DNA from: Diplonema papillatum
Lineage: Eukaryota; Euglenozoa; Diplonemea; Diplonemida; Diplonemidae
Reading direction: 5' to 3'
Length of the DNA: 64,000 bases
Assembly: GCA_030068145.1 (NCBI GenBank)
Contig: JAPJBO010000296.1
Coordinates: forward strand, 178,068-242,067
Shown: positions 1-64,000 of the stretch, in pieces
Layout of the letters: each line of letters begins with the position of its first letter
How positions within the stretch are numbered: position 1 is the stretch's first letter
Notes under the pieces: model-generated
What the model saw: only the letters and a program-made list of their open reading frames with translations
What the model was told of the DNA's origin: nothing
The model's database searches: none
Program-made: the position numbers and the translations under genes

Positions 1-897
1 CCACATAAGAGCCGCCGCAGCTACTACTTCCATGCTCTTGTCTGCAGCCGCGTGCAGCACGCTTCGCGCTTCCTCGAGCGTCAGAGGGTGTGCGTGATCT
101 GGCATTTCCCGCCTTTCGAGGCGCGCCGCTTCAGCAGCGCCCGCTTCGTCTCCTTCATCTCTGCGGCCGAAACGCCCATCTTCGGGCCCAAAGCGCTGAG
201 GTAAGACTCGACGCTGGTCGTCCGCATGTTGCCCTTCCTGGGGCGGCCTCGCTTTCCGCTTTCCCGTGCGACGTCGTATATGGCCTGTTGTTGTTCCAGC
301 TCATCGAACATGTGGACAAGTTTCAAGACCCAGAGGCTCGTCCCTGTTCCGGTTCCACGCATTCTGAGATGCTCTCTGATCCTCAGCACCGTGTCGTGGC
401 GCTGCTCCTGCAGGCGCTGGTTCTCTTCGAATCGATAGCACCGACTCAAGGAGTAGGAGTTTTCCAGCTCCGATGGGCCCTTCCCTCCAGTACCCGGCGT
501 CCAAAAGAGCAAAATCGTCCTCCTTTTCCTCGTCAGACACGGCGTTGTCCAACGGCGGAAGCAACTGGTCCAGGATCTCCACTGCTTCCTTCTCGTCTGA
601 GATCAGCGCCAGTTCCCGGAGTGCATCTGAGTCGACCCGACTCCAAAAGCCCGGTTGCGCCTCTTCATAAGCGGATACGAGGACGTCGGCCCTGTCCGAG
701 GGCAGGCTTGGAAATACCTGCTCCGGCCTCACCATAACATCCCTACGTCGCCTTTTCGCAGCAGAATTCTCCAGCTCGCCCTCTAAGACGTCTGCACCTT
801 CGCCTCACGGTCCACAAGCTCCTTCTCTTTCTCGGCAGCTTTTCTCTCCCTTTCCTGCAGATTCTCTTCGTCGGCCGGTCTCATTTTCGGTGGCATG
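1..897 (-). pseudogene. Decayed tyrosine recombinase (Crypton/DIRS-like), at least two frameshifts
   Basis: Read right to left, coding-like sequence runs through all three minus frames. It opens with a charged coiled-coil start (ATG at 897, about 37 codons to a stop). Next comes an acidic stretch from about 790 to 490, open from before the ATG at 735. A basic helical stretch follows (about 480-100) with GKRGRPRKG, TTSVESYLSALG and ETKRALLKRRA. Last, in another frame (about 105-1), is HPLTLEEARSVLHAAADKSM. The order of a basic helical core-binding region followed by a PLTLEEAR-type segment is typical of the entry to the tyrosine-recombinase catalytic domain. The Arg/His/Tyr catalytic residues would lie left of the window, so they are unseen. 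The frame changes could be short introns, but no good donor/acceptor pairs were found, so a dead mobile element is more likely. Family assignment is inference. Confidence 0.5.
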
Positions 898-1183
898 ATT
901 TTTGACTTTTTCAAGCGGACTTTAATCTTTTACTTCAAAAAATGTTTCTGACCTGCGGGTCAAGAAAAAAGACGTCGCAAACCACAGGAAAGGGAAAAAG
1001 AGGTGTGTATGGGTGGTTACCTGTTTGTGGCAGGATAATAAAACCTTCCGGAAAAAGTCTTCGTGTTTTTCCTCTCGAAAAAAAAAACCGTGCCGGCTGT
1101 AAAGCCGGGCGATGTTCAACATGCGGGCATACACGCGGGGGAGCCGTCAAAAAACGAGCACAGAATCCTGTACGGCCGAGCGA

Positions 1184-4100
1184 TCATCCGATCAAGACGG
1201 TGACCTTCGCCAGGATCGACAGCACCGCCGTCACGCTTCTCGACGGGTGCTTGCTCCCAAAAGCGCCCCTTACGATCCGCGTCCGGAGTCCCTTCAGGCG
1301 TGTCTGCACGTCTCGTAGGAGCACCCCGCAAGGACATTGCTGAGAACGTTCGAACTCGCCACCTCGCAGCGGACATCGAACGGAAGCTTCGAGGTACTCA
1401 GCCTGTCTATCAGACCGTCATACAGAAAAATCACATTGTATCACGTAAGGTCAATCCAAATCAGAAAATAACGCAGAGGATCACAAAACAACGCAAAATG
1501 CACGATTACTTCAAACCTGGCTACCCTGCTGTATCTACCACCTGTCGGTTGTGTCTTACCACGTTGTGACGTTGCAAGAAGTGTAGACGCGAGCGAGTCG
1601 CAACTCGCCAGCCACCTAGGCCGCGCATTGTCGCCAACGGTACTCGATATTATAAGACAATCAAGAAACACCATACCTTCTTTTTGATCAGCTCCATCGG
1701 TTCGCCACATCGTCCGTTTGGACAGATACGAAGTTGCGGTCTTGCTTTCGCTAACGGACACGGCGCGTGAGAGCACTGAAAACACCGCATCACACCAAGA
1801 GTATTCTCGATGTCTCCACTGAGCTTCGGCGGGTGGCTGTAGCAGTACGGACAAGCGTGGTGGACGCCCTTCTCTCCTTGATACTCGACCACCTGGAACC
1901 GGCACAAGGGGCAAACGTGTTGGGTCGCAGTGGGTCGCCCTCGGGGTAGCGGCAGCGACAACCGGCAGGTGTCGCAACGTAAGGAATAGTCGGTGAACTC
2001 TTGCGCCTCGTCTTGAATGCTAACCAGGGTTGTCCACTGATCACAATTTCCGCACTTCGAGAAGTCGGTGGAAACAACTTGTTCCCTACCGCTGCGCGAG
2101 GAATACCTGTGTGTCGCAGTTCAATATCGCCAGCCAGAATGCTTCCAACAAGCAATTTTCCGAGACTAGAGGTATGATAATAGCTCTGTCGAGCCAACCC
2201 CACTTTTTAGGGGGTCGGGCAAGAAAGGGCTATAATGTGATAATGTGGTGTGGTCGGTGGGCCAGTTCCCCGTAGTTCCCCCCTAGTTCAACATGGGGGG
2301 CATTGCAAGAACGTGCTTGGAATGGGTATGTGCTCAACACCGCACTGGTCCCGTCTGCGCCGTGTTTCGGTCCTTTAAGCCACGGACACATAAGGCGGAC
2401 CATCATCAGCGCGGAACCTGAGTCTGCAGACAGGACTGCGGTGTGAGTCTGGTTTGTCAGGCGGCTGTTCGTAGCTCGTCACAGCCAGGACCACCCGTGC
2501 TATAGAGCACAGGCGAATCCGTCACGGGGAGAAGGCCCCTACAACCGTGTCTGAGCAATCAGTTAAAAAACTCAGGGCACTCGCCCTGATTGTGACTGCG
2601 ACTCGCTAGGCAGCACTGACTTGTCTTCTTTTTACGGTGGCAATCTGCGAAGTAAACTCCGCAGAGCACAGTGGACATGGGGTTGCCGTGTGAAGCACCA
2701 ATGGTTGAAGCAGGGGACTTTAGAAACCCGGTTTCCCGGTTTTCGAAACCGGGTTTTTCCGGTTTCGGTTTTAGTAGTAGTAGTAGTAGTGGTATGTGTC
2801 GTCTGCCGAAGCAGCCGGAGACAGCAGGCGCAGGGGGCAGGTCTTGCTTTACTTTTCTCTTCTTCATGGAGACCCGCCCCCGGCATCCCGGCTGTCCAAT
2901 CACTGTCGAGAAAGTTTGCGCCTATTGTGATGAGGTGGTTGACCAGGCCCCCACGAAGCCTTATACACAACACAGCTACAACACGAGGATGCAGCCCTGC
3001 TTAGGTGTGCACTCAGCCATCAGGCCATTGGCTGCTAAGCACCCCCCGACCGGTTGATTTACCACTTTTGTGGCCCTCTATTCGCCGGGTGGTGCTGTCA
3101 GCACTCGTTCCGCGTCGCATCAACCGGCCATCAGCTCCCGGATCTCCTCAGTGTTCAAGCAAGTGACATGTTCACGGGGGGGAAAATGTTTCTTGGGTTG
3201 GGTAGCGAAATCAAGTAGTAGGATTGAAGTTTCGGCTTCAGGAGTGTTCCGCATTGAACTTCTCTCGAAAAAGAAGGTGCTCTCGCGAGAGGAAGCCCGT
3301 GGAACCCCCTGCAAAACCCCACTGGGGACAAATAATATTGTATTCCGAAACAATGCTCACCGTCTTGTATTCCGAAATAACAATGTATTTGAGTACCTAT
3401 TGTATTTGGGCCCCCAGTAACCGGCGCACATGTACTGCAAGGTCCTCCGCAAGTCTGATTTCTAGGCTGAGCAGAAAAAGCTGTCTGGCGCGGAACGGTG
3501 GGTTGTCCCCGAGGCCGAAATCTCGACTCCGCTATGTTCCCCGCCTTCGCCTGCTCGACTCCGCGGCTCGGTTGGGTTCGTGGGCCACCTTTGGTGGGCG
3601 CTCCTCGTTCGCAGGCGGCTTCGGCTTCTTGTGCTTCCACCTGCTTGCTCGTCGTCACGTCCGCGCTTCACGGCAGGCGCCGTCCCTCCCTAATGCATGA
3701 TCACGGAGGAGGGACCCGGGCGCATGACGAGGTCGCTCGAGAAGACGGCAAAACACCCAAAACCCTCCGGGATCATACACCCCCGGAGATGTGTGCATAC
3801 CATCGTCCAACTGAAGCGACAAGGATATCAGCCTTCTCTGCTGCTCTGCGGTAGATGCTGCGGTACTCGGCCACGTGTTTGATGACAACGGCGCCTCTGT
3901 TTTCACGACCGCGTACGATACCGACTAGGTCAGCTTCCATCGAGGCTCGCATTTTCGGGAGAGCCAGGGCGGCAAACCCCATCACGTCGTAAGCTTGCAC
4001 CAAGGCAAGACCGAGCTGCGTGGGGCGGAAACGCATGTTCTCCACTTTGACGTACCCCCGTTCCTTGACGGTTTGGATGTGCTGGGCGATGGTCGCGTCG

Positions 4101-7100
4101 GTCCCGATGCCATTGCGGTCCATCGTCGCGATGAGGTCCGTTTCAGTCAAGAAGTCCGGCGCCGTCGTCGCCCCGGCTTCGAGGGTGAGCGAGGTCGGCG
4201 TGAAAGTATCGCCTTCCTCGTAGTTCGGGATGGTGCTGCTCATCCACCTGTGCATTTAGGACGTGGTGTGCGGCTTGCGTCGCGCCAAGGCGTTTCGCTC
4301 ATTGCTGAGCGCCTGGCCTGCTCTCTTAGTGCTGACACTTTTCAAGGCACTTTTGTTTTGCATGCAGTTGACCGTTACGCTCTTAACTTGGAGTGAACAA
4401 GTCCTTTTTAGCGCTTGAGGTTAGCTTTTCGTCAGGTATGGATTGATGGTGTGAGAAGGGCTGCACCTGTCGTAGGGATACACATCCAGGTAGTTCCGCG
4501 CGATGATCGTTTGGCCTTGTGTGGTGAATTCTTCACCTGCACACTCTGTGTGGACCACGACCTCGTTTGCTTCTGCGTCCTTGCTGCAACATGCGAGAAA
4601 GTGGCGGAGAACGAGTGTGAATAGCGCGCGTTTGTCGCCGGTGAGGTGGCCACCCGGCTTTGTCGGATGAATCGGCGGATGCGCTTTGTCGTCATTTTGA
4701 CCCGCGCGCGGCATGTTGAACTTGCGGCTCGCCTCACTGCAAAGCAGGGCTGCATACCCGCCGACAGTTGGGTCCTGCTGGTGGGGTGCAATCAGCGCCC
4801 GCAGCTCCTCGGCGTTGACGTTGAAGCGGTCGGTTTCTGTCCTTGGATACGACAGTAGCGTCCCCTGGTACAGCTCCTCCGCGAGGGCCATTGTCTTCTC
4901 CGACCCGAAGCGCAGGTGTGTCGCAGCCAGCTTTTGCATCTGAACTGTGGCGAGCGGTACAGGGCGCCACTTCGACTTTTGCTTCCGCACGACCCGCCGC
5001 ACGGTCACAGTCGGTGTCAGGACACAGTGCTCGTACAATAGCCCTGCAGCTTGCTTGTCAAAGACGCGCTCTCGCGCCCACTTGAACTGTGTCGTGGTGA
5101 CTTGGCCCACTACTCGATTAGCGCCAGCGGTGCTACGCGGGACAGCAGCTGGCGGGGTCGCCGGGCCATTGTCCGGCGGTCCCGCGGCAGGGGGAGGTGT
5201 ATTGACGTTGGCATTGGCTTCCGTCGCATGGGGCGGCGATGCTGCGCCGCCGTCTGGCGGCCCTTCGACGGGTTCCGGTGCAGTCGTAACAACCGGAACT
5301 TCTTCACGCGTGTGCGCCATCTTGATCTGCCAGAACGGCTCTGCCTCGAAGCCTTCTCGCTCCCAGTAGCGGTTGACCACGAATCCAAGCGTCGGGAACT
5401 GGCACGGGCCGTAGCTGACTTTCTGTTTCATTTTTTGTGTCGCGTTGTTGGAGGCGCCTGAAGAAGAGTCTTCTTTGGTAAAACGTAGGCGTCGCACCCG
5501 CTCTTCGCCTATAAAGTCAACCAACGAGCTCGTTGAAATTTCCTTCCTATTTGTCTTTGCTCCGAGGATATCCTCACGAGTCAGTCGGCTTCGTCTGCGG
5601 CATTTTCTTGGCCTTGGCATCGCCCTGAGTAGCTCACTCAAAATCAGGTGATGCGGCAGTAATAGCTTTTTGTTCTCGAGTACAGAGTGCGCCGGTGAAG
5701 ACCGGCGCCCAGCGTGACTAGAGGCAGCAGTTAAAGTTCGGGAAACAGTAAAGTTCGGGCGATGCTAAGTTCTGGTGAAGCAAGTTCGTTATCTGCTGCC
5801 ATCTGCTTGGTGTTGTCCCACAGTCGCTTTTCTTCGCCCAGCCGCTTCTTTCGCTCTGTTACCAAGAGAGCAAGAAGCTCTTTGAGACGACCCTGCGGAA
5901 GGATGACAGTCGGTAACTCGGACCTTGCAGCAAACCTTTGCCGTTCCCATCTCGTCACGAACTCTTGTGTGGTTTGCATCTCGCAAGATTCACTTCATTT
6001 TCCCACATGTCCAGGTTGCGGGGTCGGTCGCGGTGTGTCGGTTACAATCGTTTGACGGGATGTTCGTGGAGCATTTGGTCGCTGGAGGCTTTCCTTACCC
6101 GCCACTTGTGGGCAATTTTTAGATAATTGGTGTGAGGTTTCTAGCCTCTCTCGTATTTGGCACACAACTTGGATGCATCCCTCGGGAAACCCGCCCTGGC
6201 TGTGGTGAAACCCCCAAGCTTTCTCGTACACCAGTACAAACTGGGGGGATAATACATCCCCCTCCTACTGCGTATACTGGCTCCGTCTGCTGCTTCGTCT
6301 TTTACCGTGGCGGATGATGCAAAAATCGAAAGTAGAAAGGTCAGGCTGTGATTCGGTGTGTTTGTCACAATCGTCGGGGGGTAAAATATTGAAAACCGGC
6401 CTGATGTTGGCAGTACCTGCTAGGTAACTTTGCTCGATATCAAACGCGCCACTTAAAACGAGGAACAACACACCTCTGGCATACCGCTGAAGCGATCACG
6501 CAGAAGGAGCGTCTGAAACCGGGTGAAAACGGCGCCGATGCGCAAGTCAATCTCTTGCCGTGCATCAACAGCCGCCGCTGATTTGTCGTCGGGCGTTCCT
6601 TTGTGTGGTGTGCTGATTTCGTGAAGTTAGTTTCAATGGTGTTCTCGTAAGCCACGGACACGTTCGGTGGATTTCTGACATTGTGACGATGTTGCCACAA
6701 TTTGGACCCAGAGTAGGGTCCCACAGTTGGTGTGAAGATCCTGGCATCGCCGGGACCCAGGCATCGTAGGAATGCAGACACCGAGTTCGCTACAGTGTGA
6801 AGAGCAAAACTTGGTTTCCTCTTCCAAGTCCGATGGCCACGTGCACCCACCTCCGGCTCGGGACGGCTTCCCGACCACGAAGGCCGGCGCCGGTTTCTTC
6901 GCAAAGACTGCAACACAGTGCCGTACAAATATGGCAGGATGTTGGAGGGACTTAATTAAGGTTTGCAACGGAGGTGTCAACTAGTTCCCTTCTGTATGAG
7001 TTACTTGTATTATTTTCATTGCAGACGAAACCGAACTCGTGTGCGGGTTTGGAGAACAAGGTGTTCCTGCAGTTTCTTTGGGTCACTTTTTCCGTGCTTT

Positions 7101-8357
7101 CGGCGCGGTGCAACTCTAGTCGGTTGGCAACTGTTGTTGGCAGTTGCTCACGAGTTCATAATCCGAAAAGGAATCGGAATCTTCGCTTTCTCGTTTGCGC
7201 CGATAGGCAAGGCACGCCGCGATGCGGAGGACGCGAGTAGCCGGGAAGAGCCGGCGGGGCGCGATCGTTGTGTGACCCGTGGAGGGTCGGAATCAGAATC
7301 AGAAAAAGGGCCCAAGTCAGGGCCTGCCATCGAAGAGGGCCGGGCGGGGCCGGGTGGGCGCGGTGTGTTCGGGCCGGCGAGGCCAGTGCCGTCGTCGCGC
7401 ATCGTCGTCGTCGTGCGCGCAGCGCGGCTGCGGGAGAGGCCGTGGGGGTGCATGGCGCGGGTCGCTTCCTGCCTGCTGGCGGGGGGGCGCGCTTTGGGGG
7501 CGACTTCGTCGTCTGCCTCCTCCGGCCACGGCTAACACCACAACTATTCACAACTTTGCAGAGCTCTGCAGAACAATATGTCTACCCTAATTATGAAAAG
7601 TTGGTACTCATTTGCATGCAAGTGACTCCCACTAACGCAACAAGACGACGAAAAGTTGTGACTTTTTGTGCTAAAAAAAAATAGGTGGATCACCCCAATT
7701 CCTGCAGTTTCTTCAGCGTTCGAAGTGCATCTCGGAGTGAGTGGGGCTCGTCCGTGTGTACCCCATGGTACGGGAACTGGGCGACTCAGCACGCCACTGA
7801 AAGACTTCTTGTTCGCAGTTTCAGCCTCGCTAGCATGGTTGGAACGTCAAGAAAGATATACCGAGGTTTTGGACGGCGCGGTGCAGATCACGCGGTGTGA
7901 GAGACGAGAAGTGCGCACGAAGCACCGTTATGCGAGGGTTGACCTTTTGGCAGACGTCGATGACCTCGAACGAGATGTTCTCGCCTTCCCGGTCGCAGTC
8001 GAGCCAGCAAGCCAAGTGCGTTGCACGCGCTGCTTCTCGCTTCAGGTTCGCCTCGACTGCCTCGTGCCGTTTGGTGACGCCTTTGACAATTGGGTAATCG
8101 AAAAGCTTGTCGATGCCGAAGCTGCGCCAGTCCTTGGTTTCCTTCGGGAAGTTGATCTCCATCAAGTGTCCAGTAACACTCGTGACGATCATGTGAACCT
8201 GCTGCCCACGCAGCTCAAACGGAAACTCGAAAACCTGATTGTACTGGCTCAGCCCCGGGCGGCCCTGGCAGTTGGCACCGCCAAGGCATCGCGCGATTTC
8301 GCGTGCCACAGACGGCTTCTCTGCCACATTTAAGTACACGGCGCCCCCCCGGGGCAT
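1184..8357 (-). CDS. TOP3A: DNA topoisomerase III alpha-like, type IA (six exons, 891 aa)
   Basis: Type IA topoisomerase: passes single strands through a 5'-phosphotyrosine nick and, with RecQ helicases, dissolves recombination intermediates in the nucleus. Exons: 8357-7862, 6598-6485, 5457-4467, 4247-3801, 2085-1677, 1402-1184. Phases match at every junction and there is no internal stop. The TOPRIM domain occupies residues 1-165, with Glu13 in AEKPS and D120-x-D-x-E124. Exon 2 carries [18 protein letters not shown]. The catalytic tyrosine is about residue 407 in [35 protein letters not shown] and [12 protein letters not shown] follow. A Pro/Ala-rich insert sits at about 260-315. Exons 5-6 encode several CxxC zinc ribbons. 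Core motifs fit the alpha class, while the zinc region ([20 protein letters not shown]) looks beta-like. The last two exons and the exon 4/5 join are the least certain parts; an alternative exon at about 3685-3450 is possible. Confidence 0.88.
2086..3800 (-). other. TOP3A intron 4 (1.7 kb) holding dispersed repeats
   Basis: This intron carries a repeat at about 2300-2425 that recurs at 13700-13840; shared blocks are GCAAGAACGTGCTTGGAATG and CGGTCCTTTAAGCCACG. It also holds a fragment at 3203-3420 that recurs at 60239-60550, beginning AAATCAAGTAGTAGGATTGA and ending in the GTACC...GGGCCCCC terminal sequence of the 59.8-60.5 kb MITE. A short TAG(TAG)n run lies near 2770. No independent gene was recognised. 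Confidence 0.6.
5731..5986 (-). other. Coding-like open frame inside TOP3A intron 2
   Basis: An 82-codon minus-strand frame begins ATG-CAA-ACC (5979) and ends in TAA. It is helical and charged, with [12 protein letters not shown] and [14 protein letters not shown], and composition looks protein-like. It matches nothing in topoisomerase III. It is not needed for the TOP3A model, because exon 2 (ends 6485) joins exon 3 (starts 5457) in phase. It may be a cassette exon, a remnant of another gene or chance. Confidence 0.25.
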
Positions 8358-8804
8358 CGACTCAGAGTTGTCTCTCCAGCTTGACCCCTCCCTTCCCTCG
8401 CCTCTGTTGGTTAAGGGTGAAACAAAAATGCGTAGCTTTGTGTCCACTGCGCAAGTGCTTCCGCCGACTTTTATCGGCTTCATCCCAACCGCATGATATG
8501 GTTGCATGTAGTGTCTCGGCAAAGGTGAACGGCTGGTTACTCGGCTGGTTACTTATCTGGATCCAACCTCACAGAAGGACCAGCACAGGGGCGGTAAATA
8601 CATTTTGTACTCACAAAGCGCGGATGCGGGGTGTGCAAACAAATGCAAACGGCGTGGAAGAACGTACAAACCCTGCCCCGATTCCCTCGGAGCACGGCAG
8701 GAAACAGGCTCTAGGTTACATACAGCAAGAATTCATATATATCGTTCTGATGATAACACAAGTTCACTTCTGGAGCCGCTACTTGAAGGTTCAGCTCGCG
8801 GGGC
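8358..8804. other. Intergenic, TOP3A 5' side
   Basis: This 447-bp gap lies between the 3' end of the SG-x-LRP gene and the TOP3A start codon. Both genes are on the minus strand, so any TOP3A promoter would lie here. I see no clear TATA box, repeat or RNA gene. Confidence 0.5.
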
Positions 8805-11800
8805 TCAAACATTGCCTCTGCCGTCCACAACGGTGGTCTCAAGATAGGTGGTGTCGTGTACCACTTTATGCACTGCCGTAGTATTGCTGTCGTGAAGGTC
8901 CTACCAGTGGAGGGCTGGTGGGCTGCCGTCTCAGCGATGACACCCTGGTGCGCACCGCTTCTGTTCTCACAGCCACCTGTCGTGGAGGTCCTCCCAGTGA
9001 TGCAAGTTGTGGAGAGCCGTCGACAAGTCAACGATCGACGCTATTTGGCAGATGATGGCCGTGGTTTCTTCCGGCGTCGCCGCTGGCAACGGGCAAACCG
9101 CAGCCCCATCGTCTAGCTCGAGTGTCGCGGTGGCGGGGTCCGCCGTGATCTTGGACGGTCGGCACAGCAGCGCGCCGTTGACCGTAACGATCACGTTGTT
9201 GCGTTCGTCCATCGAAAAATCGACCGCGTCACCGTCGGCGTCCAAGAACGAGACCCGCTTCTTCTTGTCGAAGAACGGCCTGTCTCGGCCTCCGATCATC
9301 GGCGTGCACGGCGGAGGCGGTGCCTGGTCTTCCGACGCATCGTCGCCCTGCCCTCCGTTGCCTTCCGAAGGCCGCGCTTGCAACGGGCCCACGTCCGCCG
9401 TGCTCGTCCTGCCGTCGCGCGTCGCGTCCGACAGCGACGACACCCCTCCCGTCGTGTCGTCCTGCGCCGCCGCGAACTCGCGCTGCCGCTGCAGCAGCGA
9501 AGCGGGGGCGCTCCCGCCGCCGGCCGGGTCCGCCGCGGACGTTGAACCCGGTGCCCGCCCAGCGCCGGGCCCCACCCGCATCCTTTGCAGCGAGCCGGCG
9601 GGGCTCCCCGGGCTCAGCGGGCTGTCCGGCGTCCCGAGGCGGCGCTCGGCGCCGGCGCTGGCGCTCGCCGGCGCGCTGCTGCGTCGGGACGCGTCGAACG
9701 TGCGCGCCGTGCCCGATCTGCTCGGGCCGGCTGCCGCGTCCTGCGCCGCCGACACAGGACCTACACTCCGACCAGTAGTGACGACGAGAGTCGCAGGCGC
9801 CGCGGACTTGTGGGTAGTCCTGCTGGCGAACGACCGGTGCCCGTCCCGAGAAGTCGGCGAAGGTGCGGGGGAGAGCGATCGGGAGGCGGCAGACATGTGA
9901 CTACTCGCCGGGAACGATCCTTTCGGTTGAGCAACGGACGGGGCGCCAGAGCCGCGCGAAACGGCGGCGGAGCTGCGGCGCAGCGGCGGGTCCTCCCCTT
10001 CGCCGCCGGCGTCGCCCCCGTCCGGAGCCGGGCGGCGAAGGGGACCCGTGCAGTACGCGAGGGCGGTGTCGGCCACGTCGCTCGGCCCGTCGTCCCTGGC
10101 GCGGCGCAGCATGCCGGCCAGGGCCAGTGCGCGCCGCGCCGCAGCCAACCCGGACTCGTGCGACTGCTCCGACGCCCGGCCGGCTCCGGAGGCGGCGGTC
10201 GAAGCTTCGCTCCAGGGTTTCCCGCCGCCCTTCCTGTGTTTCGGTTTGCTCAGCGGGCGGCCGCCGTTCGCCGTCACGTTGACGTCAACTTCGTCCAGGA
10301 CACGGACTGGCCGCAGCTGGTCGTGCCGCATCAAGCGCGTTTCCAACCCAGCCATGGCCGCGCGCGTGTTGTACAGCAGCGTCTCGACGTACGACAGCCG
10401 GATGTTCGACTCGATGTCACGCTCAGCGGCGGTGGCCTGCCAGTACTCCCGCTCCGCGTCGCGGAGCACCCGCATCGCCGCGTCTTCGCCGACCGCATCG
10501 CACCCTCCTTCGGCGCCAGGCGACGCGAGGAGGCTCTGGCCAGGCTGCGACGTGTGCTTGCGCTCATACTCCCAAGCAGCAGCGCCGGTCGACGAACGGC
10601 CCGCTTCGTCGGACAACCCGCCCCGCGACGCGTGCCCGGCGTTGGCGAACGGGCCCAGCGACGCCGACGTCGGCGGCGGCGGCGGCCGGAGCGAGCCGGA
10701 AAACAGGCCGTCCGCCGGCGCCCTGGGTGCCGGCGCGGGCCGCAGCGAGCCCGACAGCACCTCGGTCGGCGGCGGCGGCGGGTGGTGCGGGTGGCGGGCG
10801 TCGCGGTGGGTGTGCTGGGGGGTGTTCTGTGGCCGGCGGCCGGCGTCGTCCTCCGCCGACGGCGTGCCCATCGCCGTGGCGGGCCGGCGCGGCGGGTCCC
10901 GCTGCAGCAGCAGCAGCTGCTGCTGCTGGTGCTGGTGGTCGTGGTGGCGGTGGGGCGGGGGGTGCCCCGAAAAGGACTCGGCCGGCAGCGGCTGCCGCTG
11001 CGGAGACGGCGCGTGCTGCTGCGGGCGCAGGGGCCCCGACCGCACCTCGGTCGGCGGCGAGCGGTGGTCATCGTCGTGGGGTGGGTGGTGGTGGCGGCGG
11101 TGGTGGTGGTTACGCTGGGAGTCGGACGACAGCAGCTCCGGCTGCTGCTGCGGGCGCAGGGGCCCCGAGAACAGCTCGGTCGGCGGCGGGGGCCGCGCGC
11201 CCGGCCGCTGCTGCGACGACGAGGCCGAGAGGACGCCCTCCGGCGCCCGCGCCGGCGGGTGGCCGGGCGAGAACGCCGGGAGGGGCAGCATCGGGCTGCA
11301 AGCTTCCGTCGCCACGTTGCGCGGCTCGTCGCCGGCCCCGCGCGGAAACGGGCGCCCGCCGGCCTCGGGCGCGAACAGCTGCCCCGTGCCGGCGGGACTC
11401 CTGGCGCCGCCGCCACCGCCGCTGTAGGCGGCCGCCGCCTTCTTCGGCGTTGCCGTGCGGAGCGGCGACGCGCCGCGCGCGTTCAGCACGTAGCGCCCCG
11501 CCGGCCCCGCGGCGCCATCGGACACCAAATGCCAGCCGAAGCCGCCGGCGAACTGTGTGTTTGTGTGTGTTGTGGACTCTTTTGTACGCGGTGCCTTTCT
11601 GTGCGAGAGGCGTCCACTTTACTCCTTTTGTTTGTGAAGGTCGCTTCAGGCGTGCTTATGGTGATCGGTGGGGGTTCCAAAAGAAAGTGCTTGGGTTATC
11701 GTACTTGATCTCGTGCGTAACCAAGTGGCCCACTCTGTTGTCTTTCCGCTGGACACCTGATGAGCGAACTCGCGCGCACGCAGCCTGCCGAGTTGCGAGC

Positions 11801-13582
11801 TGCGAATTCGTTCTTTTCTTTGAACTAAGTTTGTTTATTGTGCCACCCACAGAAAGGATGTTAACCATGTTAAACGACACATAAGACATCAAAGCATACC
11901 TTCGGAGTCCACGCATCTGCTGATGTCAACTTTAGCCATCCTGGTTTCTCCTCAGTCGCCCCAATCTGTGTTTGTTCCAAGATTTTTCGCTGATTTCCCC
12001 GTTTAGAGCGGTTTGTGCTACACTGCTCACTAGATATGACATGTAAAGTGCTCGCAGTTCTTATGACACACAGATTTTGTTTGTGCGCACCAGGAACTCG
12101 CCTGCTTTGGTAAGATCGGGTTTCATGTAGCACGTTGCCAACTACTAAACTTTAGTAGCAACCATGCATTGCGAACACAAAAAAAACGAAAAGTATTCCG
12201 GGTACCTTGGCGCCGTCGGTCATCGAAGCGAGCACGTCGGATCGAGTATCGGGTCCGCTGTGCAGGTTCCAGTGCCGGGAGGTCGGCCCGAGACGCAGTT
12301 CGTACTGTTGGCTGGCCTCGCTGTGCTGCTGCGGCTTCTGCGGTGGGGTCCAAGCTGAGCCCGGGGCTGGTGCCGGGACGAAGGAAGGATCGTGAGGTGT
12401 CTCGGCGCCGACGCCCTGCTGTTCTCCCGCGTGCACGGCGCCCGGCGACGAGCCGACCCGCGATTCCCTTTTGCTGGGCGACGAGAAGAAGCCGTCGGGC
12501 GAGCCCGACGGCGTCCGGGGCGACTTCGAGGACCGCCACGTGTCGTGGCTCGAGAACGGGTTCACGGCGGCCGCCAACGGAGCAAACCCTCCCTTCGGCG
12601 TCGCGGGCCGCGTCGGGCCGTGCGCGTGGACGAGGGCGCGGAAGCTCGCGTCTTCGTCGGCTTCGACGGCGCGCCGGAGCGAATCTTGGCGGTCGTCGAG
12701 CGCGTGCCGCCGCTCGCTCGGCCGCGACTGCACCGACGGCCTCCGGAAGCGCGGGTCCCGCGCTTCGCTGGCGGGTGCTAGCTGCGGCGAGGCGGCGGGG
12801 CTCGGGAACGGCGACGCCTCCGAGACGTCGGGCGCGCGCCGCTCGCTGCCGCTGTGCATGATCCCGTGCAGAACGGCCTGCACGACGTCCGAAGGCGTGC
12901 CCGGCGTACCCGTGCCGGCGCCGCCCGCAGCCGTGTCGACCGTCATCCTGCGGCGGTAAGCCTCCGGGTCGAGCCCGTCGTCGCGGAACGACGGCTCCGT
13001 CGTAGCACTCGACACGCCTTCGAAGCCCGCCGGCGCTGCGGGTGCGAAGACGGGCGTCGTTTGGCCTTGCCCGTCGAGCACCGCCAGGTCCGACAGCTCG
13101 GGCAGGTACCCGGGCACCGCGGGGGTGCTCGCGCCGAAGGCGAAGCGGAACGAAAACGGGTTGCCCGGCGACTGCGGCGACGGCGGCAGCATCGCCTCGT
13201 CGCCGCCGCCCGCCGGCGGCGGCCTGCTGCCGCTGCGGCTCGCGCTGCTGCCGGCCCGGGGGCCCGGGCTCCCCGACCGCGGCGGATCTTCGCGCGGGCT
13301 GGTGGTGTGCTGGGACGCGGCCTGCCGGTGCAACTGCACCGTGCTCGCAGCGCTTGCGCGGCGCCTGCCCGGCGGCTCGCTGTCGGGCGCGCTCCTCTTA
13401 GAGGACAGCGACGCTTCCCTGGCCCCGCTCTTCGCCCGCAAGCTGCCGGCCGGCGTCGGCGTCCGCCGGCTCTGCAGCACGCGCGCGGCGTGGTCGATGT
13501 ACGCTTCCCGTTCCTGGGGCAGCACGCTGAGCGGCCCGGCGTAGCTCCGCAGCCCCCGGGCCCAGGCCCCCCCGCTGATCAT
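8805..13582 (-). CDS. Unknown Pro/Ser-rich protein with SG-x-LRP repeats (four exons, about 1366 aa)
   Basis: Exons: 13582-12206, 11965-11900, 11552-8977, 8886-8805; phases 0, 0 and 2 match at each join. The start is the first ATG of the long frame (MISGGAWARGLRSY); the open frame extends about 45 bp upstream without another ATG. The N-terminal half is disordered and rich in Pro, Ser and Arg. Exon 2 encodes EKPGWLKLTSADAWTPK, running into FAGGFGWHLVSDG. Exon 3 has about five copies of a motif like (T/A)E-x-x-SG-x-LRP, separated by poly-His and poly-Gln tracts. A more ordered C-terminus begins near KKKRVSFLDADGDAVDF. The last exon encodes 26 residues ending VVDGRGNV. No catalytic motif, membrane segment or known domain was recognised. 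Low-complexity linkers plus short repeats suggest a scaffold or nuclear protein, but that is a guess. Confidence 0.65.
10640..11200 (-). repeat. Coding repeats: SG-x-LRP motif with poly-His/Gln spacers
   Basis: In exon 3 of the neighbouring unknown gene, near-identical short motifs recur: TELFSGPLRP, TEVRSGPLRP, AESFSGHPPP, TEVLSGSLRP and DGLFSGSLRP. They are spaced by CAG/CAC-rich tracts encoding Gln and His runs. The same residues are encoded with related codons, so expansion by local duplication is likely. Confidence 0.7.
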
Positions 13583-14703
13583 CAGCGCATCCACGCGGCG
13601 CCTTCGCCGGCAGCGGCGCCCCCGCCGATTCGATCACGATGCCTCAGATGCCCTTGCCCCGGCATTCCTGGTATAGGTAGGCGTATAGGTAGGATGGACA
13701 CATGGATTTGCAAGAACGTGCTTGGAATGGATAGGTGGGGAGTGGGGTTGCAACAACGTTCTTGGGATGGTTATGGGCACAATTGGGTCCCATCTCCGTG
13801 TTTCGGTCCTTTAAGCCACGCGGAAGGCGGACCATCCTGGACAGCGCTGCGAGAGACTGGTGGACATTCCTGCAGCCATGGTAGGTGGCACGAGGCGGCT
13901 ATGAGCACATACACCTTGTCTTAGAAAACGCGACTGACACGGAAACCGTCTCCGCTTCGGCCGTCATTGTTCTCTCCTGGATAGTCGCAACTGCTCTCCG
14001 TCGATGCTCGCGCACTCCTACGCACGCTCACGGGGTTTCGACTCCTCTAATGAGCGACGCGTCGGCGGTGTTGACATCCAGCCGGGCAGGTCACATCCCA
14101 CTCTCGCCTCGCTGATACGATGGGATACACTGCTCAAAGAACGACCACAGGTTCTTGCCGTCTCACCGTTCCGCTATGCTATCTTGCGCCGAGCTTGCCA
14201 CCCACGCCAAAATTAGCATCCCGAGCTTTGCTTTACCGACCATCCGCCCCTAGTCGAGAATTCGAGAGTCTACCGACAGGTCAAGGGAAAAGCTAACTTG
14301 AATTGCAACAGATGAGCAACCCCTGTCAACCCTGGAAAGGGGAGAGGGGAGGTTCCGAACGTATGGCGTGGTGAGGAATGTGCAGGGTTGTTGTGTTCTT
14401 TTTTTGTAAAGAGACCCAGGCCGACACTTCGTTTTGTTCGACGCCAGGTTCGCCTGCGTGTTTTTAGCGTTCGCAAGGCAGCAGCGGTCGCAGGACGAAA
14501 AATGGCGAAACTGTCCAGCGACTTCTTGCCTGAATAATATGGTTCGGTTAGTGTCCAGCACTGGGCAAAAACAAAAAATCGCACGTACACACAGAGGCTA
14601 GAGGTATCTCCGCAACTCGCATGGGGGAGGTGGCGTAACTCACCTGTACCTTCCTCGTGAATCAGCGTTTTTAGCTGAGCCACTCCAGTACTGCTGCCCC
14701 CTT
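13583..14703. other. Intergenic region with one dispersed repeat
   Basis: Nothing coding was recognised. At about 13700-13840 lies a copy of the repeat also found in TOP3A intron 4 (2300-2425). It sits about 120-260 bp upstream of the unknown gene, so it may be a transposable fragment or a shared upstream element. The remainder (13.9-14.7 kb) shows no repeat or RNA signature. Confidence 0.5.
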
Positions 14704-17629
14704 TCAACTGCCAACACGGCTCCCGCTGTAAGAACTCTCGGTGTGCACGGAGCCCGTACTGAGCTTTGCGGAAGCAAGTTGAACCAAGACAACTTCGCTG
14801 CGGTAACTTGTCGATCCTTCTGTGTAGTGCTCTTCACTTCCTGATTTTGACTCCGAGACTCGTTCAAGCAGTGGCTGCTGGACAGCGTGTTTGAGAGCGA
14901 GCAAGTCTTCGATGGAGCGTTCGAAGACGTCGGAAGGGTCACGTCGGCTGCCACTCTCGGACACCCCCCTCGAAAGATTCCGCCGCGCCCTGTTGTGGGG
15001 AGAGCGGGCAGGCTTGCGCCGGGGGCTGGCCACTTGCAGTTCGCCGGTTGCGGGCGACGCGCAGGCAGCGTCAGATCGGGGGCTCATGTCTTGCAGGGAC
15101 CGTTTTCTGGAGGTGCGGGAGCCGTTGCTCGAAAACGAGCTTCGGCACGACGTGTGCTTCCTCGATGCAGCCATCGCGGCCGTGTCGCTCTGCTGGAAGA
15201 GGAAGCTGCCCAACTTCTGCATGTCCCCGAGTTCCATCATCAGCGTCGACGTTGAGCACACTTCGTCCGAGCTAAAGGAAGAGGACCGGTTGCTGAAGGC
15301 GCTGTGGCTTATCTGCCCGTCGCGCCGCGCCGTCATCTCTTCGTCGGTCACCTCGTAGTTGTCTTCGGACTTCCGAACGGGAAATGGGGTTTTCCAAGAC
15401 GTCAGCCAGGACGCGAGCGAGTGTCGTCTCCTGAGTCGGGCGAGCAGGCCAGGGTGGCGTAGTCTGATTTTGTGTTTTGGATGATGAGTCTTGGTTTGCT
15501 CCTGATCTGCTGCGGTGCACTGCGACGGGGCGGAGTTGATGATGGAGTGAGTTGATGACAGGGCTGATAGTGGGCTTCGGCCACAACCTTCATACGCGGG
15601 ATGTCTCGTATTGCTTACTCCTCGGTTGCAGTCCGGCTGTCTAGCGGCCTCGAGAACTAAAAAACAACAGAGAAGCAAAAGTAGAAACAAACGTAGCGGT
15701 ATTTCGTTGTTGCGGCCCCAACCGATCCTGCACCCTCCGTGTCAGCGCACGCGATGCGGGGTTTGAACGTCGGGTGTCGCATAAGGGAACACGAGAGGGA
15801 GCATACAGGCACATCTGGAAGTCGGCGCTCGTCAGGATGAACAGCGTCGAAAGGCGGGTCGTCGTCAGGTTTGTTTCACGGATGGCAGGCTGGGCGAGGC
15901 ATTGCTCGCCGTACCGGTCACCGGAGGTAAGGTACCGGACGGTGACCTGATGCTCGTCAGTCTCGTTCAGCTCGCCCGAAACGACGAAAATACACTCGGC
16001 ACCGTACTCGCCCCTGTGGACCACTGTGACCCCTGGGAGGAGCACTTTCGGGATGAGGCGGTCGACGAGGTCGTCAACCACGGTCGGGTCATCAACGCCG
16101 CGGAACATCGGGAGCTTGGCCAGGGTAGACTTGCTGAGCTCGATCTTCACCTTGGCGTGCAGCGGGTTCGGGAGGTCGTCGAGGATGTCCGACATGCCGA
16201 CGGTGCCGGCCATCCTGAAGACGTAGTGGTAGTGCGATTTGATCTCCTCGCGGAAGCTTTTGGAGAACCCGAGGTTGACCATCGCGTCCGAGACTTCGTC
16301 GATCTTTTTCATGAGGCGGTCCCTGGGGTTCCTCTTTGCCCGCTCCGCCACCGCCGCGCTCACGAACGCTAGCGCAGTCGCATACGTGAACGAGCCTATC
16401 ATCGCGACAACCATCATCAGCAGCACCTGCTGGTCTGATTGCGGAAAGGAGCCCGTGCTGCCATACCCGGACATGTGCTTGATCGTCCAGTCACACCCAA
16501 GCATCCACCGGTGCACGCTGCTAAGCCCGCTGACCGTACTGGCGGTGAGAGGTCTCGATCGCTGCGTAGAATTGAGATTTTCTGGTGGAGAGGGTTCTAC
16601 CAGAACAGCAGTGACTCCATGAGACCGAACGAAGAAGACTTGACTGCTGTTTCGCCAGATAAAAAGGTACAAGAACAGAAGAAATTTCATGCGCGTCGTT
16701 CATTAGATGACGCGAAGACTCCAAATGCGCTCCACTCACCACGAGGGTTGCATCGATTGTGCTCTTTACATAAAACTAAAGCGAAGGAGGGCGGGGGTGC
16801 GGCACACCTCAAGGTTGCCTTGCAAGACAATTTCCCAGCAGCAGGAGAATAGGTGGATGATCATGAGGACAGGGATGACGTATTTCGTGCAGCGGTAAGC
16901 ACCGTAGCTGGCACGAAGCGGCCGGTCGTTCGAGGTCCTGGCCCACTCGTACCAGAGCGTGGGGGCAAGCACCATTTTGTTGAGCTGAGCGTATGGACTG
17001 CCATCGAACAGCCCCCATGCCAACACACCCGTCGGCACCGCTGCGATCAAGTAGACATAGAAGCTGGTAGTGGCAAGTTGGTGGCGCGCTATAAGCCGAG
17101 GCGTCGTCACGAGCATGCCGTGGCTCGTGAAAGGCGTGCAGAGCAGGTGTACAATGCGAGCCAGGGTGACGAAGTCGGCCACCAGGTCCTCGATGAGCAT
17201 CGTTCGCGATGACCAGTCGGCGGCGAACACCGTCCGCAGAGGCAGGCTGACCAACTCGTGCACGGCGACCGCGACGAACACGTATCCGAACACTAATCCC
17301 GCTGCCTGAGCTAGTCCGTTCTGCGTCTTCTTCCGCTTGTCGGTTCCGATCGGGTGCCGGTTTTTATTGATCACGGGTGGCGCGACTAAGCTCCGCGACT
17401 GCCTGCGACTTTGAACTTCATCCGCGAGAGCGGACTCCTGCAGTTCAATGCACAGGTCCTGCGCGCTCATCATACCTCGCACATCACCGGCCAACGAACG
17501 AGACGGCCGCCAAGTCATCGAAGCGTTGTTAATGTCGTTCAACTCCACACCCGACAACGCGTTGGGCAGCGGAGGCAGCGGGGGCAGTACGCTTGGCATA
17601 GACACCTCGCCGTCAGCCGGCCAGTCCAT
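14704..17629 (-). CDS. Cyclic-nucleotide-gated/HCN-like cation channel (three exons, about 767 aa)
   Basis: Plasma-membrane channel predicted to open on cAMP/cGMP binding. Exons: 17629-16808, 16561-15807, 15430-14704; phases 0 and 2 match. Hydrophobic segments S1-S5 span about residues 108-272. Exon 2 holds the pore loop with filter SGYGS (about 305-309), S6 (about 320-345), a C-linker and a cyclic-nucleotide-binding domain (about 430-526) with PGVTVVHRGEYG and YGEQCL followed by RETNLTT. The Gly-Glu and later Arg-x-Thr fit the phosphate-binding cassette. The GYG filter suggests K+ permeability. The S4 region has only scattered arginines and lysines, so strong voltage sensing is doubtful. Exon 3 is a Ser-rich cytoplasmic tail. 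The open frame continues about 45 codons upstream without an ATG, so an upstream 5' exon is possible. Confidence 0.82.
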
Positions 17630-18914
17630 CTGGCCAACCACCTCACGGGGAAGACCCACAACTAGGCCTCCACTCGTATTCCGCTCCTCGATGATTGTAA
17701 TGTGGCGGTTAGCTCACGGTTGGCTCAGCCGCCCACTCCTTCCCGCCACCAGCCTGCGACTTCGGTTTCGAGTGTCAAATACAAAGTTTGCTTTGTGCTC
17801 GGTCCCCGCGCGCAAGTTTTGGATTTTTTTCGAAAGAAATTACCCCGGCCGTTGTGGCAGCGAATCTTCTGTACTACGGTACTTTTATTGGGCTTCCTGT
17901 GGAACGTTGGTATCGAACGGCAGTTTGTTACCCGCCATATTTCTCTCAAGAGCGAGCTTGTTCGTCGGTTTTTCACTGCTGCACTGGTTGCAGCTGCATC
18001 AGCATAGATGAGGGGCATATGACTCCTAAGCTGCAAGAAGACCTCATGGCACATGTCCACAAGATGATAACCCAGCCGCCAGGCCACAGTCCCCTATGCT
18101 TGCGCGTGTTTGACGTGACAAAAATGCGTACGTATGGTGCTTGTTTTAACTCTTCAGGGACGGATTCTCTTTTTTTCTTTCGTGTGATGAACGGTCCAGA
18201 CGCTGTTGCAAACGGTCTGGGGGAAAAAACAGAGCGCTGATGGTTGGGTCCGAGGACGAAAAGCTAGGTGCGGAGTAGTGACGGCTTTTCAGGCGCAAAT
18301 GCCTTGCGTGTTTGGAAGCTCTTTGTCGGAGGGCGGGTTGCAGCGGCACCGTGTTGGTTGCCAGGAGGATCCATGACCGGCCAGAGCGCAGTGTATAAGC
18401 ACCTGCTTTGTAGGAAACACTTGAGGAAGCTGCAAAGATGTAAATGTGCCCACACGAAGCACAGGTGAATCTGGGTTCAGTGGCGCGTAAGCGTTCAACA
18501 AAAAAGACTCACTTTGTAGTTGTGTCCCCCTCTAGCCTCCTTCGAAGTAAGCACAATGCAGCCGCTCGAGTAGTTTATAAGAAACTAAACACATCCGCCC
18601 GGTTTGGTTTGTGCGCTTCTAGCGATGTGTGATTTCCCATCTGCTTGGACATGTTTGCACCTCGCACCCCCGCACGCCTGCTGGCCTTTTGTACTGAACG
18701 ATGCTCTATTTTGAATGAAAGTCCAAGGCACAATCGCCGCGTGGACACATGCTGCGGTACATTCGCATTTCCTGTTCGTAATGCATGCTAGAGGAGGAGC
18801 GCGGGGCTACCGACTCAAGAACAACTATCGCCAGAGCTTCCCGAAAGAGAAAATAACACAGACGCACGGCCGAGGAAATGCTTGCACAAAATCGAGCAGG
18901 CAACCAACCGATGC
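17630..18914. other. Intergenic, 1.3 kb
   Basis: This lies between the channel gene's 5' end and the 3' end of the WD40-like gene. No tRNA, repeat or convincing exon was found. An in-frame extension of the channel reaches about 17710 (HITIIEERNTSGG), so a first exon may lie in this gap. Confidence 0.4.
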
Positions 18915-20838
18915 TTAAAAAGCTACAAGGTAGCGAGCGAAAGGTTGGACAGCTTGTCGAGGGCGCAGCGGGCCCAGGGAGAAGTCCTTGGAGTCGATGT
19001 CAGGCGCGGCACTGCTGCGGTGAGCGGAAGTGCCGACGAAGGCGGTGAGCTGGCCGGGCAGGGGGGTGGTCGAGTGGGCGAGGCTTCCTGCGTAGCGGCA
19101 GAGGCGGGCGAGAGACACGAGAGATGAGTGGAAGCGGGCGTCGGCGACGAGTTCGTCAGACGACCCATCGAGAAGGGACGACATCCAGAAAACGAGGCGC
19201 TCCGAGCTCGGCACGCCGAGACGGTCCAGCAATTCTTGCCCGACGCTGTCGAGGCGGGATACCAAACGCGTGTGCAGGTAGTCGAGCAGACGCAGAAGCG
19301 CGTCGGGGGGCAGCTCACAGCTTAACTCGACCGCGAGTTCCAGCGGGCACGGCAGCGACCCGCACGAAACGACCGCGTCCACCACCGACAGCGTCCGCTT
19401 GTTGAACGAACCTTCCGGCGCGACGAGGAGCTTCACGGACTGCACCAACGGCCCGGTGGGCACAGCACCGCTAAGGCAGCCAGCCGCATTCTTCAACAGC
19501 CGGTGCTGCCGTGCCTCTGCGAGACTGGGCAGCAGGGACGGGCACAAAGAAGGAATCAAGACGAACTGAGGGGACGCTCCCGAAGCAGCGGACAGGACAC
19601 GGTCCAGCACGTCCCACCAGCGGTGTCGCAGGCAGGCGTTCAGCGCCGCGGTGACATCGTCAGCCGACGGCGTCCTCGCTTTTGAGTCAAACGCACGGAG
19701 GACGTCCGCCTCGGCGTTGAAGGCCGGCGCATGCTTTTCGCTGCGCTCCGCTGCCTTGATCGCTGCCGCCCACCCGCTGAGAATGTCGCGAGAAGACGTC
19801 CCGGACAAGTCGACGCGTGCGATGACCGACTTCGCGACGCCCTGGCTCCGCTTCTTCTTCGCCGAAAGCCCCTCTGCGACCGGCTTCCCCCCAGGGGCGG
19901 CGACGCGGGCCCTCGCCAGCAGGGCACCCGCGAGGCTTTTCGACTCGAGCGAGCTCGGCTCCCACGTCAACTTGTCTTCGAACGCTGCCCAATGGTACCC
20001 TGGCGTCGCCGCGTAAAACGACGCGCCAAACCCGACAGTCGCGGTGCGGACCCCCGCCGCGCTGACGTCGAGCGCCGGCTCCTTTAACGTGGTGGGCGCG
20101 TCGATCTGGCAACCGTACTTCAAATCGATGGACAACACCGACACTTCGCGAGAGGCCGGGTTCGCGACGGCGACCGCGAGAAGGTGCTCGTCCGTGAATC
20201 CGAAGTTAACGCACGCGGGGGAAGGGGCGTTGACGATCAATTCACTCTGCACCCGGGCCACGCTCCACGAAAACAGGCGCAGCTCACCGCCCGCGTCGTC
20301 GGCAGCCGCCGCCGGGTCCTGTACCACAGGCGCCTTCTTCACTGCCCCGCCCTTCCACAAGGCCACCCAGTAGTCCCCCCCTTGCAGGTGCAGCTTTTCC
20401 AACCCGGGCTCAACATCTACAACGCCGACTCTGGCAACCGCGAACGCCCGCGAGCTCACCCGCACGACGAGGAGCTTCCGATCGTGCGCCTTCGCGGACC
20501 CCTGCTTAGTCATTATGTATAGCAGATAGCTGTCATCGGGCAGCTCGACGCCAGCGCAAGCCCACACAACAGTTCCCTTCACCGCGTCCTGGAAGGGCAG
20601 GTCCAGAGGCCCCGCTATCTCCGTGGTGTACGGATTGAATAGAAAAAGCTTCGGTGTGCTCTCCACGTTCACTAGAACCGATACGCACTGTGTCCTGTGG
20701 AACCCTCTCCGCCGGTCTATCTGGGGAGCGACGACATGCGAAATATCGGCACCCAGGTGGAGGCCGGTTGCCAGGTGCATCGCTTTGTCGAATCCTGGAC
20801 TCCAGGTCACCAAGTGGTCCGGAGCTAGGGCCGCCACG
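18915..20838 (-). CDS. Beta-propeller plus helical protein, NOL11/UTP-like (5' exon not found)
   Basis: About 640 residues are open in one exon, ending TAA at 18917-18915. The first ~270 residues have the rhythm of WD-type blades (YVAALAPDHLVTWSPG, LFLFNPYTTEIAGPL, KLLVVRVSSRAFAV, SREVSVLSIDL). There follows a basic linker with SAKKKRSQG and a helical C-terminal half including ALNACLRHRWWDVLDRVL, LLDYLHTRLVSRL and VFWMSSLLDGSSDELV. A propeller with a helical tail ending in a W/F-xx-LLD region is the layout of nucleolar small-subunit processome proteins such as NOL11. The match is by pattern only, so ribosome biogenesis is inference. The sequence before the frame ends TTGTAG and looks like an acceptor, with the exon opening at about 20838 in mid-protein; I could not place the start exon. 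Confidence 0.5.
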
Positions 20839-21047
20839 TACCTACAACATTTTGTATTTTCTGCACCGCAAAAACTGTTCGGGACGATGACCCGTTACTC
20901 TATGTGGGAAACATCAACTTCGAGAGAATGCACTACGCTGCGTGACCTTGAATTCCGTTGTCCCGCAATACATTTCAAGTTCATATAAAACGTGGGGGAA
21001 GAACTGAGTATTCTAAGTTTGGGGTTTGTTCTGGTGGCAATCGTGTT

Positions 21048-21450
21048 TTAGATGCGATGAGGTTCTGGTCGAAAAAGCTGGTCAAAGCGCCACGAGGCCG
21101 CGAGTGGGCACGTCTGGTAGGCCAGCGACTTAGCCTGTGCAAAACCAAAGCAAACCTCAATTGCGCCACCGCACTGCCGTACTTGTGAGCACCCGCCGTG
21201 ATAACCGAGCATCCTGTTCGCACCAGCCACTCGCGATCTCTCTCGTTCAGTCGGTGAACCTGTTTCATTTTTATGTGTGCTCTGGTAGTTTAAGGTTGAG
21301 AAATCAGGCAATCCAAAGAGCCGTTCGCACGTGCATTCTTGTAAGACGGCATACCTTTACACCACGGTTCTTCATCACGACTAGGATGGAATCCTCAACC
21401 GTTCGCAGCTCCGTCGCATGAGCGTGTAAATCTGCAGCAAGGGCGGACAT
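21048..21450 (-). CDS. Small two-exon protein, 60 aa, unknown
   Basis: Exon 1 is 21450-21355 (ATG to GTAAAG, then donor GTATGC). Exon 2 is 21134-21048 (acceptor TTTTGCACAG, stop TAA). Both junctions are phase 0. The predicted protein starts MSALAADLHAHATELRTVED, a likely amphipathic helix, and ends WRFDQLFRPEPHRI. It is too short for the usual ORF screens. Good splice signals, protein-like composition and position upstream of the WD40-like gene on the same strand support it. No family was recognised. Confidence 0.5.
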
Positions 21451-21654
21451 GGTCCCTCCGATTCCCACTCCACCCCTTCTACTTGTTGTTTGCTTTGAGC
21501 CGGAAAGAGATAGTCAAACACGCCCTTCTGACGTCGGGCCTTCGCACGTACCGCCAGTGGGTGGCGCGGTGGTGGCGTCATCGGTGGAGTCAATTGCCAT
21601 TGTAGTCCGTGCTTTGTTAGATTTTGCCATTATAGTCTGTGTTTCCTTGTGGAT

Positions 21655-22000
21655 GTGCATGGAAAAAACAGGGGAGATCTCATTCTCTTGCATCGGGCCG
21701 TACCGTTAACCGCAGTAGGTCTCCTAGGCTAAAAGCCTCTGGCCGACAGCAATGTAGGTAAGGGAAGTCGGCAAACTGGATCCGTAGCTTCGGGAAAAGG
21801 ATTGGCTCTGAGGACACATGCGGGATTGTCAGTGCGGGTCAGGTCTGGGCTCAGATTGAAGGTGCTGTAGTGGCGCTCTCGGGTGCTACCCGCGGCTCCT
21901 GATTTCTTCCCGGCCTTCTTGCATGTTGTGCCCGCAATGAAGTGCTTGGAACTGTTACGAACAAGAGGAATCCAATTCAAAACCAATGTCATGCCACTTG
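21655..22000 (+). rRNA. 28S (LSU) rRNA fragment, diverged, probably a pseudogene
   Basis: The plus strand matches eukaryotic 28S rRNA around the GTACTGATAACCGCAGCAGG segment: CGTACCGTTAACCGCAGTAG, then GTAGGTAAGGGAAGTCGGCA, GATCCGTAGCTTCGGGAAAA and GGATTGGCTCTGAGG. An expansion-like stretch follows, then GGAACTGTTACGAACAAGAG, where the canonical rRNA has GGAACTGGTACGGACAAGGG. Several universally conserved positions are changed, and only about 350 nt are present with no flanking rRNA. It is probably a decayed copy transposed into the gene region. The minus strand yields a spurious ORF with the well-known antisense-rRNA peptide LTRTDNPACVLRANPFPEAT. Confidence 0.7.
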
Positions 22001-23010
22001 GGACCCAAGTGGGAAAGCTCATTCTTACTTTTTCATGCTCGCCTTTTGTTGCTCAAGAGCAGCTTTCATCATCCGCGCATTCCTTTTTCTCTCCTGCGAC
22101 TTGGGTCCCCAACTTGGGTCCCAAACTTGCCCAAAATCTTGGTAGCAATGGACAGGACTGTAGATCTAACAACGTGGATGTAGTGGTAGCTATAATGGCA
22201 AAATCTAAGGAACATGGACTATAATGGCAAAATCAAGAATCGTGGCAAAGTTCCCGGCGTCGTGGGAGGAAGGGACCCGCGGCCAAGTCGGGGTTGTCGG
22301 CCACCAAGGCCGTCGGCGGAGAAACTGGCGGCGGCAAGCACAGCTCGCCGCCAAAGCTCCACAAGTGGCCATCGCAGTGCCATGATACTAGCGCAACAAC
22401 GTTGACGAAACAAACGAAAAAGGGCTCGTTACCGACGATGGGCAAACAGGATCTACGGGAGAACGGCACGAAGGTCACTTCACGGCGACACCTTGGAGTC
22501 CTGACGAAAGCAACTTTGTTTGTGTAGGCAGTGTGGAAATCCTTGGAAACCGACAGTGTCAAGCGGGGAAACTTGCAAGACGTGCCTACGGATCCGATCC
22601 GTGTGCCTTCTCGCTTGAACCGGTTGGACACCAGTTGTGACGCGAAACGAACAAGTCATCAGCAGAGCGACTGGATTATCGTGCCTAGACTATTCGCCTT
22701 TGGGGCCACGCCTCCTCTTCCTGGGACGAGGCCAACGAGACGATGTGGTATTTTTCCGTTTGCTGTGGTGTTGGTTGTAGCTACAGTCTCAATCAGTTCA
22801 TTTATGAAATAATAAAAACCTCACTCATATGCTTGTGTCTGTCACTCTCGTCCACCGCTCCTGGTCTGGAGCTGTCGTTTCTTTTGCAGCCTGCAGTCCA
22901 GGACATTACTGGGGTCGAATACAAGAGGTATCGCCGCGCCGATCCTGCAAGAAATAGAAAAAGTACCGCAAACCCGGAACCCCCTTTTTCTTGAAAGACG
23001 CACGTAATTG
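22001..23010. other. Intergenic, no gene recognised
   Basis: The only structure is a short cluster of the 13-bp CTTGGGTYCCAAA-type unit (about 22092-22140, three imperfect copies), related to the array at 30424-30570 and a cluster at 23503-23545. No RNA gene or convincing exon was seen. Confidence 0.4.
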
Positions 23011-23014
23011 TGGT

Positions 23015-23180
23015 TCGGGTCTATTTTTCACGGCTCTCTTCATCGGAGCTGAACGCGAGCACATTTTCGCCGGAAAAGGTCCGCTACACGGGCCAGCAAA
23101 GAAGTGGGTCGATTCCCGTCCTGACCAATGAAACCCTGTGGGTTCCATGTCCGGTGCCCCGCGTCAGCACCTCAGACAGC
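23015..23180 (+). repeat. Solo unit of the 200-bp tRNA-box repeat
   Basis: This resembles one unit of the tandem array at 41.8-43.4 kb: GGGTCTATTTTTCACGG, CTCTTCATCGGAGCTGA, GGTCCGCTACACGGGCCAGC, GGGTCGATTCCCGTCCTGA and CGGTGCCCCGC in the same order and spacing. It lies about 18 kb from that array, so the unit is dispersed as well as tandem. A weaker relative of part of the unit follows at 23260-23350. Confidence 0.65.
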
Positions 23181-24129
23181 TCGGTGGGTGTTCTCCTTCA
23201 AACTAACTCACAACCGAGAAAAAGACAACCGAGAAAAAGGTGAACCTTGGGGGGTTGAGCTCCAGAAGGTCAAAATGGTGGTCGAAAATGTGTCTCCACA
23301 GTCGGGTAAGTCGTCAAAAACCCCCGAAAAAGTTGCTACGTGGACCAGCTGTTTTTCGCAGGAAGATGCGTGCAACCAACGCGGAGGAGTCGGTTCTGCA
23401 ACTGGGCATCAACGCTGTTGACAACGGCAGCAGGAAGTGCCGATCCTATGAAATCCATTCAAGAAAGGGGTGAAATACCAAAACAGTACGGTTTCCTGAG
23501 GTTGTGCCCAAAACTTGGGTTCCAAACTTGGGTTCCAAACTTGGCCGCAATTGCCGTATAACCACCATATCTGTGTTTTTTTTTGGAGTTTTTTGGGATT
23601 TTTACGACAGGTACCCGATTCCAGCCAGTACAAGCCAGCTTTGTGGCCCTGTACTGTAGTAACCAGCTCTGCCAGCTTCTGGTGAATGTCGCCGTGAAGC
23701 AACTCACCAACTCGCACAGAAAACGGGTGACCACCCAGGTTTTCGTGTCGTTATGATGAAAAGTATGATGTGTCGCATGCATCGAGTGCAGGAACACGGT
23801 GTCTCGCTGACTCTGAGTCTGAGGGACGTGTCGCTAAGGACCGTCGGAGTCAGGGCAATATGTTAGTACATCAGCGATACGTGCAGCTACAGCGGGGCAC
23901 AGCGCACGTGCATCGTTTACGTCACGCCGGTCACGCACAACTTCGGGTCGAAGCTCGACCTATGCTCGAAGTGGACATTGGAGTTGCGCAAGCTCCCTCA
24001 GCCCCGCGAGAGATGTATACCGCATTGACCCATTGATTGGGTCCACAACGAACACCCACTAACCCAGTGACCCACCTGACGACAACCAGTGGCCAACCAC
24101 TGCGTGACTCAGTCACGTGTCAGTGTCTG

Positions 24130-26067
24130 GGTGTCTAACGCCCGAAGGCTGTGGTGCGGCCTTATAAAAGTTGGGGCTTTTGTTTGTTTTCTGTTTCCTT
24201 TCGTTCGTTCTTGGTATGGTTGTGGGGGGGTTCAGTGGGATTGTTTCTTGCCCGCCCTCCCCTTGTTTTTAGCCGCTGTTTTGGTAATGATGTCCTGGCG
24301 TGCCAGGCTTTACCAGTCGCGGTCGGTGTGTTTCCGGCGATTGTCGTGCAGTCAGTTGCCTGTGATAATAGTTTGTCAAGAGGATTGCTTTGGTTCGCTG
24401 CTGATCTGCTGCTTGGCTCTGCGTGTTGTGTGCAGTGATGGTTTTCTTTCCTTGGTTTTGTTGTGGCTTCGTCCTTCGCTCGCCCTCCCTTTCCGGTGCG
24501 GTGTTCTGACGTCTTTTGGTAACCCTGGCGTGCCAGGTTTGCCTGTTGAGTCGGTCTTCCGTGTCGGTCGGGGGGGGTTTGCTTTCGCTTTGGCTTGCGG
24601 GTCTTTCCTGTTGTTGTCGGGCGCGTGGCGCTGTTTCGCTGCCGCTGCCCGTCCTGCTGCCTTCGCTCTTGTGGGTTGTTGTTGAGCGTGGTGCGTGTAG
24701 CACTGAAACGGGGGGTTAATACGTTGTCTGTTGTTTTGGCAGGACTCGGCTTCTCTTGCGTGCTTGGGGGGGGGGCGTTGTTATTGGTTCTGGTTTTGTG
24801 GGACAAGGTAAGGGAAAGGTATTTCTTTTTCGGCAGTTGGTGGGGGGTATTTTTTGGTTTTGTTGTGCGGCTCTCCCTTCCGGGCGGTGTTCTGACTTCT
24901 GTTGGTAAACCCTGGCGTGCCAGGGTTTGCCTGTTGAGTCGGTCCTCCGCTTCGGTCGGGGGGGGCTGGTTTGGTGGCGCTATGCGTGTCGTCTGTCTAC
25001 CTCTCGCTGTGACTTTTGTTTGCGGGGGCTGGGCGCTTCGCCTGCCTCTACTTTGTTCTTCCTTCCGGGGCCTTTGAGCTTGCTGCTTGTCTCTGTTTCG
25101 CTTTGCGGCGCTGTTGCGTGGTGCGGTCCGTTGGGCGCTTCGCCTGCCTCTACTTTGTTCTTCCTTCCGGGGCCTTTGAGCTTGCTGCTTGTCTCTGTTT
25201 CGCTTTGCGGCGCTGTTGCGTGGTGCGGTCCGTTGGCCTGGTCGCTTCCGGCAGCGTCAGAAACACCGGGCTGGTGTTTCCGACGCTGTTCTATCCCGTG
25301 CTCATTGTCCGCTCTCGGCCCGGAGGGTTGTCTTTTTTTTGTTTTGGTTGCTAATGCACTGTTCTTGTGTTGCAGCTACCTGTCTGCCTCAGTGACCGCT
25401 CCAGTGCTCACTCTGCGTGGTGCGGTCCGTTGGCCAGGTCGTCTCCGGCAGTCGGAAACACCGGGCTGGTGTTTCTGACGCTGTTCTATCCCGTGCTCAT
25501 TGTCCGCTCTCGGCCCGGAGGGTTGTCTTTTTTTGTTTTGGTTGCTAATGCACTGTTCTTGTGTTGCAGCTACCTATCTGCCTCAGTGACCGCTCCAGTG
25601 CTCACTCCACCCTTTTGGACCTTCCTATGGTCAGGTGGGTGTGCTGTCGGTGCACCGAGTCTACCCTTCGTTGGTAGTCGTGTTCGGTCGCGGCGCTGTT
25701 GCGCTGCTGCGGTGGTACTTTTGTTTGCCTTCTTTTTTCCCCTCTCTTTTCTTATTGTTCTCAGGTGCTGTTCGGTCCGGTGACCGGCTGCGTCCGTGTC
25801 GGCGTGCGGGCTTCGGCTGTTCGTCGGCGCCTGCGTCTCCGTTGTCGTGCTGCCGGTTTACTGCTGCCGCCTTGCGGCGGTTGGTCGGTGGCCGTGGGGA
25901 CTGTGTAGTGCCGGGTGTGTGCGTCTGGTGTTGGACTGCGCCGTCAGCGTACTGATTCGCGCTTCGCACTCAGCAGCCCTGTTGCGCCTGCACCGGCGGT
26001 CGGGTGAGGTTGCTTTGCACGGAGGTGCCGGGTGTGTTGCCGCCTCAGTCTTCCGACCCGGCCCGAA
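24130..26067 (-). repeat. A/C-rich (minus) 3' flank of retrotransposon a, with repeated hairpins
   Basis: Downstream of the minus-strand retrotransposon ORF, 1.9 kb is strongly T/G-rich on the plus strand. It carries three copies of a hairpin cassette (24293-24308, 24521-24540, 24907-24928). It also has a direct duplication of 102 bp (25031-25235) and another of about 199 bp (about 25220-25610), the latter with its own hairpin. A TATAAAA sits on the plus strand at 24163-24169. Long open frames here are composition artefacts rich in Cys, Leu and Val. The role as 3' UTR is inferred from position and from a similar T/G-rich flank at 40.1-40.7 kb. Confidence 0.55.
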
Positions 26068-27771
26068 CTATGCCCATCCTTCGGCATCCTCGGAGCTTGA
26101 TCCCTCGAGGTCAAAGGTGTTGTCGACGCCATAGGTTGCTGCTGCCGCCATGTTGCCGTCGAGTTCCGGTGTGCCGGGCTCAGGTGGGTCTTCGTAGACC
26201 TCGTACTTCGGCACAAGCCCCACGGCCTGAAGGTACGCGAGGGCTGCTTCAGGGAGCTCGAAGAGCAGCGGCCAAAGCAGCTTGTGCCTTTCCCTGGGTG
26301 TCGGCTTTTCCCTTGGTGTGTCCGGGATGGCCTTGTGGACCCGTCTCCACATGGTCGCTCTCTCGTCGCCCCCGATTCTGCATTCCAGGAAAAGGTGTGT
26401 TAGGGGGCAGATCGGCGTGGCGTCGCAAAGCTGGCATGGGCGGGTTGCTTGCCTCTCTTCTGCTGCGAGATCCATCCAGTCGTCCCGGTAGCAGTTCCTG
26501 AGGAGTTGGTGGTGTCCCGTGCGAAGCTGGCGGATCTCGCGCTCGGCTCGCCTCGTCAGGTGTGCCGTTTTTGGGACCTTCCGTCCTCGGACCAACTGCG
26601 TGTACGGCAGCGGCCCGCCCGGTTGGTACGGGGATTCCCGCATTGAAGCCGCGTGTAGTGCCTCCCAGGCGTGCTCGCGGTACCGGGCCTTCGCGGTTCC
26701 TACCGTCATCGGCGGCTGCGTTTCTTCTCCGGTCTGCGAGACGCCCTGCTTCGCTAGCCCGTCCGCCTCTTCGTTCCCTGCTAGTCCGCAGTGGCCGTAG
26801 ACGAATTGGAGTACTGGTGTATACCCCTTCGCAACCAGTTTCTCGAGCGCCTGCCAGATTCGGACGTTGTCCCGTTCTTGCTGTTTGTGCGGACCTTGGG
26901 ACAGCACGTTCAGAAGGGAGCTGGAGTCGCTGAGCACCCAGATGTGTCTGCTGGGAGGCTCTCCTTCGAGTACCTCCCTCTTTCCCAGTTTCAGCTCCAG
27001 CGATTCCAGCGCAATTTTCATCGCCACTTGCTCCGCGCGGTAGCTGGTTGCCCACTTACCGGCCTGACGGCTTAGGCGGGTCCCTTTCATCGGCGTCGCG
27101 TCTCTCCGGTTGTACCATGGAGCAGCTGGTACTGTGCGTGTCTTCTCTTCAGCGCCGCAACCGAGCCGTCCGTCCAGACGATGTATGTCGGAGATGGCAA
27201 TCCGTCGAGGACTGCCTCTACCTTTCTCCGGTTTTCCTCGGCGCTTCCAAGGTGGGAAGGGATTTGGTGCGTGCTTCTCCCGCCGTGGCTTCGATGTTCG
27301 CGCCGTCTTCTTGAGGATGAGGAAGGACTGCGGGAGGGTGTCGTTGGTTCGTCGCGGATGCAGCACGTCCTTCCACATGGTCTTCGTGGCCATCTTTTCC
27401 GCCAGCGCGCCTGTCCTGAGGTCGGTTATCGAGCGATTGAGCACTTCGGTCTTGTGGCCCCACTTCGTCCCGGATACCAGCTGTACCAGATTTACCCTCC
27501 GCCAAGCGCTCTGCAGTATGCGATCTATGTGAGCTGTGAAGTTCAGTCTGTCGTCGATCGTCAGCCCCAGGAGTGTTACCTTGTCCTTCCACTGAAGGTC
27601 TGACACCACCGTGAACTCTATGGGGTTTTGGGCCGTCTCCCCGATTCGATGGATATTTCGTCTCCATTGCGGTTGCGTTGTCGTTGGCACTCCGCCGATT
27701 GACACTATCCTCTTCTTGTGGAACAAATGGCCAACTTCTCCAGGCGTTTGGGGATGAACTCCCAGATGCAA
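26068..27771 (-). CDS. Non-LTR retrotransposon ORF2 C-terminal part (RT end, RNase H, zinc knuckle), 5'-truncated
   Basis: 567 codons. The first ~120 match the RT thumb region (VTLLGLTIDDRLNFTAHI, as in the 36-40 kb element). After a rearranged linker comes RNase H: YRAEQVAMKIALE (Glu), WVLSDSSSLLNVL (Asp) and YGHCGLAGNEEADGLAK (His/Asp). The third part, HLTRRAEREIRQLRTGHHQL followed by CQLCDATPICPLTHLFLEC, is the usual C-terminal CCHC-type tail of I/Tad-like elements. The RT core, the endonuclease and part of the RT-RNase H connection are missing, so it cannot act alone. Confidence 0.82.
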   Translation of the reverse strand: MHLGVHPQTPGEVGHLFHKKRIVSIGGVPTTTQPQWRRNIHRIGETAQNPIEFTVVSDLQWKDKVTLLGLTIDDRLNFTAHIDRILQSAWRRVNLVQLVSGTKWGHKTEVLNRSITDLRTGALAEKMATKTMWKDVLHPRRTNDTLPQSFLILKKTARTSKPRREKHAPNPFPPWKRRGKPEKGRGSPRRIAISDIHRLDGRLGCGAEEKTRTVPAAPWYNRRDATPMKGTRLSRQAGKWATSYRAEQVAMKIALESLELKLGKREVLEGEPPSRHIWVLSDSSSLLNVLSQGPHKQQERDNVRIWQALEKLVAKGYTPVLQFVYGHCGLAGNEEADGLAKQGVSQTGEETQPPMTVGTAKARYREHAWEALHAASMRESPYQPGGPLPYTQLVRGRKVPKTAHLTRRAEREIRQLRTGHHQLLRNCYRDDWMDLAAEERQATRPCQLCDATPICPLTHLFLECRIGGDERATMWRRVHKAIPDTPREKPTPRERHKLLWPLLFELPEAALAYLQAVGLVPKYEVYEDPPEPGTPELDGNMAAAATYGVDNTFDLEGSSSEDAEGWA

Positions 27772-27902
27772 GCCCTAGTTCAATAGCCGAGCGGAAACTG
27801 GTCCGCGAAAGGATGGCTTCCATACCTAGTATGGTTTCCCAACCATCCCCATCAAGGGGACCTCAAAGGAGTGGACCCTGGTGGCCTGAAAAAAAAAAAA
27901 TC

Positions 27903-28501
27903 TTTCGCCTCTGCGGGACAGGCTCGGCAGACGTCGACGCGCGTAGTTGCTTCTCCGGCGGCCGCCGGACGAGAATGCACAAAGCACTCCGCGACGTCAT
28001 CGCTGACTTCGCCCGCCGCGGGCTGCTGGCCCCGGCGGTCGAGCGCCCCTTGTTTTCGAACACGGAGCGGAAGCGCCCGGACATCAGCTATGTCCGGGAC
28101 GGCACCACCGTTGTGTTAGATGTCGCCGTCACCTTCCCCCTGCAGCCATCGAATCCCCAGTACGCTAAAAGGGCAGCGGAGAAGCCAGGGGGGGCGGCGA
28201 CAGCCTACGCAACAGCTGTCAAAGAAGGGAAGTACCGCGGCATCATCGACAACGAGCCAAACCCCCGGGAATGGCTCGCTGTCCCGCTAGTCGTGGACAC
28301 CTTCGGAGCGTGGTGTCCTGGAGCACTCACGGAGTTGCGGCAAATAGCCCGCAAAAGCGCCCTCCGTGAAGACCGGACCGCTTCGGCCGCCTGCCAGGAC
28401 TTCTTCCACCAATTGAGCTTTCAGGTACAAGGGGTGGCAAGAATAGTCATTGCATCTGGTGGGGCGCGACCGGACGAAGCGGTCCACCCTGTTGCAGGGG
28501 G
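27903..28501 (+). pseudogene. Retroelement fragment with restriction-like (PD-(D/E)XK) endonuclease domain
   Basis: An open plus-strand frame carries ERKRPDISYVRDGTTVVLDV, then AVTFPLQPSNPQYAK, ATAVKEGKYRGI and PLVVDTFGAWCPGAL. RPD, a spaced D-V and a later K-E-x-K-Y are the arrangement of the restriction-like endonucleases at the C-terminus of several retroelement RT proteins. That differs from the EEP nuclease used by the other elements here. A run of 13 A (27889-27901) precedes it. Its 3' end is cut by TIR element A copy 1, whose TSD includes its last bases. No RT domain is attached. Confidence 0.55.
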
Positions 28502-30167
28502 CATAGCTGTCAGCCACAAGGTTGCCACATTGTGGCCCCATTTAGCCACAAAGTAGCCACAAACCTTGTGGCTACCTTTGTGGCTAATTATGCAAAATTT
28601 TGGTATCACGGAAAACCGCGTGGAACTAACTTTTTCGGCCAGAAAATGCATCTGAAACACGTTTTCTGACGATTTTGACAGGGTTTTGGGCCAGAATACG
28701 GGTTAGTTGCTACACCCTGGGCTCGGCATCCTGGTTGCGCACCCTGGGGTACCATTGGTAAACGGTTTACTAAACCGCTACTGCTACTAAAGTAGTAGTA
28801 GGCATTATGCACACAGAATCATGCATAATTCAGGTTGGCGAGAGTGACAGACCCATTCTACTTGCAAAGCGCTTACCATTTCTGTCCTGAAACCCTCTGA
28901 GAGGGCCTCTCAACCAGCGACCGGCGCTCTCCGAGCCTCTTGAATGACCCCAGAGGAGGAGTGGGAGAGAGCGGCAAGTACCGCCGCAGCCAAACAGATT
29001 TGAATGCTGCCAGAAAGCTGCAAAGAAAACGTGGCAGCCGTCTGATAATAGTCAGGAGCTGGCGGATGGTGACTGAGCTTGAGCTCCCTGCCGCGGGCCT
29101 GCGGCCCGTGCTGCCCTGCTGGACTGGTATTGTCGCAAGTCAGTCACTTTCAACTTTCCCTTGTGCCTTGGCTGGGCCTGTGCTACAGGAGCCTGCGAGG
29201 AATTTCCAAGACGTGTGAGAGATTGCCCCCGCTACTTTTCTCGGATCTTTGGCTCCTCCTTGAACTCTTTCGGACGCTGATTGCAACAAGTGTAACAGTG
29301 CCACTCAGTGACAGCTGTTACAGGGAGTCAGTCACACTGTCAGTGTGCTCCTGCTGTACTATCATAGTAACTATGCCTGCTGCCGTGTGAAGTTGCGAGC
29401 TCTGTGCACTTTGCAAGCAAGCAAGCAAACTCGCTGGTGACGGGGTACCGAGTAGAAGAGCTGTCGTAATTGTGAGCTCCGTTTGCTGGGTCGTTGCTGT
29501 CCTGTTTAACCTTGGGTATCTTAGAATATCAGTGCATCGCCGTTACTAGTACGGCTGTCTCCGGCGTGGTTTGGGTCCTTTAGCAGGAAAAGTTGGAGAC
29601 TATGCACTCCGCAACTGAAACGGGTTTGCGGACAAGCGACCCTTTGAACTAAATTGATTCCTTGCCTGCTCCAAAACTTGGCAACAGAAGCATTGGCAGC
29701 TTCGTACTGACTCTGCGGTCTGAAATATCAACATCGCTTTCGACGGGTTCGTCTTCCTCCGGTGCACTCTCTGACTCAAAATGTACCAGAACTATGGCAT
29801 TAGCATTGGTGCTGCGACCGTGTTGGCAAGATGCAGCAGCTTGTTGTTGTTTTCTGAACTTTTCAAGCCTTGAATTACTTGCAGTGTTGTACGAAGTTAC
29901 TGATAGAGTTGCCAACGTTGCCGCTGACTCGCGGCTGAGGATACGAGGCCAGGGCGAAGCAGCTTACCCAAATTCGGGCCCAAAAACCTGTCAAAATCAT
30001 CAGAAATTGTGTTTTAGATGCATTTTCTGGCCGAAAAAACTAGTTTCACGTGGTTTTCCTGGGTATCAAAATTTTGCATAATTAGCCACAAAGGTAGCCA
30101 CAAGGTTTGTGGCTACTTTGTGGCTCCCAATTAGCCACTAGTGGCTACCTTGTGGCTGACAGCTATG
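28502..30167. mobile_element. TIR element A, copy 1 (1666 bp, complete, non-autonomous)
   Basis: The ends are exact inverted repeats, CATAGCTGTCAGCCACAAGG at the left and its complement at the right, extending into diverged TIRs of about 230 bp. The 7-bp direct repeat CAGGGGG flanks it at 28495-28501 and 30168-30174. Subterminal DNA contains many AGCCACAA/TTGTGGCT motifs able to form hairpins. There is no transposase: the internal open frames are short and unrecognised. A second copy, inverted and interrupted, lies at 44167-52113, and a diverged relative at about 54560-55080. The 7-bp TSD and CA...TG ends exclude Tc1/mariner (TA) and Mutator (9 bp); hAT (usually 8), P (7-8) or Dada (6-7) remain possible. 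Confidence 0.88.
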
Positions 30168-30423
30168 CAGGGGGTAGTGTCACTGCATCGCGGGTTTTTT
30201 TACCTGGTCGGACCTGCTCGCTAGCAGGCCAGCCCAGGTCGCAGTGAGACTGGCGTTCACTGTGTGCTGAAGAAGCATTTTTTTGGGCTCCCGCTCCGGA
30301 AGCAACCGGATACCGGTAGCCCCGCTGTACCAACATGGCTTGTACAGTGTCCCGCACTCCAAAAAAAAAACAAACTTTTCGAAATCTCAGCCATTCTGAG
30401 CCATCGAGCCATCGAGCCACCAG

Positions 30424-30572
30424 TAAGTTTGGGACCCAAGTTTGGAACCCAAGTTTGGAACCCAAGTTTGGAACCCAAGTTTGGAACCCAAGTTTGGAAC
30501 CCAAGTTTGGAACCCAAGTTTGGAACCCAAGTTTGGAATCCAAGTTTGGAACCCAAGTTTGGAACCCAGGTT
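30424..30572. repeat. 13-bp tandem repeat (about 11 copies of AAGTTTGGAACCC)
   Basis: Eleven nearly identical 13-bp units occur in a row, with one G and one T variant. As 13 is not divisible by three, every frame reads the same 39-bp cycle and gives a 13-residue peptide repeat (plus FGTQVWNPSLEPK, minus WVPNLGSKLGFQT). Those are artefacts, not proteins. Small clusters of the same unit lie at 22092-22140 and 23503-23545. Confidence 0.9.
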
Positions 30573-30589
30573 TTCAGGAGGGAAAAAAA

Positions 30590-30681
30590 ACCGGAAAAAT
30601 TCGCCACATCCGCCACACGACTTTTTCATTTTCGTGTGGCAAAAAGGGCCACACGTGGCAACCGTGTGGCGACCAGCCCTG
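30590..30681. repeat. Orphan right end of a third TIR family (GCCACACG type)
   Basis: The sequence CGTGGCAACCGTGTGGCGAC followed by CAGCCCTG has the same terminal CCAGCCCTG as the 6.3-kb element, and the same rhythm of paired GCCACAC/GTGTGGC blocks. Its complement is closely matched at 46327-46353. No left partner with a TSD was found nearby, so it is probably a truncated element. Confidence 0.45.
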
Positions 30682-31075
30682 CCCCAAGGATGAAGAGAAG
30701 GCACAAGGAACCTTAGCACAGCCTAACCTGGGTGCGGTTTCCAAATGTTGAAACTGAAATTGAATTGTTGTTTTTTTTTTGTGCCAACGATTTAAAAGCT
30801 ACAGTTTCTGTACTTTATTGTTTCTGTACTTTATTGGAAACACCAATCTGTACGTCCATACGGGATCGTCGGAAACACAAAGTGCGCGGAGTCGAAGCGG
30901 TCCTCTGATTCAGAGTCTGATCGAATACCGAAGAGCCGAGAGCCTCGCGTCCGACCACGCACCCGTGACACCGACTACCCCTGAGCCGGGGAAGAGCCAC
31001 CTGACAGCGGCTAGCGCCTTCGTTCCGGCGCGCGTGAAGGCCCACACCCGGCGGAGGGGTGTGAACAAAACGGTC

Positions 31076-34000
31076 ATGAGGGCACACGGCGACACCCTGC
31101 CCGGCGTGATGCTCCTGGTCGCACTAGCCGCCGCACTGGCAACGCCGCCGCCAAACAGCAAAGGCGGCGGCGCAACGAAGACGCTCGACGAGCCCTTGGG
31201 GCACGTGCAGGAACCGGGAGGCGGGCAGACGCAAGGCAACACGACGCACCAGCCGAGACCCCCGGTCCAGCCCACGTCAAAGGCAGGACACCAACGTGAC
31301 ACGCCTCACAGCACCAGGGAGGTCTACAATTGGTCACCGCGGAGGATCGGCGACAACGATGCCAACGAGCAGCTGGACCGCGGACCGCCACACGACGACA
31401 ACACAACGAGCCGACACCCGATGCCCGCCTCTCTGGCACTGTGCAACAACGCCACCGACGAGAGGAGAGCGCCGGGCGTCGCCACCGCCGTCTTACGCCT
31501 GTCAAGCGGCCATCTCGAGCCGCCCGGACGCGGGGACACCGCAACGAGTCAACACCCGACGCCCGCTCCTTCGGCACTGTGCAACAACGCCGCCGTCGAG
31601 AAGAGAGCGCCGGGCGACGTGACCGCCGTCTCCCGCCAGCCAAGCGGCCAACTCGGGCCACCCGGACGCGGGGTCGGCCCAACGAGTCAATACCCGACGC
31701 CCGCTTCTCCGGCACTGTACAACAACGCCGCCGTCGAGAAGAGAGCGCCGGGCGACGCGTCCGCCGTCACCCGCCAGCCAAGCGGCCAACTCGAGCCGCC
31801 CAGGCGCGGGGCCGGCCCAACGATTCACCACCCGACGCCCGCTTCTCCGGCACTGTACAACAACGCCGCCGACGAGAATAGAGCGCCGGGCGACGCGTCC
31901 GCCGCCACCCGCCAGCCAAGCGGCCAACTCGAGCCGCCCAGGCGCGGGGCCGGCACAACGATTCACCACCCGACGCCCTCTTCTCCGGCACTGTACAACA
32001 ACGCCGCCGTCGAGAAGAGAGCGCCGGGCGACGCGACCGCCGTCACCCGCCAGCCAGGCGGCCAACTCGAGCCGCCCGGACGCGGGGTCGGCCCAACTAT
32101 TCACCACCCGGCGCCCTCTTCTCCGGCACTGTACAACAACGCCGCCGTCGAGAAGAGAGCGCCGGGCGACGCGACCGCCGTCTCCCGCCTGCCAAGCGAC
32201 CATCACGAGCCGCCCGGACGCAGGTACAACCCCGCGGGACGGCTGGTGAAGACACGCGCAGAAGGAGGCGGAGCCGGAAACGCAAACCACTGGACCGGAC
32301 ACACCGCAATCGACGCACGCCCGACCTCTCGCGAAGCGAACAGCAGCACGACGAGAATCAATGAAGGCAACGACTATGAACGGGATCGGCCAAACGGTGA
32401 CGACGCACACACGAAACCGGACCGCGATTGGACACCACCATTGCGGCCGACCAGTATCACCTCCACGGATGCTCACAACACGAACCCACGTCGCCCGAGG
32501 AGCCAACCGCGACACCCTGCACCCACGCCGCTGAATCTTGCTCCCCGGCACATCCAGCACCGCTCGGTCACCCGGAGGCAGCGCCGAGCCCTGCGGGAAT
32601 ACGACCGCAAGCTCGCGCAGCAACGTGCAAGACGAGAGGAAGGCGACCGCATCGCTGAATGCGTGAGGCGGGCGACAGAGCTGATGGCTCTCATACGGGT
32701 GACCGGCGACGCCACGGCCCAACACTCCGCGCACCCCGCCGACCCGCCATACTTCTCTCTCGAAAACTACATCGGCAAGAGAGAGGCCGACGGAGGAGCG
32801 GGAAACGATGCGGTACCATCCGACGACCTAACAACAGCGCCGACGACGGTGATCACAACACCCCGCGCAGAACCGACAACATCGGAGCCGCGCGGGCCAG
32901 CTGCCACGCCGCCAGCGACAGGACGACCCAGAGCGGCGACGCAGAAGGCCGAGCCAACGAACCCACTCTCAACTACGCCAACACCGCACGCCAACCGAGC
33001 TGCGGTCCACGGGAACGACGGAACACTGCTCCCACCAGCGATACGCATAGACAGAGAAGGGGAAATCGGAAAACGCGGCAGACAACACCGGGAGGACACG
33101 CCCCCGGAGCGACCCGCAGGCCAAGTGACACCCGACGGGCTAAAGATGCCAACACCGGCGGGTGCAGAGCACCACGAACCCGAAGCGCACGCACAACGAC
33201 ACACGCCGCAGCAACGTACAGCAGGAGTGACGTATTCCGTCCTCATATGCGACCCGGAAGGGAAGAGAGTCATGCACGCCGTCACTGGCAACGATACACT
33301 CACCCAGGTATATGAGCGTCTCGGCCATCCACCCACAGTCTGGGCAACCACGACGGGAAGACTGCGCCCGTTAGAAGCAGACAAGACATTGACGGAGAAC
33401 GGCATAGACGCTTGCAGCCCACCCATGGAAGTGAATTTACGGCACAGGCTACATGGTGGATGGTCGAATGGTAAAGGGGGCGGGAGAGGGAGTCAAGATC
33501 ACCGGTCCCCGGCAGGGTCCAGAGGTTCCTATAGTACGCACTCGGGGAAGGGAGGAAAACCAGGGAAGCCGATTGTGAAAACGTCGGTCACACCAGTAGT
33601 GTGGGACGACGGTCTAGAGGGGAACGGGACCGAAAGGAAAAAGCTCTTCCCGGGCTGGGAGGTACCGGTAGTTGGGATGCGAATGTCTGTGTTGATAACA
33701 GGCACGCCAGCCGAAGAGTTCCAGTCCTTGGAGAACGCTCCCATAAGGCTTGCACAGACGCTCCTACAGGGGCGCCTGGAGATAGAACGAATCTCGGGGG
33801 TCTGGGAGGCAAGATGTACGAAAAGGGAGAGAGAGGGCCAGAGCGTGACACACTATGCAGTGAGTGTCATGGTACCTGAACAGGATTCAGTGTCGCTGCT
33901 GAGAACAAGCGGGCTTGGGGGTGTCTACGCGGATCTACTCGAGGAGGATCGGCTGAGAACGATCAACATGGGGGACCACGGGTTGGAGCATGCGCTAAGA

Positions 34001-36121
34001 GCGGCGAACCACTTGGGCGACATCCACCGGGGGATAGAACTCCGAGAAGGGAAGCTAGGGGTTAGAGTAGAGACCGATGCCTACGCCACCGCCAGAAGCG
34101 AGCTAGCGAAGGAGGGGCTGCTGCCGCCAGAAACAGGGCACTTCCTAGTTAAGGGAGTTCCGTCCGGCTGCAACGCGGACACACTCAAGACCAAGCTCCA
34201 AGCCCTGGGCTGGATAGTGACGCCACTGTTCCAAAGCGCAGCGAGGGGACGATTCACCGACTGGACAGTCCAATCAGAATGGCTACCGGGCACGTGGAAC
34301 TGCTCAACGAAGGCAGGAGTGGAACTAGTGATATCCAAGAGAGACCCAACACCGCAGCCAACACACTGGGCGCCAGGCCCGCGACTCTCGAACGAATACA
34401 GAGCCGCCGATGCCACGGGGGCGGAGAAACGAAAGGACCCGATCTCGAAGGACCTCCTGACGCATGGTGGCTTTAAAAAAAGGTTCCCCAATGGGTCAGA
34501 AGCCGACCTCATGTGGCAAGTAGCCGGCAGACTTCCCGACGGGATCGAGGTCCCAGGAACAATGGAAATAGATGACGGCAGACCGCTCTTCGGGGGGAAA
34601 AGGCTCGACGAGGACCCAGAACCAGAGCCGTGCCCCCCGGCGCAGCCAAGCACAACGAGCTCGAAGGGACCAGAGGGGACCGCCATGCCTCGCGACACAC
34701 AACCGAACACGATGGACACACGGCTGGGCAACCTAGAAGCGGCAGTACAGGGGCTGGTAACGATGGCAACCGCGACACAGCAAAGTGCGGCCGCAGGAGA
34801 GGTCTCCCAGCTGCGTGAGGAGATGCTAACCTACGTTCGCGCAATAGAGTCAGCAGTAACAGCATCGCACTCAACACCAACCCAAGGAACCAACACGCAG
34901 AGGCCCGCAACGCAAGTGGAGACTGGGGAATCACCGTCGTCCCCACGAGCCGCCCAACCGGGACCCCCGGAGGTGCCAAAACTGCCCGATTCAGAGATGC
35001 CTCGGCCGCCGACTACCGTGCCAAAGACTGCACAGACGCCGGAACCGGAAGAAAAGGACAGGCGCAAAACACCAGGCAAGCGGACGGCCCGGGATGACCG
35101 ACACGAAGAGACAGCGACACCGCGGAGGGAGAGGGACGGCACACGGTGTTATAGCCAAACGGCGACAAGCCTGGACAGCGCCCACGCAGCACAGGCTGAC
35201 CCCTGTGGACAAGCAAGGGCGCCTCCCGCGGCACGCTCTCCTGCTGACAAATTCCAACGGCCTGTCCAGTCGCCACATCCGCGTGACTGCGCCCAACAAC
35301 GAACTGCGGAACAGGCGGAGGCGCCACAACGAGAATTAACGGCTGCAACCCGGGAATCACCGGAGTCGGTTACAACCCCACCCCGCTTCGCACCCACGCC
35401 GCCCCTGAGTGCAACAAGGGACCCCCTACACTCGACGGACGTGCGACACGCGGACGCGAAGCCGGGAACACCAGGGCCCACTGGGGGGGCAAACGCGAAC
35501 GGGGAGGGAGCAACTCTCCATAGCAAGCCGGGCAGGCCAGCGTACCAACCGTACCGGACCACACGAGACCCGACGCCGATTCCGCAGCAGCGCAACCAGC
35601 CGAGCCAAAACCCAGAACGGGACCTCCGCGCGACGACTGGAGCTTCGTCACCCCGGAGACGCTCAGGCAGCCCATCCCGGGGACCGTTTGTCAGAGAAGG
35701 GAAGGCGAAGCCCGCGGAAGGGAGCCTACCAGCGGAAACCGCGCCCCGGCGTGAAGACGAGGCACCCGAGCGGCCCTTGGGGTACTGGGCATCCCGCGTG
35801 CAGCGCCGGAACGCGGAACTTGCGGAATCGACGGCCCCAAGTGACTCCCTGCAATCAGAAGGGACCTCACAGGACCTGATGGTCCCCCACGTGTACCGGC
35901 CGTACTCCACCAACCGTGCATCGACACCAAATCCAAAACGGAGCTCATCTCCCCATCCGCGCAACAAAACGGGAGCAGACCCCACGCTAGGCAGAGCACC
36001 CGGGAGTCCCCGCGACTCCCCAATCCGAAGATCTGAAGGTCGGGCAATCTCCTCACGTCCCTTTCGGCCCAACAACTCGACTGACGAGGGCTCAGCCGCA
36101 GCAGCACAGCCGCAGCAGTAG
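31076..36121 (+). CDS. Giant retrotransposon ORF1 (about 1681 aa) with ubiquitin-like and RRM-like regions
   Basis: The frame is open from before 30779 to TAG at 36121; the first ATG is 31076. Order: an N-terminal hydrophobic stretch (MLLVALAAALATPPP); six 46-residue repeats (about 31420-32230) with motif NNA-x-x-x-RAPG; a low-complexity Pro/Thr/Arg region; then, at residues 718-795, a ubiquitin-like domain ending RLHGG. Next comes a region with FLVKGVPSGCNADTLKTKL and later W/P spacing reminiscent of retrotransposon ORF1 RRMs. After this is a possible coiled coil (about 34710-34860, MDTRLGNLEAAVQGLV) and a basic disordered tail. It sits 76 bp upstream of the EEP-RT ORF on the same strand, so it should encode the RNA-binding partner of that RT. 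Subdomain calls other than the ubiquitin-like one are weak. Confidence 0.75.
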   Translation: MRAHGDTLPGVMLLVALAAALATPPPNSKGGGATKTLDEPLGHVQEPGGGQTQGNTTHQPRPPVQPTSKAGHQRDTPHSTREVYNWSPRRIGDNDANEQLDRGPPHDDNTTSRHPMPASLALCNNATDERRAPGVATAVLRLSSGHLEPPGRGDTATSQHPTPAPSALCNNAAVEKRAPGDVTAVSRQPSGQLGPPGRGVGPTSQYPTPASPALYNNAAVEKRAPGDASAVTRQPSGQLEPPRRGAGPTIHHPTPASPALYNNAADENRAPGDASAATRQPSGQLEPPRRGAGTTIHHPTPSSPALYNNAAVEKRAPGDATAVTRQPGGQLEPPGRGVGPTIHHPAPSSPALYNNAAVEKRAPGDATAVSRLPSDHHEPPGRRYNPAGRLVKTRAEGGGAGNANHWTGHTAIDARPTSREANSSTTRINEGNDYERDRPNGDDAHTKPDRDWTPPLRPTSITSTDAHNTNPRRPRSQPRHPAPTPLNLAPRHIQHRSVTRRQRRALREYDRKLAQQRARREEGDRIAECVRRATELMALIRVTGDATAQHSAHPADPPYFSLENYIGKREADGGAGNDAVPSDDLTTAPTTVITTPRAEPTTSEPRGPAATPPATGRPRAATQKAEPTNPLSTTPTPHANRAAVHGNDGTLLPPAIRIDREGEIGKRGRQHREDTPPERPAGQVTPDGLKMPTPAGAEHHEPEAHAQRHTPQQRTAGVTYSVLICDPEGKRVMHAVTGNDTLTQVYERLGHPPTVWATTTGRLRPLEADKTLTENGIDACSPPMEVNLRHRLHGGWSNGKGGGRGSQDHRSPAGSRGSYSTHSGKGGKPGKPIVKTSVTPVVWDDGLEGNGTERKKLFPGWEVPVVGMRMSVLITGTPAEEFQSLENAPIRLAQTLLQGRLEIERISGVWEARCTKREREGQSVTHYAVSVMVPEQDSVSLLRTSGLGGVYADLLEEDRLRTINMGDHGLEHALRAANHLGDIHRGIELREGKLGVRVETDAYATARSELAKEGLLPPETGHFLVKGVPSGCNADTLKTKLQALGWIVTPLFQSAARGRFTDWTVQSEWLPGTWNCSTKAGVELVISKRDPTPQPTHWAPGPRLSNEYRAADATGAEKRKDPISKDLLTHGGFKKRFPNGSEADLMWQVAGRLPDGIEVPGTMEIDDGRPLFGGKRLDEDPEPEPCPPAQPSTTSSKGPEGTAMPRDTQPNTMDTRLGNLEAAVQGLVTMATATQQSAAAGEVSQLREEMLTYVRAIESAVTASHSTPTQGTNTQRPATQVETGESPSSPRAAQPGPPEVPKLPDSEMPRPPTTVPKTAQTPEPEEKDRRKTPGKRTARDDRHEETATPRRERDGTRCYSQTATSLDSAHAAQADPCGQARAPPAARSPADKFQRPVQSPHPRDCAQQRTAEQAEAPQRELTAATRESPESVTTPPRFAPTPPLSATRDPLHSTDVRHADAKPGTPGPTGGANANGEGATLHSKPGRPAYQPYRTTRDPTPIPQQRNQPSQNPERDLRATTGASSPRRRSGSPSRGPFVREGKAKPAEGSLPAETAPRREDEAPERPLGYWASRVQRRNAELAESTAPSDSLQSEGTSQDLMVPHVYRPYSTNRASTPNPKRSSSPHPRNKTGADPTLGRAPGSPRDSPIRRSEGRAISSRPFRPNNSTDEGSAAAAQPQQ
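31420..32235 (+). repeat. Six in-frame 138-bp coding repeats in ORF1
   Basis: Units of 46 codons start near 31420, 31558, 31696, 31834, 31972 and 32110. Each contains ALYNNAAVEKRAPGDA-like, QPSGQLEPP-like and GPTIHHPTP-like blocks. The sequence is highly conserved between units, so the duplication is recent or maintained by conversion. Confidence 0.85.
33227..33460 (+). other. Ubiquitin-like domain with C-terminal Gly-Gly inside ORF1
   Basis: 78 codons align end to end with ubiquitin (76 aa). YSVLICDPEGKRV corresponds to strand 1, NDTLTQVYERLGHPP to the helix and GIPP turn, GRLRPLEADKTLTENGI to the GKQLEDGRTLSDYNI block, and MEVNLRHRLHGG to the final LVLRLRGG strand. The residue order G, L, D-x-TL, N-I, L/V-x-LR, L-x-GG is kept. 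A Gly-Gly followed by more protein is the arrangement cut by deubiquitinases, so it may be a self-removing or processing tag. The domain identity is fairly secure; processing is inference. Confidence 0.72.
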
Positions 36122-36197
36122 CGGGGAGAGCAATGAACCGGCACTGAGGGCTGTAGAGACGTGCTGCGAATCGACAGCGTGCGGGAGAGGTCCTCAA

Positions 36198-39100
36198 GTG
36201 CCGCTGCTACCAGCCCGCATAGCGCCCCTCTTGCGACGAACAAACGAACCAAGCGGGAGACCGCGGGCAAGCGGCAACACCAACGGGAGACGGGCGATCG
36301 CACGGTCCCGCGCCGTTGCAAGAAGCGTGGCAGCGGCGGCGGGCCAAGGTAGTTTAGAAGCAGACGCGCTCATAAAAGTCGCGTCCAGCAACTGCAGATC
36401 GTGGGGGGCGAGACAAGGCCCCAGATCGCTGGAAGACATAACGCGGGGCATAGACGCCGAAGACCCCGATATAATCCTATTGCAGGAGACGTGGTTAGAT
36501 GCAACAAAGCCCACACCATTTGTCCCCGGCTACGTCACGTACCGACGGGACCGCCCGGGACATAAAAAGGGAGGAGGCTTGTTGATATTGGTGAAGTCCT
36601 CCATCTGCTCTCGGCAGATCGAGGAGCACGACTTCGGAGCGGACGGATTGATGGAATGTCTGGGTGTCGAACTTGACCGGGTGAATCTTCCGAAGCTGAA
36701 ACTGTACAACGTATACAGACCACCGGAAGAAGGTGCGTCGCTAAACATGGGGCCTCTTGAAGGGGACGAACACGTAGTGATCAGTGGGGATCTGAACACA
36801 AGGCACCCGTCATGGTGCCCATCCGGCCAGTCAAACGCTGCCGGAGTGACGCTTCACGGATGGTTGTCGCTGAGACAGACGACGGTCTGGAACGACCCAG
36901 GGACACCGACTCGGGACGAGTCCAAAACGTCGCCAGATGTCACGATCTCGGCCGCACACCCGCACGCTGTGTTCAACTGGCGGACGATCGAATCTTGGGG
37001 GTCGGACCACCGCACTCTCATCTTCGAAGTGCCCCGCGGATACGAGCACAAGAGGGAACAGATCCGACCTCGCTACGCCTGGAGCCGTGCCGACTGGAAA
37101 GGGATGTCCAAATACCTTGAAAAAGACAGCACCTGGTCCCAAACCGAGTACGAGCAGAATAAGGAAAGCCCACAGCGCCTCGCCGACGCCATTTCTGACC
37201 GGATGAAAGGGGCCATCAGTCGATACGTCCCGAAGGCGTCGGGCAACAAACCACCGAAACCGTGGTGGACGAAAACGCTGACTCCTCTTTCGCGCCGGAA
37301 GGACGTTGCATTCAAACGGATGCAGAAGGAAGACAACGAAGAAACGGGGATGGCGTACACGGAGGCGAAACAGGCGTTCACGAAAGCCGCAACGGAAGCG
37401 AAGGCGGACTACTGGGACCGTCTAGTCAGCACGATCGACCACAGGACTGATCTGGGCCTCATGTTCCGGCTGGTACGGCAGCTAGATGGGAAGAAGTCGA
37501 AGCACACGCTCCCTCCATTGAAACACGAGGGAGTCACCATCACGGACTCGAAAGAGAAGGCGAACGTTCTCGTGAGGCACCTTGCGACCATCTGCAGGAA
37601 ATCGGAACGCAGCGTGGCAGGCCCGGACTTGACTCATCAAGCCACAGAAGCCGCCGAAGGCGCACAACTGAACTCGCAGTCCGAAGCCGATACGCCGATC
37701 ACCTTAGAGGAGGTGAACAGAGCGATCGAAAAGCTGAAGAAGAAAACGAGCTTGGACCCGGAGGGGCTTTGCCACATGGCCTACAAGCGCCTAGGCGAAG
37801 GTATGCGGCTCCGCGTACTGGACCTATGCAACGCATCTTGGAACAACGCAAGTGTTCCCTCCCAGTGGCGACAGGCACACGTGACACCGCTCCCGAAGCC
37901 GGGCAAAGACCGCTCGGAGCCATCGGGCTACCGGCCGATTTCGCTCACGAGCATAGCATCGAAGATAATGGAGACCATTATCAAGGACCGCCTCACATTC
38001 CTCATCGAAGGAGACTCCTCGGTCCGCGCGTTCACGCCGAACCAGGGGGGCTTCCGGATAGGGAGAGGCACGGAGGAGCAGCTGTACACCGTAACGGCGG
38101 CAATCGACCGGAACCGAAGGAAAGGCCGGTACACGTGCCTACTCGTCTTCGACCTGGCGCGCGCTTTCGACACAGTCGACCACGCGCGCCTGAAGAAACG
38201 AATGGTAGAGCGGGGCCTCCCGCTGAAGCTCATTCGATGGGTGGAGTCCTTCCTCAAGGGCAGAAACGCGATCTTCCGAGTGGACGGTGAGTACGGCGCC
38301 TCGGCGGAACTTGAGGGCGGTGTTCCGCAAGGGTCTGTACTGGGACCAATACTGTTCCTGCTGTACATCGACGACCTCGGGGACGACCTGGCGAAGCTGA
38401 AGGACTCAACGGCCTCGCTCTTCGCCGACGACGTAGGCGTAGTAGCGACGGGCAAAACGATGGCGGAGATGGCGAAGAACGTGCGTCTGATAATACAGGC
38501 GATGGAAAAGTGGTCGGACGAGGCGCTGATGCAGCTATCGCACGCAAAGACGGAGGCGATACTGTTCAAGCGCCCCGGAAACCCTGACGCGTCGCCGCCG
38601 ACGATAGAGTTCCCGGCAACCCGAGCGAACGTGGCGATCCGCGCGGACGCGTACAAAAGGAGAACGAGGAAGCACGGTCGCACGGCTCGTCGGCTGTTTG
38701 CACCACAGAGCCAACACCACGAAAAGCGAGTGACCGGACTGAACGGAAAGGCGGCTCGCACCCTGCAAGAGAGAACAATTGCGGAGGAGAGCATCGGAGA
38801 GGGCTCCGACCGGCTGACGATCTCCCTGGTGAGGGAACTCGAATGGAAGAAGACCGTCACCCTACTGGGTCTAACCTTCGACGAGGAACTGACATTCGAC
38901 CAGCATGTCAGCCGAGTGACGGCGGGCGCGGCCAAACACGCGTGCGTTCTCAGGCTTGTATCCGGTGCGGCATGGGGTCATCGTACGAAGACGCTCCGCT
39001 CGCTATACTACACCTACGTACTCCCGAAGATGACGTACGCCCTGTCGGTATACGGCGCCTTTGCCAGACCGACGACCATGGCGAAGCTGGAGAGCCAGCA

Positions 39101-39850
39101 CAAGGCCGGGCTTTGCGCCGTCACGGGATGCAGACGCTCGGCATCCGTGGAGGCCGTTTCGATTGAGTCGCGAGTGCAGCCAATCTCGGTCTATGCCGAA
39201 CTTCGACTTGCAACACTGTGCGAGAAGCTGGCGACCTACCCGCAGTGGCGGGACACCCTGGTCCCCACAAACAAGCACGACACGATCGCCGTCAAATACG
39301 GACTCCTGAAGAGGCGCGCGCGGACGGAAGACGTCGACAGGCAGACCCGCAAGGCGAACCCGTTCGCGCCGTGGGAGCCACGGTGCCCCAAAGTGCACAT
39401 CTCGGCAACACTGAGGAAGAAGTCGGAGGACGTGGAGGCGAACAGAAGGGTAGTGGAACGTGTGTTAGCCGCCCTGCCGACGCCGCTCTTGGTAACCTGG
39501 ACCGATGGCTCTGTTGTTGAGGAAACCACAATGGAACCGGCGCTAACAGTCCTCAACGGCACAACGGAACCGACACCCACGGAGACGAAATGGGGAGGAG
39601 CCGGGTTTGCCATCGAATCCGGAGATAATTGGTCGATACGGAGAAGCGCGCAAGACGATCTTCCCTGGTGGGCGACGAACAGCGGTCCGGCCGGCAAGTG
39701 GGCGACAAGCTACCGGGCGGAACAGGTGGCGATGCAGAGAGCCCTGCGCGTCCTCGTGGGCAGTCTGAGCAGGAGGAACGGCGAAACCCTGTGGATACTG
39801 ACTGACTCGAGCTCGCTCCTCCAGGACCTCGACCATGGACCACATCGGAA
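36198..39850 (+). CDS. Retrotransposon ORF2: EEP endonuclease, RT, start of RNase H (3' part inverted away)
   Basis: The frame opens near 36198 (GTG; no early ATG, so reinitiation or a non-AUG start after ORF1 is likely). The EEP nuclease has SNCRSWG, ILLQETWL, NVYRPP, ISGDLNTRHPSW and SWGSDHRTL. RT has GYRPISLTSIASKIME, FDLARAFDTVDHARL, GGVPQGSVLGPILFLLYIDD and the catalytic FADDVGVVA. RNase H begins LVTWTDGSVVE (Asp), with YRAEQVAMQ (Glu) and LTDSSSLL (Asp), and stops after DHGPH at about 39850. Beyond that the frame runs into non-homologous DNA and an antisense tRNA. The missing fourth RNase H motif and zinc tail appear on the minus strand from 43856 downward, so this copy is inactive through rearrangement. 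Confidence 0.88.
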
Positions 39851-39922
39851 AAGTCATGTTAGACCTAGGATAGGAACTACAAAAGGCTACAAAAAGCTGA
39901 AAGCCTGTGTGGTTCGGACCCA

Positions 39923-39928
39923 AAAAAG
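39923..39928 (-). terminator. Pol III terminator of tRNA-Met
   Basis: Six T on the minus strand begin two bases after the tRNA discriminator base, the expected RNA polymerase III stop. Confidence 0.75.
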
Positions 39929-39929
39929 T

Positions 39930-40002
39930 GCGAGGTGCCAGGATCGAACTGACGACCTTAGGATTATGAGACCTACGCGCTCCCGACTGCGCCAACCTCG
40001 CT
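39930..40002 (-). tRNA. tRNA-Met (CAU), elongator type
   Basis: The minus strand folds as a cloverleaf. The acceptor arm GCGAGGT pairs with ACCTCGC. The D arm is GCGC/GCGC around AGTCGGGA. The anticodon loop CTCATAA gives anticodon CAT. The T arm is GTCAG-TTCGATC-CTGGC, and the discriminator is A. One pair at the base of the anticodon loop (T-T) is mismatched. A box and B box are intact and an oligo-T terminator follows. The ATAA loop context fits elongator Met. There is no intron. It lies at the breakpoint between the truncated plus-strand ORF2 and the inverted 3' flank. Confidence 0.88.
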
Positions 40003-40738
40003 GATGCACAAAAAAAAACAAAATTTCTGTTCTGTTCTGTAGGGCGGAACGAAGCCCGGGCAAGACGAGGCTAGACGGTCTCTAACGGGCAAGCGTACAG
40101 TGGTTCTTTGTGCCACCATTTACTCCGTTGTGTTGTTTGTGATGGAGTGATGACTACTACTTGTTCGTTTTTCGGTTTTTTGTTTCACGTAAATTGTTTT
40201 TCCTTCTGGCAACGGTTCTTGGTTCTCGTTATTGGGTTCGCTTTCTGGTAATGGTTTTCGGTTTACGTAAATTGGTTCACTTTCTGTTAACGGTTTTCGG
40301 TTCACGTAAAAGTTTGAGGTCCTACTCCAAGTCCGAGGGCGTGGTCAGGGCGCGCAGCTTTTCATGTTTCAATGCTGTCTCCTCCGTGCCGTACCTTCTC
40401 GGGTGAGCATCGGACCTCAGTTTTGTTTGCGTTGTTTACGGGTTCAGGTTCTCTTCTTCTCTCGTTCGCCATTTGTTTTCGCTTCGCTTTGCCTTCGTTT
40501 CGTCGCTCTTCGAGGTTGCTTCGACGTCGGGGGTCGGCCGTCACGCAGTCACGGTCATGACTGTTCCTCGGACGCGCTCTCGTGGGCCGGGGGGGTTGTC
40601 CCTCCGACGGACGAGGCGGGGCCCGGTATGCGGTGGTTGAGTCGGGGCCGAGTCCGATTACGGGCGTGATAAACCGCTGGCCTCGAGTTCGCGTGTTTGT
40701 GTCGCGGTTCTCATGGCGGGCGGGCGGGATTCGGTGGG
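40003..40738 (-). other. 3' flank of the inverted retrotransposon part, T/G-rich on plus
   Basis: No gene is seen here. The composition matches the 3' flank of retrotransposon a. At 40185-40310 is a short tandem motif, about three copies, built from TTCACGTAAATTG, CACTTTCTGTTAAC and GGTTTTCGG. A run of A (40010-40018, plus) lies just beside the tRNA. Long antisense frames are composition artefacts. Confidence 0.45.
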
Positions 40739-41222
40739 CTACTCGTCGGGTGTGGTCGGCACGAGTATCCGGTACTCCTCCAGCAGTCCGGTCCCTTGCA
40801 GGTACTCGAGTGCCGTCTCCGGGTGCTCGAACAGCAATCTCCACAGCTGTTCGTGTCTCGGTATCCACACCGGTTGGCCACCCTCCCGCCGTAACGGGGA
40901 GGCCACTTCCCACATCAGGTCACGCTTCCCTTGCGTCCCCTCATGGCCGCAGTCCAAGAAAAGGTGCGAGACCGGGCATTCGGCTACCTCTCCGCAATGC
41001 GGGCAGGGACGATTCGAGCTCCGTTCGGTCTTCGCTAACGCGTCGTAGTCCTCCCGGCACCAATTGCGAAGGAGGCGGTGCTGGCCCGTGCGGATCTGCC
41101 TGATCTCACGCTCGGCCCGTCGCGTGAGGTGATCAATTTTCGGGAGTTTCCTCCCGTTGACGATCTGCGCGTGTGCGAGTTTCCCGTCGTAGTGGGAGCC
41201 CAACTCCGGGTGGGCCTTCAGC
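40739..41222 (-). pseudogene. Retrotransposon ORF2 3' end (zinc tail), inverted
   Basis: The minus strand encodes KIDHLTRRAEREIRQIRTGQ, CPHCGEVAECPVSHLFLDCG and a helical tail ending TTPDE before a stop at 40739. This is the C-terminal CCHC-type region of the same element class as the 36-40 kb ORF2. Its upstream continuation is at 43613-43856, on the other side of TIR element B, whose 7-bp TSD lies in both edges. Confidence 0.8.
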
Positions 41223-43605
41223 CAGTGTGAGACTTAGCTATAGCTAGCTGATAGCTAGCTATAGCTAGCTAGCTATAGCTGAAAATAGCTAAAATAGCTA
41301 AAATAGCTGACTGAGCATTTTCAACGGAAATGTCACTATTCCGACTATTTTCTCGGATTTTGTGCCGTTTTCCACAGTTTACCGGGATTTTTCAGGCAGA
41401 TGATCAGCATGAGGTTCACACCGTGCTACCCGCCCCCCCCCCCCCCCCCCCCCCCCCTAACACTAGAGGCAAGTAGCGCCTGAACACGAAACTAAGATTT
41501 CCCCCCCCCCCCCTTACACTCCCTGCGACCCTTTTCCCTTTCCCCTATTTTATTTTACACTTTCTTCGACGAAGACTTGATGCTAGCATCAAACATGCAT
41601 GCGAGGCAGTACTCTGCCTAAACATTAAACTAAGTTTTTCCCCCCGGGCCCCCTTCATCGGGCTTCCCCCCTGTAGACTACTGCACAGTAGGACTGGACC
41701 TGGGTGGCTTGCTGCACTCTGGCAGTCTCTGCTAACAATGCTGGTAGACTTGTATCGTAGTGCCTGGGGGGAAACCCGACGCACCACAAACAATCCTTTT
41801 CATTTCCGGGTCCATTTCTCGCATCGGAGCTGATCGCGAGCAGGAATTCGAAAAACGTCTGCCACGTGGAGTCACGGTGGACCAGCCAAGAAATGTCACC
41901 AGCCAGGGATCGATTCCTGTCCTTCCCACTGCAAACCTGTGGTTTCCAAGCCCGGTGCTCTGCATCTTGTAAGAACCCACGGACCACGCACATACTGGAT
42001 GGTCCCTGGTCTATTTTTCACGGATCTCTTCATCGAGCTGATCGCGAGCAAAAAGTCGTCGAAAAAGGTCTGCTGCGTGAACCAGCAACATAATGCCACC
42101 ACCAGGGGATCGATACCCGTCCTGCTCAATGCACACCGGGTGGTTTCTACGCCCGGTGCTCTGCATCCTATAAGAACCCACGGACCACGCACGTAGTGTT
42201 TGATTCCCGGGTCTATTTCTCACGGATCTCTTCATCGAAGCTGATCGCGAGCAAAAAGTCGTCGAAAAAGGTCTGCTGCGTGAACCAGCAACATAATGCC
42301 ACCACCAGGGGATCGATACCCGTCCTGCTCAATGCACACCGGGTGGTCTCCAAGCCCGGTGCTCTGCATCCTGTAAGAACCCACGGACCACGCACGTAGT
42401 GTTTGATTCCCGGGTCTATTTTTCACGGATCTCTTCATCGAAGCTGATCGCGAGCAAAACTTTGTCGACAAAGGTCTGCTACGCGGACCAGCAACAGAAT
42501 GCCACCAGCCAGGGGATCGATACCGTCCGTGTTCAATGCACACCTGATCAGGCTGGTGGTTTCTACGCCCGGTGCCCTGCAAATTGTAAAAACTACTGAC
42601 CACGCACATAGTTTTCTGTCTCCGGGTCTATTTTTCACGGATCTCTTCATCGGAGCTGTTCGCAAGCAAAAATTCGTCGGAAAAGGTCTGCTATGTGGAC
42701 CAGCGGGAAAATGTCGCCAACCAGGGGATCGAAACCCGTTCTTCCCAGTGCACACCGGTGGTTTCCACGCCCGGTGCCCTGCATCTTGCACGGACCCACG
42801 AACAATGCACATACTTTTTCGTTTCCGGGTCTATTTTTCACAGTTCTTTTCATCGGAGCTGATTGCGAGCAAAAATTCGTCGAAAAAGGTCAGCTACATG
42901 GACCAGCGGGAAAAAGTTACCAACCAGGGGGTCGATACCCGTCTTGCTCGATGCCCACCTGGTGGTTTCCACACCCGGTGCCCTGCATCATGCACGGACC
43001 CACGAACCACGCGCATACTTTTTCGTTTTCGGGTCTATTTTTCACGGATCTCTTCATTGCAGCTGATCGCGAGCTAAAATTCGTCGAAAAAGGCCTGCCG
43101 CGTGGTCCGGCGGGAAAATGCCACCACCCAGGGGATCGATTCCCGTCCTTCTCAATCCACACGTGGCGGCTTCCACGCCCGGCGCCCTGCAACTTGTAAA
43201 GGGCCCCGAACCACGCACATAGTTTTTCGTCTCCGGGTCTATTCTTCACGGATCTCTTCATCGGAGCTGAAAACGAGCAAAAACTCGTCGAAAAAGGTTT
43301 GCTACATGGACCAGCGGGAAAATGTCACCAGCCAGGAAATCGATACCCTGCACACGCCGTGACACGGCCCGGAGAGGGCGGGGGGGGGGTACCAGGGGGG
43401 GGTTGGGCGACTCTGAAAACGAGAACGAGGCAGAAAATCTGGTTTCGTCGCAATTTTTTTTTGCATTTTTGGGCACCTACCTGAGGTTTTCTGACGAAAA
43501 AGACGTGAACATATTTTCAGTCGTCTGGGCAGCTATTTTAGCTATTTTAGCTATAAATAGCTAAAAATAGCTAGCTGGCCAAATAGCTAGCTAAGTCTCA
43601 CACTG
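41223..43605. mobile_element. TIR element B (2383 bp) carrying a tandem array
   Basis: Perfect 18-bp ends CAGTGTGAGACTTAGCTA / TAGCTAAGTCTCACACTG are followed by AGCTA-rich, hairpin-prone subterminal DNA on both sides. The 7-bp duplication CTTCAGC flanks it (41216-41222 and 43606-43612). No transposase ORF is present. The interior holds poly-C tracts (about 41429-41458 and 41502-41512) and eight 200-bp units. It is inserted in the RNase H/zinc-tail region of the inverted retrotransposon part. A lone end of this family lies at about 53128-53147. Confidence 0.9.
41800..43375 (+). repeat. Eight tandem ~200-bp units with tRNA-like A/B boxes
   Basis: Anchors GCTGATCGCGAGCAAAAA (or variants) occur near 41834, 42037, 42240, 42443, 42655, 42858, 43060 and 43266. 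Each unit carries GTGGACCAGCGGGAAAATG-like (A-box-like) and, about 35 bp on, GGGATCGATACCC-like (B-box-like) sequence, then CACGCCCGGTGCCCTGCAT and CCACGGACCACGCACATA. Units differ by roughly 5-15 percent. The Pol III reading is inference; no full cloverleaf was found. Confidence 0.75.
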
Positions 43606-43612
43606 CTTCAGC

Positions 43613-43856
43613 ACGCCTGCCGACCACCTCTTCTGCACATAGCTCTTGTGCCTGGCCGCCGCCGTCGATCGCGTGAGCGGGGGACGGGGTCCCCTTTCTC
43701 CTGGCGAGCTGGCGCCGGTCTTCGCCCGGGTATCCGCTTCGTCGTTCCCGGCCAGTCCACAGTGGCTGTAGACGAACGGGAGGTGGATGGTGTACCCACG
43801 ATCGGCGAGCTTGCCCAGCAGCTGCCAGATCTCGATGTTGGCTGGGTCGACTTGGC
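43613..43856 (-). pseudogene. Retrotransposon RNase H fragment, continuation of 40739-41222
   Basis: The minus strand reads QVDPANIEIWQLLGKLADRG and then FVYSHCGLAGNDEADTRAK, the final RNase H motif with its catalytic Asp. Its first residues align exactly where the plus-strand ORF2 stops (after DHGPH at 39850), judged by the homologous stretch in the 26-28 kb element. It breaks abruptly at a run of A on the plus strand (43857-43864). Confidence 0.78.
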
Positions 43857-44166
43857 AAAAAAAAGCCGAAACGAAAACGGCCCTGAAACCGCCTCACTGA
43901 CTGGCTCACACTCAACGGCAGTGCGAAAGTGTCAGCCGTACAGTAACATTACAATTCAATTGTATTATCACCCATTCCACGAAAAAGTGTCACAGATTTT
44001 CCGTCTGAAAAGCAGCCCGTTTTGGGTCAAAATTTTGGAATTTTTGGGAAATTTTTTTTGGGATGGAAAGAGCTATCCCTGGCGATTATGGGCAAGCAAT
44101 CAGCTCGCGTGGCGACCAAAATCTGGCGTGCAGATGGACAAAAGGTCGGTTTTGGGGCTGTTTCCC
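43857..44166. other. Flanking repeat DNA, left shell of the nested insertion
   Basis: No gene is present. At 43969-44000 lies CACCCATTCCACGAAAAAGT, matched in inverted orientation at 52494-52524. At 43985-44140 is a segment matched directly by 52140-52290 (shared GAAAAGCAGCC and GCGATTATGGGCAAGC). A relative lies at 59950-60070 (GGTGGAAAGAGCTACCCCC). Confidence 0.5.
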
Positions 44167-45015
44167 CATAGCTGTCAGCCACAAGGTAGCCACTAGTGGC
44201 TAATTGGGAGCCACAAAGTAGCCACAAACCTTGTGGCTACCTTTGTGGCTAATTGTGCAAAATTTTGATACCGAGGAAAACCACGTGAAACTAGTTTTTT
44301 CGGCCAGAAAATGCATCTAAAACACAATTTCTGATGATTTTGACAGGTTTTTGGGCCCGAATTAGGGTAAGCTGCTTCGCCCTGGCCTCGTATCCTCAGC
44401 CGCGAGTCAGCGGCAACGTTGGCAACTCTATCAGTAACTTCGTACAACACTGCAAGTAATTCAAGGCTTGAAAAGTTCAGAAAACAACAACAAGCTGCTG
44501 CATCTTGCCAACACGGTCGCAGCACCAATGCTAATGCCATAGTTCTGGTACATTTTGAGTCAGAGAGTGCACCGGAGGAAGACGAACCCGTCGAAAGCGA
44601 TGTTGATATTTCAGACCGCAGAGTCAGTACGAAGCTGCCAATGCTTGGAATCAATTTAGTTCAAAGGGTCGCTTGTCCGCAAACCCGTTTCAGTTGCGGG
44701 GTGCATAGTCTCCAACTTTTCCTGCTAAAGGACCCAAACCACGCCGGTGACAGCCGTACTAGTAACGGCGATGCACTGATATTCTAAGATACCCAAGGTT
44801 AACAGGACAGCAACGACCCAGCAAACGGAGCATTTCACAATTACGACAGCTCTTCTACTCGGTGTGCAAGCTACCCCGTCACCAGCGAGTTTGCTTGCTT
44901 GCTTGCAAAGTGCACAGAGCTCGCAACTTCACACGACAGCAGGCATAGTTACTATGATAGTACAGCAGGAGCACACTGACAGTGTGACTGACTCCCTGTA
45001 ACAGCTGTCACTGAG

Positions 45016-45428
45016 CAGGGCTGGTTAGCCACAACTTGCCAAGTTGTGGCCCATTGGGCCACAACTTTAGCCACAATGTTGTGGCTAAATTGTGGCTAAA
45101 TGTGCAAATTTTTTGATCGAAAAAAAGACCACCCAAAACACGCTAAACACCGTTTTTCGGGTAGATTTTCGTGTTTTTTGGATGGTTTTGGGTATTCTGG
45201 GCCTCATACCCCCCCAACAGACCTCGAGTTCGCCTTTCGTGGATTCGAGTGGTTTTTGCCAACTTGCAGCCAAGTGCTGCCAGTTTCTGGGGTGACTCAG
45301 CCAGAATTCGCTATTGTTTTGCGAAATCCGCGGCGTGTGGGGGTTTTCCCGGTTGGTACTGGACCCTTTCGACAATTTCAGGTGGATTCTGTGCGAATAA
45401 ACGGGGGAAATGCTTGCCAGGCTCCCCG
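45016..45428 (+). repeat. Left TIR arm of element C
   Basis: An inverted match to 50893-51304. Terminal GCCACAACTT/AAGTTGTGGC blocks can form nested hairpins, followed by GTGCAAATTTTTTGATC, a block shared in form with element A. Confidence 0.9.
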
Positions 45429-46466
45429 GTCCCGTGCGCTGCGCAACACGGGATGGGTATCTTCGTGTCACGTGCACGTTCCAAACATGGTTCATGCTAC
45501 CGCGGTCCCGGTTTATTGCCACTGCCACTCCCAACAGCTCGAGAGTCGACTGGGACTCACCTTTCCTCTCAGCAGTCCTGATTCAGGCTGCGAAAGCTTG
45601 ACATCCTTCAATTCATGCCACTGACATTCTGAATTGAAGTTGTTCCAGCCGCGGACCTGCATGCAACGACGTTCACTCATCCACTCATCCGCTTTTTCGT
45701 TCTTCTTCGTCACGGCTTAGTTCAGTGCGAATCGCACCGAGCCTGGTCACCAGGTTGGTGCTGCTCGGAGCCGCACCCGAGGGAGATGCAGAACAGGTTG
45801 TATCACAACCGGTGCGCATCAGCTCTGCATCGCCGTGCACTGCACGGTGTAGCACTGCCCAGGCGCGGCGAGACCAGTGACCGTCATCCTGCTCGGTGTT
45901 CAGGAGGAGGTGACCCGCTTGGCAGGCAGCACCGCTGCGCAGTGTACTCTTCCGTACTCTGCACCGTGCAAGCGCCAGTCATGTGCTTACCAGACTCTCG
46001 GTTTCGCGTTCTCATCATGGCATCAAATTTGACGGTGAAATCAGCCCCCAGCCTGAGTCCAGGATAGGTTGCTTGCAATGCAACAGTTGCAACAAGTAAT
46101 CGATGAACGGAAACTTTTTACAGTAGCAAGGAACCGACAGCAAACTGGTGCACGGGTCGGTGCAAATCCTGTGCAACGGGTTTGCGGACATGATCGTGTC
46201 GCATTCGTAGTGAACTGTTGAAGTCATTATCCGCGATGACAGCCTACCCCGGGACTTGGACCGAGTCCTGCTGTCGAAAATACCACAGTGTTCAAAATCG
46301 CCGGCGATTGAATCGGTCTGGACAGCAGGCTGGTCGCCACACGGTTGCCACGTTTCTTTTTTTTTTTTTTTTTCCCGACGACAACTCGTGTCAGACTAGC
46401 CTACCCGAAGGCAGTTGATTTCTTTAGGCAAGGTTTCTCTGCCGGCGGAAGTTGTTTGGGTTAGCG
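45429..46466. other. Unassigned interior of element C
   Basis: One kilobase lies between the left arm and the retrogene tail. No ORF or RNA gene was recognised. At 46327-46353 is CAGGCTGGTCGCCACACGGT, resembling the orphan third-family end near 30681. A run of 17 T follows at 46357-46373. Confidence 0.4.
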
Positions 46467-46482
46467 TTTTTTTTTTTTTTTT
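46467..46482 (-). other. Poly(A) tail of the retrogene (16 A on minus)
   Basis: Sixteen T on the plus strand lie 81 bp beyond the stop codon of the minus-strand ORF2, as expected for the 3' end of a reverse-transcribed polyadenylated RNA. Confidence 0.6.
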
Positions 46483-46563
46483 GTCGGCCGCCCAATGTCC
46501 ACTCTCCTTACTGTCTTTCTCCTTTCCGCTAGTCGCCTTTTTCACTGTCAAATCAAGCATGCA

Positions 46564-49500
46564 CTAATCGAGATATCTCAAAACGAGGGATGACCAACGA
46601 GCCGCGAGCGGGTCGTCACATAGCGCTTTCACGCGCCTGGCCACGTGGCGGATTGTGGGCCTTCGTCTTGTCGCAAAGTCTTCGAGGAGTCGCCTCAGAT
46701 GTGGTCGGTCTTGTGGGTATGCTTCCATGATATCAGACACATCATTGTGCGTCGCGTCGTCTGCCAGCAGTACATGCTGGGCGGTTGCCATCTCCGCGCA
46801 CCGTATACAGTTGACCTTTGTGCCTCGAGGCATTACCGCACGCCGCACGATGGACTGCAGGAGGTCTGCCGCCCCGGGTATGGTCTCGAGGGAGCCGAGG
46901 GTGCTTCCCTTTGTCGTCTTTGCCGATGCCAGCTCTCGGATACTCCTCATGGCCGTCTTCGTGCGGCGGTGACGCCAGACGCGCCGCACGAAACGGATGG
47001 GGCTCTCCAGCATCGGGAACTCCTCAGCCACGAGACAGCACACAGACTTCACCCCGTTTAAAAGGTGGAGCAACTCCATGCTTAGACCCGGTCCTCTGTC
47101 CCGGAGTGCCTGGGTCGCCGCCTCGTCCGCCCGGTTGATGAAGGCGTTGTCGGCGTGCCCCTTACTCCATCGAAGGCACTGCGCGTACTCGCCTACTGCG
47201 TTGGCGACGGGGTCGCCGGGCTCTCCGCGGCGGACACGCAAGATTGCGGCCTCGCTGTCGCTGTACCACGTGACACGGTCGGGTGCGACTTCACGCCGCC
47301 GTAATGTCGTCGCTAACAGGTAGATGGCGGCCAACTCGGTCTCCGTACTCGATGTCACCGTGCCCCTCACCATGCAGCCGAACGACGTCGTGCCAATTGA
47401 CACCCCGGCGGACCCGCGTGATTCGTCTTCCAGGAACCCCCCGTCGGTCGCCACCACCATTTCCCGCGGCTCCGAGAATTCATCCGTCCCCAGTAGCGCG
47501 TCTAACCGTTCCAAAACGTCCTCTCCCTCGACCGTCGGGTGTGGCGGCCTTCGCCGGAATCCTTCGACCGGCAGTGCGCTTTTCGCCTCGTCAGGTCGAT
47601 GAGCCAGTACCGCCCGCGTTCGTTGTAGCGCCGCATATGTCTCGACATTTTGGCAGGCAAAGCCGTCTTTGCACCACGCGAAATCCTTTATCCCCCTGCT
47701 GTGGCGATGCTTGGGAAAGAGACTCGCGTGGGCTGCAACGAGCTTCGGCGCCCGCGGGTCGAAGCAAGACGAAAGACAGTGCATCGATACGATGGGGAGC
47801 ACGTGGCTGCTGAAAAAGGCGCATTTTCGCCTTGTGGAGCGGTGCACGTGGGAGTTTGTGAAGTCGACGAGGCGCGCCAGCCTTTCCATGCACTTGGCGT
47901 CATTGTCGCACCCACTCAGTCGTCCGCCCGCATGGATACACACGCCCAGCAGTCTTGCCCGGTTGGTGGTTTCACGGATGGGATCCGAGCTCCATGCGAA
48001 GGAAGACCTCGCCAGTACAACCGTCTTTTCCTCAGCCAACTCCAGGTCTTTCGATGTCGCCCACTTCTTTAGGGCCCTGTACGTTCCTTGGAGTCTTGAT
48101 CTCGTCGTACGTGCAACCAGGTCATCGACGTATGCCCGTGTTTCATCCTCGGGGGGAGGCTCGCAGGTATACAAGATGTACAGCAGCACGCTGAGGGGTG
48201 ATCCCTGGAGAACGCCGCGTTTCATGCCAACCGGCGGGGTGAAACCGTCATAGTGCACAATCGACACTTCCTGATCCTCGATGACCCTCGCTATCGTCCT
48301 CGCCCACTCGGGACCAAGCAACCTCTCGACCGTCCGAACCAGCTTTTCATGCGGTATCGTGTCAAATGCCGCGAGAACGTCGACTAGCAGCAGCAGGTGT
48401 TCATCGTCGGGCTCCGTGCCTGAACCCGATTCCAGCCATTCCTTCGCATAAAGCACTACCTGTGCTGCCCCGCTCCGGCTGCCGCACCCGAACTGGAATT
48501 TGTACCTGAGGACCACCGATTGCACGAGCGGCTTCATCTTCTGGTACAGCGTCGAGTGCAAAAGCTTTGCGAATAGGGGCATTATGGCGATCGGGCGATA
48601 CCCCCTCGGCTCCGACCTTCGCAGCGCCTTTCCCTTCCAAAACAAGAAAATCCACGACAACCGCTGGCGCGCCGGGACGCCTTCACGAACCCATCTATTC
48701 AGCTCATCCGTTGTTGATTGTACGGCTTCTTCAGACATAACTCTTAGAAACTTCGGTGAAAAATCTGCCGTTCTCGCGGTGGGCCGGATGGCTTCGATTG
48801 CCGTCCTGAGGTCTTCGGTTGTCAATGCGACTGCTTCGGTGTCCGGGGGTATGATTATCGGGGGACTGGGCGTGTCGGATTTATACTTGTTTCGGAGGAA
48901 AGCTGTAAAGGCGTCGGGATTTTCCAGCAACGGAGGCTGGTACGGAGTCGTCAGGTTGGGCGGCCTCTGCTTCATCGCGACCACGTCCAACTTCTTCCGT
49001 ACAGATCGTATCTCGGCGTTCAACAACTTCTTTTGCTCCGGGCCGGCCGCGCTTCGGAGAAGGATCCGTCGGTAGAGAGCGTCCTGCAGCCTCGCCACCT
49101 TCGTGCTTCTGGGTCGCGGTGGGGGGCTTGCACCCGTTTCATCCAGTGTGTTCAGCAAATCGGAAAAGGCCGTCTGGTCGAGGACTTGTCGCTTCGATGG
49201 GTAGATCATGGCCGGAGGCTTCTTCAGGAATTTGTCGAATCGGAGGATTAGTACGGCGTGATCGCTTCCACCGGTGAACCGTATTCTGTCCAAGCTCCAG
49301 CGCGATCTTCTCGGTACAAACGCCCTATCCAGGGATGACGCGGCGTTGGACCTCGCGAACGTGGTTTGCGACCGAACCAGCTCCTGCAGATTTTCCCTCC
49401 GTACTCGAATCTCTACTTGGGGGGTTGTCCGCGGATTAAAATCCCCGACAACTGCAACATCAGTCACACAGTCCCGAGCTCGCGACGCTATCCAGTCTCC

Positions 49501-49824
49501 AAGTCGATCCGTCAGGGCATCACGTTTGTGGCACGGAACGTATACACTTACCACTCGCAATGTCTCGCCAGCCACCTGCAGATCCGCGCTGCACGCCCCG
49601 TACCCCGAATAGCACTGTGATAGTGTAATCAGGGATTGCTTCTTTATCAGTATCGCCGTTCGGGCCAGGGGGCGCCCGTTCGCGTAGGGGCACGTACCCA
49701 CTACGACGACACTCCATCCAGCACGCTTCGCGTATTCGCGGAAATTTGTGGGCTCACGACCAATCTCGTTCACCGCCAGGATATCGCCGGCGGGTAGGCG
49801 AGCGAAAAATCTCTCAAGACACAT
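46564..49824 (-). CDS. Intact retrotransposon ORF2: EEP endonuclease, RT (YVDD), RNase H (at least 1086 aa)
   Basis: One uninterrupted frame. EEP: ILAVNEIG, VYVPCHKRD, AVVGDFNPRTT and FTGGSDHAVLIL. RT: GYRPIAIMPLFAKLLH, LLLVDVLAAFDTIPHEKL, GVLQGSPLSVLLYILY and a catalytic YVDDLVA. RNase H: VVATDGGFLEDESRGSAG (Asp), ETELAAIYLLATTL (Glu), WYSDSEAAIL (Asp) and RWSKGHADNAFINRADEA (Asp). All expected catalytic acids are present, so it may be active. The ATG at 49824 is within the EEP domain: the open frame continues upstream with VRLFLPSERSLVLLSCNASS, so the true start is further right. The zinc tail is only weakly visible (NCIRCAEMATAQHVLL). Confidence 0.9.
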   Translation of the reverse strand: MCLERFFARLPAGDILAVNEIGREPTNFREYAKRAGWSVVVVGTCPYANGRPLARTAILIKKQSLITLSQCYSGYGACSADLQVAGETLRVVSVYVPCHKRDALTDRLGDWIASRARDCVTDVAVVGDFNPRTTPQVEIRVRRENLQELVRSQTTFARSNAASSLDRAFVPRRSRWSLDRIRFTGGSDHAVLILRFDKFLKKPPAMIYPSKRQVLDQTAFSDLLNTLDETGASPPPRPRSTKVARLQDALYRRILLRSAAGPEQKKLLNAEIRSVRKKLDVVAMKQRPPNLTTPYQPPLLENPDAFTAFLRNKYKSDTPSPPIIIPPDTEAVALTTEDLRTAIEAIRPTARTADFSPKFLRVMSEEAVQSTTDELNRWVREGVPARQRLSWIFLFWKGKALRRSEPRGYRPIAIMPLFAKLLHSTLYQKMKPLVQSVVLRYKFQFGCGSRSGAAQVVLYAKEWLESGSGTEPDDEHLLLLVDVLAAFDTIPHEKLVRTVERLLGPEWARTIARVIEDQEVSIVHYDGFTPPVGMKRGVLQGSPLSVLLYILYTCEPPPEDETRAYVDDLVARTTRSRLQGTYRALKKWATSKDLELAEEKTVVLARSSFAWSSDPIRETTNRARLLGVCIHAGGRLSGCDNDAKCMERLARLVDFTNSHVHRSTRRKCAFFSSHVLPIVSMHCLSSCFDPRAPKLVAAHASLFPKHRHSRGIKDFAWCKDGFACQNVETYAALQRTRAVLAHRPDEAKSALPVEGFRRRPPHPTVEGEDVLERLDALLGTDEFSEPREMVVATDGGFLEDESRGSAGVSIGTTSFGCMVRGTVTSSTETELAAIYLLATTLRRREVAPDRVTWYSDSEAAILRVRRGEPGDPVANAVGEYAQCLRWSKGHADNAFINRADEAATQALRDRGPGLSMELLHLLNGVKSVCCLVAEEFPMLESPIRFVRRVWRHRRTKTAMRSIRELASAKTTKGSTLGSLETIPGAADLLQSIVRRAVMPRGTKVNCIRCAEMATAQHVLLADDATHNDVSDIMEAYPQDRPHLRRLLEDFATRRRPTIRHVARRVKALCDDPLAARWSSLVLRYLD

Positions 49825-50063
49825 CTTCGAGGAGGCATTGCACGACAGTAGGACTAGGCTTCTTTCGGAAGGGAGAAAAAGGCGGACGTTAGTGGACGGT
49901 ATGATCAGAGGAGGCCGTGGACGTAAGGGACCGGTTGTTTCGGTTGGTTGTTGTGACAGGGAGGGATTGACTGATGGGCTGGGTGATATTTCGAGGGAGG
50001 AATTGACTGATAAGGTTGACCTGACGTTGTTGGGGTTGTTTGTTTCCGTCTTATAGACCGTGG

Positions 50064-50783
50064 CTAATAGGAGCCCATCGGGTCGTCCCCGGGGCGCGGG
50101 TTTTCAAGCGGTGACGTCCCCCCGCCGCCTTCTCCAACCCGCTCCCCAGGCTTGCTCTTTGCCGGTGGCGACACCGACATCTCGCCCTCTCGTTCTAGAC
50201 CCCTCTTCGCTCCAACTGCGTCCTCTTTCTCCGCCCTTGCCTTTGCGCCTGTCTTCTCCTTCTCCCCTTTTCCCTTCTTGCCGGCTCCTCGCCCTTTCGG
50301 CGCGCCTCCCTTCCCTTTTTCGGTTACCTGCACTCCCTGTGGCCTGCATTCCTGGTCATTTCCGCTCTTCGACCGTTCGTCCGCTGCCTCGTCATCGGAT
50401 GCGCTCGTCTCTCCGCGACTCGCTGCTCGGGCGTACGTTCTGGGGGTCCGCGGGGCGCCCGTCTCTCCCTCCACCAAAACGCCCAGTTCCCCGAAGCGTA
50501 GCTCCCTGGCTCCAATCTTGATCTGCAGACTCTGCAGTAGGGCCTCCTCTTCCTCCTCCAGCCCTTTCACCGCAAAGGTCGTCGTTGCCCGCGTTAGACC
50601 GTACGCCGGAATCAGTTCGAATCCGCTTGTCACCCCAGCGTGGTTCAGGGCTAACTGGACTTCGTAGTCTGCCAGCGTCCTACTGAGTCCCACCACCCCG
50701 AATTCTCCTTTTTTTGAAGTGTACGGAGCCTGGGCCTTAGCCTTTTGAGAGGGAAACATGGGAACATGAATGTACCTGGCCAT
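50064..50783 (-). CDS. Retrotransposon ORF1 (239 aa), basic nucleic-acid-binding candidate
   Basis: Upstream of the RT gene on the same strand, about 240 bp from the ATG at 49824. N-terminal segment FGVVGLSRTLADYEVQLALN and ELIPAYGLTRATTTFAVKGL may form a small alpha/beta fold. It is followed by a Lys/Arg/Gly-rich disordered half (KGKGGAPKGRGAGKKGKG) and an acidic/Pro tail. Position and charge fit an ORF1 RNA-binding protein. It has no resemblance to the giant ORF1 of the 31-36 kb element and no ubiquitin-like part. Confidence 0.6.
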   Translation of the reverse strand: MARYIHVPMFPSQKAKAQAPYTSKKGEFGVVGLSRTLADYEVQLALNHAGVTSGFELIPAYGLTRATTTFAVKGLEEEEEALLQSLQIKIGARELRFGELGVLVEGETGAPRTPRTYARAASRGETSASDDEAADERSKSGNDQECRPQGVQVTEKGKGGAPKGRGAGKKGKGEKEKTGAKARAEKEDAVGAKRGLEREGEMSVSPPAKSKPGERVGEGGGGTSPLENPRPGDDPMGSY

Positions 50784-50892
50784 CCTTTAGCTCCGTTAGG
50801 TCGGGAGAGGAACGGTTTCCGGTGTGCCTTGTTGTCGGCTCCGGTTAGAAGTCCGGTTGGGGAGCTTCGTCACGTGTGGCCACCGTGTGGAA

Positions 50893-51304
50893 CGAGGAGC
50901 CTGGCAAGGATTTCCCCCGTTTATTCGCACAGAATCCACCTGAAATTGTCGAAAGGGTCCAGTACCATCCGGGAAAACCCCCACAAGCCGCGGATTTCGC
51001 AAAATAATAGCGAATTCTGGCTGAGTCACCCCAGAAATTGGCAGCACTTGGCTGCAAGTTGGCAAATACCACTCGAATCCACGAGAAGCGAACTCGAGGT
51101 CTGTTGGGGGGGTATGAGGCCCAGAATCCCAAAACCATCCAAAAAACACGAAAATCCACACAAAAAACGGTGTTTAGCGTGTTTTGGGTGGTCTTTTTTT
51201 CGATCAAAATTTTTGCACATTTAGCCACAATTTAGCCACAACATTGTGGCTAAAGTTGTGGCTAAATGGGCCACAATGTGGCAAGTTGTGGCTAACCAGC
51301 CCTG
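50893..51304 (-). repeat. Right TIR arm of element C
   Basis: The inverted partner of 45016-45428, with differences of single bases plus one or two indels. Inside it lies GTGTGGCCACCGTGTGG (50876-50891), resembling the third TIR family. Confidence 0.9.
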
Positions 51305-52120
51305 CACTGAGTGGCACTGTTACACTTGTTGCAATCAGCGTCCGAAAGAGTTCAAGGAGGAGCCAAAGATCCGAGAAAAGTAGCGGGGGCAATCTCTCAC
51401 ACGTCTTGGAAATTCCTCGCAGGCTCCTGTAGCACAGGCCCAGCCAAGGCACAAGGGAAAGTTGAAAGTGACTGACTTGCGACAATACCAGTCCAGCAGG
51501 GCAGCACGGGCCGCAGGCCCGCGGCAGGGAGCTCAAGCTCAGTCACCATCCGCCAGCTCCTGACTATTATCAGACGGCTGCCACGTTTTGTTTGCAGCTT
51601 TCTGGCAGCATTCAAATCTGTTTGGCTGCGGCGGTACTTGCCGCTCTCTCCCACTCCTCCTCTGGGGTCATTCAAGAGGCTCGGAGAGCGCCGGTCGCTG
51701 GTTGAGAGGCCCTCTCAGAGGGTTTCAGGACAGAAATGGTAAGCGCTTTGCAAGTAGAATGGGTCTGTCACTCTCGCCAACCTGAATTATGCATGATTCT
51801 GTGTGCATAATGCCTACTACTACTTTAGTAGCAGTAGCGGTTTAGTAAACCGTTTACCAATGGTACCCCAGGGTGCGCAACCAGGATGCCGAGCCCAGGG
51901 TGTAGCAACTAACCCGTATTCTGGCCCAAAACCCTGTCAAAATCGTCAGACAACGTGTTTCAGATGCATTTTCTGGCCGAAAAAGTTAGTTCCACGCGGT
52001 TTTCCGTGATACCAAAATTTTGCATAATTAGCCACAAAGGTAGCCACAAGGTTTGTGGCTACTTTGTGGCTAAATGGGGCCACAATGTGGCAACCTTGTG
52101 GCTGACAGCTATGGTTTCCC

Positions 52121-53950
52121 CCGGTCCGATTTTTTTTTGCGATTTTTCGGTGTGAAAAGCAGCCGTCTGGAAATTATTTTTGAGGTCTTTTTGGGAAATC
52201 TTTTGGTTTTCGAGTAGTTCTGGGATGCGCGATTATGGGCAAGCTGCCAGCTAGCCCAGCGATCAAAATCTGACCCCCTCCTGGATGCAGAGAGAAAAAA
52301 AACCGATCTCCAGGACCCCATTTTTTCGGGTGCCGACCTCCATTTCCGGGGGGGGGGTCGGTCAAAATTTTTATCCGACCAAATATTCGGAAAGCCCTGT
52401 CCTCAACGGATTCAAACGTGTCCTCAAAATCTCGAAACCGACCATTTTCGGACCTGCAGATGGAATTTTTCGGCAGAAATCCGAAAAAAGCCGAAATCTG
52501 TGACACTTTTTCGTGGAATGGGTGTTATACGGTTGGGATGCGCCGATTCCCCGAAAAAAAAGTTCAATTGTATTATACGGTTCAATTGTATTATACGGTT
52601 CAATAGTAATTAGCCCCCCCCGGTAACCCCAGATTTATCAGTGGTTCCCGTCTGCCGCCAGCGCTCTCTCTCCAAAAGAGAAGCAGTAAGTTCGTCGGAC
52701 TGCGGTCGCCATGCTGTTGGAAACTCTGATACTGAGCAACAGCCCCAGAAAAAGTGAACCTTCGGCCCAAGTTAGGGTACTCTCTTCCAAGAGTCTTGCC
52801 AGGTGTTGGTGGAAACACCCACGGCATGCACCAGTTGGGTATTTCCGACCCGGTGCACGAGAAATCAGGGCTCGGAGTCCTAACTGCGGGCTCCAACCTT
52901 TCGCTTGTTGTGTGAAGGTTTTCCCTTCAGTTTTTGCTCGGAGTTGCATTGTACTCACACTGTCACCGTGACTGTGTCATTTAGTCACGACAACAACGTG
53001 TTTCTAACAGGCAAGCTGCACTTCAATTGTAATACACTAGTGTTTTTTGGGGGGGGTCTGAGACCCCCCAATTCCACGCCGTGTATCGTTATATTACAAT
53101 TGAACTCAATTGTAATTGGCCCCCCAGTAGCTAAGTCTCGCACTGTCTTTTCGGCATTTTTGCCCCCCTACCCCAGGGTTTTCACCAAAAAAAACTTTTC
53201 GAAATCTCTGCCATTCTGAGCCATCGAGCCACCAGTGGCTGCCACTGACTGCAGTGGCTGTCCCCCACACTGCGTGACACGTTTGTCAAGTTGTCAGTGA
53301 CTGTTGTGAAACCTTTGTAGGCTATTACGAGCCACTGCGCAAGCGTACTAAGTAGCGTGATGAACCCGGTTTTGTCATCAGTGGTCGGCGGGTCGCGAAG
53401 GGCGACGCCCAGTGCTGTGGCGTCGCCATCTCGAGATCTACTGCTGCGGCCTGCCGGTCGTAGAAGATTCCGCAAAATCAGTGGAGAAGTAGACTCCTAC
53501 TGTAGAGTGATTTTGGAACGACCCGTAGTGTAGGTGGCGCACGTCGGCGGAGCGTTTGTAGGTGGCGCTTTGGTGGGCGCCCTTGGACGAAATCGGCTCG
53601 TGCAGCTTGGCTACGTGTTGTCCGGACTGTCTCCGTCTTGGCCGCATGACAAGGCGACTTCTGTAGAAGAAAGAAGAGAAGAAAAAGGCCGCTCCTGGTC
53701 CAGGAACGTGACGGTCAACCACAGCTTGCAAAGCTTGAGTCGGAGGCAGCACAGTGCCACAACCCCGTCCGCTCTGCCCTGCGGCTGACCGTCTCGACGA
53801 GCTTGCGTTCAGCCGCGAATCAGCGCGAGCGCCAAGAGGTGCGCCAAGCCTTGATGCTTTAGTCTGGGAAATCGGGAGCCACTTGACCCGTAGGCCCGTG
53901 GCTGCAGTACCGCCGAACACGTGAAGCTTGGCTCCCGTGTATTTAGCCCC
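52121..53950. other. Repeat-rich intergenic, several MITE ends, no gene
   Basis: The right shell of the nested insertion is 52140-52290 (direct) and 52494-52524 (inverted). At 52561-52610 are two copies of a TTCAATTGTATTATACGG unit. At 53046-53072 is a G/C hairpin (GGGGGGTCT/AGACCCCCC). At 53128-53147 is an end related to element B. At 53190-53240 is a block shared with 30375-30422 (CTTTTCGAAATCTC, CATTCTGAGCCATCGAGCC). At 53480-53920 an open minus frame lacks any recognised domain and ATG start. Confidence 0.5.
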
Positions 53951-54030
53951 CCCCTGCAGATGGTAAAACCCGAAGGTATGGAAATTGCAGTGTTGATTTT
54001 GCCATAATATTGGTAAAGGGTGGTAATACT

Positions 54031-54256
54031 AATAGTGCTTGAATGGGCAAAAAGTTTGGAAATAGTGCTGGAATGGGCAAAAAGTTTGGAAATAGTGCTG
54101 GAATGGGCACAAAGTTTGGGCAGAGTGCTGGAATGGGCAAAAAGTTTGGGCAGAGTGCTGGAATGGGCAAAAAGTTTGCGATAGTGCTGGCATGGGCATA
54201 AAGTTTGGAAATAGTGCTGGAATGGGCAAAAAGTTTGAAAATGGTGCTGGAATGGT
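54031..54256. repeat. 30-bp minisatellite (about seven units)
   Basis: Units of the form AATAGTGCTGGAATGGGCAA plus AAAGTTTGGA recur every 30 bp, with GCAGAGTG and GCGATAGTG variants. Because 30 is divisible by three, each frame gives a 10-residue peptide repeat; there is no sign of translation. Confidence 0.85.
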
Positions 54257-54384
54257 AATTGGCCCCGGCACAGACTTCACTGAGTTTGCTCGTCTTGCTT
54301 GCAAATTGCGCGGCGGCCATTGAGTGACCTTAGTTCACTGACCTACACCAGGAGAAGCAGCTTGCAAACTTTGCAGCAAAGTGA

Positions 54385-54545
54385 TTCAAAAAATTGACCG
54401 AAATTTTTTGGGTCAAAAAATTTCGGTCAATTTTTGGGTCAAAATTTTTGGGTCAAAAATTTAGGACAAAATTTTTGGGTCAAAATTTTTGGTCAAAATT
54501 TTTGGTCAAAAATTCGGGGTCCAATTTTTTGGTCAATTTTTTTTC
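54385..54545. repeat. Degenerate GGTCAAAATTTTTG tandem repeat
   Basis: Ten or so imperfect copies of a 14-17 bp unit, AT-rich and partly palindromic (TTTTTGACC/GGTCAAAA), just left of the diverged element A relative. Confidence 0.7.
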
Positions 54546-54559
54546 AGAGTTGAAGAAGT

Positions 54560-55080
54560 GGCAGCGGTTACACTTGGCACATAGCTGCATGATGGCAGGA
54601 GAAATGGCTCCTGCCATGCGCCCTGGCGGCTCGCCGGCAATTCCAGTCTCTCTCTCAGCCTGCCAGCCTGCGGCAGGGAGGACAAGATCCAGTCACCATC
54701 CGCCAGCTCCTGATTATTTTCAGACGACTGGCACTTTTTCTTTGCAGCTTCTACTGTAAGAGTAGCATCACTCAAATCTTGATTGGCTGCGGCGTTACTT
54801 ACCGCTCTGTCTCCCGCTCCTCCTCTGCAGTCATTCGTGACGTCGCGCCCGTCGCTGGTTACTACTCGTGGTAAAACAGTGGTTCTGATTCTAAAGAGGT
54901 TTCGGCACAGAATTAGGAAGCGCTACAAGTAGACGGGCTGGTCACTCGCGCATACCTGAATTATGCACGAATCTGTGTGCACAATGCCTTTAGAAAACCG
55001 TTTACCCGTAGTCTGCGGTGTCAATGACCCAGTGTGCAACCAGGATACCGAGCCTGACGCAGCAGCCAACCACAATGCTG
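54560..55080. mobile_element. Diverged relative of TIR element A (inverted, ends lost)
   Basis: Blocks in the same order as 51500-51900: CCATCCGCCAGCTCCTGA, GATTGGCTGCGGCG, CTCCCGCTCCTCCTCTG, TGAATTATGCACGA, AAAACCGTTTACC and CAACCAGGAT. Identity is clearly lower than between the two full copies. No terminal inverted repeats or TSD are visible. Confidence 0.6.
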
Positions 55081-55578
55081 GCACCTTGCTCGAGGAACGG
55101 ATCCGACGGAAATCGGAATCGGAAATGGCGAACCCAAAAATGGCTGGGATTTTTTGGATGTATGGGTGGTGCGTTCGAATCCCACCCTAGGCAATTTTCA
55201 ATGTTCGCGCACTTTCCGATAAGAATTCCAACTGAGCAGGCGCTAAAAGCGATTTTTTTTTTTGTGTCAGAACTGACAACCAGCCATACGGAGGCGAATG
55301 AACGGGACCGGGCCGACTGGAAAATCAGCGGTCAGTTGGGAGACTGGGTTAGACGAGTGAACGAACAATTCCAGAAGCTGACCTGGTCAAGGGGGCAGTT
55401 CCCCTAGGAGAGCGGTAGGTACCGTGGGAGGTATGGTGTTTCTCTATTAACACTGTACACGTTGGTTCTGGTCATTTACACAGTTCCTGTCTACATCTTT
55501 ACTACTGGTTCGGTTCGCTTCGTGTCTGCACATATTATCTACTGTGTCTGTACATGTAGAACACAATGAGGGTGGGCT

Positions 55579-58500
55579 CTAGTCAGCGAAGATTGCGAAG
55601 TTCGGTAGGTCCTTTGTTTTTTGGAGAAGCAGCAGGAGGCCTACGCAGTTGGTTGTTGAGAAAACTTGAGGCAGAGTGGAGGGAGGGGGATATCTAAGTG
55701 CGGCGCGTCTAAGCTTCTCTAATACGTGACAATGTAGTGCGAAGTGTTCTAACATGGTGGTATTCGTTTTTAGGTGGCAGTGCCAGCAAATGCCATTTTG
55801 CAAGGCGTGTTTCCTCGCGTTATCACACAGGAAGTGTTTATTAACGCAGGAGTGACCGGTTCGCAGCGCTATCAGTGCTGTTTCGGCTTGTCTAGTTAAA
55901 GTTGGCTGTAGCCACGTGGGGAGGTGACCATCAGTGGCTCTGAAGTGATAATTATGTGGCCGGGAAGACAACCATTCCTTTTTCAGGGTCTCTACAACAC
56001 GTGCCTTCGCAGAATTAAAATCAAGTGGGGCGGGAGTAATTAAGCCAGTGGCAAGGCGAGCAACATTGGCGATCCTGTCTGCGTGTTCGTTCCCCATTAT
56101 GCCACAATGAGCAGGAACATGGTGCAGGACAATATCTGCAGACTCGTTGGCAGCTATTTCTCTCAGGAGAAGTAGGATTTGCGTCGCCAGGGAGTCAGTT
56201 TGTCTGAGACCGTTTTTAAGGGTCTGCAGACAGCACTGTGAATCAGACAGCAAGACAATCTTTTTACCAGTTAAGCATGGAAGCACATGCTTAACGGCAA
56301 TAATGCCAAGAAGTATGGCGACGAGTTCTGCACGGTCAATGGTGGCAAACTTCCCACCACTCGTCATGAGCTCAAGGCTATTGCTAGTAAGCCGACGCAA
56401 TCGGATTTTACGTCCACCAATTTTTCGCGGGAATGAGCACAGCAATTCATCCGGGATCGCGTTACGAGTGGCGAGAAAGCAGCCGGATCCGGTATTATCG
56501 TTGCCAGGCGACTTCGAAGCATCAGTGAACACGCGCAGGTCGGGTATAAAGTACGAGTTGACCGCCTTCCGTGCCGCCAGCCGGTTGCGTTCGCGGGGTT
56601 GCTTCTTGTGAACACCAGGGCACACCGGGACGATGCGTATCGTGGGCGGGAGATTCGAGGAAGGACATATTTGAGGGCCGATGAGCTCCTGTGGTTGGAC
56701 GAGCAGGAGACCAGTGTCAGCTAGTTCGGCGCGCGCGGAGTGCACCCAAGAAGATTCAGTGGGGCGGGACTTGACGCAGTTGTCGTGTGCACGGGTGTGG
56801 GGGAGTCGTCTCAGTCGTTCGTAGAGGGTGCAGCTGAGCTTCTTGCAGATGAGTTCAAGAGGAAGAACGTGAGCTTCGAGATGTAGCGAGTGGAGCTCAG
56901 TTGACAACGGCAGACCAGTGATAATGCGTAAGGCGCGGTGATGATCCATCTCCAGAGCATGAAAATCGCTGTAATGCAAGCCAGGGCCAAAGACCCCAAA
57001 CCCATACAGCAGGACCGGCAGCACGTACGTCAAGTACATCGTCCTTAGTGTCCGTGCATGAGCAGACGCAACTTTAGTTGAGACGGCCTTCAGGTTGGAC
57101 AGGCGAGCATTGAACCGGAGTCTGACGTTGCTCACGTGTTCGGAGAACGAGAGTGAAGCGTCAAAGATAACTCCTAGAAAACGCGCCGCTGGAACATTGC
57201 TGAGCAAAGGGGCGGACGAGGGCGTTCAGGATTGAGACAGGATCGGTGAGTTCAAGTCCGTTGCAGAGCAATATCTTGTGTCCATCAATGCGGTTCAGGC
57301 ACCGATTGTTCGTCTCTTTCGCTTTCTTGGATAGGCGGAATGTACAAGTCGTTGGATCGATGAGGTCACTCGGGAGTAACTTTGCTCCCGAGAGGAAGTC
57401 GAGCGAAAGGCGCGTATTCGAGACTGTTGACGGGAAGTGGACGTCGATGTTGGAAATGGCATCACTAGGTCCAGCCGGAAAGTAAACTACATGGGTTTTG
57501 CTCGCAGACATTACCATTTCGAAGTCATGCGCCCATTCGTCGACAGCACTGCAGACCTTTTGCGCGAGATCTTGAAGTTCGACGTCCGAGTAAGCGCTGC
57601 AGACAACAGCTAGATCGTCCGCATACAACGAGAAAGTAAACCCTGGGATTAGGGCTTCAAGTCTGGCAGCAAGGGGATCGATGTAGCACAGGAAGAGCAT
57701 GGGTGCCAGAACTGTACCTTGAGGGACACCTTTCACAAGATTGAAGTACTGACCCAGGGTACCATTAACCTTTGCCGCAGCTCTGCGTCCGTGCAAGAAG
57801 TGGTCGATCCACCTTTTTAGGCGTCCCGAAATGTTCTTCTCAGCAAGCTGAGACCGGAGGATCACCTTGTCTACTCTGTCAAACGCTTTTGATATGTCAA
57901 AAAGCAGTAAGACAGACTTTTTACCAGCCGAACGGGCCTGCGCCAGTGAGTGTTGCACCGAGGCAATTTGCTCTTCCGCGGAGCGACTCTTCTGAAAACC
58001 CGCCTGGGCAGGATGAATCGGGTTGGGCGACAGAGCGTAGTTAAGACGTACTAGTACCATTCTTTCAACAAGCTTGGCAATGCAACTGGTTAGTGCTATG
58101 GGTCGGTAGGAGTCCAGTAGCTCAGAGGGTTTGTCAGGTTTGAGAAGCATCCGTATATGTGCCTCTTTCCAGCTGGGAGGGACGATGCTTTTAGACCACG
58201 AGAGGTTGACCAGGCGAAGTAGGATGCGTCTGGAGGGGTCGTTGAGGTGGGACAACATCAGGTTATTAACACCGTCCGGGCCAGTGCTGGTAGAGGGCTT
58301 GAGGTCCAGCAAGGCTGCTTCGAGTTCTTCCAGGCTAAAGTTAAAGTCCATGGGATGAGTCGAAGTATCAACAGGTGGAGGAGACACCTGCCCTGCACAT
58401 ACTGCTGCAAGATGGTTCCCCATGGCAGTTGCTTTCTTTCTGTCATCGTGTTCATACTTCCCGTCGATGAGGATCGGCGGAACGGAGGGATCATCGTCGT

Positions 58501-59600
58501 CAGCGTCAGTGAATTTCATCGCCCGGTGAAAGTCCGCAATGTTTGATGTGCGCGAAAGTGTTGAGACCTTTTTTTCGATGTGCCCAGCTTTGGCCTTGTT
58601 GATGAGCTTGTTTATCTTCGACTGTGCATCGTTCAGTAGTAGACTATCTTTCGCAGGGTCAGATCCAGGTCGGGAGCGATCCGATAGGGTTGCGCGCAGC
58701 AGGTCTCTAGCCGTCAGAGCAGCACGGAACTCATCGTTGAACCAGGGTTTACCGCGCGTCACGTAAGGAACGGGAAAACTGCTTCGAGAATGTCACGATA
58801 TCGTTCGTTTGAATTTTTGCAAGAAGTGAGTCAGCCGAGGTTCCAAATGCATCCCAGTCAGCTCTGTTCCACCGGAAGGGTTTTAACGTCACGGAAGGTC
58901 TGGTGTGGATTTCAGGTAAACAGAGTAGCATGGGGGCATGGTCAGAGCCGCCGGTGACATCCAGCGTTTTCCAAGAGGCAGTCATGTTACACGGAGCGAG
59001 TACAAGATCCGGCGAGGTTTTCGAACGAGGACGGGTGGGCGTTTCGGGGTTGTTGCAGACTGTGACGTCAGAATTCAGTATCCAATCAGCAAGTGACTTA
59101 CTACGGGAGGAAGGCACCGACTGGGCTTCCCAAAGGGGATGGTGAAGGTTGAAGTCACCGGCTACTATCGCATCGGAGGAGGGAAGGAGGCTGGGATTAA
59201 AATAGTCGACCCGCGTGTCAACACGGGAGTAAGGGGGGATGGGCGGTTTATAGATGTTGACAACACGGATCTTGCGATCACCTGGAAGAATGACTTCAAT
59301 GTCCAGCCGTTCAGTTGCATCTTCTGCATTCGCTGCGCGAAAATCAATCTGTCGATGAGCAAGTGAGTCGCTAACAAGCGTCAGGAGACCACCACTTATT
59401 TTGCCGTTTCCGAGGTCCGAGCGGGCGATCGTTCTAGCAAATTGGTAAACCTTGAAGCCAGGGATCGTTGGTGCAGAGTTGGAGGGAAGGTTCGTTTCTT
59501 GCAGTAGCACAATATCGACATTGTAATTGGCGATGACCCAGAGAATAAAGCTACGCCTAAGAGTCCAGCTGTTGCAGTTGAATATTAGAACCCTCAAGCT
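55579..59600 (-). mobile_element. Non-LTR retrotransposon f: EEP, RT, RNase H in three overlapping frames
   Basis: Minus-strand ORF2 split by two frameshifts. 59597-58749 is EEP (FNCNSWTLRR, IVLLQETNLPS, IVAGDFNLHHPLW, TGGSDHAPMLL). 58762-57161 is RT (YRPIALTSCIAKLVERM, LLLFDISKAFDRVDKVI, GVPQGTVLAPMLFLCYIDP, YADDLAVV). 57207-55579 is the RT end plus RNase H (FTDASKSPGNDNTGSG, DRAELVAILL, LSDSQCCLQTL, HVPAHCGIMGNEHADRIAN) and a C-rich tail (CWHCHLKTNTTMLEHFALHC). The frames overlap by 14 and 47 bp, the pattern of simple indels, so the copy is probably dead unless they are sequencing errors. The layout fits the I/ingi group. No ORF1 or poly(A) tail was found. Confidence 0.85.
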
Positions 59601-59792
59601 TGTCTTGGGACCAGGGTGTGGATGGATGTCGCCACATGTGAGAAGTGACTTGCCGTGCGGGTTGCAGCGAGGATGTACGAGAGGCTTGGTTGTCGATAGT
59701 CTTGGAGCGTCATGGCTCAGGTCGCTTCAATGCTTCTTACTCGTCTTTTTGTTCACGGTGGACTTCGGGGATACCGAACCTCCGAAATAATA

Positions 59793-59882
59793 TTGTATTT
59801 GGGTACCTATTGTATTTGGGCCCCCCCAGTAGCCTCGCCTACTGGGGGGGCCCAAATACAATAGGTATAATATTGTATTTGG
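59793..59882. repeat. Near-perfect palindrome of MITE ends
   Basis: GTACCTATTGTATTTGGGCC with CCCCCAGTAG is followed, after the 5-bp spacer CCTCG, by its inverted copy. Two ends of the same MITE family lie head to head, and the RNA or single strand could form a hairpin with arms of about 30 bp or more. Confidence 0.8.
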
Positions 59883-60552
59883 AGGGGAAGGATAGAGAAA
59901 ACAGGGTTTTCAAACAGTCTGGGTGCTGATGATAGTCTGGCTGCAGGCACTTGCAGGCCAACTTTGGAGGAAATTTGGGAAATATTTTGTGGGGTGGAAA
60001 GAGCTACCCCCCGGCATGTATGGCACCTTTTCTACACTCGATGTGGCCAAAAATCTGGCCCCCAGATGGCATTTCAGACTTTGGAAAACCTCTCCGCCGA
60101 GGAATCGAACCAGCACCCTCAGCATCACATGTGGGTGTGGTGACCGCTGGACCACGGGCTAAAAAAAAGCGGGCCATTTACTTTTGTTTGGGTGCGGGCC
60201 TTAGGAATTATTGATCCCTGACCTGAGGAAAATGCCACGATAGCGAAATCAAGTAGTAGGATTGAACTTTCGGCTTCAGGAGTGTTCCACATTGAACTTC
60301 TCGCGAAAAAGAAGCTGCTCTTGCGAGGGGAAGCCCGTGGAACCCCCTGCAAAACCCCACTGGGGACAAATAATATTGTATTCCGAAACAATGCTCAACG
60401 AAACCCCCATTTCAGCGTACCTATTGTATTCCGAAATAATATTGTATTTGGGTACCTAATGTATGCTCAACGAAACCCCCATTTCAGCGTACCTATTGTA
60501 TTCCGAAATAATATTGTATTTGGGTACCTATTGTATTTGGGCCCCCCCAGTA
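59838..60552. mobile_element. MITE with CTACTGGGGGGGCCC ends (about 715 bp)
   Basis: The left end CTACTGGGGGGGCCCAAATA and the right end its complement enclose a segment. It has two copies of a 53-bp unit near the right end (60399-60520, containing GCTCAACGAAACCCCCATTT) and a block also found in TOP3A intron 4 (60239-60400 vs 3205-3360). No transposase is present. The flanking TSD is not clear. Confidence 0.6.
60090..60160 (-). repeat. tRNA-like segment (A and B boxes), possibly a SINE head
   Basis: The minus strand has TGGTCCAGCGGTCACCAC (A-box-like) and, 34 bp on, GGTTCGATTCC (a perfect B box). The T stem and acceptor stem do not pair well, so this is not a functional tRNA. It lies inside the MITE beside an A8 run. 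Confidence 0.4.
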
Positions 60553-60975
60553 GGCTGCAGTAAAAGTTCCGCCAGACAGAACAGAACAGAACAGGCCCTT
60601 GAAACAAGTCAGGCCCGAGGTGACCTAGTTCTAGTCCCTCAACATGTCCTCCCAGCCTGCGTTCCATCAACTTTTCGTTGGTGGTCCTTCTACATAACAC
60701 TAAGAGATTGAATTGATGATTGTCGCTGCTACTACAATGTTCGAATCTGATAGACTGACGATTTTACCGACAGACAGTTTAGCAGCCTAAGGGTAAGCTA
60801 ACCTAACAACGACTATCTGGCGATGGTGGCATGAGTCACGGTCGGAGTTCTACTCCATGCACAGGAAGAGTCGTCCTTCTTCTTTCCTAGTTTGACAAAA
60901 GGAACAAAAGAACGACTTGCCCGTACAAGCAAATGCAGTTCTCGCCCCCTGCATGTCTTCCGTAGTTGCTTACTC

Positions 60976-63297
60976 AAAAAAAAAAAAAAAAGCCGAGAAG
61001 AGGTCCGGCGTTTTAACTCGCGGCAGGGTGGCTTCCGCAAGGGTCGCGGTCCCGAAGAGCAGCTGTTCTCGATAGTTTCGGCTCTCGACTCTGCCAGGAA
61101 CCGTCTGCAGTTCACGTGTTTGCTGTCGTTCGATCTGGCGAACGCGTTCGACACCGTCGACCACGGCAAGCTGATGGACATCCGGGTGCCCGCCAAGTTC
61201 CTTCGCTGGATCGAGGCCTTCCTACGGAACAGGAAGGCTGCCTACAAGATCGACGGAGCGACGGGCCGCTTCTTTGATTTGAATACCGGCGTCCCCCAGG
61301 GGACGGTGCTCGGCCCCCTTCTGTTCCTATATTACATCGACGACCTCGGTTCAGACCTCGATCGACTGCAGCGCCGCATCCATCTGGACAACGTCGGGGC
61401 TACGATAACCTTCTCGTTGTATGCTGATGATGACGGCGTTGCAGTGGAGGCCCGCACGTTTGCCGCCCTCGAGCAGTACGCGCAAGATGTTGTCGACGTG
61501 GTGGAGCGCTGGACGGCGCAGGCGCTGATGTCCCTGTCCGTTCTGAAGACCAGAGGTGTCTTCTTCGTTGGAAAGAACGCAGCCCCTTTCCCCCCACCGA
61601 ACGTAGTCTTCAAGGCGACGAGGGCTGACGTCCCTGTTCCCCCTGCTGACACCGAACGGCGAGTGTCGGCAGAGGGTAGATTGGTGGGGACGAACACGCC
61701 ACATGACGGCAAAACATTCGTTGGCATCGCGTTCGGGCCCGTAACAGAGGCCAATGCCGGGCTCACACTGCTCCACTCGGTGGTTACCCTTCAGTGGGTT
61801 GACAAAGTGAAGCTTCTTGGGTTAACCATCGACCAAGGATTCACCTTCCTCCCTCACCTCCAACGGGTTGTCGATGGATTCTCGCTGAGGATGAACCTCC
61901 TTCGACACCTGGCCGGCAAGGATTACGGCTTCAACGGCACGGTTCTCCGCACCCTGTATCTCTCCTATGTGCTACCCACGTACACGTACGCACTCGGAAT
62001 CTACGGGCCATTCATCCCCCCCGCTAATGGGCTGGCGGAACTACCCCACCCGGACTGCGTCGCCTGGCCAGACGGCTCCGTTGTACACGGTGACCCCCCT
62101 CTGCCCTCGATCTGCGACGCCAACGCCAGCGCTGCCCTACGCCCGTGGCTGAGGAGCACGGCGGACCGTACGACCTGGGGGGCTGCCGGCGTGTTTATTG
62201 ATCTTGGGCCGTCGGTCACCATCAAGCCGGACCACGGCCTGCCCGTCAAGCCCACCGGCGACCGACGCACGTTCGATGCCTCTTTGCCCGCCGGCAAACA
62301 CCCGCACAGCTACCGCGCCGAGGAGTTCGCGCTCTACAGCTGCCTGAAGTTCCTCCTGCGCCTCCTCCCGCCAACCCCGACGCCGCTCAACATCCTCGTC
62401 CTCAGTGACTCTCAGTCACTCCTGATGACGCTGAGCCACGGCCCCCATTGCCAGACGCAGCCGTACCCAATCGCGATCTGGCTGCACCTGGCCGAGTTGG
62501 AGTCGCTGGGCTACACCGTGACGCTGCAGTTCGTCTTCGGCCACTGCGGCCTCGAAGGCAACGAGAGGGCGGACAAGACCGCAAAACGTGGTGCACTCGC
62601 GTTCATGCGGGCGGCCACCGACGCCGCGGCCAAGAATCTACCCCCTCCGCTCTCGGCACGCCTCTGCGCCACGGCCGCTAACAGCCGCTATCGTTCCGTC
62701 CTCTGGCTGGAGAGCAGTGAAGCTGGAGCACGAGACGCCTTGGACAGGGCCACCCTCCTCAGGAACCCGTCGTCGTTCGCCAGGTTGGTCTCTGGCCGCC
62801 GCATCCCCCGCCCCAAGCACTTGGCACCACGGGCGGAAAGAGAGGTGCGGCAGCTCCGCACTGGCCACCACCACCTGGTGATGACCATGTACGCCACCGA
62901 ATGGCGCGACCTCTCGAGGGCGGATCGCAGACAGGCGTTTCTCCCGTGCCCTATTTGCGGCACCCGGTCGTTGGCCCCGCTGCTCCACCTCTTCGTCGGG
63001 TGTGACGCCCCTGCAGCTGTGCAATCCCGGCTGACGATGGACGCCGATCTCGACGCGAAGAGCCGCCTCCGCTCGAAGCCTCCGCCCGCCGATGCCATGG
63101 AGCGCCTCTGGGCAATCCTCTTCGTCTTCCCGGAACTCGCCCTGGCCTACCTGCAGAGGTGCGGCACTCTGCCGAGCTACGCCATCCTCGCCGGTCAGGC
63201 GTCCGGCGAGCCCGTGGGTGGCGGCGCCAATCGCTCGATCACGCCTGACGCCGCCTCCTCGCGCTCCGCCGACTCGGAAGACGCGATCTCGCGCTGA
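60976..63297 (+). CDS. Retrotransposon g ORF2, 5'-truncated RT plus RNase H and zinc tail
   Basis: Homology starts right after a run of 17 A at about 60976-60992. It runs through RQGGFRKGRGPEEQLFSIV, FDLANAFDTVDHGKL, GVPQGTVLGPLLFLYYIDD and catalytic YADDDGVAV. The RT thumb follows (VDKVKLLGLTIDQGFTFLPH), then RNase H (AWPDGSVVHGD, YRAEEFALYSCLK, LVLSDSQSLLMTL, FGHCGLEGNERADKTAKRG). The end is LAPRAEREVRQLRTGHHHLV with CPICGTRSLAPLLHLFVGC. The endonuclease and RT fingers are absent, and a piece between the RT thumb and RNase H seems deleted in frame (compare the 36-40 kb copy). The long frame upstream to 60892 is not homologous. It belongs to the same clade as a and the 36-40 kb element. Confidence 0.85.
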   Translation, partial: KKKKKSREEVRRFNSRQGGFRKGRGPEEQLFSIVSALDSARNRLQFTCLLSFDLANAFDTVDHGKLMDIRVPAKFLRWIEAFLRNRKAAYKIDGATGRFFDLNTGVPQGTVLGPLLFLYYIDDLGSDLDRLQRRIHLDNVGATITFSLYADDDGVAVEARTFAALEQYAQDVVDVVERWTAQALMSLSVLKTRGVFFVGKNAAPFPPPNVVFKATRADVPVPPADTERRVSAEGRLVGTNTPHDGKTFVGIAFGPVTEANAGLTLLHSVVTLQWVDKVKLLGLTIDQGFTFLPHLQRVVDGFSLRMNLLRHLAGKDYGFNGTVLRTLYLSYVLPTYTYALGIYGPFIPPANGLAELPHPDCVAWPDGSVVHGDPPLPSICDANASAALRPWLRSTADRTTWGAAGVFIDLGPSVTIKPDHGLPVKPTGDRRTFDASLPAGKHPHSYRAEEFALYSCLKFLLRLLPPTPTPLNILVLSDSQSLLMTLSHGPHCQTQPYPIAIWLHLAELESLGYTVTLQFVFGHCGLEGNERADKTAKRGALAFMRAATDAAAKNLPPPLSARLCATAANSRYRSVLWLESSEAGARDALDRATLLRNPSSFARLVSGRRIPRPKHLAPRAEREVRQLRTGHHHLVMTMYATEWRDLSRADRRQAFLPCPICGTRSLAPLLHLFVGCDAPAAVQSRLTMDADLDAKSRLRSKPPPADAMERLWAILFVFPELALAYLQRCGTLPSYAILAGQASGEPVGGGANRSITPDAASSRSADSEDAISR

Positions 63298-64000
63298 GGG
63301 CGCTCGCCACCTGCTTGCGCGCTGCTGGCTGAACGGCGAGCTCGGGGCTGTTGCCCATTTGAACATGCAATGTAAATAGCCTCTATTCGAGCCAACCCGG
63401 CTTCTCCTGCAACAATTCTGAAACTGTATTGTATTTGGGACTAGATAATGGCGCTGAGCAAGCTTTATTTTTCCCTGGCGAAAAGCATAGCCGGGGCAGA
63501 GTCAGCGGGCGCCGGCCTACGGACCGTGCCCAGTTACGGGCCAGTACACAGCCATAGTCAGTCCCCAACGTCCCGCCGGTGCCTCGATACCCGGCCGTCA
63601 AGGCCCTACGGGGAGAGGCACCGCAATCAAACAAGCAACCGTGTGCTCCGCCACACCACACCATCCTTTCATTCCACCATGCTTCCCACATTCCAACACT
63701 CTCCCCCCCTCCGAGTTCCAGTGGCAGAGAAAGAAAGAAAGAAGCCAGAGGTCTCCCGGGTCTTCCACCTGGCCTCACTCAACCGCCACCTGGCTGGTTT
63801 GTGTGAAAGGCTCAGATACTGGACACCCACGCACTGTTAACCCCCCTGTACCATAGCCCATCCCCATCTCTCTTGCATGTGTCTTGTGTCTCTCTGGCAT
63901 GCCTTCCGGCCCGAAGAGGCCCGTAAAGCCTGCCCGAAAACTGGAACGCGGCTCTCCGGAGCTGCCAAAAGAATGTGGTGCCTCTTGCAAAAAAAAAAAA
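63298..64000. other. 3' flank of retrotransposon g; window ends in A12
   Basis: No gene was recognised. GTATTGTATTTGGGAC at 63427 resembles the MITE ends of the 59.8-60.5 kb family. A purine-rich AAAGAAAGAAAGAAG run lies at about 63730. The last 12 bases are A, which may be a tail or an assembly edge. Confidence 0.4.

Follow-up and report, generated by a model that had tools for sequence, protein, structure and literature searches.

At positions 45016 to 51304 of a 64,000-nt stretch of Diplonema papillatum DNA (hereafter the window), inverted terminal arms with an exact 7-bp duplication at both edges enclose a reverse transcriptase (RT) gene. The locus raises the question of whether a small DNA transposon received a retrotransposon insertion or a TIR element moves an RT gene as its cargo, two options that the sequence-only reading had kept open. 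We compared the window with itself and with the 271 Mb genome (2910 contigs). The locus is almost certainly a nest of three layers, in which a LINE lies in an inner hAT element and this in turn in an outer TIR element. The TIR-plus-RT unit is ordinary nesting and no new kind of element.

Empty site and copies of the inner element

The two DNA transposons of the nest comprise the following features.

44160..44166: left copy of the outer element's TSD, GTTTCCC
44167..52113: outer TIR element with 5′-CATAGCTGTCAGCCACAA ends, interrupted by the inner element
52114..52120: right copy of the outer element's TSD, GTTTCCC
28502..30167, minus strand: paralogue of the outer element in uninterrupted form, 1666 bp long and flanked on either side by the TSD CAGGGGG
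45009..45015: left copy of the inner element's TSD, CACTGAG
45016..51304: inner TIR element of the non-autonomous hAT type, usually about 1938 bp long and here split by the LINE
45016..45432, plus strand: left arm (TIR)
45433..46363, plus strand: hAT internal part to the left of the LINE
50716..50888, plus strand: hAT internal part to the right of the LINE, as far as the right arm
50889..51304, minus strand: right arm (TIR)
51305..51311: right copy of the inner element's TSD, CACTGAG

The inverted arms and the exact CACTGAG at both edges, as first described, were confirmed, with the arms about 94% identical (94.3%; 93% and 95% in separate pieces). In the self-comparison of the window, 44167-45015 and 51305-52113 jointly constitute a reverse copy of 28502-30167, and the joined flanks align with this paralogue end to end at 97.2% identity with 39 gap columns. 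The two BLAST matches to the paralogue overlap by 7 bp (29304-29310), which read CACTGAG, and the paralogue carries this motif once at the overlap site. The single CACTGAG and the match of the flanks thus place 45016-51304 within the outer element and reveal, in the same window, the empty site that the sequence-only reading had proposed to look for. The similar ends and the 7-bp TSD suggest that the outer element belongs to the superfamily of the inner one.

The outer and inner families insert into each other. A reverse nesting was observed at L032 (1221-2452), where a 1232-bp outer-family element with CATAGCTGTCAG ends, shorter than the outer element of the window, is inserted in an inner-family hAT copy with the 7-bp TSD TGTGGCG.

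The terminal 19-mer of the inner element occurs genome-wide in 62 + 62 exact copies, with none for the reversed-pattern control. Among the loci found by the arm search (40 of 180 candidates scored), unoccupied copies correspond to 45016-46363 joined to 50708-51304, the two parts overlapping by 8 bp, and therefore the ordinary inner element is about 1938 bp long. When joined, the two hAT halves of the window matched all eight chosen copies (L011, L016, L019, L021, L022, L025, L040 and L048) over the full length at 99.5-99.7% identity. Another 41 sequences match the hAT part 45433-46363 at 98-100% identity, in some cases over only a portion of it, and none passes 46364 into LINE sequence (40 of 1625 candidates scored). 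The sequence-only reading had asked whether the arms and the RT recur together in several copies with different 7-bp TSDs. LINE DNA was absent from the 44 other loci fetched (L009-L052), two pairs of which overlap and many of which were picked for ends pairing at short distance, except for a 90-bp match of 76% in L051; neither L051 nor L050 is a copy of the inner element.

The right arms of unoccupied copies are mostly 95-96% identical to the left arm of the window while their left arms are mostly 98-99% identical to it, which indicates that the difference between the arms is a trait of the family. An age estimate from arm divergence was dropped for this reason.

Two loci, L029 and L030, represent longer inner elements holding other insertions, none of which is the LINE. 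The insertion in L029 spans 4.66 kb (2425-7082), has GGGGAACTACGGGGAACTGG repeats near both ends and contains an open frame of 796 codons for which Pfam gave no match at E≤0.1; it is possibly a DNA transposon absent from Pfam.

Superfamily of the inner element

We counted TSDs at 40 loci (L009-L049 without L020), 35 of which have a complete and uncut pair of inner-type ends, including the coding relatives L031 and L049. Exact 7-bp TSDs flank 24 of the 35 pairs and are all distinct. The remaining 11 pairs lack an exact 7-bp TSD, with L015 and L026 being off by one base. No pair matched exactly at 6 bp, and the 8-bp TSD usual for hAT elements was likewise found in none of the 35.

Coding relatives of the inner element provided the clue to its superfamily. 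L031 on C371 carries diverged copies of the inner ends and a transposase gene with an internal deletion. A DNA search with L031 led to a 3340-bp element on C1790 (L049, 1762-5101) with the same CAGGGCTGGTTAGCCACAA ends and the TSD GAGCAAG on both sides. Its open frame, 834 codons long from one stop to the next, matches Dimer_Tnp_hAT with E 5.7e-8 (32.9 bits, cut-off 21.4) and DUF659 with E 2e-5, the latter below its cut-off, and its PDB matches are weak (Hermes/transposase, E 0.09-0.23). Because L049 shares the ends and the 7-bp TSD and encodes a hAT transposase, we assign the inner family on sequence grounds to the hAT superfamily, with TSDs of an unusual 7 bp. Judging from the shared ends, a transposase like that of L049 probably moves the 1.94-kb element.

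An assignment to the P superfamily, based on the 7-bp TSD and the long arms, was dropped once L049 showed a hAT transposase. Galileo of the P superfamily has 7-bp TSDs, as in the inner family, and long TIRs, resembling the arms of the inner element; the inner family differs from it in that its coding relative has a hAT and not a P transposase. The PF21788 profile, which together with PF21787 we take to be a Pfam model for P-type transposases, gave zero matches here, and likewise matched none of 14 controls.

The failure to find the 8-bp TSD does not rule out hAT since families with 5, 6 and 7-bp TSDs, named hAT5, hAT6 and hAT7, are described in passages of PMC12730594. In these passages, hAT7 denotes hAT-superfamily elements with 7-bp TSDs, described from the rust fungi Puccinia and Melampsora. 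The inner family is like hAT7 as portrayed there in its hAT transposase and 7-bp TSDs, and it enlarges the set of hAT groups with TSDs other than 8 bp that these passages list. As a by-product of this analysis, the genome thus yields an abundant hAT family with 7-bp TSDs, in which a coding relative exists alongside non-autonomous copies.

Insertion site and unlinked copies of the LINE

The innermost layer is composed as follows.

46356..46363: LINE target duplication CTTTTTTT, fused to the poly(A) tail in the T-run 46357-46373
46364..50707, minus strand: non-LTR retrotransposon, 5′-truncated, with its 3′ end at poly(A)
46564..49824, minus strand: ORF2, 1086 aa from the first ATG, with RT, RNase H below cut-off and EEP by motif only
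50064..50783, minus strand: apparent ORF1, of which 50064-50707 is truncated LINE ORF1 and 50708-50783 in-frame hAT sequence
50708..50715: second copy of CTTTTTTT

No internal retrotransposon TSD had been recognized at first sight. In fact, CTTTTTTT is present at both LINE edges and once in unoccupied hAT copies, whose target reads GTTTCTTTTTTTGAAGTG with one extra T in L027; an empty site was thereby observed for the second inner insertion as well. Nearly homopolymeric and merging with the poly(A) tail, the duplication is by itself a poor TSD.

A search with 49825-50783 (40 of 264 candidates scored) revealed 23 other copies matching the whole LINE part at 99-100% identity, and the 40 other matches reach at most 5 bp past the LINE edge into hAT sequence. 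We inspected 10 copies chosen from the 23 full matches. In all 10, the 60 upstream bases are one shared LINE sequence and not hAT, and hence the copy in the window is 5′-truncated inside ORF1. Eight of them end in CGTCGG or CGTCGGG followed by poly(A) at the expected distance and show seven different 3′ flanks, with C2201 and C2042 sharing theirs; for the other two (L058 and L068), the expected LINE 3′ end is missing from the stretch fetched. None of the 20 junction stretches from the 10 copies matches the hAT element. The exact LINE 3′ end with an A-tract occurs in 63 + 59 = 122 copies genome-wide (control 0). By eye, the 3′ flank of the LINE copy on C1845 (L059/L060) resembles the sequence GCAGGGGGTAG..CACTGCATCGCGGGT that borders the outer element's paralogue at window positions 30168-30195, which suggests that both sit in a further repeat.

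These searches bear on whether a hAT-type TIR element moves the RT as cargo, in which case the LINE would have joined it at another place and the whole 6.3-kb unit would then have transposed into the outer element. Both hAT ends of the unit are intact and its 7-bp TSD is perfect, and a transposase could in principle move it. However, LINE-hAT joints were found only in the window by searches with the 3′ and 5′ junctions (40 candidates scored each), and the intact unoccupied LINE target, CTTCAAAAAAAGAAACGTGGCAACC, exists genome-wide in 28 + 19 = 47 exact copies (reversed-pattern control 0). Among the listed sites of the terminal 19-mer, the unoccupied target and the LINE 3′ end, five contigs hold both families by eye (C55, C296, C313, C592 and C1103), and only on C296, in the window, do hAT and LINE lie closer than about 30 kb. 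Cargo transposition is therefore extremely unlikely and left without support by the arms and LINEs that occur apart in the other copies examined. The sequence-only reading had named arms without RT, and RT copies ending at poly(A) without arms, as the mark of simple nesting; both were found for the element ends, by which the LINE family was counted. The first option, a retrotransposon landing in a small DNA transposon, was right.

In the Tx1L/Tx1D pair, a LINE targets a DNA transposon. A similar specific targeting of this hAT element might be considered for an insertion into the T7 tract of a DNA transposon that is itself repeated, but the junction stretches of the 10 inspected LINE copies show no hAT match and, again by eye, the LINE 3′ end of the window is the only one listed that has a listed hAT end close by. 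We give this relation next to no credence and regard the insertion as a case of ordinary nesting.

Retaining both ends, the LINE-loaded hAT element could conceivably move in trans as a 6.3-kb unit and represent a first step to an RT-carrying DNA transposon, its ORF1 being a chimera that begins with 25 residues from hAT, although we consider this very unlikely.

The apparent ORF1 starts at 50783 within the TIR element, its first 25 codons are hAT sequence, and the unoccupied element L009 reads the same 25-residue peptide. That the arm ends so close to ORF1, previously taken as a hint of cargo, is thus explained by the 5′ truncation of the LINE and by the hAT codons 50783-50708, which happen to run in frame into ORF1. 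Of the uninterrupted pair of ORFs, ORF2 is open as claimed over 1086 aa while ORF1 is devoid of its own 5′ part. The complete EEP-RT-RNase H set likewise held in part: ORF2 matches RVT_1 (PF00078) with E 1.7e-13, the RNase H match remains below its cut-off (E 0.034), and EEP gave no match in a Pfam search at E≤1, its motifs SCNA, VNE, GDFN and GSDH being visible by eye only. The PDB matches of the LINE are weak (five sequences with E 0.0013-0.0038, four of them LINE-1 ORF2 and the fifth 8c8j, named 'RNA-directed DNA polymerase'). The element has the hallmarks of a non-LTR retrotransposon, namely a poly(A) 3′ end, 5′ truncation, a short though weak TSD and no terminal repeats of its own. It shares the RT domain, the poly(A) end, 5′ truncation and insertion at an A/T tract with EEP-RT-RNase H LINEs, and we saw no structural difference from them.

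Order of insertions and other features of the window

The insertion order is outer TIR element, inner hAT element and LINE. The outer element inserted first, generating the 7-bp TSD GTTTCCC. The 1.94-kb non-autonomous element of the hAT superfamily, with its 417-bp arms, then entered the outer element with the TSD CACTGAG, and finally the LINE entered the T7 tract of the hAT element, presumably by target-primed reverse transcription. The LINE belongs to an abundant non-LTR family of the EEP-RT-RNase H type with poly(A) tails, and this copy is truncated at the 5′ end inside ORF1. The enzymes may have been a hAT transposase that acted in trans and resembled the one of L049, and the LINE proteins of a full copy. 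Cut-and-paste in trans by hAT elements and target-primed reverse transcription are established behaviours of these families.

The window harbors further LINE-like sequences. One other LINE in it is 26% identical to the nested LINE in the RT region (254 aligned positions). At 35991-40017, a LINE ORF2 outside the nest displays EEP, RT and RNase H by eye, with the RNase H part breaking off. At its end lies a tRNA-Met in antisense orientation (39928-40001) with an A-tract behind it, and the whole may be either a chimera of LINE and tRNA or an insertion. At 55579-59726 and 60835-63297, RT and RNase H motifs were recognized by eye in more LINE-like ORFs. A fragment at 21748-22031 corresponds to eukaryotic LSU rRNA (Rfam RF02543, 59.5 bits), and no second rRNA hit in the window reached the gathering score. 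Finally, 41877-43348 is a tandem array of 7.2 copies of a unit of roughly 203 bp with 82% matches.
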